A stretch of DNA of 30,856 nt from a virus, in IMG/VR virus record IMGVR_UViG_3300044616_001251, positions 1 through 30,856 of that record; one strand, written 5' to 3'. Shown one piece after another: positions 1-30,856 of this stretch. The notes under the pieces are model-generated. The model saw only the letters and a list, made by a program, of their open reading frames with translations. It searched no databases and had not been told where the DNA came from. The position numbers and the translations under genes were made by a program. Numbering within the stretch: the stretch's first letter is position 1; each line of letters begins with the position of its first letter.

Positions 1-792
1 GCTCACGGATCATTCAAAGAAGGTAGAGAAGTTTACTACCTCAATATAGAAGGTCGCTTAAAGAAAAGAGACTTAGAAGGAATACCCGGATTAAATCTAG
101 AAAAATTCAACATTATTGGATCTCAAGAAGGTAAAATCTTACACGCAGAAGAATATCTTCAAATTGGAGAAAGAATCATTAATGAAATTCCGGGATCAGT
201 AGTTATTATCGACTCATACTCTGCTCTGTGTACAGAAGCTGAAATTACTAGCGATATGGACAAGATGCAAAGAGCAGACGGAGCTAAGTTATTGGCTAAG
301 TTTTGCAGGAAAGTCTCAAATGTTATTCCCGTTAATAGGAACGTAGTTATAGGCATTACTCACCAAATGGGTAATCCAGGAATGGGTCATAGTGAGTGGA
401 AAGAAAAGAGTGGTCAAGCTATCGCCTATCAAACAGACATTAAAATTAAAGCCAACTATTTTAGTCCTTGGAACTTAAGTACCGACAGTCCTCAGATTGG
501 TCAAGAAGTACATTGGCAAGTTATGTGTTCTGCTCTAGGTGCTCCTGGTGGTAAAATCACAAGCTATCTTAGATATGGTCAGGGAATTGATAAGCAGATG
601 GAATTACTGACACTTGCTGTAGATTTGGGTCTTGTGTCAAAGGGTGGTGCATGGTATACTATGTCATCTGTTGAGGATAAGCCCAAATTTCAAGGTCTTG
701 AGAAAACAAGACAGTATTTGGTTGATCATCCCGAAGTTTATGATGATTTATGGACAAAGGTCAAGGATACTATGGGAATCAAATGCAAGTAA
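1..792 (+). CDS. RecA/UvsX-like recombinase, 5'-truncated by the window edge
   Basis: The reading frame is open from base 1 and gives 263 residues up to the TAA at 790-792; the N-terminus with the Walker A loop lies outside the window. Visible RecA-family landmarks are the Walker B strand SVVIIDSYSALCTEAE, the following strand VVIGITHQMGNPGMG leading into DNA-binding loop L2 (QAIAYQTDIKIKA), and the C-terminal GGAWYTM segment, which matches the G-x-WY motif near the end of bacterial RecA cores. Proteins of this family polymerise on single-stranded DNA and drive strand exchange in phage recombination-dependent replication and repair. The gene heads a replication/recombination operon and overlaps the next gene by 10 bases. 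Whether it is closer to RecA or to phage UvsX cannot be settled without the missing part. Family assignment is confident. Confidence 0.88.
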   Translation, partial: AHGSFKEGREVYYLNIEGRLKKRDLEGIPGLNLEKFNIIGSQEGKILHAEEYLQIGERIINEIPGSVVIIDSYSALCTEAEITSDMDKMQRADGAKLLAKFCRKVSNVIPVNRNVVIGITHQMGNPGMGHSEWKEKSGQAIAYQTDIKIKANYFSPWNLSTDSPQIGQEVHWQVMCSALGAPGGKITSYLRYGQGIDKQMELLTLAVDLGLVSKGGAWYTMSSVEDKPKFQGLEKTRQYLVDHPEVYDDLWTKVKDTMGIKCK

Positions 793-1190
793 AAGATCTA
801 GACGGGAATTCTTGTAATTGGCAATTAATTGGTAATATTGCACATGGATCAGTTCAAAATAAGTCTAGTCTGCATTTACAGGCTAGAGAATTAATCCATA
901 CGTGTTTTCCTACTTTACAAGTTTTGGAAGAAATACCAGTTAATATCAGAAGATCAGAAACCCTTTATCTAGACTTTTATTTGCCACTAATTAAAAAATG
1001 CATAGAGGTTCATGGTGAACAACATTATAAGTTTAGTAGGTTTTTTCATAATAGTCCACTAGGATTTATCAGACATAAGAAAAGAGATCAGGAGAAGAAA
1101 GATTGGTGTGAATTAAATGGAATTGAATATATAGAATTACCATTTGATCAAATAGACCAATGGGAATCAAGGATAAAAAATGAATACTAA
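783..1190 (+). CDS. Small Vsr-like / PD-(D/E)XK-type endonuclease
   Basis: Encodes 135 residues. I chose ATG 783 (MQVKDLDG) over the in-frame ATG at 750 because 750 would bury 43 bases in the recombinase gene. The core is LYLDFYLPL (Asp64), a strand with IEVHGEQH (Glu75, His77, His81), then a Lys/Arg-rich helix ending WCELNGIEYIELP. This strand-helix-strand pattern with D...E-x-HG-x-QH is seen in Vsr-like and DUF559-like nucleases, including stand-alone phage homing endonucleases. It could be a homing endonuclease living beside the recombinase gene, or a nuclease serving recombination. No separate DNA-binding domain is visible, which is small for a homing enzyme. It lies between the recombinase and a possible recombination mediator, overlapping both genes. 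The nuclease fold is likely; the biological role is uncertain. Confidence 0.6.
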   Translation: MQVKDLDGNSCNWQLIGNIAHGSVQNKSSLHLQARELIHTCFPTLQVLEEIPVNIRRSETLYLDFYLPLIKKCIEVHGEQHYKFSRFFHNSPLGFIRHKKRDQEKKDWCELNGIEYIELPFDQIDQWESRIKNEY

Positions 1191-1662
1191 AGAACAAGTT
1201 AATGAATGGGATAGGATTCTTGACGAATATGAAAAAGGCCTTGGTCTGGGAACATATAGAGCAGATACTTTTCCAGAAGAAGAGCTTAACAGCTATTTTC
1301 AAATGAGTAGGGATGAGCTTGAAAAAACAACGCCAGAAGTTTGCGGAGAGATAGCTTATAGATTGGGACAATTTGCATTTCATGTTCAGAGATCTATAAA
1401 TAGAGAACTATCCCGATTGAATTGGGCAGACGAGACCATAAAAGAGACAATAGCTGAAGACATTAATAATTATAAGGGATATGGTTATATTGAAAAGTCT
1501 TTTCAGGCCATTAAAAATAATGAGAAAGCATCAGCATTAAATAAGATTAAAAAGTACGCTAAACAAAGAAGCGATAGACTTCAATATTTGGCAAACAGTA
1601 TTAAACATCTATCAGACATTATGTTATCTATCCAAAGGGCAAAGGTGAAAAATGGATCTTAA
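1180..1662 (+). CDS. Alpha-helical protein of unknown function; possible recombination mediator
   Basis: Encodes 160 residues and starts at ATG 1180, with AAGGA six bases upstream; it overlaps the previous stop by 11 bases. I do not recognise a named domain. The protein is predicted mostly helical, with an acidic N-terminal third (YEKGLGLGTY...FPEEELNSYF), a middle segment IAYRLGQFAFHVQRSINREL, and a basic C-terminal half (KIKKYAKQRSDRLQYL). A small helical basic protein beside a UvsX-like recombinase is what one expects of a UvsY-type mediator, which loads recombinase onto SSB-coated DNA. That role is inferred from position, size and helicity only; I cannot show homology by eye. An alternative is a structural or regulatory protein of the operon. 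Confidence 0.5.
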   Translation: MNTKEQVNEWDRILDEYEKGLGLGTYRADTFPEEELNSYFQMSRDELEKTTPEVCGEIAYRLGQFAFHVQRSINRELSRLNWADETIKETIAEDINNYKGYGYIEKSFQAIKNNEKASALNKIKKYAKQRSDRLQYLANSIKHLSDIMLSIQRAKVKNGS

Positions 1663-2044
1663 TGATTTAGCTAAAAATCCAGAACAGCTTAAAAATTTAA
1701 TTACTCTTCTTCAACAAATGCTGCCTACAACAGCAGAGGAGAATAATGAAGAACAGGGGTCCGAAGAGGAGTTTACAGCACCACTAAGGACCAAGGGTTC
1801 TAGACGTAAGACTAAACAAGCAAAGAATAAATTCGTTGATATGCCAGAGCGAGATATGCATAAAGACGATACTATTATTGATCAAAAATTAGCTAGATTT
1901 CCACCAGTTAGTAGAGCAAGACCATTTCAATTGGTGGAAGTTCGTTGTCGTGTTTGTGGCAAAACTGAGAAGGTAAGCCCCTCATTAGTTTTTGAGGGAG
2001 TAGATCGATATAAGTGTAATAACTGTTCAACGTCGTCGGGGTGA
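1652..2044 (+). CDS. Zinc-ribbon protein of unknown function
   Basis: Encodes 130 residues from ATG 1652, with AAAGGTG just upstream, overlapping the preceding gene by 11 bases. It has three parts: an amphipathic N-terminal helix (residues 1-25), a low-complexity acidic then basic linker (about 28-62, NNEEQGSEEE then SRRKTKQAKNK), and a C-terminal zinc ribbon with Cys99-x2-Cys102 and Cys122-x2-Cys125. A short conserved-looking block (FVDMPERDMHKDD) sits between linker and ribbon. Such architecture fits a small nucleic-acid- or protein-binding adaptor, but no activity can be read from it. It sits between recombination genes and the DnaB helicase, so a replication accessory role is plausible. 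The stop overlaps the ribosome binding region of the helicase gene, suggesting coupled translation. Confidence 0.6.
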   Translation: MDLNDLAKNPEQLKNLITLLQQMLPTTAEENNEEQGSEEEFTAPLRTKGSRRKTKQAKNKFVDMPERDMHKDDTIIDQKLARFPPVSRARPFQLVEVRCRVCGKTEKVSPSLVFEGVDRYKCNNCSTSSG

Positions 2045-2055
2045 AAGGACATAAA

Positions 2056-3525
2056 ATGATATTGTGTGATCCGTCAGCCGAAAGGGCTGTATTGGCCGGT
2101 ATATGTAGGTTTGGTGAAGATGCTTATTTGGATATTGCAGACATTGTCCAGCCATCTACTTTTACCATAGATAGTAATGGCATTATATACTCTTGTTTAA
2201 AAACTTTGTGTGAACGGGACCATAAACCCACGATAGACATCCCATCCATTTTTTCTGTTGCACAAGAATTAAACTTTGGTCAAATATTAACAAAAAAAGA
2301 AGAAGCCCAGCATCTGAAGGCTATTCTTGATTTTCCTGTTAATCTGGAGAATGTTCGCAAGTTTGCGGCTAAAATTCGTAAGCTAGAAATTGCTAGACTA
2401 TTAAGACAACAACTTGAAGCAGCACAAGACAAGATATTAGATATTAATGGTAGCGAACCAATAGCTTCTATATTAGGCATAGCAGAAGATGCTGTGTTTA
2501 ATTTTTCTTCACTCCTTAGTGACACAGACAATCATCCTGTTTGTTTCGGCAATAACATAGATGAGTATCTGGTCGAATTAGAGGAAAAGAAGGTTGATCA
2601 AGTAGGTATATCCACAGGCTTTCCAATATACGATCAGTCCATTGGCGGAGGATTGCGAAAAGGCACGGTTAATGTAATCGCCGCTCGACCTAAGACTGGT
2701 AAAACTCTGTTGTCTGATAATATGGGGCAATATATAGCTAATACGGTAGGCATACCAGTATTAAATATGGATACGGAAATGAACAAAGAAGACCATATCC
2801 ATCGAATTCTAGCAATGATGACGGAAACAGAAATTAACGATATAGAAACTGGCAGGTTTGCTGACTCCCCAGATAAGAAATCTAAGATAGTACAAGCCGC
2901 TAGTTGCCTAAAGAAAAGTAGATGGTTTCATAAGTCTATAGCAGGTAAAGCATTTGAAGAACAGCTAGCAGTTATGCGTAGATGGCTTTTGAAAGAGGTT
3001 GGACTCAATGATGACGGCACAGCTAAGGAGTGTGTGATATTCTATGATTATCTAAAGCTTATGGATAGCGCAGGCATGAGTCAAGACCTTAAAGAATATC
3101 AGGTCTTAGGTTTTATGATGACAGCACTACATAATTTTGCTGTTAGATATAAAGTTCCAATAGTGGCCTTTATTCAATTAAACAGAGATGGCATCACAAA
3201 AGAAAGCACCGACACCGCATCTGGGTCAGATCGTATTATATGGTTATGTAGTAATTTTTCAATTTTCAAACGCAAGTCTGACGAAGAAATTGCAGAGGAT
3301 GGCCCAACAAATGGGAATAGGAAATTAGTACCGTTAATTAGTCGTCACGGCGGAGGCTTAGACGATAATGACTACATTAACTGTCATATGAAAGGTTGGT
3401 GTGCTAAAATTAGCGAAGGCCAGACCAGACTAGAACTAATGCATAACAATAAAGGCAATAACAAAGACGGATTTATTATAGATGACGAATCTAACAATGA
3501 AACAGCACAAATTCCATTTGAATGA
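2056..3525 (+). CDS. dnaB: DnaB-family replicative DNA helicase
   Basis: Encodes 489 residues, a normal length for DnaB. I chose ATG 2056 over GTG 2041 because GAAAGGA at 2043-2049 is well placed for it. The N-terminal helical domain begins with PSAERAVLAGICRFG, as in DnaB proteins. The RecA-like ATPase domain has Walker A ARPKTGKTLL (about residues 210-219), the glutamate-containing strand LNMDTEMNKEDH, Walker B VIFYDYLKL (about 327-335), and IVAFIQLNRDG with a following SDRIIWL segment, matching DnaB motifs H3 and H4. The enzyme should form a hexamer that unwinds the fork 5'-3'. The primase gene overlaps its 3' end by up to 44 bases, the usual helicase-primase pairing. No intein is visible in the ATPase domain. 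Assignment is secure. Confidence 0.93.
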   Translation: MILCDPSAERAVLAGICRFGEDAYLDIADIVQPSTFTIDSNGIIYSCLKTLCERDHKPTIDIPSIFSVAQELNFGQILTKKEEAQHLKAILDFPVNLENVRKFAAKIRKLEIARLLRQQLEAAQDKILDINGSEPIASILGIAEDAVFNFSSLLSDTDNHPVCFGNNIDEYLVELEEKKVDQVGISTGFPIYDQSIGGGLRKGTVNVIAARPKTGKTLLSDNMGQYIANTVGIPVLNMDTEMNKEDHIHRILAMMTETEINDIETGRFADSPDKKSKIVQAASCLKKSRWFHKSIAGKAFEEQLAVMRRWLLKEVGLNDDGTAKECVIFYDYLKLMDSAGMSQDLKEYQVLGFMMTALHNFAVRYKVPIVAFIQLNRDGITKESTDTASGSDRIIWLCSNFSIFKRKSDEEIAEDGPTNGNRKLVPLISRHGGGLDDNDYINCHMKGWCAKISEGQTRLELMHNNKGNNKDGFIIDDESNNETAQIPFE

Positions 3526-4636
3526 TCAAGCCAAATTAAAGATTGTCTGTGACGATTTATGTGATCGTATAGACGAGCTAATGGACCATTTTGGTTTAGA
3601 GTACACCTACAGTGGAAAACTTTTAACTATGAGTTGTCCCATTCATGGTGGAGACAATAAGTCTGCACTTAACTTATATCCTCAAGGTGATGTATATAGA
3701 GGTAATTGGAAATGTAGAACGCATGGGTGCGATAAATATTTCAAATCTTCCATCATAGGTTTAATTAGAGGTATTATATCTCACCAAAAATACAACTGGA
3801 TCAAAGATGGAGACGATCACTGCTCGTTTCAAGAGGCCCTATCCTTTTGTCTTGCGTTCTTAAATAAAGACCTATCTGATATCAAGGTCTCAAAAATAGA
3901 AAGAGATAAAAAAGCATTTACTAGCACTATTAGATATATCAATCCAGAAAATACAATTAACCATGAAGGAATAACCCGTCAGCAAATCCGTAAAAATCTT
4001 GCCATACCAGCACAATACTATATAGATAGAAGTTATTCATCAGATATTTTGAGCAAATATGATGTAGGGCTATGTAATAGGGTCGGTAAGGAAATGTATA
4101 ACCGCGTTGTTGTTCCTATCTATGATCATAAGCATCAATATATGGTTGGTTGCTCTGGTAGAAGTATTTTTGAAAAATGTAAAATTTGTTCATCTTTTCA
4201 TAATCCAGAGGAAAAATGTCCATCAGAAGATAAAACAAGATTTTATTCAAAATGGAAGCACAGTGCAACATTCCAATCCCAGAATCACCTATACAATATA
4301 TGGTTTGCAAAAAAGACTATTTTAGAAACTCATACGGTCATACTTGTAGAAAGTCCAGGCAATGTGTGGAGACTAGAAGAAGCTGGGATACACAATAGCG
4401 TAGCTATCTTTGGTTCTTCATTGAGCGATAGACAAAAAATGATCCTTGATGCATCCGGGGCGATGACTATCATAACTATGATGGACAATGACGAGGCTGG
4501 CAAGAAAGCTTCAGAAATAATTCGTCAAAAATGCTATAAAACATACAACGTTAAAAATATAGAATTTCCAACACAAGATGTTGGTGAGTTATCGGTAAAT
4601 TACATTCAACAGAATATAGTCCCCTTACTAAAGTGA
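3482..4636 (+). CDS. DnaG-like DNA primase (CHC2 zinc finger plus Toprim)
   Basis: Encodes 384 residues from ATG 3482; ATG 3497 (MKQHKFHLND) is an equally possible start, and neither has a clear ribosome binding site. The N-terminal zinc-binding domain has Cys52-x2-His55 and Cys78-x4-Cys83, matching the primase CHC2 type. The middle part contains VVVPIYDHKHQYMVGCSGR, typical of the primase core. A second Cys cluster (Cys233, Cys236, Cys246) is unusual for DnaG. The Toprim catalytic residues are Glu290 in VILVESPGN and Asp335/Asp337 in MMDNDEAGKKA. It makes RNA primers for the replication fork with the DnaB-like helicase encoded just upstream. The long C-terminal helicase-binding domain of bacterial DnaG is absent, so any contact with the helicase must use another surface. 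Family assignment is secure. Confidence 0.9.
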   Translation: MTNLTMKQHKFHLNDQAKLKIVCDDLCDRIDELMDHFGLEYTYSGKLLTMSCPIHGGDNKSALNLYPQGDVYRGNWKCRTHGCDKYFKSSIIGLIRGIISHQKYNWIKDGDDHCSFQEALSFCLAFLNKDLSDIKVSKIERDKKAFTSTIRYINPENTINHEGITRQQIRKNLAIPAQYYIDRSYSSDILSKYDVGLCNRVGKEMYNRVVVPIYDHKHQYMVGCSGRSIFEKCKICSSFHNPEEKCPSEDKTRFYSKWKHSATFQSQNHLYNIWFAKKTILETHTVILVESPGNVWRLEEAGIHNSVAIFGSSLSDRQKMILDASGAMTIITMMDNDEAGKKASEIIRQKCYKTYNVKNIEFPTQDVGELSVNYIQQNIVPLLK

Positions 4637-4639
4637 AAT

Positions 4640-5365
4640 ATGATTTTAGGAATTTCTGGCCGCAAACAGTCTGGCAAAAGCACAACAGGAAACTTTATTG
4701 TTTCTTCAAAACTAGCTGAATTAGGAATATCTCATAAGATAGATATAGACGCTGAAGGAAGAATAGTTGTTTCAGATTTGTTTGGAGATAGTAATTATGC
4801 TGGTATTTTAGATGTTTTTGTGAAGAGCAATGACTATATGATTCAGAAACTACATGAGGTTTTGGATCCCCATGTCAAAATTTATAGTTTTGCGGACCCT
4901 TTAAAACAAGATATTTGCATGAATATTCTGGGTTTAACCTATGAACAATGTTATGGGTCTGACGATGAGAAAAATGCATTAACAGATTTGACTTGGCCCG
5001 ACTCAACTAATAGAATGTCGGCTAGAGACATTATGCAATATGTCGGCACCGATATTTTTCGTAAAATGAAATCAGATGTCTGGGTTTCTGCGACTATTAA
5101 TAGAATTCAAAAAGAAAAACCTCAAATAGCCCTAATTACTGACTGTAGATTCCCTAACGAAGTATCTAGCATTAAAGATGCTGGGGGTTTAGTCATGAGG
5201 CTGACTCGCAATCCGTTTCGTTCCGATCATCTAAGCGAAACAATATTAGATGAATCTAATTATGATTGGTCTAATTTTGATTATGTATGCAATAATGACG
5301 AAATGAGCATATATGATCAGTGTACGGATATTCAAAAATTTTTACAGGAGACTCTACCATTATAA
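4640..5365 (+). CDS. Deoxynucleoside monophosphate kinase (T4 gp1-like)
   Basis: Encodes 241 residues, starting four bases after the primase stop. The P-loop GRKQSGKST occupies residues 7-15. A second hallmark is ALITDCRFPNEVSSIKDAGG, the D-x-RFPNE signature of phage dNMP kinases such as T4 gene 1 product. Between them, KIYSFADPLKQDIC and a MSARDIMQYVGTDIFR segment also fit this family. The enzyme would phosphorylate dNMPs to dNDPs, feeding precursor supply for phage DNA synthesis; T4 gp1 acts on several dNMPs including a modified one. Its length matches the family. It lies in the replication operon and is followed by an inserted endonuclease gene with its own regulatory hairpin. Assignment is strong; exact substrate range is unknown. 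Confidence 0.88.
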   Translation: MILGISGRKQSGKSTTGNFIVSSKLAELGISHKIDIDAEGRIVVSDLFGDSNYAGILDVFVKSNDYMIQKLHEVLDPHVKIYSFADPLKQDICMNILGLTYEQCYGSDDEKNALTDLTWPDSTNRMSARDIMQYVGTDIFRKMKSDVWVSATINRIQKEKPQIALITDCRFPNEVSSIKDAGGLVMRLTRNPFRSDHLSETILDESNYDWSNFDYVCNNDEMSIYDQCTDIQKFLQETLPL

Positions 5366-5368
5366 ATA
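5361..5368 (+). promoter_or_regulatory. Possible T4-type late promoter box (TATAAATA)
   Basis: An exact TATAAATA octamer overlaps the dNMP kinase stop, just upstream of the HNH gene leader. If it worked like a T4 late promoter, transcription would begin near 5374, the first base of the hairpin described next. The motif is easily produced by chance in AT-rich DNA and occurs again inside a coding region at 15423-15430, and no gp55-like sigma factor is visible here. Treat as weak. Confidence 0.2.
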
Positions 5369-5373
5369 TGTGC

Positions 5374-5423
5374 CGATAAAATACCTGGTGTATATTAATT
5401 AGTACACATAAGGAGTTTTATCG
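5374..5423 (+). promoter_or_regulatory. Leader hairpin sequestering the ribosome binding site of the HNH gene
   Basis: Arm CGATAAAA (5374-5381) pairs with TTTTATCG (5416-5423). After a 2x2 internal loop, CCT (5384-5386) pairs with AGG (5411-5413). An inner stem GTGTA (5388-5392)/TACAC (5403-5407) closes a 10-base loop. The Shine-Dalgarno AAGGAG (5410-5415) is inside the structure, and the stem ends one base before the ATG at 5424. Folding would block translation of the HNH gene. Similar RBS-masking hairpins are known before T4 homing endonuclease genes. Confidence 0.7.
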
Positions 5424-5957
5424 ATGAAAAAAATATATGATATATCTAAGGAATATCTAGAAGAACACTATGTAAAACAACAAAAAAGTGCTGATGACAT
5501 TTGTAAAGAATTAAATATTAAATCCAAGACAATAATATTTAGATTACTTAAAAAGTACAACATAAAACCCAATTCTAGAGAAGGCAAACCTTGTAAAAAA
5601 ACAAAGAAATTTGGAGAAATACATCAATCGTATCTTTATTTACTAAAAGAGAGAGCAAATAGGAAAAATTTAAAATTCAATTTAAACGGTAAATATTTAT
5701 GGAGGTTGTTTTTAAAACAGAATAGAAAATGCGCACTGTCTGGAATTGAGATAGTTTTTCCAAAAGCATGGGGAGCTAGATCTAAAACCCAAATTACCGC
5801 ATCGTTGGACAGAGTAGATTCCAATAAGGGTTATATTGTTGGCAATGTACAATGGGTACACAAACAAATAAATACTATGAAAATGAATATGTCTGATGAC
5901 GAATTTATCAACTTATGTAGAATGGTGACCAAAAATTATGATAGTGACCTACTTTAG
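5424..5957 (+). CDS. HNH-type homing endonuclease with N-terminal helix-turn-helix
   Basis: Encodes 177 residues with SD AAGGAG at 5410-5415. Residues 10-50 form a helix-turn-helix-like module (YVKQQKSADDICKELNIKS). The nuclease core runs from Cys103 (CALSGIEI) through SLDRVDSNKGYIVGNVQWVH (127-146), a pattern typical of phage HNH enzymes with D-R-x-D, GY-x-x-GN-V and a late His. Such enzymes cut phage DNA lacking the gene and spread it by recombination. The gene sits in an otherwise tightly packed operon between dNMP kinase and a Cas4-like nuclease, has a 58-base leader unlike its neighbours, and overlaps the next start by 20 bases, all consistent with insertion as a free-standing mobile gene. 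Expression is probably throttled by the hairpin over its ribosome binding site. HNH assignment is strong; mobility is inferred. Confidence 0.8.
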   Translation: MKKIYDISKEYLEEHYVKQQKSADDICKELNIKSKTIIFRLLKKYNIKPNSREGKPCKKTKKFGEIHQSYLYLLKERANRKNLKFNLNGKYLWRLFLKQNRKCALSGIEIVFPKAWGARSKTQITASLDRVDSNKGYIVGNVQWVHKQINTMKMNMSDDEFINLCRMVTKNYDSDLL

Positions 5958-6981
5958 AAGTTCTTCTTACAACACCCACAGTCTCTGCGAGCAGCAATAT
6001 TTTCTTGAATACGTTTTAGGTTATCGTGGTCCATCAGGACAAAAAGCCGATAAAGGAACAATTGTTCATAAGGTTCTAGAAATTCTGGCCGTTATTAAAA
6101 AGGCGGAACAGGACGGTATTAATACCATAGATGATGATGTTATTGGAAAGCTAGATATATCTACATATAGTCTAAATACAATAATTGAAAAAGTCTATAA
6201 GTATTATACAGAAGCTAACTCCCATCACAAGTGGGCTTTAAAGGACTACAAAGACTGTCATGCATGGGTATATAAAGCTATTGAATTTAATGGTGGTATG
6301 TTCGACCCAAGAAACAGACACATTCTATGTCCAGAGCAGCACTTTGACATAGAAATTAAAAAACCCTGGTCAGCATACTCATATGACACTCCAGACGGCA
6401 AGCTGGAGGGCAACCTAGCCATCAAAGGAACGATAGATCTTATAACTCTGGTTGGCGATAATACAATAGAAATTGTAGACTGGAAAACAGGAAGAAGATT
6501 AGACTGGGCCACAGGCAAAGAAAAAACCCAAGAAAAACTAGAGCAAGATCCGCAGCTTAGAATTTATCATTATGCTATTAGTCATTTATATCCTAATATA
6601 GATCATATTATTTTTTCTATCTACTTCATCAATGACGGTGGTCCATTTTCTATATGTTTTGATAAGTCTGATTTACCAAAGACAGAAGAAATGCTTCGTC
6701 AAAAATTTGAGATAGTAAAGAACACAAGAAAGCCCAGATTAAATAAAAGCTGGATGTGTACAAAATTATGTCATTTTGGAAAAACAACATTTGATAATAC
6801 CCACATAACGCCACAGATAGAATATAGAGAAAACCATACATGCAGTATGGGCTCAACTATGACCAAATGCGAACAAGTCAAACATGATATCGACTTGCAC
6901 GGAATGAATGTTGTGGTAGAACAGTACAAAAACCAGAATCACTCCTTTGGAAAATATAAGGCGCCAGGAAGCACAGAATGA
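5938..6981 (+). CDS. Cas4/RecB-like PD-(D/E)XK nuclease, possibly Fe-S binding
   Basis: Encodes 347 residues from ATG 5938, inside the end of the HNH gene. Nuclease motifs in order are His44 in GTIVHKVLE, Asp167 in IKGTIDLITL, Asp181 and Lys183 in EIVDWKTGRR, and Gln206 with Tyr210 in DPQLRIYHYA. This is the RecB/Cas4 (PDDEXK_1) order H...D...D-x-K...Q-x3-Y. Cys17 near the N-terminus and Cys274, Cys278, Cys302 and Cys311 near the C-terminus could hold a 4Fe-4S cluster as in Cas4 and AddB, although the C-terminal spacing is not the usual Cas4 spacing. Such phage nucleases process DNA ends in recombination or replication. The start of the polymerase gene overlaps its stop by four bases (ATGA). 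No CRISPR genes are nearby, so a Cas role is not implied. Confidence 0.8.
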   Translation: MIVTYFRSSSYNTHSLCEQQYFLEYVLGYRGPSGQKADKGTIVHKVLEILAVIKKAEQDGINTIDDDVIGKLDISTYSLNTIIEKVYKYYTEANSHHKWALKDYKDCHAWVYKAIEFNGGMFDPRNRHILCPEQHFDIEIKKPWSAYSYDTPDGKLEGNLAIKGTIDLITLVGDNTIEIVDWKTGRRLDWATGKEKTQEKLEQDPQLRIYHYAISHLYPNIDHIIFSIYFINDGGPFSICFDKSDLPKTEEMLRQKFEIVKNTRKPRLNKSWMCTKLCHFGKTTFDNTHITPQIEYRENHTCSMGSTMTKCEQVKHDIDLHGMNVVVEQYKNQNHSFGKYKAPGSTE

Positions 6982-8843
6982 AAAACTACGTTCCACTTCA
7001 TGCACACTCTCACTACAGTCTATTGGATGGCCTCAGCAAGCCTGTTAAAATGGCTGAAAGATGTTCAAAAATCGGTGTTAAATCTTGTGCTTTAACGGAC
7101 CATGGCACAATAGCTGGTTCTGTTCAATTCTTTCAGGCAATGAAGTCTAAAGGAATAAAGCCTATTTTGGGCTGCGAGATTTATGTAAGTGAACAAGATT
7201 CTCATATTAAGACTAAAGAAAATAGTTCCTTAAGTCATTTCATATTATTGGCTAAAAACCTAAGTGGATGGAATGATCTTATAGCCATTATTTCTGAGTG
7301 TAATAAACCAGACAATTTTTATCATAAGCCGAGAATTAGCTTTGACAAATTAAGAGGCTTATTGAAAGGCAATATTCTTGGCTTTTCTGGACATTTGGGT
7401 TCTTGTTTAGCTGATGCCATAACAAAAGACAGAGACGATGCCATTAAAATAGGTACAGAACACATCGGCTTGATGAAGGATGTTTTTGGTGCTGAAAATT
7501 ATTTTCTGGAAGCACAACTAATGGACAGAGAATTCACACCAGAACAAATTGAATTAACGGAAACTATACGCAGACTAGGCAAATTAACCAACACTAGAGT
7601 TATTTGTACTCCAGATGCTCATTATTGCGAGAAAGAAGATTCTGTAGACCAAAGAATATTGTTGTGTAGTAATCTAAAAATAACACTAACAGATATTAAT
7701 AAGAAAATCTTAAATGGACAAGATGTTCCCATGGGTTGTTTCTTTAGGTCTGACAACTTTCATATCTTGTCTCCAGAAGAAATAGCAGAGCTACACACAG
7801 AAGAAGAAATAGAAAATACACTATATGTAGACGGCTTATGTGATAATTATGACATACTACACAAACCCATGTTACCTCCTTTTGAGTGTCCTGGTGGTAT
7901 GAACCCAGACGCATATTTGAGAGAGCTATGCAGAAAAGGATGGAAAGAAAAAATAGCAAATAATATAGATAAAGAACTACAACAGTCTTATGTAGATAGA
8001 ATTAAGTATGAACTAGAAATATTACAGGGTGCTGGATTATCTAGCTACTTTTTAATAGTGGGGGATATTGTAAATAAGGTTAGACATGAGCATTGGCTAC
8101 CCGGCCCTGGCAGAGGATCCGCTGCCGGATGCTTGGTGTCGTTTTTAATAGGTATTACGTCTATTGATCCAATGAAATATAATTTGATTTTTGAAAGATT
8201 TTATAATGCTGGTAGAAATACCCAAGATCGCATCTCCATGCCAGATATTGACGTAGACGTTCCTATTGATAAAAGAGAAGAGATTATCAGCTATATTAAA
8301 AACAAGTATGGTTCAAGCAAGGTGTCTCAAATGATTACTTTCAATACCATGAAAGGAAGAGGAGCACTTAAGGAAGTATTAAGGGTCTATGGCAATGTTA
8401 CATTCGACGAAATGAATCGTATTACAAAATTTATTCCAGACGAAGCTAAGATAGCAGACGAACTACAGGAAATGAAAGAAGATACGGGAGAAGCATCGAT
8501 TATTCGCTGGGCACTAGAAAACAATGTTGACAACCTCAAGGAATGGTGTTATATTGATGAGGATGGTGCTTTGTCTGGTCCGCTGGCAAAAAGATTTGAA
8601 CAGGCTATACGCTTAGAGGGAACTAAAGCTAATCAATCTAAACACGCTGCTGGCGTTGTCATCAGTAGCCAGGAATTGAGTGCCGTTTGTCCTATGGTTT
8701 ACGATTCAAAAAACAAACAATGTATCGCTGGAATGGAAATGCAAGACTTAGAAGCCATCGGAGTTATTAAGTTCGATATTTTAGGCATAGCGTTATTGGA
8801 TAAAATTATGCTTATTTCTGACCTAATGAAAGCCGGTGTATAA
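6978..8843 (+). CDS. dnaE (N-half): DNA polymerase III alpha subunit, N-terminal half (PHP and palm)
   Basis: Encodes 621 residues, about half of a normal DnaE. The PHP domain opens with PLHAHSHYSLLDGLSKPVK and keeps the metal-binding pattern (HAHSH, TDHGT, GCEIYV, FSGHLGS, TPDAHY), so it may be an active metal site rather than a degenerate one. The polymerase core has GPGRGSAAGCLVSFL (about residue 375), MPDIDVDVPIDKREE (about 420) with the two palm aspartates, HAAGVVIS (about 553), and IKFDILGIA (about 597) with the third catalytic aspartate. Translation stops soon after, at LMKAGV. The remainder of the polymerase is encoded at 9765-11384. No intein sequence is present at the break. The gene overlaps the nuclease gene upstream by four bases. 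Confidence 0.92.
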   Translation: MKNYVPLHAHSHYSLLDGLSKPVKMAERCSKIGVKSCALTDHGTIAGSVQFFQAMKSKGIKPILGCEIYVSEQDSHIKTKENSSLSHFILLAKNLSGWNDLIAIISECNKPDNFYHKPRISFDKLRGLLKGNILGFSGHLGSCLADAITKDRDDAIKIGTEHIGLMKDVFGAENYFLEAQLMDREFTPEQIELTETIRRLGKLTNTRVICTPDAHYCEKEDSVDQRILLCSNLKITLTDINKKILNGQDVPMGCFFRSDNFHILSPEEIAELHTEEEIENTLYVDGLCDNYDILHKPMLPPFECPGGMNPDAYLRELCRKGWKEKIANNIDKELQQSYVDRIKYELEILQGAGLSSYFLIVGDIVNKVRHEHWLPGPGRGSAAGCLVSFLIGITSIDPMKYNLIFERFYNAGRNTQDRISMPDIDVDVPIDKREEIISYIKNKYGSSKVSQMITFNTMKGRGALKEVLRVYGNVTFDEMNRITKFIPDEAKIADELQEMKEDTGEASIIRWALENNVDNLKEWCYIDEDGALSGPLAKRFEQAIRLEGTKANQSKHAAGVVISSQELSAVCPMVYDSKNKQCIAGMEMQDLEAIGVIKFDILGIALLDKIMLISDLMKAGV

Positions 8844-8845
8844 TC

Positions 8846-8863
8846 TTCTGTGTAGAAACAGAA
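8846..8863 (+). other. Small inverted repeat in the gap after the DnaE N-half
   Basis: TTCTGT (8846-8851) and ACAGAA (8858-8863) form a 6-bp stem with a 6-base loop, right after the stop of the polymerase N-half in a 57-base gap. It is AT-rich and has no run of T after it, so it is a poor terminator. It may be a processing or stability element, or chance. Confidence 0.25.
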
Positions 8864-8900
8864 ACCTTTATATCAAACCTTCTTTAAAAGGAGAATTATT

Positions 8901-9080
8901 ATGGAAAAGAAATTCGGAGAAATAGCTGTAGGCGATAGATTTATATTAAATGGTGTCGAGTATGTCAAAACCCCCGACGTCAGAATTAGTTGCTGTCGTA
9001 GCGTCAATTGTCAGAGCGTGGGTAATCCAGACCAAAAAGAATTTATATCTGTAGAAACGGTGGTTAATATAAATGGCTAA
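8901..9080 (+). CDS. Small 59-residue protein of unknown function
   Basis: ATG 8901 follows a strong AAAGGAG at 8887-8893 and the frame ends at TAA 9078-9080, overlapping the exonuclease start by eight bases. The product begins MEKKFGEIAVGDRFILNGVE and continues with YVKTPD, two adjacent cysteines and a third (SCCRSVNCQS), then FISVETVV. The F-G-x-I-x-x-GD-x-F-x-x-NG-x-x-Y-x-K layout recurs in small phage proteins of unknown function and suggests a compact beta-barrel. I cannot assign an activity. Its strong ribosome binding site, coding context and position inside the split polymerase locus argue that it is real, and perhaps a partner of the polymerase-exonuclease assembly (inference). Confidence 0.7.
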   Translation: MEKKFGEIAVGDRFILNGVEYVKTPDVRISCCRSVNCQSVGNPDQKEFISVETVVNING

Positions 9081-9762
9081 TTATCAAAAACTTTGTGTGT
9101 TCGATCTTGAAACCGATGGGGCTAATCCTGAAAAATGTAGTCCTGTCCAAATTGCGGCTGTAATGGTTGATCCATATAAATTAGAAATTATACCGGATTC
9201 AGAATTCAACATCTGTTTAAAACCAGAAGCATTGCAGCAAAATACAGAGTACGATTACAACGACAGTGATGTGCTAGACTTTCATGCCAAGGTTAAAGGA
9301 ACATCAAAAGCCGAAGTGTTGAAAGAATGGCACGGTTATCAGCCTCAAGATCAGGGATGGAAGTTATTTGTTTCCTACTTAGAGCTATATCATACTCGAT
9401 CAGAGAAAAAATCGTGTTTTACAGCACCTATTGCTGCTGGTTATAATATCAATAGATTTGATATGAAAATCATAGAAAGATTAAGTACGAAATATAATAA
9501 CATAAACAAAGAGGGCAAGACCTCTCTTTTCTATCCTAGGGATGTTGCGGACATGATGAATGTCATGTTCTATTGGTTCGAAGGAAATAACGAGCTTAAA
9601 AACTATACCTTGGATCATGTTCGAGAATATTTTGGCATGTCTAAGGACGGGGCACACGACGCATTAAAAGATACCAAAGATACGGCCCAACTATTAATTA
9701 GATTTATGAGACTACATCGCAACCTATCTAACAAGATTAAGTTCAAAGGATCTTTTGTTTAA
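9073..9762 (+). CDS. DnaQ-like 3'-5' proofreading exonuclease (DEDD family)
   Basis: Encodes 229 residues. The three exonuclease motifs are present: Exo I CVFDLETDG (Asp11, Glu13), Exo II AAGYNINRFDMKIIE (about residues 121-135), and Exo III GAHDALKDTKDTA with the H-x4-D pair (about 195-200), making it a DEDDh-type enzyme. This matches the epsilon subunit of bacterial polymerase III and related phage exonucleases. It lies directly between the two halves of the split alpha subunit, so it very likely proofreads for that polymerase. Relative to E. coli DnaQ it has a longer insert after Exo I (about residues 30-115). No obvious clamp-binding motif was noticed. It starts inside the small upstream gene, and the C-half of the polymerase follows after two bases, so translation is probably coupled. 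Confidence 0.88.
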   Translation: MANYQKLCVFDLETDGANPEKCSPVQIAAVMVDPYKLEIIPDSEFNICLKPEALQQNTEYDYNDSDVLDFHAKVKGTSKAEVLKEWHGYQPQDQGWKLFVSYLELYHTRSEKKSCFTAPIAAGYNINRFDMKIIERLSTKYNNINKEGKTSLFYPRDVADMMNVMFYWFEGNNELKNYTLDHVREYFGMSKDGAHDALKDTKDTAQLLIRFMRLHRNLSNKIKFKGSFV

Positions 9763-9764
9763 TA

Positions 9765-11384
9765 ATGTCAGAATATTTAACTTTCGAGTGTGGATGTAAA
9801 TTCCCAGTACAGAAAACTTCTGATGGAGCAATTTCTGTATCTTTCTCTCCAAAAATCGAAGATATAGACCTTAACTGTTCTAAAACCTGGGATTTAATAT
9901 CTGAGGGTAATACTAAAGGCTGTTTTCAGTTGGAGTCTAGATTGGGTCAATCTATGGCCAAGAAACTCAAGCCAGAAAATATAGAACAGCTTTCTGCTCT
10001 AATCAGTATCTTGAGACCGGGATGTTTGGAAGCTATTAGAGAAGGAAAGAGCGTTTCAAATCACTATATCGATAAAAAAAATGGACAGGAAAGTGTAGAT
10101 TACTTTCATCCTAGTTTAGAGTCTGTACTCAGAACAACTTACGGTGAGATGATCTATCAAGAACAGGCTATGGAAATTGCTCAAACAATAGCTGGTTTTG
10201 ATTTAAAAGAAGCAGACATGCTTAGAAAAGCCATTGGAAAAAAGAAGCCAGAAGAAATGGCTAAGGTTAAATCTAAGTTCCTAGAAGGAACAAAAAACAA
10301 GCAAATAGTTTCAGAAAATCAGGCAGAAGAGATTTTTAGTTGGATCGAAAAAAGCCAAAGATATAGCTTCAACAAGTCACATGCCGTATCATATGCCATT
10401 AATGGCTACTTATCAGCATATGCTAAAGCTCATTTTCCTAGAGTATTTTTTGCGTCATATTTAAGATTTGCTAAAGATAAAATTGATCCTCAGCAAGAGA
10501 TAAAAGAACTAATAAGAAACGCTAATGAGATGGATATAAATATTTATATTCCTGATTTTAGAAATCTTAATGAGTTTTTTACAATCAAAGACAAGAACAT
10601 ATACTTTGGATTAACTGATATTAAAGGTGTTGGAGCTTCTGTCTATAAAAAGATTCTGGAGATTACAGAACCTCTTGATGTGACCTCTTTGTCTTGGTTG
10701 GAAACAACAACTAAGATTTTAATGAAGATTAATTCTACGGCAGCAAAAGCTCTTATATCTGCTGGGGCATTCGACTTCTTTAAGAAAAACAGAACCCAAA
10801 TGTTATTTGAATATGAACTATTAAGTAATTTAACACAAAAAGAGCTAGAGCAATTTGACAAGATTATGGTTCCTCAAGAGACGCTCAAAAACAATATTAT
10901 AAGACTAACAGAAATCGGTAAACTAAATAAAAACAGGAAAGACATTGTAATCAATTTAATTAAGTCAATAGACAATCCACCATATTCTCTAATAGATAAG
11001 ATAGAATGGTTATCTGATACAGAGAGTGGTTTGCTGGGAACATCTATAACCTGTTCTAAGCTAGACACATACGACATCAGTATGACCAACATGGATTGTA
11101 AGGCATATAAGAATACCTATATAGACAAAAATATTATTCTGGCTGGTGAAATTACCAATATTAATATCGTAAAAACTAAAAAAGGTAAAAATCCTGGACA
11201 GGAAATGGCATTTGTTAGTGTCGAAGACAATAGTGGCATGTTAGACTCTGTTGTCTTTTTTCCAGAAAAGTGGACCGAATACAAGCACTATTTATTCGAA
11301 AGGAATATATTGATATTCGTCGGCAACAAAACCAAAAACAAAGATGCCTTTGTGGTAGAAAAATGTTTTATTCCAAAATCTTGA
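9765..11384 (+). CDS. dnaE (C-half): DNA polymerase III alpha subunit, C-terminal half (fingers, HhH, OB fold)
   Basis: Encodes 539 residues. After a roughly 35-residue N-terminal extension with Cys9 and Cys11 (FECGCKFPV) that ordinary DnaE lacks, the protein joins the family at the point where the N-half left off: KGCFQLES (about residue 50), ISILRPGCLEAIREG, GEMIYQEQAMEIAQTIAGFD, DMLRKAIGKKKPEEM, FNKSHAVSYAINGYLSAYAK. The helix-hairpin-helix segment is FGLTDIKGVGASVYKKI, and an OB fold follows at IILAGEITNINIVKTKKGK through SVVFFPEKW. It has no catalytic aspartates of its own, so it must combine with the 6978-8843 product. The two halves sum to 1160 residues, about the size of an intact DnaE. 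The extra N-terminal segment may help the halves associate (inference). Confidence 0.9.
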   Translation: MSEYLTFECGCKFPVQKTSDGAISVSFSPKIEDIDLNCSKTWDLISEGNTKGCFQLESRLGQSMAKKLKPENIEQLSALISILRPGCLEAIREGKSVSNHYIDKKNGQESVDYFHPSLESVLRTTYGEMIYQEQAMEIAQTIAGFDLKEADMLRKAIGKKKPEEMAKVKSKFLEGTKNKQIVSENQAEEIFSWIEKSQRYSFNKSHAVSYAINGYLSAYAKAHFPRVFFASYLRFAKDKIDPQQEIKELIRNANEMDINIYIPDFRNLNEFFTIKDKNIYFGLTDIKGVGASVYKKILEITEPLDVTSLSWLETTTKILMKINSTAAKALISAGAFDFFKKNRTQMLFEYELLSNLTQKELEQFDKIMVPQETLKNNIIRLTEIGKLNKNRKDIVINLIKSIDNPPYSLIDKIEWLSDTESGLLGTSITCSKLDTYDISMTNMDCKAYKNTYIDKNIILAGEITNINIVKTKKGKNPGQEMAFVSVEDNSGMLDSVVFFPEKWTEYKHYLFERNILIFVGNKTKNKDAFVVEKCFIPKS

Positions 11385-11409
11385 CTTTCTGCCACCCCTC
11401 TAGTATTAT
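11381..11409 (+). promoter_or_regulatory. Sigma70-type promoter driving the SSB gene
   Basis: TTGACT (11381-11386) is followed by an exact 17-base spacer and TATTAT (11404-11409). Transcription would start near 11416, about 43 bases before the SSB ATG. The -35 element overlaps the stop codon of the polymerase C-half. It uses the host housekeeping consensus, fitting early or strong expression by host RNA polymerase. Confidence 0.7.
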
Positions 11410-11458
11410 ACTGTGTTGTGTCTGATTACTTTTTGAACTGAACTAAGGAGAACATTGA

Positions 11459-11836
11459 ATGAATATTACAATTCTAAGAGGAAACCTTGCTCGTGATCCA
11501 GAACTTCGCGTAGTCAATACTGGAGGAAAGCAAACTTCGGTAGTAAATTTTACTGTTGCAGTTTCTCGCGAATACACAAAGGCAAATGGAGAAAAGGACA
11601 AGGTTGCATCTTTCATTAATTGTGAAGCATGGGACACTGGAGCAGAGATCATCGGGTCGTCTTTCCAGAAGGGCGATTTGGTATTAGTGGAAGGATCACT
11701 TAGGAATGACACCTGGGAGAAAGACGGCGTTAAGCATAGTAGTCTAAAAGTAAGAGTAAACAACTTCTCAAAGATTACTAAGCTAAGTAAGGCAGCCAAG
11801 TCTCAGGCAGAAGAGAGTGAAGTAGTCAACTTCTAA
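11459..11836 (+). CDS. ssb: Single-stranded DNA-binding protein (bacterial SSB type)
   Basis: Encodes 125 residues. The OB-fold sequence is typical of bacterial SSB: MNITILRGNLARDPELRV, NFTVAVSREYTKANGEKDKV, INCEAWDTGAEIIGSSFQKG, LVLVEGSLRNDTWEKDGV. The C-terminal tail is short (about residues 110-125) and ends EESEVVNF; it keeps acidic residues and the final Phe but not the Asp-Asp-Asp-Ile-Pro-Phe tip that binds host SSB partners. A strong AAGGAG lies nine bases before the ATG. It has its own sigma70-like promoter upstream and a rho-independent terminator downstream, so it can be made in quantity independently of the replication operon. It coats single-stranded DNA at the fork and in recombination alongside the recombinase and the Cas4-like nuclease. 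Assignment is secure. Confidence 0.93.
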   Translation: MNITILRGNLARDPELRVVNTGGKQTSVVNFTVAVSREYTKANGEKDKVASFINCEAWDTGAEIIGSSFQKGDLVLVEGSLRNDTWEKDGVKHSSLKVRVNNFSKITKLSKAAKSQAEESEVVNF

Positions 11837-11860
11837 TCAAAAGAACTGTCAAAAATAGGG

Positions 11861-11890
11861 TGGGGGCTGGGTTATCTCGGCCCCCATTTT
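11861..11890 (+). terminator. Rho-independent terminator after ssb
   Basis: TGGGGGCTG (11861-11869) pairs with CGGCCCCCA (11878-11886), nine pairs including one G-T, closing an 8-base loop, followed directly by TTTT then ATTATCTTT. The GC-rich stem stands out sharply in this AT-rich genome. It closes the SSB unit, 15 bases before the glycosyltransferase cassette begins. Confidence 0.88.
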
Positions 11891-11905
11891 ATTATCTTTA
11901 CCAAT

Positions 11906-13582
11906 ATGAATAAAAATAAACTAAAAGTATTAATGTGTTCAGAAGCCAGTTTTTTAAGTTCTGGTTTTGCTGTTTATGCCAGAGAGCTTCTCTCTCGTCT
12001 TCATGCAACCCAAAAATATGAAATAGCTGAGTTTGCTTCTTATGGAACTGTCAACGATCCCAGAGACGGCTCCATCAAATGGAAATATTACGCTAATGCT
12101 GTAGGTCCAAATGATCCTAGGAGTTCTGATTATAACTCCAGAATAGATAATCAATTTGGCAGGTGGAGGTTTGAAAAGGTTTTGTTGGATTTTAAGCCTG
12201 ATGTGGTAATTGACGTTAGAGATTATTGGATGAGCGCCTATCAAGCAATGTCCCCGTTAAGAAAATACTTTCATTGGATTCTTATGCCCACAGTCGATTC
12301 TGAACCACAGCAAGAGGCATGGCTAGACACGTATTTGTCTGCTGATGCCGTGTTTACTTATTCTGACTGGGGTGCCGAGGTATTAAAAAAACAAACCTCT
12401 GGAAAGATCAATTACATCGACACAGCCGCTCCAGGCGTTGATCTATCTATTTTTAAGCCACAGACCAAAGACTATAAGCTTGGACTTAAAAATAAACTTA
12501 ATATACCATCAGATTCTATTATTTTAGGGTCTGTAATGAGAAACCAAAAAAGGAAACTAATCCCTGATCTCTTTTTATCTTTTAGAAATTTACTGGACAT
12601 ATTTGAAAAAGAATCTCCAGACATTGGTTCTAAATTATATCTATATCTGCACACCAGCTATCCAGACGCAGGGTGGGATATACCCGAACTCTTAAAGGAA
12701 TATCGTATATCTAATAAGGTTCTATTAACTTACATTTGCAAACAATGTAAAAATTTCTATAGTAGAACATTTGCTGGCCCTGTAATCGGTTGTCCTCGTT
12801 GTGGGGAAATATCTTGCCAATTTACATCGGTTACTCAGGGTATCACATCCGAACAGCTATCAGACATATATAATCTATTTGATTGTTATATACAATACGC
12901 TATATGTGAAGGTGCTGGAATGCCACAAGTTGAGGCAGGGGCGTGTGGGCTTCCCATTTTTACTGTTGACTATAGTGCTATGATTGATATCATAGAAAAA
13001 CTTAAAGCAACACCTATTAAGGTTAAGTCTAGATTTAAAGAACTAGAAACAAAAGCCATAAGAGTATACCCAGACAATGAAGATTTAGTAAAGAAACTTT
13101 ATAAGTTCTTAAATTCTTCTAAGAAAGACAATCAACAACAATCTAATAATATTAGGAAGTTAACAACAAAATATTTTGATTGGGATATTTGTTTTAAAAA
13201 ATGGGAATCTTATTTAGATACTTTAGATAAGAATGGATATAGGTCCAATTGGGATAGTCCCATGATCCATATGTCAAATGTAAAAACCCCAACCAAACAC
13301 AATCCGCAAGATAATTTTGATTTGCTGATGTATATTTGTAATAACGTATTTCATAATCATAACATGATGTCTTCTATGATTTTATTGGGTATGCTTAAAG
13401 ATATAGATTATGGTTTTATCCAATCTGGGTTGAATATTCAGCCATCGAACCTAGAAGATACTATGGAAACAATAAATACAATGATACATAATAATAACGC
13501 AACAGAGTCAGTTAGATTGAGTGGTCAAGTCTTTGATGATGACTATATCAGATATGCAAACATGAAAGGTTCCTCCATATGA
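11906..13582 (+). CDS. GT-B fold glycosyltransferase (GT4-like) with inserted zinc ribbon
   Basis: Encodes 558 residues. It starts KLKVLMCSEASFLSSGFAVY, the first Rossmann strand and donor-side loop of GT-B enzymes. The second domain has ILGSVMRNQKRKLIPDLFLS (about residues 207-226), and the GT4 signature SDIYNLFDCYIQ with EGAGMPQVEAGACGLPIF. Glu335 and Glu343 give the E-x7-E motif that binds the nucleotide-sugar. A zinc ribbon (Cys278-x2-Cys281, Cys296-x2-Cys299) interrupts the C-domain, which is unusual. About 130 extra residues follow the transferase fold. It would move a sugar from an NDP-sugar to an unknown acceptor. It starts just after the ssb terminator with no clear Shine-Dalgarno, and no promoter is obvious, so read-through may feed it. 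It overlaps the next gene by ATGA. Confidence 0.82.
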   Translation: MNKNKLKVLMCSEASFLSSGFAVYARELLSRLHATQKYEIAEFASYGTVNDPRDGSIKWKYYANAVGPNDPRSSDYNSRIDNQFGRWRFEKVLLDFKPDVVIDVRDYWMSAYQAMSPLRKYFHWILMPTVDSEPQQEAWLDTYLSADAVFTYSDWGAEVLKKQTSGKINYIDTAAPGVDLSIFKPQTKDYKLGLKNKLNIPSDSIILGSVMRNQKRKLIPDLFLSFRNLLDIFEKESPDIGSKLYLYLHTSYPDAGWDIPELLKEYRISNKVLLTYICKQCKNFYSRTFAGPVIGCPRCGEISCQFTSVTQGITSEQLSDIYNLFDCYIQYAICEGAGMPQVEAGACGLPIFTVDYSAMIDIIEKLKATPIKVKSRFKELETKAIRVYPDNEDLVKKLYKFLNSSKKDNQQQSNNIRKLTTKYFDWDICFKKWESYLDTLDKNGYRSNWDSPMIHMSNVKTPTKHNPQDNFDLLMYICNNVFHNHNMMSSMILLGMLKDIDYGFIQSGLNIQPSNLEDTMETINTMIHNNNATESVRLSGQVFDDDYIRYANMKGSSI

Positions 13583-14589
13583 ATATCCTATATGTCGGAC
13601 CATATCGTGTAGAAAATGACATTGGTATTGAGTCCCAGTCTCATATTCAAAATTTATTAGCCTCCAAACATACTGTTACAACCAGACCAATTTATACCAG
13701 TATTAATGACCCAACAATAAAACTAGATATTCTACCTTGTGAATCACGAATATGTGACTCTTATGATGTTCTAATACAGCATGCTCCTGTTGATTGGCTT
13801 CAACCTCATCAGGGCTTTGTTACAAATATCGCAATACCGATATTGGGTCCAGCTCTGATTCTCAGAGAATGCCAAGTATCTTCATTGAAGCGATTTAATA
13901 AAATCCTCGTAGCTAACACACAAGATGAAGTAAGACTTGTTAGATCTGGTTTAGGCGACTCTATTACTAGAATATCCTACCCCATTCTTCCTTCATCGGT
14001 AAGCGATATTAAAGATCAGAAAATTGATTTTGGGGTTCATAATAAGTCACTTAAATTCTATTTTTTTGGCAATATGCATACAGATGCAGATATTATTCAA
14101 AAAATACTTGTTAGTTTTTATACCGCATTTAGGGGAAACTTCGGGAGAAGCCTAATACTGTTATTGGATAATGTAACAAATAAAGACAAACAACAATTTA
14201 TGGAAATAATTAATTCTATTAAACAACAGCTGAAAATACACAAATATCCTAAAAGCACAACAGAGTATGTTATGTTTAAGTCGTTATCTTTTCAAGAAAA
14301 ATTAATGATCCACAATACATGTGATGTTTTTCTAAGTCTTAATTCGACTACTAAGTCAACCATCCAAGAAGAACATGCAAAATACCTAAATAATGTTATT
14401 ATTAATACAGAAAACCTAGAGACAGTCTCTGTACCAAGAATTACAAATGAGGATTTTGAGCCAAATGAACGAGTTGATTCTATTATTACAGAATCCCTTG
14501 TTGAACAAATAAAACTGGCTTCCATGATTGACCCAAAATCTCAGAAATATACCACCCCCAATACAAACTATCTAGCCAACATAATATGA
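13579..14589 (+). CDS. Putative GT-B glycosyltransferase-like protein, divergent
   Basis: Encodes 336 residues, overlapping both neighbours by ATGA. The N-terminus MNILYVGPYRVENDIGIESQ resembles the opening of GT-B enzymes (a first strand followed by a Gly-containing loop). The second half begins KFYFFGNMHTDADIIQKIL and contains SFQEKLMIHNTCDVFLSLN, the place where GT-B proteins have a helix and strand before the donor site. The following segment TIQEEHAKYLNNVIIN stands where an E-x7-E motif and a Gly-Pro turn would be, but only part is kept. It may therefore be an inactive or altered transferase acting as a subunit of a complex. The fold call rests on pattern only and is moderate; catalytic activity is doubtful. 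Confidence 0.55.
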   Translation: MNILYVGPYRVENDIGIESQSHIQNLLASKHTVTTRPIYTSINDPTIKLDILPCESRICDSYDVLIQHAPVDWLQPHQGFVTNIAIPILGPALILRECQVSSLKRFNKILVANTQDEVRLVRSGLGDSITRISYPILPSSVSDIKDQKIDFGVHNKSLKFYFFGNMHTDADIIQKILVSFYTAFRGNFGRSLILLLDNVTNKDKQQFMEIINSIKQQLKIHKYPKSTTEYVMFKSLSFQEKLMIHNTCDVFLSLNSTTKSTIQEEHAKYLNNVIINTENLETVSVPRITNEDFEPNERVDSIITESLVEQIKLASMIDPKSQKYTTPNTNYLANII

Positions 14590-15455
14590 GCGTTTATCCT
14601 AATCATAATATCATTGACAGTGTTTATAGAAATTATAAGAAACTAAAGCCTAGTGTTGTTATAAATGCTCAGAATAGTATCTTTGCATCTACATTAATAA
14701 ATCACACTAATGACTATTCTTTTGTAGCAATCAAAAATTCAAAAGAAATGTCAAATCTCTGTAATTTATTTAATATAAACGCATATATAACATCCGACTA
14801 TCTTAGTCATTCACAAGAAAGAGATATATATCAACAGTATCATATCAAAGAAATTCTTTTATTAATAGATAGCCCAATGGTGTTGCTTAAAAAAGAAGAT
14901 CTGATTTTATTAAGAGACAGACTTAACGACGTTAACAAAATAGTGGTGGGTAGCCAAATAGCATCATCTTGGGACTTCCTTAAAGAAATTGGAACTATTG
15001 ATCCGGGAATACCAAAATACTCACTAAATACAGAACCTAGAAAATCAGTTATCGTTATTAGCGATAGTTCTAATGTCTCAAAAAGAATATGCAAAATATT
15101 ATATGAGCACTATCCTGATATGAAAATATGCAAAACTTTTGATGACTATAACGAATCCATGAACGATCTTAATTCTTATAAGGTGTGTGTTAATTTAAAT
15201 ACCCCAATAGATAGTCTATATGGTCTATATGCGGGGTGTCACGTTATATCTAATAAGTCTTTATATGATCATGAAACGATTTATGAGAACATAGAACACA
15301 TCCCACAACTGATCAAACAAAAAACAGAAACTTTTGATATCCAAGAACAAAAAGATGTTCATTATTCTTTGGAACAAAAGTATGATTTGCAAAAATTTGC
15401 TGCTAATATGAGTAATTTAATGTATAAATATATCAAGGAGCCTTTTTATATATGA
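14586..15455 (+). CDS. Uncharacterised protein of the glycosyltransferase cassette, possibly degenerate GT-B
   Basis: Encodes 289 residues with ATGA overlaps on both sides. It shows alternating hydrophobic strands and helices, as in Rossmann-type folds (KPSVVINAQ, YSFVAIKNSKE, EILLLIDSP, KIVVGSQIASSW). The C-terminal part has KSVIVISDSSNVSKRICKIL and later LYGLYAGCHVIS, which sits where GT-B proteins have the donor-site helix followed by a Gly and a strand. No E-x7-E motif is present. I would call it a likely degenerate GT-B relative, from context and layout rather than from clear homology. The gene probably acts with its neighbours, since all genes here share translational coupling. Confidence that it is a real gene is high; confidence in the fold is low. 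Confidence 0.45.
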   Translation: MSVYPNHNIIDSVYRNYKKLKPSVVINAQNSIFASTLINHTNDYSFVAIKNSKEMSNLCNLFNINAYITSDYLSHSQERDIYQQYHIKEILLLIDSPMVLLKKEDLILLRDRLNDVNKIVVGSQIASSWDFLKEIGTIDPGIPKYSLNTEPRKSVIVISDSSNVSKRICKILYEHYPDMKICKTFDDYNESMNDLNSYKVCVNLNTPIDSLYGLYAGCHVISNKSLYDHETIYENIEHIPQLIKQKTETFDIQEQKDVHYSLEQKYDLQKFAANMSNLMYKYIKEPFYI

Positions 15456-15871
15456 GTAGAAATATTGCAATATGTATTGACAAGTCGGCATTTAGAGCTA
15501 TTGATGGATTTAATAGTGTTGACATAAATAATTTAGGTAATATAATAAACTATTCAGTGGGCGCTCTTGTGATTGACCATTTAAATATCATCGATGATGA
15601 TGATATTCCTATGTTATGGCAGGAGATTAGCAGCAAGATGGCTGTTGGTGGACAAATAGTGATGAGATTTATTGACGCCAAAGTACTAGCTCAAAAATTT
15701 GTTGATAATATCATTGGAGATAAGGAATTTATGAACTATATTTCTATCTTAAAATCTGTATTAACAGTAGATAAAATCTATAATCAAATAGGCTCAGATT
15801 TCATAGTTACCGATACGGACAGATCAGAGATTTATACAACCATTAAAGTGCTGAGAAATAGTATATCATGA
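15452..15871 (+). CDS. Degenerate SAM-methyltransferase-like protein
   Basis: Encodes 139 residues. The layout follows small predicted class I methyltransferases: a first strand RNIAICID, then GFNSVDINN (where the acidic end of strand 2 lies), GALVIDHLNIIDDDDIPMLW (in place of the h-x-x-EH-h segment), and SSKMAVGGQIVMRFID (in place of the L-x-P-GG-x-L strand). The Gly-rich SAM-binding loop normally found after strand 1 is absent; here it reads DKSAFRAID. This suggests a fold kept for structure or binding, with SAM chemistry probably lost. It could serve as a scaffold for the glycan cassette. ATGA overlaps link it to both neighbours. The fold call rests on motif order alone and is moderate to low. 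Confidence 0.4.
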   Translation: MSRNIAICIDKSAFRAIDGFNSVDINNLGNIINYSVGALVIDHLNIIDDDDIPMLWQEISSKMAVGGQIVMRFIDAKVLAQKFVDNIIGDKEFMNYISILKSVLTVDKIYNQIGSDFIVTDTDRSEIYTTIKVLRNSIS

Positions 15872-16620
15872 TAACGAACACAAACTGCAAAAAGTGCTTA
15901 TTTGCCAATAAAGCTAGTTCTGATACTCCATGCGAACATAATATTATTGAACACATTAAAGGACATAAGAAAACTAGCATAGTAGATGACTTCTATGTCA
16001 TAGAAGAATATATGTGTAGGATGGGTTTTAACAAAGACGTATTTGAAAAAAATAAAGATAATGTTTCTATAGACGTTATCAAACAAGAAATAATTAATAA
16101 AGCGTGTATGGGATACTATGCAGTGATAGATATAACCACACTAGATCCAGCTGGGGTTTCTCGTCTTTGCGAAACCTTAATAGGACTATCTATCAAGCCT
16201 AAATTTGTATCTTTTTTGCTTTTTCCAGATGATAGCAATAAAGAAAAAATTCTAGCACTAAAAAATCAAATAGGCGATCATTTTATGTGGAAAGCACATA
16301 GTTTTATAAGTGAAATATCTTTCGATGATGCTTTGAATGTTGCTTTAGATACTAATGTTGGAAAAAATAATACTAGTTTTTTATTAATCTACGATGCTAA
16401 AAATATAGCAGAGTTGGACGAGGATATTAATGAGCTTAATAGTCATATAGTCATATTGCAAACATTATTTCATTATGCAAAGAAAAAGAAAGCCGATGGT
16501 CTTGGCGGGTTGTTCATGACTTTTAGCAATTACAATATTTGTAGATCTATCAATAAAAATATAGAGCAAGCACTATCCACAATCCCGGAAGCTATTGTAT
16601 TAGAATATGGCAATCATTGA
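15868..16620 (+). CDS. Uncharacterised protein with N-terminal cysteine cluster
   Basis: Encodes 250 residues. The N-terminus has Cys7-x2-Cys10 and Cys22 within TNCKKCLFANKASSDTPCEH, plus a His nearby (HNIIEHIKG), which could bind zinc or another metal. The rest is mixed alpha/beta with a hydrophobic strand GYYAVIDITTLDPAGVSRLC, then KPKFVSFLLFPDDSNKEK and SFLLIYDAKNIAELDEDIN. The spacing of strands is reminiscent of a GT-A-like or other Rossmann-like fold, but there is no D-x-D motif in the expected place. I do not recognise the family. It overlaps the upstream gene by four bases and the downstream gene by 14, so it belongs to the glycosyltransferase cassette. No function is proposed. Confidence 0.5.
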   Translation: MITNTNCKKCLFANKASSDTPCEHNIIEHIKGHKKTSIVDDFYVIEEYMCRMGFNKDVFEKNKDNVSIDVIKQEIINKACMGYYAVIDITTLDPAGVSRLCETLIGLSIKPKFVSFLLFPDDSNKEKILALKNQIGDHFMWKAHSFISEISFDDALNVALDTNVGKNNTSFLLIYDAKNIAELDEDINELNSHIVILQTLFHYAKKKKADGLGGLFMTFSNYNICRSINKNIEQALSTIPEAIVLEYGNH

Positions 16621-17281
16621 ACCTATTCACGCTCTTATTATAGCGTCCGAAGTAACAAAAGGCATGAAGTCTATAGGATCAAAGTCCTTATTGAGGATTA
16701 AGAACTCTGTACTTGTAATAGAACACCAAATACAAGAATTAAAAAGACAACACAAGAACATAGACATTACAGTTGCTACGGGATTTGAATCTGAAAAGAT
16801 GTTGAAAATACTCGATGAATATAATGTCAAATTCTTACATAATCAAAAATATCAAACCACAAATCAGACAAAATCCATTATTGACTATATTAATACTCAT
16901 ATTCCGAATAAGTTATTAGTAATCAGTAGTGGCATATTATTTAAAAGTCGTTTCTTAACATCAGGTCAAGACTCTTGTATATTTATGTTAGACAAGCCAA
17001 AGTCAGACTTCACAATAGGCTGCAACATGAAGGATGATTCAGTTTATTTATTTTATGATCTTCCACAAAGATGGTCTGAATGTGCCATGCTAAACTCTCA
17101 AGATCTTAATGTATTAAAGAAAATTGCTAAAGACAAAAATTTAGATCAATTATATTTATTCGAAATCATGAACTTATTATCTGATGTTGGGTCTAAGATC
17201 AATAAGATTAATATATCTAAGCAACAAATCATGAAAATTGCCAACATAAAAGATTTATCAAAAGCTAGGAGTTTTGTATAG
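16607..17281 (+). CDS. Degenerate nucleotidyltransferase-like protein (GT-A/NTP-transferase fold)
   Basis: Encodes 224 residues. The plan of sugar-phosphate nucleotidyltransferases is visible: HALIIASEVTKGMKSIGSKS (in place of LAAG-x-G-x-RM-x(n)-PK), SLLRIKNSVLVIEHQIQELK, NIDITVATGFESEKML, and FLHNQKYQTTNQTKSI, matching the N-x-x-Y-x-x-TN-x-x-S motif. The Gly and Arg of the nucleotide-binding loop are missing (residues 14-20), although Lys26 stays. The strand LLVISSGILF (residues 103-112) lacks the catalytic Asp of the usual GD motif. The fold is thus recognisable but the active site looks broken, which suggests a regulatory or structural subunit, or a changed chemistry. It lies within the overlapping cassette and shares one base with the next gene's GTG start. 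Confidence 0.6.
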   Translation: MAIIEPIHALIIASEVTKGMKSIGSKSLLRIKNSVLVIEHQIQELKRQHKNIDITVATGFESEKMLKILDEYNVKFLHNQKYQTTNQTKSIIDYINTHIPNKLLVISSGILFKSRFLTSGQDSCIFMLDKPKSDFTIGCNMKDDSVYLFYDLPQRWSECAMLNSQDLNVLKKIAKDKNLDQLYLFEIMNLLSDVGSKINKINISKQQIMKIANIKDLSKARSFV

Positions 17282-17994
17282 TGAATATTTTTGTGCAAAA
17301 ACAGGATAGTAAATTTATTAACAACATTATTTTAACCCTAAGACATATGGGGATTGATGTTATATCAACAGACATAAATAATGATCTATATAAAATATAT
17401 CATAATCATCAATTTTCAATCGGTATATTTTTAGCTTCAAAATTTAATAACGAAACAGCTCAGTTTGTATCCGAATTTTATTCGAAACAAGTGAAGTCTA
17501 TTATTTATCATGATATTGATAATACGGATGTTATGAGTGATTTTAGTAGAGCCGCTCATCACCTGTCCCATAATGCTTATGAGAATACTACTACTATTCC
17601 TAAGATGATAAACAATCATCTCTATAAAAATTTGGGTTTGGTTCGTAGAAAATCTGCGTATGCATTATTCTTAGATCATAGGAAAAATATTCCAGATAAT
17701 ATAATAGATATTCTATATCCTAATACTAAACTGCATATTAATATGTTTAATAGCGAACATGTGTCTCATCATCAGAACTTAGGCAAAGTGTCTGAGATAG
17801 ATAAAGCCAATATTCTTAATTCGTATGAATTCTTTATTGATATAAACGGAGACTATTCCGCAGAAGCTGTAGAATGCGGCGCTAAGCTAATTTCTGTAGA
17901 TCAGATAAAGCTAGGCAAAAAAACAAAAATAACCAATAAAATAGATCCCACAATAACAACATACGAAACCTTTATTAGGTCTAATTTACTATGA
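17281..17994 (+). CDS. Putative GT-B-like protein, short form
   Basis: Encodes 237 residues and starts with GTG 17281, which overlaps the previous TAG by one base. The N-terminal half has NNIILTLRHMGIDVISTDIN and QFSIGIFLASKFN, compatible with a GT-B N-domain. The C-terminal half contains ANILNSYEFFIDINGDYSAE followed by AVECGAKLISVDQ, resembling the stretch of GT-B enzymes in which a strand (the protein's presence in the donor cleft), a Glu-Ala helix and a Gly followed by a strand occur. No E-x7-E motif is complete. At 237 residues it is much shorter than active GT-B enzymes, so it may be a non-catalytic relative of the cassette's lead transferase. It overlaps the next gene by ATGA. Fold confidence is low to moderate. 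Confidence 0.45.
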   Translation: MNIFVQKQDSKFINNIILTLRHMGIDVISTDINNDLYKIYHNHQFSIGIFLASKFNNETAQFVSEFYSKQVKSIIYHDIDNTDVMSDFSRAAHHLSHNAYENTTTIPKMINNHLYKNLGLVRRKSAYALFLDHRKNIPDNIIDILYPNTKLHINMFNSEHVSHHQNLGKVSEIDKANILNSYEFFIDINGDYSAEAVECGAKLISVDQIKLGKKTKITNKIDPTITTYETFIRSNLL

Positions 17995-18461
17995 ATGCAA
18001 CACAAAAAGATTACGGATTTATATTACTAAAATTAGAAGATGGCCCAACCTTTGATAAGGTAATAGATAATATAGAGACCATAGCTTCACATAAGCCATA
18101 TAATCAAATATGTATTTTTAATAGCTCAAATGATAGAATACAATCCCATACTGTTCCAGTTCTTCATTTAAATCAATCCAGATTTTTCTTTGGTAATTTG
18201 TTTCTATTTGATATACAGTCCGCCATGATTAGTCAATCTTATCCTAATATTCACAAGAGATATTTATATGTCACGAATGTACCTTGGGAACAAAACCTTG
18301 AGGGCGATTATAAGGAATGGAAGAATGTATTCGATGTAGAAAATCTAGAAATTATTGCACAAAACCAACACATAGCAGATATTTATGAGATATGTTGGAA
18401 AAAACCCATTTTAGTAGCGGAGGATTTTACATATGAGCAAATCAAAAACATCCTGGAATAA
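17991..18461 (+). CDS. Uncharacterised last gene of the glycosyltransferase cassette
   Basis: Encodes 156 residues. I do not recognise a family. It reads as mixed alpha/beta: YGFILLKLEDGPTFDKVIDN, YNQICIFNSSNDRIQ, RFFFGNLFLFDIQSAMISQS, KRYLYVTNVPWEQ, then an acidic helical C-terminus EDFTYEQIKNILE. The pattern of a strand carrying a short loop and then a helix could be the front of a GT-A or Rossmann fold, but no catalytic signature is visible. It is bound to the cassette by an ATGA overlap upstream. Its last 29 bases overlap the downstream endonuclease gene, whose strong ribosome binding site (GGAGG, 18419-18423) lies inside this gene, so its 3' end may have been remodelled when the endonuclease arrived. 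Confidence 0.45.
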   Translation: MNATQKDYGFILLKLEDGPTFDKVIDNIETIASHKPYNQICIFNSSNDRIQSHTVPVLHLNQSRFFFGNLFLFDIQSAMISQSYPNIHKRYLYVTNVPWEQNLEGDYKEWKNVFDVENLEIIAQNQHIADIYEICWKKPILVAEDFTYEQIKNILE

Positions 18462-19233
18462 TTTATCAAAAGGCGATAAGTCCGATATTCTCAACGAGCT
18501 ATATATTAAACAAAAAAAGAGTTTTGCAGATATAGCCTTGTTGTATGATACATATCCCAACAAAATTAGACGTGAAACAGTGTCATTAAATATTCAGATT
18601 AGGAACAAGTCAGAAGCTCAAAAAAACGCTCTGAAAACAGGCAAACATAAGCACCCAACTAAAGGAACCCAAAGACCAGAAGAGACAAAAAACAAAATAG
18701 GCACAGGGGTGATGAAGGCTTGGGAGTCCTTGGATGGGCCAGAGCTAGAACAGCGACGAACAAAAGCAAAAGAGGCGTGGCTTAAACTAGACGACGATGA
18801 GAAGATCAGACTAACACAATTAGCCAATCAGGCTGTAAGAAAAACTTCTAAGGTTGGGTCTAAGCTAGAAAAATATATGCTTGAATATCTTTTGAAAAAG
18901 AATCTCAAAGTAGAATTTCATAAAGAGCAAATCCTATCAAATACCAAGTTGCAGATAGACCTGTTTCTTCCTAACATGGGTATAGCTATAGAAATTGATG
19001 GGCCGTCTCACTTCTTGCCAGTATGGGGCGAAGACGCTCTTCAAAAGAACATTAATTATGATCAGAAAAAGCAAGGACTAATATTAGGAAAAGGTCTGAC
19101 TTTAATTAGGATCAAACAGACCAAAGATTTTTCTAAAACCAGAGCACAAAGAATTTGTGATAATTTATCTTTGCTATTGGACAGCATATCCAAAACTAAG
19201 ACTCAAACAAAAAACTTTTTAATAGAGGATTGA
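18433..19233 (+). CDS. Vsr-like homing endonuclease candidate with N-terminal helix-turn-helix
   Basis: Encodes 266 residues from ATG 18433 with GGAGG nine bases upstream. Residues 15-58 form a helix-turn-helix-like module (LYIKQKKSFADIALLYDTYP). A following segment GTQRPEETKNKIGTGV (about 78-93) looks like a NUMOD-type DNA-binding repeat found in homing enzymes. The nuclease core runs from LQIDLFLP (Asp176) through AIEIDGPSHFLPVWGE (Glu187, Asp189, His193, Glu200) to NINYDQKKQGLIL (Asp210, Lys212) and a strand LTLIRIKQ. This matches the Vsr-like endonucleases of phages, of which the EDxHD homing enzymes such as I-Bth0305I are characterised examples. The placement at the 3' end of the cassette, overlapping its last gene, fits a mobile gene. 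Nuclease assignment is strong, homing is inferred. Confidence 0.78.
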   Translation: MSKSKTSWNNLSKGDKSDILNELYIKQKKSFADIALLYDTYPNKIRRETVSLNIQIRNKSEAQKNALKTGKHKHPTKGTQRPEETKNKIGTGVMKAWESLDGPELEQRRTKAKEAWLKLDDDEKIRLTQLANQAVRKTSKVGSKLEKYMLEYLLKKNLKVEFHKEQILSNTKLQIDLFLPNMGIAIEIDGPSHFLPVWGEDALQKNINYDQKKQGLILGKGLTLIRIKQTKDFSKTRAQRICDNLSLLLDSISKTKTQTKNFLIED

Positions 19234-19235
19234 TA

Positions 19236-19961
19236 ATGGTCAAAAACAAGAAAGAAGAAACTAAAGTGGAAGAGATTACAACAGAAGTTAAGAAGACTGT
19301 AACACCTAATGATCTCGATTGGACTGATCATGTGCTAAGTTTACTAAGTGATGATGAAAAAATTAGTGGCAATCCCACAACAGATGGACTAAGGCGTATT
19401 TTTGAAGTTGCTCTTAATTGTAGGGTAATGTCGTCAACTACCCATATCGCCCAATCCCCTGAGCCAAATAATGAAAAAAGAGCTACTGTAGTCCACTCCC
19501 TGACATACTTTTTAAATAATGGCACCACGGACATGCCAGAATTAAATACTGTGACTGTGGATGGTGCTGCTGACGTTTATTGGGGTAATTGTGACAAGGT
19601 ATATCGTAATCATCCGGTGGCTGTTGCAGAAACCAGGGCTGAAGGTAGGGCTCTTAGACGAGCACTAAAGCTAAGGAAAGTAGTAGCAGCAGAAGAATTA
19701 TCCAAGGATATTGAGGATCATCCTGATCAGGACTCGGTATCTAAAATTACAAATAATCAGATAAATTTCATTGACGTTATGGCCAAAAGACTTAATATAA
19801 ACGTAACGAAGCTTCTGGAACAAAACAATCTAGAATCTAAGAATATCTATGTTTTGTCTCATGAAGACGCAGTATCTATAATTAGACTACTGTCTTCGTA
19901 TCAGCAAAATATGGGTAATATTGCTGATAATATTTTAGGCTATATTAATGAATGGAAATAA
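19236..19961 (+). CDS. Possible single-strand annealing or ssDNA-binding recombination protein
   Basis: Encodes 241 residues. I chose ATG 19236 because AGAGG at 19224-19228 is well placed; the in-frame TTG 19230 is less likely. After a charged N-terminal tail (residues 1-25), a core of about 130 residues has GNPTTDGLRRIFEVALNC, HSLTYFLNN, DGAADVYWGNCDKVYRNH, and AETRAEGRALRRALKLRKVV, ending AAEEL. The last pattern recalls annealing proteins of the Erf/Rad52 type, where a conserved helix of this kind forms the ring interface, but I cannot establish homology by eye. A separate C-terminal helical domain (about 168-225) follows. It sits in a replication/recombination genome block, before a zinc-ribbon gene. 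Function is a hypothesis; the gene itself is certain. Confidence 0.45.
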   Translation: MVKNKKEETKVEEITTEVKKTVTPNDLDWTDHVLSLLSDDEKISGNPTTDGLRRIFEVALNCRVMSSTTHIAQSPEPNNEKRATVVHSLTYFLNNGTTDMPELNTVTVDGAADVYWGNCDKVYRNHPVAVAETRAEGRALRRALKLRKVVAAEELSKDIEDHPDQDSVSKITNNQINFIDVMAKRLNINVTKLLEQNNLESKNIYVLSHEDAVSIIRLLSSYQQNMGNIADNILGYINEWK

Positions 19962-19963
19962 TT

Positions 19964-20293
19964 ATGAAAGTTGTATATAAAGCTAATGAAAGACTACAAT
20001 TTGAACTAGAGGGCTCTGGACAAAAAGAAGTATTTAAAGAACTGGCTATGATCCAGGAAATCTTCTCTGAGGAAAAGTGTGGAGTCTGTGGCTGTACTAA
20101 CATAAAGTTCGTAGTAAGAAATGTAGACGCTAATGATTACTATGAGCTAAGATGCACAGACTCTAAGTGTGGGGCCACGCTTTCTTTTGGTCAACACAAA
20201 AAGGGTGGAACATTATTTCCCAAGCGTAAAGATGATGAAAATGCCTATCTACCAAATAAGGGATGGCATAAATATACCGGCAAAAAAGATTAG
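19964..20293 (+). CDS. Zinc-ribbon protein of unknown function
   Basis: Encodes 109 residues from ATG 19964, placed one GGA-containing element after the previous stop; ATG 19952 would overlap the previous gene. It has a first strand MKVVYKANERLQFELEG, then a helix, and a zinc ribbon with Cys39-x2-Cys42 (and Cys44) and Cys64-x4-Cys69. The C-terminus carries basic and aromatic residues (LSFGQHKKGGTLF, GWHKYTGKK), a plausible nucleic-acid-binding surface. The combination is seen in small phage proteins beside recombination genes, and its pairing with the upstream candidate annealing protein supports a shared role (inference). Its stop TAG at 20291-20293 lies one base from the stop of the convergent virion gene. 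Confidence 0.6.
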   Translation: MKVVYKANERLQFELEGSGQKEVFKELAMIQEIFSEEKCGVCGCTNIKFVVRNVDANDYYELRCTDSKCGATLSFGQHKKGGTLFPKRKDDENAYLPNKGWHKYTGKKD

Positions 20294-20294
20294 A

Positions 20295-23200
20295 CTATAT
20301 CTTAGGTGGTAATTTACTTCCTTGTGTAAATCTGGTAATTCTTTGATTTATTGATTTTGGATCTTTAGTGGTATTTCTTAATATCTCTCCAGCCGATCTA
20401 AATTTACTAAGATTATATATCTGTCCTTTTTGTGGTACCATATAATTTAATAATGGATCAGGATTATAATAATCGTTATAGGCATATGTAAGCGAAGGAA
20501 GTTCTTCAAACCAAGCTGGTTTATCCATCCTAAAAAAGCCAAAGCCATCCATCAGATCGTTATAGTCTTCTGGCATTGGTGGGATAATTGGTGTTATTTG
20601 ACCTCCCAAAGCTTCATAAATACCTTTATAGTATAGACCAAAACCTCCTTTCCAATTCCTAACAATTGTATCTATTTCTATATATAAGGTAGTTTTTAAC
20701 ATGTTTTTAGTTTCTGTGTTTAATGTCTCATCAGTATCAATAATGCTTATCTGTTTGTAAATTGGTATCAACGGAGCTTTAGCAGCTTCGTAGATGCCCT
20801 TAAAATTAATCGCAACGTCAAAATAATATGTGGTATCATCTGAGTTTAATTCTGGCCCTATGGGTACCCATTGACCACTATAGTATCTAAATATAGCATA
20901 AAATCCAGAAGATAATATTGTTATCCTAAAAGGATACTTAATAATCTCTTCGTTTAGATGATTAGTTCTACGATCAGTGAAATATACATGTTCGAACAAG
21001 TCTATTATACGATCTTCAGAATAGAATTCACGATCATATCGTTCAAGATCCAAAGGATTGTATTGAACTGGAGCTTTGTGAATATATTCGTATCTAACTT
21101 CGGTGGGTAGTCTTGGTAATTGTTCAACAGATTTCTTCACGGCCCATGTTGCTACAAGAGTATTATTTTCTTGATCCAAGATGTTGATAAAATTGGTTTT
21201 AAGATTAACGGCTTCCTGTAATTTCAAGAAAGCCTGATCTTCATTATAAGCTACCACAATAGTGCTTGTATTTTTACCTATTTCGTATTTATATTTTGGT
21301 TTAAAATTAAATGTTAGCCAATCCCACTCCCTTCCTATATAATATTCGTTATACAAATAATACTCTATTTTAAATCTATATTTAATAGCAAAATATTTTT
21401 CATAATTAACTCCATATAAAAGATAGCTCATATCGTCATCGTCATTATTTGACTCAGACATGGTAGAAAAATAATTAGTTCGTGATAGATTAGTATTGAT
21501 TTGGTTAAGAGATTGTGCAGAGTTTAAGAAATTGATGGTTTCTTGTTCCTCAATGCCTGCACCGGGTTCAGAATAATACTCATACGGAATCCATTCCCAA
21601 TCCTCTTTAGTATCAAGGAAGAGAGTGTTTTTATTTTCTATGCCATCACTACTACCAAAAAAAGATCTATATCTCATTTCATTTGCTACTTGATAATATG
21701 GGGGTAGTCCTGTAAATATTCCGGAAGAATCTACGCAATGCCAACAAGTAAAGTTATTAGCAATTTGACCAACAGAACTTGGGGGTCTGCTAGATTTAAC
21801 TAAACTACCGTTTCTATTGTAGATATACTTATCAAAGCTATCTGAATCTATGCTCTTTAATTTACGGGGAATATTTCTAAATTTTAAGTATATCGTATTT
21901 TGATTATCCAGGTCTATTCTGTCTTTAATTTTCCCAGTTCTAAGGTCAGAAGTCCCACTAGGTCTTATGTAAGTTTCTTCTGTAATAACTAACATATCCT
22001 TAGAGCTATCTAGTCTAGAAATCATTAGTTTTTTACTATCTCCACTATCTCCTAAACTGCCATATTTGAAAGTTTCATCTATACCACTCCCCCAAACAAT
22101 TCCAGTAGACCATTCTTTTTTGGATTCTGATATGGTCGTGTCTCCCATTTTATAACTATATATCAAGCCCTGAGTATCCATATATACTCCGCTCATATTA
22201 TGAACACCACTGGGGATGCCAAGAAATGATGTTTGTGGCACTATATGAGAAGCAGAATCTGAGGTTATTCCTTCATTAAATACCTCGGATATAGGAACAG
22301 CCCTCATTCTAATCTCTTTTAGTACTTTAACAGATAGCTCGTCATTAAGTCTGCATTGTTGTTCCGGATCTATGTGGATCCAATAGCGGTATGGATTAAT
22401 AGCATAATTAATAGAGGTACTCCCGTCTGTGCCGGATGAAACAATACCAGAAACATATGGTATAAAACCATCCGCTGTTGATGGTAACGACAAGGCTATT
22501 TCTATGTTCTTTCTTTCTGCTTCCAGCACCTTTATTTTCTGATAGGTTGATGTTTTTGGACATGTACCCTCACTGTAGTCTGTAAAACAGCTTAAGGGGT
22601 CTGGGTCCAAAGAATAGTATTCAGCATATGATCCTGGAATAATGCCAGTAGATAATAAGCTCAAGCGATTCGATAAATTTGTTAAATTACCAGAAGAAAA
22701 ATATACTGGTATTATTTTATTGAGATCATTTTCTATATGTAGAGAGCCACTGGCAGGGATGCCGGTCCCCTTTAATTTATCTGATTTAATTTCCATAAAC
22801 TGCTTGTCTGACCAATCATTAGCCAAAAGACTATTTTGAATCCTATATCTTTCATTGTTGTCTACAGTATTGATAACATTACTAGATATTGGCTTGCTCA
22901 GAAATTGCTCAAGTGTGTACGAGTATCCTTTTAGTAGATTGACACCAACATCTCCACCACTATAGGCAATGGTGGTGGTCTGTATGCTAGAGCCGCCGTT
23001 TGTATCTGGCATGTCTCCTTTTAAAAATACTCGATTGAATTTATACTTATCATTTGATTCATTATTTAATAATTTGTTTGTCTCTAACAATTCGCTATTC
23101 TTAAAAGACATCTTATATAATATGTCTGGATCCAGAATATCCGATCCTGAATTCATAGATCCTTCTCCATATGCAGATACAAAATTTAATGGATTAAGAT

Positions 23201-26200
23201 CTTCTGCTTTTTGGTTTTTGGTTTTAGCCAACATCCACTTATTGTTTTCATTAGCATTGGGATATGAAAAATTCTTTTTATAAAGCCACAATACATTGGC
23301 ATTATTCATGTCTTTTGAAATGGTTCCATCTTGAGCTACTGATATGTTTAATGTTAATACGGTTTTAACCCCTGTTGTTGTTTGTATATAAGACTTTTGA
23401 GAAATAGTAGCATTTGAATTGCCGTCCTTGGTATTTAAAGTGATAGACTCGTTTTTATCAAAAAAGTGATAAGCTCTAATACCATCAATCAAAATATGTT
23501 TTTGGTCGCTAAGAGAGCTAGCATTAAAACCACTACTAATATTATTATATCTTAAAAAATGAGAAGACGTAATTGATGGAACTTTAATCCAGCTATTTGG
23601 GGTAATAACATAATATCCATTATCGGCATTTGTGTTTTGTCCGTTTAGCAGGACCATGTCTCCTTCTACAAATCCATCTTGTTCTCCTGTTAGGGACGAA
23701 ACATTGCTATTATAGGTGTAGATGACCGGGGCTAAATCTAAATCGGCATAATTTCTAATTAAATCATACTTAAAATTAGATATACCAGGAATAATATTAT
23801 TATATAGTTTGATATAATCATATTCTTGTTTTTGAACTACAAAAGAGTTAAACATATTAAAAATAGGAACCTCTAGAGTATACCAATAATTCTGATCTTG
23901 ACTTATGCAAACTATGGCTTTGTCTGGTAATCCAAAAAATTTACTACTATAAACAGGTTTGTAAAATTGAGAATCTTGCGTGTCTGTTTGATCTAATAGT
24001 TTTGTTTCGATAAAAAAGTTAATAATAGGATCTGATCTGCCACCTCTTTCGTATAATGCTTGTAAAGCATAAATACCCATCAATGCTCCAACAGCACCAA
24101 AACTACCACCTCCCATCACCATAGCACTAGTAAGTACATATTGCATGGCGCCTAAGCTAACGGTCCTCAGATTTTCATCGCCTGTTGGTCTCATATATGA
24201 CCAGTTTTTCCCAGCAACGACATCATCATAAGAACACTGATTGATGTTAGCTAAATGATAATAAGGAGCATTAGAATGGACTATCGGCATTAAATATGAA
24301 TTAGGCTGGAAATCTCCAATAAAATTATAGCCACCAATAGCAGAAGATGGTAGTCCATCGTATATGTGGCTAGTATAATTGATTTTACCTAAAACATCAG
24401 AATTGGGAAATTGAGGCGCATCAGAAGTATCTATCTTCAACTCCCAACTACATAAGCTATTATTCGTCGTATTGGATTGATTAAAGTTTTCAGTAGTTTT
24501 TCCAGTTAATATAAGATTATTAATCAATAAATTATCCATAATCTTATTGGAATATTCCATAGGATTAACGAAGCCAACATTTAAACTAAACACCATATCC
24601 TTTAATGGTTTGTCTTTAAACTTTAATAGACATCCGCTTGTATTAATTTGATTATTTTTTATATTAGCTATATAAAGTTCTGAATTTAAATCATCATACC
24701 CATTGGCATATAGTGTTGGCTGTATAGATCCGCCATTGCTAATAGGAATAATGCCTCTATATTGAGTGGATATGTTATGATTTTGTGAACTAGTAGAGAT
24801 CGCCTTATCTGCATTATCAGAAAAAGTTAGACTAAAATTGGGCTCATAATTTGAGATATGCTCTTGATTCAATAAATACACCCTGTCAGTATTAGGAGCA
24901 GTGCTAGAATTCATAGTAGTCAGCGCACTGTGATAACTATATAAAGATGAATTACCTGAAAAATCTGATATGGTCTTATGCTGTAATAAATCTATAGAAG
25001 GAGACGAGCCAGTAGAACTTGTTATATCGAGCCAAACTATTAGTTCTTTAGGATTTACGTAATTTAAAAAATTCAGTTTAATGTCTATATTTTTGATATA
25101 CAGATTATTCACTATACCTGTACTTGGAAATGCATACTCTATTTGTGACAATCCTCCACAAGAATTACTATAATCGTACATTGAAGTCCATGAGTCTTCA
25201 GAATTATTTATTACAAAATTAGAATCTAGCTTAGGATCATTATAGTTTTTATAACCATAGTTATTAAGATATTGCTGAGAAGAATCAGTAGCATTTTCTA
25301 AAATTTTAATGTTACTGGTATAAAAATTTAAAGTATTATCGCTCGAAGGCTTTAAAGAGAAAAAACCGTTTCCCTTAAATACGAAACTTTTTTGTTTATT
25401 AAGGTCGCTAGTAGTAACCAAAGACTTTCCTTTTAGATTGGTATCGTCAGTAATTTTAAAGCCATTAACGGGATCAAAAAATCCTTTGTAAAAAATGTTA
25501 GCATCGGAATTAGTGGGTTTTACTTCTTTAAGAAAACAATAGATATTCGGAGGATCTACAATATCGTTACGTTTTTGCAGAAGTGGGAGGGGCTTATTTT
25601 TGTCGTGCATAGGCATTTTAATGCCAATAGTATCAATTTTTGCTTCATTATATCCGCCATAAGGCAATACCCTAGGAGCTAATGCCGTAGAAACAGAGGA
25701 AGGCTGAGATAGTGTTTCTGTTTTAGAAAATATTTCACCATTATTATTAAAGTGAGTTAAATTATACTGAGCCCCATTATCTCTACTAAAATTGCTGGAA
25801 CCCAAAACTGGTAAAAATGGACTTCTGGGATCTCTATATATTTTTTCTTCATAAAAAGAACAACACTGACTATATTTAGAACCTTTATATCTAGCATGTT
25901 CTATATTTATGCCATCAAGCAATAGTTTTGTATCACCGGCCGACATAGAAAATGTTAATTTTAGATCAGCATCTGTTTGAATAGGAGCAAAGTTAGTTGG
26001 TTTAGGTATGTCTATTTTTATGTCTGTTAATCTAAATGTATCTAATAAGCCAAAACTACTAGTAGATTTCATAGTGTAATTATCTTTAATGTAGTGGTCA
26101 GTATCCACTATCCATGCTAAGCCATGCTTATTAAATCCTAGTTTGCGAGGAATAGAATTGATGATTTTATTATTTGTTGAGGCTGTTCCAGGTAAGGAAA

Positions 26201-28070
26201 CTGGACCAGAAAAGTTCTCATCTGTGGTAACAAATACTTCATCAGACTCTACAATCCCCTCAACATTTCTTGTACATCTTAAGCCATAAGTTCCAGCTTG
26301 TCTAACATAAATATCCGGATTATAGTCAGTAGAAGTTTTATATCTTAAAACTCTGAACCGATCTCTATTATAGTCTGTGAATCTTAAGCATTTTGGCCCA
26401 GAAATTTGCTCCCAATAATATGTGCCATCTACATCGCCATTAGGATTGATATCTCTAAAATAGATTTCCGGAGCAACAAATTCTTTGTATAAGTTATTAT
26501 TTAATGCAAATGGGGTGGGATTATATCTTGTTATTCCTATATCTGCTAAGGGTACAATTCCCGTTTGATTAAATCCAGTAACAGATATATTTATAATTGA
26601 TCCTGTTGTAGAAATATCAGTTGAATATGAAATATTTCCTATGTCTGCTTTAAAATTATTATACAGTATGGTGCTGTTGCTTATAGATTTTGATGCAACC
26701 GTCACGCTACTTAGTCCCAGTAGAGCGTGTGGCCCATTTGATAATTTAGACTTATATTTTAGACTTAAATTATTATCTATGTATAGTTGCGCTCCGTACT
26801 TAGTTAAAAGTTTTTTTGCCAAGTCTGCATTATTGTTGATATAGTTATTTTTAAGGGTCTGCTTACTAGAATGACTTGACAACAAATTATATGATTTATA
26901 TTCTGTTGCGATAGTATTTAATACGGCTTTTAGCGCTGTTATTTCTGCTGATGCAGAGGTCTGTGCCGTATTTATGTATGTTTGTACAGCGTCGTGAATT
27001 GTTTTACTAGAAAGAATATTGACGGTTGTTCTGTCTATTAATGGAAAAGTACTCAAAAAGTAACAGAGTTTCTGCAGTAGGGTGCTTTTGGCTTTGGTTA
27101 ATCCTGTACTCAAAGATCTTACTATTCTTAGAGTCAATATATCATATATTTCCCTATAAATAGGCATTAATAATGGAGACAAATATGTTTTAGAAGGTAA
27201 AGATTGGGATCTGTACTTATTTTTATTGACCTCGCTATCAAAATAAGAAAAAACCTCTCCGTCGCTAATCCATAAAGAACATTCCGAACCATTAGAAGTA
27301 AATGGATTATTATTAATTACTGAGAATGTATTGGTTTTAATGTCAAAACTAGCGCATTTATTTAGATAAAATTTATCATAATCTGCCCAAAAGGTAGTAC
27401 CTGTACCAGTAATATTATTACTGGATTTATTTAGTATCTTTAAGGTATTATTGTCAATCTTCATAAGCTCTGTTGTTGTGCTTATTAGGGGTGTGGTATC
27501 TATTAGAGTTGGAGGAAAAGACTCGCCACTAGGTATAGTGTCAGTATATGTCAAAGAAGATGTTGATTTAATCAGTGTTCCATTGGGAATATCTGTCAAA
27601 AGATAAGTGGAACTTGATGGTATATCGTTGGGTTTGTACCAAAATAATAGTCCATATTCTGCATATGCTGTTGGAATAATAGATGTAATATACCAATTTG
27701 TCACCATATTAGCAGATGAGGCATTCCCATTTGTATCTAATATGTCCCAGTTTTTAAACGAAGCTGGGAAGGATAGTGCTGACTCAATACCAAGTATAGT
27801 ATTGGTGATATTTTGTTTATTAAAGAGAGGCTTATTAGATACATAATTTTCATTTGACACTATAGCGGGAGTCCATACTCCAGCAGTAGAGCCACTTTCA
27901 ATAAAAGAGTTGATATTAGAACTACTAATAGAAATTGTGCTATTACTAGTCGAGCCAACATATCTCATGTATGTAGAAGAGCTATCTTGATCAATAGTAT
28001 AATCTACTAGGTCATGACACAATAATGAATTATAGATAATGCAATTTTTTTTATTGTTTATGGTATACAT
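20295..28070 (-). CDS. Giant virion-type structural protein (2591 residues), PKD/Ig-like domain
   Basis: Encodes 2591 residues from ATG at 28070, five bases after the upstream gene's stop; translation is probably coupled, as no clear Shine-Dalgarno is present. Ser, Asn and Thr are abundant and the sequence is beta-rich, as in phage tail or baseplate proteins. A PKD/Ig-like domain lies near residues 520-620 (NGDVDGTYYWEQISGPK, then DIYVRQAGTYGLRCTRN). A Gly-rich hydrophobic stretch (AMVMGGGSFGAVGALMGIYA, about residues 1315-1335) could be a membrane-active or buried segment. No catalytic motif was found. The size and neighbourhood suggest a tail, baseplate or fibre component exposed on the virion. 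Its reading direction opposes the replication genes, as expected for a late gene. Exact role unknown. Confidence 0.75.
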   Translation of the reverse strand: MYTINNKKNCIIYNSLLCHDLVDYTIDQDSSSTYMRYVGSTSNSTISISSSNINSFIESGSTAGVWTPAIVSNENYVSNKPLFNKQNITNTILGIESALSFPASFKNWDILDTNGNASSANMVTNWYITSIIPTAYAEYGLLFWYKPNDIPSSSTYLLTDIPNGTLIKSTSSLTYTDTIPSGESFPPTLIDTTPLISTTTELMKIDNNTLKILNKSSNNITGTGTTFWADYDKFYLNKCASFDIKTNTFSVINNNPFTSNGSECSLWISDGEVFSYFDSEVNKNKYRSQSLPSKTYLSPLLMPIYREIYDILTLRIVRSLSTGLTKAKSTLLQKLCYFLSTFPLIDRTTVNILSSKTIHDAVQTYINTAQTSASAEITALKAVLNTIATEYKSYNLLSSHSSKQTLKNNYINNNADLAKKLLTKYGAQLYIDNNLSLKYKSKLSNGPHALLGLSSVTVASKSISNSTILYNNFKADIGNISYSTDISTTGSIINISVTGFNQTGIVPLADIGITRYNPTPFALNNNLYKEFVAPEIYFRDINPNGDVDGTYYWEQISGPKCLRFTDYNRDRFRVLRYKTSTDYNPDIYVRQAGTYGLRCTRNVEGIVESDEVFVTTDENFSGPVSLPGTASTNNKIINSIPRKLGFNKHGLAWIVDTDHYIKDNYTMKSTSSFGLLDTFRLTDIKIDIPKPTNFAPIQTDADLKLTFSMSAGDTKLLLDGINIEHARYKGSKYSQCCSFYEEKIYRDPRSPFLPVLGSSNFSRDNGAQYNLTHFNNNGEIFSKTETLSQPSSVSTALAPRVLPYGGYNEAKIDTIGIKMPMHDKNKPLPLLQKRNDIVDPPNIYCFLKEVKPTNSDANIFYKGFFDPVNGFKITDDTNLKGKSLVTTSDLNKQKSFVFKGNGFFSLKPSSDNTLNFYTSNIKILENATDSSQQYLNNYGYKNYNDPKLDSNFVINNSEDSWTSMYDYSNSCGGLSQIEYAFPSTGIVNNLYIKNIDIKLNFLNYVNPKELIVWLDITSSTGSSPSIDLLQHKTISDFSGNSSLYSYHSALTTMNSSTAPNTDRVYLLNQEHISNYEPNFSLTFSDNADKAISTSSQNHNISTQYRGIIPISNGGSIQPTLYANGYDDLNSELYIANIKNNQINTSGCLLKFKDKPLKDMVFSLNVGFVNPMEYSNKIMDNLLINNLILTGKTTENFNQSNTTNNSLCSWELKIDTSDAPQFPNSDVLGKINYTSHIYDGLPSSAIGGYNFIGDFQPNSYLMPIVHSNAPYYHLANINQCSYDDVVAGKNWSYMRPTGDENLRTVSLGAMQYVLTSAMVMGGGSFGAVGALMGIYALQALYERGGRSDPIINFFIETKLLDQTDTQDSQFYKPVYSSKFFGLPDKAIVCISQDQNYWYTLEVPIFNMFNSFVVQKQEYDYIKLYNNIIPGISNFKYDLIRNYADLDLAPVIYTYNSNVSSLTGEQDGFVEGDMVLLNGQNTNADNGYYVITPNSWIKVPSITSSHFLRYNNISSGFNASSLSDQKHILIDGIRAYHFFDKNESITLNTKDGNSNATISQKSYIQTTTGVKTVLTLNISVAQDGTISKDMNNANVLWLYKKNFSYPNANENNKWMLAKTKNQKAEDLNPLNFVSAYGEGSMNSGSDILDPDILYKMSFKNSELLETNKLLNNESNDKYKFNRVFLKGDMPDTNGGSSIQTTTIAYSGGDVGVNLLKGYSYTLEQFLSKPISSNVINTVDNNERYRIQNSLLANDWSDKQFMEIKSDKLKGTGIPASGSLHIENDLNKIIPVYFSSGNLTNLSNRLSLLSTGIIPGSYAEYYSLDPDPLSCFTDYSEGTCPKTSTYQKIKVLEAERKNIEIALSLPSTADGFIPYVSGIVSSGTDGSTSINYAINPYRYWIHIDPEQQCRLNDELSVKVLKEIRMRAVPISEVFNEGITSDSASHIVPQTSFLGIPSGVHNMSGVYMDTQGLIYSYKMGDTTISESKKEWSTGIVWGSGIDETFKYGSLGDSGDSKKLMISRLDSSKDMLVITEETYIRPSGTSDLRTGKIKDRIDLDNQNTIYLKFRNIPRKLKSIDSDSFDKYIYNRNGSLVKSSRPPSSVGQIANNFTCWHCVDSSGIFTGLPPYYQVANEMRYRSFFGSSDGIENKNTLFLDTKEDWEWIPYEYYSEPGAGIEEQETINFLNSAQSLNQINTNLSRTNYFSTMSESNNDDDDMSYLLYGVNYEKYFAIKYRFKIEYYLYNEYYIGREWDWLTFNFKPKYKYEIGKNTSTIVVAYNEDQAFLKLQEAVNLKTNFINILDQENNTLVATWAVKKSVEQLPRLPTEVRYEYIHKAPVQYNPLDLERYDREFYSEDRIIDLFEHVYFTDRRTNHLNEEIIKYPFRITILSSGFYAIFRYYSGQWVPIGPELNSDDTTYYFDVAINFKGIYEAAKAPLIPIYKQISIIDTDETLNTETKNMLKTTLYIEIDTIVRNWKGGFGLYYKGIYEALGGQITPIIPPMPEDYNDLMDGFGFFRMDKPAWFEELPSLTYAYNDYYNPDPLLNYMVPQKGQIYNLSKFRSAGEILRNTTKDPKSINQRITRFTQGSKLPPKI

Positions 28071-28075
28071 TTATA

Positions 28076-30856
28076 TTACTTGCTGGTAGTCAATGTCCAT
28101 TTACCATTGATATATGTGAATAGTCCTGCTCCTCCGGCTGTTGATAAACCGAAGGGATTTTCGTAGCTAATTACCATAGTCGGATAATTTTCTCCCCTTC
28201 TCTTGCCTTGAACATAAGACATTTCTATGCTAGCTTGAGTAGTTCCAGGAACCAAAGTTCCTTTAACTATATATGTTGGTTTACTTATTGGCTCATAAAA
28301 ACCGAATTCATTATCGTATCGACATAAGATTTTAGCTCCTCTAGGAGCGGTATACCCACAACGATCTTTAACAAAAACCAATCTTCTAGCACCAGAAGGC
28401 ATGGGTTGTGCCGAAAAATCTAAGTCGTCCAAAAATCCTCTGGCTGGGTAGGTCTCATCTAAATCGTTGTGCTTAGTTAAGTCTTCTTCCAGTGTTATAT
28501 GCATCATCTTATAGGGGGTTGGGGTATTTGCCGTCCAGACTTTTCTAGATTCGTCCCATCTTAGATCTATTGGACCAACAGGCCATAATTCCGGATGTTC
28601 TCCCCAATTCAAATAAAATTCCTTTAGTTTTTGTTTGGGTGTCCATTTACCCCCTATATCCTTTTGTGTTTTACTAACAATCGATCCTTTGTATGTTGCT
28701 AGGGGCTCAATACCAGCACGCGTTAAATCGTCTTTATAGACCACCTTTTGAACAGGGGATGTTGCTGTAACAGTACCAGTATTGTATCCGACTGTATTTT
28801 GTATATTTAAATTTAAAGCTTTTATCATTTCTGCTGATACATCAGTGTTAGAAGTTAAAACAAATACATCCCCAACAGATAATTTATCCCAAGTTGTAGC
28901 GGTTTCTAACGTTCTAGTAACGGCAAATCGTTTAGGCCTACCACGTTCATCAACCTCAAGAGGCTCGTCAGCAGCATTAGGTACGGGATATCCTTCTTGA
29001 TCATATCCCCAGCCATGTATTACTAATGGTCCCCTTAAACCAATAAATCTTTGGTTCATATCATAGTCTTGGTTCGTTCTATCTAATGTCTTAACGTTAT
29101 TAATTAAGGCTATGTCTTTATGGAAATAATCAGCTTGATATTTAGATGTTGATCCTGTTGGATAAGTCAATATAAATTTTGAATTATCAAGATTATTATG
29201 AATTTCTATTGAATTTTGATGTACTGCAGATCTACCTACTATACTAATACTGTGTCTAGATCTATCAATAAAATTACGTCCCTTGCTATTAAGTGATAGT
29301 GCCGAATGAAAACCGTCTGGGTGTTGTCCAGTATAATTCTGTATATTCGGATTTTTAAATTCACTATATGGAACAATCAGTGGCTGTAAACTAATAAGAT
29401 TAATAGGAATATTTTGACCAATTGTTCCTTTTGTTCTATTTATTTTTTTAGTAAATGAGGTTATGGAGGAAAAATCTGATCCAGAAGTTATTACGTATGG
29501 CGGCAGTCTTTCTCCTTGCGAAGACTGTGTTTTAGAGCTGTAATCTAGTGAAGCATTTAATTTCTGGTGATTATCACAGCACGCTTCGCATAAAATATCA
29601 TAATTGCCAGTAGATCCTACAATGGTTCCAGTAGAAAATTTACGGTATATCAAAGTTCTTCTTCCTGTACCATTACATACCGGACAATTAAGGCGATGGT
29701 ATTTAGAAAAAGGAAATGTTGATAAGTTATTTGTTGGATAAAAAGACACAGGAGAAAAAATACCATCTAGACTCATTACTGATTTAGTGCCATAGTCCTG
29801 AGATATAAAGTCTCCGAGTTCTGTACGCTGATATATTTGGGCTGTTGTACGAATACGTGCTCTGTTAGCCAAGGTTGGAATCTGAGTCATATCATCTGAG
29901 AAACCATCAGTAAACATTCCTGTTGTTCCAATATCAGAATCCACAGGTAAGCTAAATGTTGCACTAGTGGCGGCAGTCGAGCTACCGCTAGGCATAGATT
30001 GACTATTATATTGTTCAATATATTCTGGTGATCTAGTTGGTTCTTGCAGATAACCTCCAGCAGAGGCAACAATAACTTCCACAGGACTCCAAGCAACCAA
30101 CTTACTTGACATTTCTCCTTGGCTTATGGTTTTGGCTCTTTGTTCCAGAATAGTTAGGTTGTCTGTGTCTACATTATTAGAAATTTGTTGATCTATTTTA
30201 GATAATTCTTTTTGTCTACTAAGATTATCTTTAGTGAATCTCTTGATTTTATCTGAATATTCTTTATTGAATAAAGATAGTTTTCTAGTATATGTTCTAA
30301 ACATATAGGTACTTTTAATACCATTCTGCCCAACATCAACGCCGATACTACTAACAATTGGTCCCTCTAGAGCATTTGCGTGGTATGGTAATCTAATTGT
30401 ATTATATGTCAGGGTTCCACTAACGTATGTTAAACGATCAATATAGTTTAATTTATTGCTGTCCGTAATGGCAATACCAGCCACTAATGGATCAGTTGTT
30501 CTTTTTGTATCTACAAAAGTAAAAATATCGTAATACACTCCACTAATAGGCAATGTATTATTCAGTGTGACGCTATTGAATGATCCACCCAAATTAAATA
30601 TGGGTAATCCAGCCATTTCTATTGATGCTGTCTCAATAATTGGCTGATAATTAACTTTGCTTTTGATTTCTCTAATAGCAATATCGTCTAGATATGACAT
30701 TCCTCCATAATTCCAAGGAACAAATTCTGGATTAACAGTTACTGTTGTTGGATATATCCAATTATCAATAGCTCTTTTTGCCTCTGTGTCGCCGTATCCA
30801 ACAGTTCCTGTGGTGGGAGTTAAAGGAAATTGTCTGTAATCTAACTTGACAAAAAC
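28076..30856 (-). CDS. Large virion-type structural protein, 5'-truncated by the window edge
   Basis: The frame is open through the window's last base. The 52 codons upstream of ATG 30700 contain no stop and read like protein (WIYPTTVTVNPEFVPWNYGG just before it), so the true start lies beyond the window; at least 926 residues are present. GGAGGA abuts ATG 30700 too closely to be a good ribosome binding site. The protein has a DnaJ-like zinc motif CPVCNGTG and a partner ILCEACC about 35 residues later (near residues 389 and 422 counting from the window edge). Near the C-terminus, GPIDLRWDESRKVWTA resembles a segment common in large-phage virion proteins. A short coiled-coil-like stretch lies near KRFTKDNLSRQKELSKIDQQ. 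It forms an operon with the giant gene downstream. Role in the virion is unknown. Confidence 0.75.
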   Translation of the reverse strand, partial: VFVKLDYRQFPLTPTTGTVGYGDTEAKRAIDNWIYPTTVTVNPEFVPWNYGGMSYLDDIAIREIKSKVNYQPIIETASIEMAGLPIFNLGGSFNSVTLNNTLPISGVYYDIFTFVDTKRTTDPLVAGIAITDSNKLNYIDRLTYVSGTLTYNTIRLPYHANALEGPIVSSIGVDVGQNGIKSTYMFRTYTRKLSLFNKEYSDKIKRFTKDNLSRQKELSKIDQQISNNVDTDNLTILEQRAKTISQGEMSSKLVAWSPVEVIVASAGGYLQEPTRSPEYIEQYNSQSMPSGSSTAATSATFSLPVDSDIGTTGMFTDGFSDDMTQIPTLANRARIRTTAQIYQRTELGDFISQDYGTKSVMSLDGIFSPVSFYPTNNLSTFPFSKYHRLNCPVCNGTGRRTLIYRKFSTGTIVGSTGNYDILCEACCDNHQKLNASLDYSSKTQSSQGERLPPYVITSGSDFSSITSFTKKINRTKGTIGQNIPINLISLQPLIVPYSEFKNPNIQNYTGQHPDGFHSALSLNSKGRNFIDRSRHSISIVGRSAVHQNSIEIHNNLDNSKFILTYPTGSTSKYQADYFHKDIALINNVKTLDRTNQDYDMNQRFIGLRGPLVIHGWGYDQEGYPVPNAADEPLEVDERGRPKRFAVTRTLETATTWDKLSVGDVFVLTSNTDVSAEMIKALNLNIQNTVGYNTGTVTATSPVQKVVYKDDLTRAGIEPLATYKGSIVSKTQKDIGGKWTPKQKLKEFYLNWGEHPELWPVGPIDLRWDESRKVWTANTPTPYKMMHITLEEDLTKHNDLDETYPARGFLDDLDFSAQPMPSGARRLVFVKDRCGYTAPRGAKILCRYDNEFGFYEPISKPTYIVKGTLVPGTTQASIEMSYVQGKRRGENYPTMVISYENPFGLSTAGGAGLFTYINGKWTLTTSK

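Follow-up and report, generated by a model that had tools for sequence, protein, structure and literature searches.

A phage operon of one apparently intact glycosyltransferase and its noncatalytic relatives as a candidate multi-subunit protein glycosyltransferase

The lineage of large, uncultured phages described here has a fixed cassette of overlapping genes that joins an apparently working glycosyltransferase with descendants of sugar enzymes that lack the usual catalytic residues. We see an even chance that the cassette, with its proposed complex, acceptor, and donor, is a phage-encoded multi-subunit protein glycosyltransferase. Phage glycosylation operons are a known kind, and the cassette is a variant of them that may put sugar on the virus particle.

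Results

The window, i.e., the whole stretch of 30,856 nucleotides that was analyzed, corresponds to positions 34,530 to 65,385 of a 237,915-base IMG/VR contig, with one mismatch. At positions 11906 to 18461, it holds eight open reading frames in one direction, on the plus strand, here called P1 to P8. Because the same genes recur at the same place in dozens of divergent contigs, the cassette is not a chance run of reading frames, and the eight overlapping genes proposed in the initial annotation are real. That annotation had also described nearly all junctions as four-base ATGA overlaps. This holds for five of the seven internal junctions; the other two differ, with 14 bases shared at P5/P6 and 1 base at P6/P7. 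Among 21 dereplicated loci with all eight genes, a four-base overlap was found in 14, 7, 11, 16, 0, 15, and 13 loci at the successive junctions, P5/P6 being the sole junction that never has one.

The neighbors of the cassette are also constant. A gene named from sequence as SSB (11459 to 11836, plus strand) lies upstream in 84 of 87 loci by tblastn, and an endonuclease-like gene, HE (18433 to 19233, plus strand; phrog_559 HNH endonuclease, 1.7e-14), lies downstream in 62 of 87, counts that take in overlapping and truncated loci. Upstream of the operon are genes reading as DnaB, primase, and split DnaE along with a dNMP kinase (phrog_139, 7.7e-35), and the operon sits in this replication module, outside the structural module. 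A second cluster of sugar-enzyme-like reading frames, named from sequence only, occurs at 200 to 215 kb of the 238-kb contig.

Its place after replication genes and a dNMP kinase, adjoining SSB, would suit a cassette that glycosylates a phage DNA base during replication, which we nonetheless consider improbable. Hydroxymethyl bases are made by way of a thymidylate-synthase-family gene, with a Tet/JBP oxygenase as an alternative source. The thymidylate-synthase family (PF00303) was matched in 0 of 17 records, which may be incomplete, compared with 9 of 14 for the positive control, and on this absence we rejected DNA modification via hydroxymethyl bases. The absence of Tet/JBP (PF12851) from 20 of 20 records carries little weight, as the control was without a match too.

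P1 (11906 to 13582; 558 amino acids) is apparently a working GT-B glycosyltransferase of the GT4 type with intact motifs. It matches the Pfam family Glycos_transf_1 (PF00534) at 36.7 bits against a cut-off of 26.4 (3.9e-9) and phrog_2170 at 2.4e-24. The protein carries its EX7E motif at E335/E343 and a zinc-ribbon-like insert made up of C278, C281, C296, and C299; the four cysteines and both glutamates are invariant across 37 sequences. When the window and outgroups were compared, EX7E was found in 17 of 17 P1 proteins and the four cysteines in 13 of 17. Intein-like insertions lie within the motif in L014 and L169. The idea that the zinc ribbon arose alongside the decay of partner genes was rejected, since the ribbon is incomplete in L107, L110, L113, and L168 and complete in L164 to L166 and L169. 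A likeness of P1 to PC4 (2.6e-4) was put down to chance.

The two genes that follow, P2 (13579 to 14589; 336 amino acids) and P3 (14586 to 15455; 289 amino acids), are GT-B descendants without the usual catalytic residues, judging from their alignment with outgroup counterparts. In outgroup phages, this operon is likewise flanked by SSB and the same downstream genes, its gene copies are intact, P2, P3, and P6 among them, and further sugar enzymes are added. P2 aligns with outgroup P2 (hhalign, 100%, E 2e-42), members of which match PF00534/PF13692. The EX7E/D motif is kept in 12 of 12 outgroup and L080-type P2 proteins and in 0 of 34 window-clade representatives; in the window's P2, the R-K pair is gone as well. 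Similarly, P3 aligns with outgroup P3 (hhalign, 98.4%), of which the L113 copy matches PF00534 (6.8e-17), and the glutamate of LLEAM, the second of the EX7E region, is found in 9 of 10 outgroup sequences and in 0 of 36 others. Searched by sequence against solved structures, P2 gave nothing beyond an entry named OR280 (0.011). In an all-against-all profile comparison of P1 to P8, the P3/P7 pair (83%) alone was notable.

P6 (16607 to 17281; 224 amino acids) is a sugar-nucleotidyltransferase descendant of the LicC/NTP_transf_3-like kind. Its profile resembles LicC, a CTP:phosphocholine cytidylyltransferase (1jyk), at 3e-10 over positions 20 to 220 of 225, but the window type differs in lacking the metal-binding Asp. 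This first Asp is present in 0 of 33 window-type, 9 of 13 four-gene-type, and 1 of 9 outgroup rows, and in the four-gene type the second Asp is missing. Since the metal Asp is also gone in eight of the nine outgroup rows, decay of P6 is not special to the window clade. Catalytic motifs are kept in the outgroup P6 of L107, L168, and L169 (for L168 and L169, the metal Asp was read from sequence). Invariant or nearly invariant residues are K18, K21, N86, and E186.

Structure prediction points to two further relatives of glycosyltransferases. P7 (17281 to 17994, with a GTG start; 237 amino acids) is predicted to be a miniature, two-domain GT-B fold (AlphaFold2 pLDDT 94.7) without the first EX7E glutamate. 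The model aligned with SenB at a VIA Z of 13.9 (225 of 237 residues, rmsd 4.3), and the matches listed for it were mostly GT4-like GT-B enzymes, with GtfA (4pqg) among them. The second glutamate, E195, is present in 35 of 35 sequences; the first position (residue 187) is mixed, with glutamate in 0 of 35. Direct descent of P7 from the gene in the corresponding outgroup position was unsupported (hhalign, 7.6%). P5 (15868 to 16620) is modeled as an N-terminal Cys4 domain (C7, C10, C22, and C50, invariant in 44 of 44 sequences) followed at about residues 79 to 250 by a pseudo-GT-A domain (AlphaFold2 pLDDT 95.5). Residues 82 to 250 of the model matched mannosylglycerate synthase (2y4j; VIA Z 14.7, 164 aligned, rmsd 2.8), and the GMPPA/GMPPB complex (7d73) was among its VIA matches. 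A conserved DxD metal motif was not found in the 44 sequences: a D-x-D string occurs at the aligned strand in 4 of them, without fixed register, and is missing from the window's P5. In L030 and L033, P5 was not recognized by profile, and a 263-amino-acid gene stands in its place.

Searches by sequence against solved structures gave no convincing match for P5 or P7, nor for P4 (15452 to 15871; 139 amino acids). P4 is perhaps methyltransferase-like and may represent the latter half of a class I methyltransferase. Its matches are weak: CheR in two and CMAS, Methyltransf_23, and DUF3419 in one each of 35 members, and CMAS in 4 of 15 in a set enriched for outgroup sequences (best 0.056). P8 (17991 to 18461; 156 amino acids) is a small conserved protein without a recognized fold, supported by the alignment of its family and by outgroup P8 (hhalign, 95%). 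It matches phrog_17646 (unknown function; 0.0012) and had no Pfam match; its open frame is present in L066 and L067 too. Reading P8 as a GT-B fragment was rejected, since its match to the GT-B-like protein encoded at 219 kb in the long contig, about 12 bits, is too weak.

Together, profiles, outgroup comparison, and the structure predictions for P5 and P7 place six of the eight products (P1, P2, P3, P5, P6, and P7) in carbohydrate-enzyme folds, as the initial annotation had suggested, but leave P4 and P8 unplaced. The annotation's one convincing, intact GT-B enzyme is borne out by P1, and the catalytic residues it reported as missing are indeed gone from P2 (EX7E), P3 (the LLEAM glutamate), P5 (DxD), P6 (the metal Asp), and P7 (the first glutamate), while its methyltransferase relative stays weak. 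These losses make it unlikely that P2, P3, P5, P6, and P7 are an active assembly line that jointly builds an oligosaccharide with unusual catalytic residues. EX7E is missing from 34 of 34 P2 proteins, the LLEAM glutamate from 36 of 36 P3 proteins, and the metal Asp from 33 of 33 P6 proteins, and P5 is without a conserved DxD. Even so, K18, K21, N86, and E186 of P6 and the invariant glutamate of P7 suggest that ligand binding may persist, and plainly active-type enzymes occur in the outgroup operons.

The genes are kept together. In each of 55 complete loci, near-duplicates included, either all four of P2, P3, P4, and P7 were there or none was, and the block was present in 33 and absent in 3 of 36 representatives. 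Profile recognition failed for P3 and P7 in L105/L106 and for P7 in L107 to L116. In close pairs (L030/L033, L080/L087, L032/L036, and L037/L068), dN/dS was 0.03 to 0.18 for P2 to P8, P5 being covered in two of the four; it rose to 0.59 in more divergent pairs with large dS. These ratios point to purifying selection on the window-clade genes, in agreement with the earlier claim that intact frames with broken active sites are selected for. Of the two findings that would have spoken against that annotation, namely, products in unrelated families and genes never together in other phages, neither was observed, with structure predictions covering P5 and P7. The fixed order, the overlapping junctions, and the all-or-none P2/P3/P4/P7 block also make it very improbable that the products form no machine with P1 and instead act separately as pseudo-enzymes, inhibiting glycosyltransferases of the host or sequestering nucleotide sugars or signals, although some phages have an operon of P5 and P6 without P1.

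A clue to the target comes from S, a virion structural gene encoded near a reading frame of tape-measure size. Of 24 S members, nine had a match to phrog_985, annotated "virion structural protein" (best 1.2e-6); solved structures searched by sequence gave no convincing match, and S is plausibly the major tail protein. Where S is present as a tandem triplet, in four records of which two are nearly identical, P5 lies directly upstream of S and the operon is without it (four of four); among single-copy-S records, P5 was within 1.5 kb of S in 0 of 18. The relocated copies form one clade, which implies a single relocation event. L080, L082, and L087 have no P5 in the operon, nor did a search of the rest of their contigs find one, although the L082 and L087 records contain S; overall, P5 was not found in five of eight P5-lacking records searched, the contigs of which may be incomplete. 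In a phage isolate collection, no relatives of P2, the P5 of L083, S, or the portal were found at the limits used.

Because P5 lies beside S in the triple-S records, virion proteins are indirectly favored over DNA as the likely target. The same placement in four records argues against remodeling of host surface polysaccharide, whether for superinfection exclusion or receptor change, and none of the operon proteins matches a family of membrane flippases or of lipid-carrier transferases. Such a role would fit the sugar-enzyme-like cluster at 200 to 215 kb and the cyanophage glycosyltransferase clusters that are taken as makers of outer polysaccharide in part of a jumbo-phage review (PMC7824862); we regard it as rather improbable.

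Discussion

If the cassette is a multi-subunit protein glycosyltransferase, P1 would be its catalytic GT-B subunit, and P2 to P8 would derive from a glycan-synthesis operon, several members of which were formerly active. P2, P3, P7, P5, and P6, with P4 and P8, would hold or regulate P1 in a physical complex with division of labor, serving as scaffold, as sensor of nucleotide sugars, or in acceptor binding. The acceptor would likely be S, with P5 as the candidate subunit for its recognition. Phage enzymes would plausibly supply the donor, a sugar of the GDP-6-deoxymannose type; GDP_Man_Dehyd was over its cut-off in just 13 of the 28 records. Several observations speak against the model: the operon sits in the replication module, operons of P5 and P6 have no P1, and the relocation of P5 beside S traces to one event. 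We also suggest, more tentatively, that a glycan assembly line was converted to an obligate hetero-oligomeric protein glycosyltransferase, in which former enzymes became noncatalytic subunits around one GT-B and an interchangeable P5 can move beside the virion gene that it serves.

Parts of this proposal have precedents. In protein O-glycosyltransferases of the GtfA/GtfB type, an active GT-B and a degenerate GT-B coactivator act on a surface protein. The cassette likewise would pair an active GT-B with degenerate GT-B partners, and GtfA is among the structure matches of P7. However, the window has three predicted pseudo-GT-B proteins, one pseudo-GT-A, and one pseudo-nucleotidyltransferase. GMPPA/GMPPB offers the case of a noncatalytic paralogue that can bind GDP-mannose and regulates the active member of the pair (PMC11228364). 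P6 would be similar, a noncatalytic relative of sugar nucleotidyltransferases alongside an enzyme active on sugars; the presumed partner of P6, in contrast, is a glycosyltransferase and not a nucleotidyltransferase. Glycans on capsid and tail-tube subunits are noted in a portion of PMC12619734 that cites Freeman 2023.

Among open-licence papers, we found no description of such a phage pseudo-glycosyltransferase gene set. One lineage here shows intact enzymes and their noncatalytic relatives, linked and under apparent selection. The operon is a natural setting in which to examine how sets of enzymes turn into multi-subunit machines, and it may help to show which molecules these phages glycosylate.

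Other phages have comparable gene clusters. The glycan clusters of Synechococcus phage S-CBS4 and Microcystis phage Mae-JY09 contain a P1-like GT-B (24.6% and 24.9% identity) followed by further sugar-type enzymes amid portal, capsid, and head genes. There, however, the followers are GT2-like, methyltransferase, and epimerase genes, as read from sequence, and are unmatched by the P2 to P8 profiles. Moraphages, in the portion of PMC12619734 that describes them, are jumbo phages of aquatic habitats that have four core groups of putative glycosyltransferases. Like the window's lineage, they are large phages known from aquatic metagenomes and carry several conserved genes for glycosyltransferases, but they have a family B polymerase where the window's lineage has a split DnaE.

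Organization and linkage of the cassette

The initial annotation described eight overlapping genes joined nearly throughout by ATGA overlaps. The eight ORFs (P1 to P8; 11906-18461) are present, all on the plus strand, and ATGA overlaps occur at five of the seven internal junctions, the other two being overlaps of 14 bases and 1 base. In Pfam and PHROGs searches of all eight products, the glycosyltransferase P1 was matched (PF00534, 3.9e-9; phrog_2170, 2.4e-24) and none of P2-P8 was recognized, with a lowest E value of 0.0012 for P8 against phrog_17646, a family of unknown function. The window, an IMG/VR virus record, aligns to a segment of a 237,915-base contig with a single mismatch, and the hits of exact-peptide scans with P2, P5, and P6 were in each case confined to one pair of contigs, with 100% identity in the query.

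Loci from relatives (L numbers) were drawn from a scan with the C-terminal half of DnaE, which 233 stretches matched; in the best 80 of these, the same genes sit between SSB, the upstream neighbor, and HE, the endonuclease-like downstream neighbor. Identity to the window protein among representatives is 52-76% for P1 (only 38-41% in L083 and L085), 21-37% for P2, and 17-29% for P3. By family assignment, the full set occurs in 39 of 55 complete loci, a tally that counts P8 as present in L066 and L067; the remainder lack P5 (9/55), carry an unrecognized gene in its place (2/55), or are reduced to P5-P6 (3/55) or to P1-P5-P6 with a small gene (2/55). The proposal that the genes are kept together in other phages is borne out by P2, P3, P4, and P7, which are all-or-none in 55/55 complete loci, together in 50 and absent together in 5 with near-duplicates counted (33 and 3 among 36 representatives). 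It is likely that the cassette genes share a function and plausible that the P1-P8 products form a physical complex.

A second scan, queried with a divergent P5, gave 27 loci, comprising four-gene operons (P1-P5-P6 and a small gene), further phages with P5-P6 only, and operons of outgroup phages (L105-L116), where window-clade profiles miss P3 and P7 in L105 and L106 and P7 from L107 onward. When prokaryote genomes were scanned with P1, five MAG contigs were recovered, one of which (L162) carries the full set. Two others (L164 and L165), with this phage region and an outgroup-like cassette, lie in a Lokiarchaeota bin, reflecting either a binning error or an archaeal host.

HE (18433-19233) resembles an HNH/homing endonuclease (phrog_559, 1.7e-14). 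In 62 of 87 loci it adjoins the cassette, as a fixed neighbor rather than a sporadic element. DnaE is split in the window (6978-11384) into ORFs at 6978-8843 and 9765-11384 with an exonuclease-like gene between them (9073-9762); the split also occurs in relatives, with a longer C-terminal ORF (788 aa) in L095. A minimal DNA polymerase III that is split has been described in a jumbo-phage review (PMC7824862).

Loss of catalytic residues

Broken active sites had been claimed for genes that follow P1, and for P2, P3, P5, P6, and P7 the alignments agree. The EX7E/D motif of P2 is lost in 34/34 window-clade representatives and in both L105 and L106, and is kept in 12/12 members comprising nine from the outgroup (some near-duplicates) and L080, L082, and L087. 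The LLEAM Glu of P3 is found in 9/10 outgroup rows and 0/36 others, L080, L082, and L087 among them. For P6, the first metal Asp is present in 0/33 window-type sequences (31 Gly, 2 Glu), 9/13 of the four-gene type, 1/9 outgroup rows (L107), and also L168 and L169; P6 decay therefore extends beyond the clade of the window. The AlphaFold2 model of P5 (pLDDT 95.5) has a GT-A domain (Z 14.7; best Foldseek E value 1.8e-5) and a separate Cys4 domain whose four cysteines are invariant (44/44), and no conserved DxD was found in P5. P7 is predicted to be a complete small GT-B fold (pLDDT 94.7; Foldseek 2.0e-5, Z 13.9) that retains the second EX7E Glu and not the first. P2, P3, and P6 are thus very probably pseudo-enzymes, and with somewhat less confidence the same can be said of P5 and P7, for which active ancestors were not found.

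P1 keeps EX7E in 17/17 sequences compared. In two distant phages (L014:12136-14997 and L169:1205-4045), the motif is interrupted by an intein-like insertion, so named from LAGLIDADG-like motifs. Conserved active sites are the usual seat of inteins.

Ancestry and selection

Judged by profile matches, the outgroup operon genes are recognizable as enzymes: P2 and P3 of L113 match PF00534 (2.1e-12 and 6.8e-17), P2 and P6 of L107 match PF13692 (2e-8) and NTP_transf_3 (4.1e-8), and an enzyme-like gene occupies the P7 position of L107 (PF13524, 2e-6). L113 additionally carries a Gly_transf_sug gene (9e-12) and a weak, below cut-off match to GT2 (8.7e-4), and the operon of L115 (L115:1862-7720) includes genes for Aldedh, a saccharopine-dehydrogenase-like protein, and a GDP-mannose-dehydratase-like protein. 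Profile comparison linked the window-clade families to their outgroup counterparts for P2 (100%), P6 (99.9%), P5 (98.6%), P3 (98.4%), P4 (98.3%), and P8 (95.4%), and did not link the window-clade P7 family to the outgroup gene (7.6%). A midpoint-rooted tree was built from HE and gp20 for the 52 distinct loci among 76 usable ones; in it, those outgroup loci that were sampled (L107, L108, L110, L111, L113, and L114) fall outside the window's clade. Because the root is assumed, reading the change as running from intact to degenerate depends on loss being more probable than repeated gain.

Selection on intact frames with broken sites, as initially suggested, is evident in four close pairs (L030/L033, L080/L087, L032/L036, and L037/L068), where NG86 dN/dS is 0.03-0.18 for P2-P8, P5 being testable in two of the four, and 0.03-0.06 for P1. 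Ratios were computed for 15 pairs, several from the same lineages, with one pair too close to inform and a few values not computable; more divergent pairs reached 0.59 at large dS. Neutral decay of P2-P8 is not what the data show.

P5 and a possible target

P5 was located elsewhere in three of eight P5-lacking records searched (G005, G007, and G018), directly upstream of S, a virion structural gene, and downstream of another, unnamed gene. S is present in 22/32 records, as three tandem copies in G005, G007, G018, and G033 and as a single copy in the other 18 (in G002, two partial matches in one ORF). In 4/4 three-copy records, two of which (G007 and G033) are nearly identical, P5 immediately precedes the first copy, whereas in 0/18 single-copy records does it come within 1.5 kb of S; the tandem triplication of S (L132-L135, L154-L157, and L159-L161) occurs in exactly the four records with P5 beside S. 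The relocated P5s form one clade (support 1.0, tree without G033), indicating a single relocation event, and the phages holding them stand apart in the HE/gp20 tree. Nine of 24 S members match phrog_985 ("virion structural protein"), and the place of S, two genes from a tape-measure-sized ORF, suggests the major tail protein. GDP_Man_Dehyd is over cut-off in 13/28 records, 8 of them very strong (1.6e-108 or better).

P5 is therefore a candidate acceptor-recognition subunit and the virion a candidate target, the latter being the leading option at roughly an even chance. Phages of the L080 type, in which P5 was not found and P2 is intact, do not fit this reading neatly. Cyanophage glycosyltransferase clusters have been read as making outer polysaccharides in a jumbo-phage review (PMC7824862), and in moraphages four groups of putative glycosyltransferases belong to the core (PMC12619734); the available parts of both sources do not describe this operon.

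Elsewhere, the minus strand of the window (20295-30856) carries two ORFs, a giant one of 2591 aa and another of 874/926 aa, neither of which matched a PHROG at 0.01. The 238-kb contig (L127) has a second cluster of sugar-enzyme-like ORFs at about 200-215 kb, including glycosyltransferase- and methyltransferase-like genes named from sequence only.
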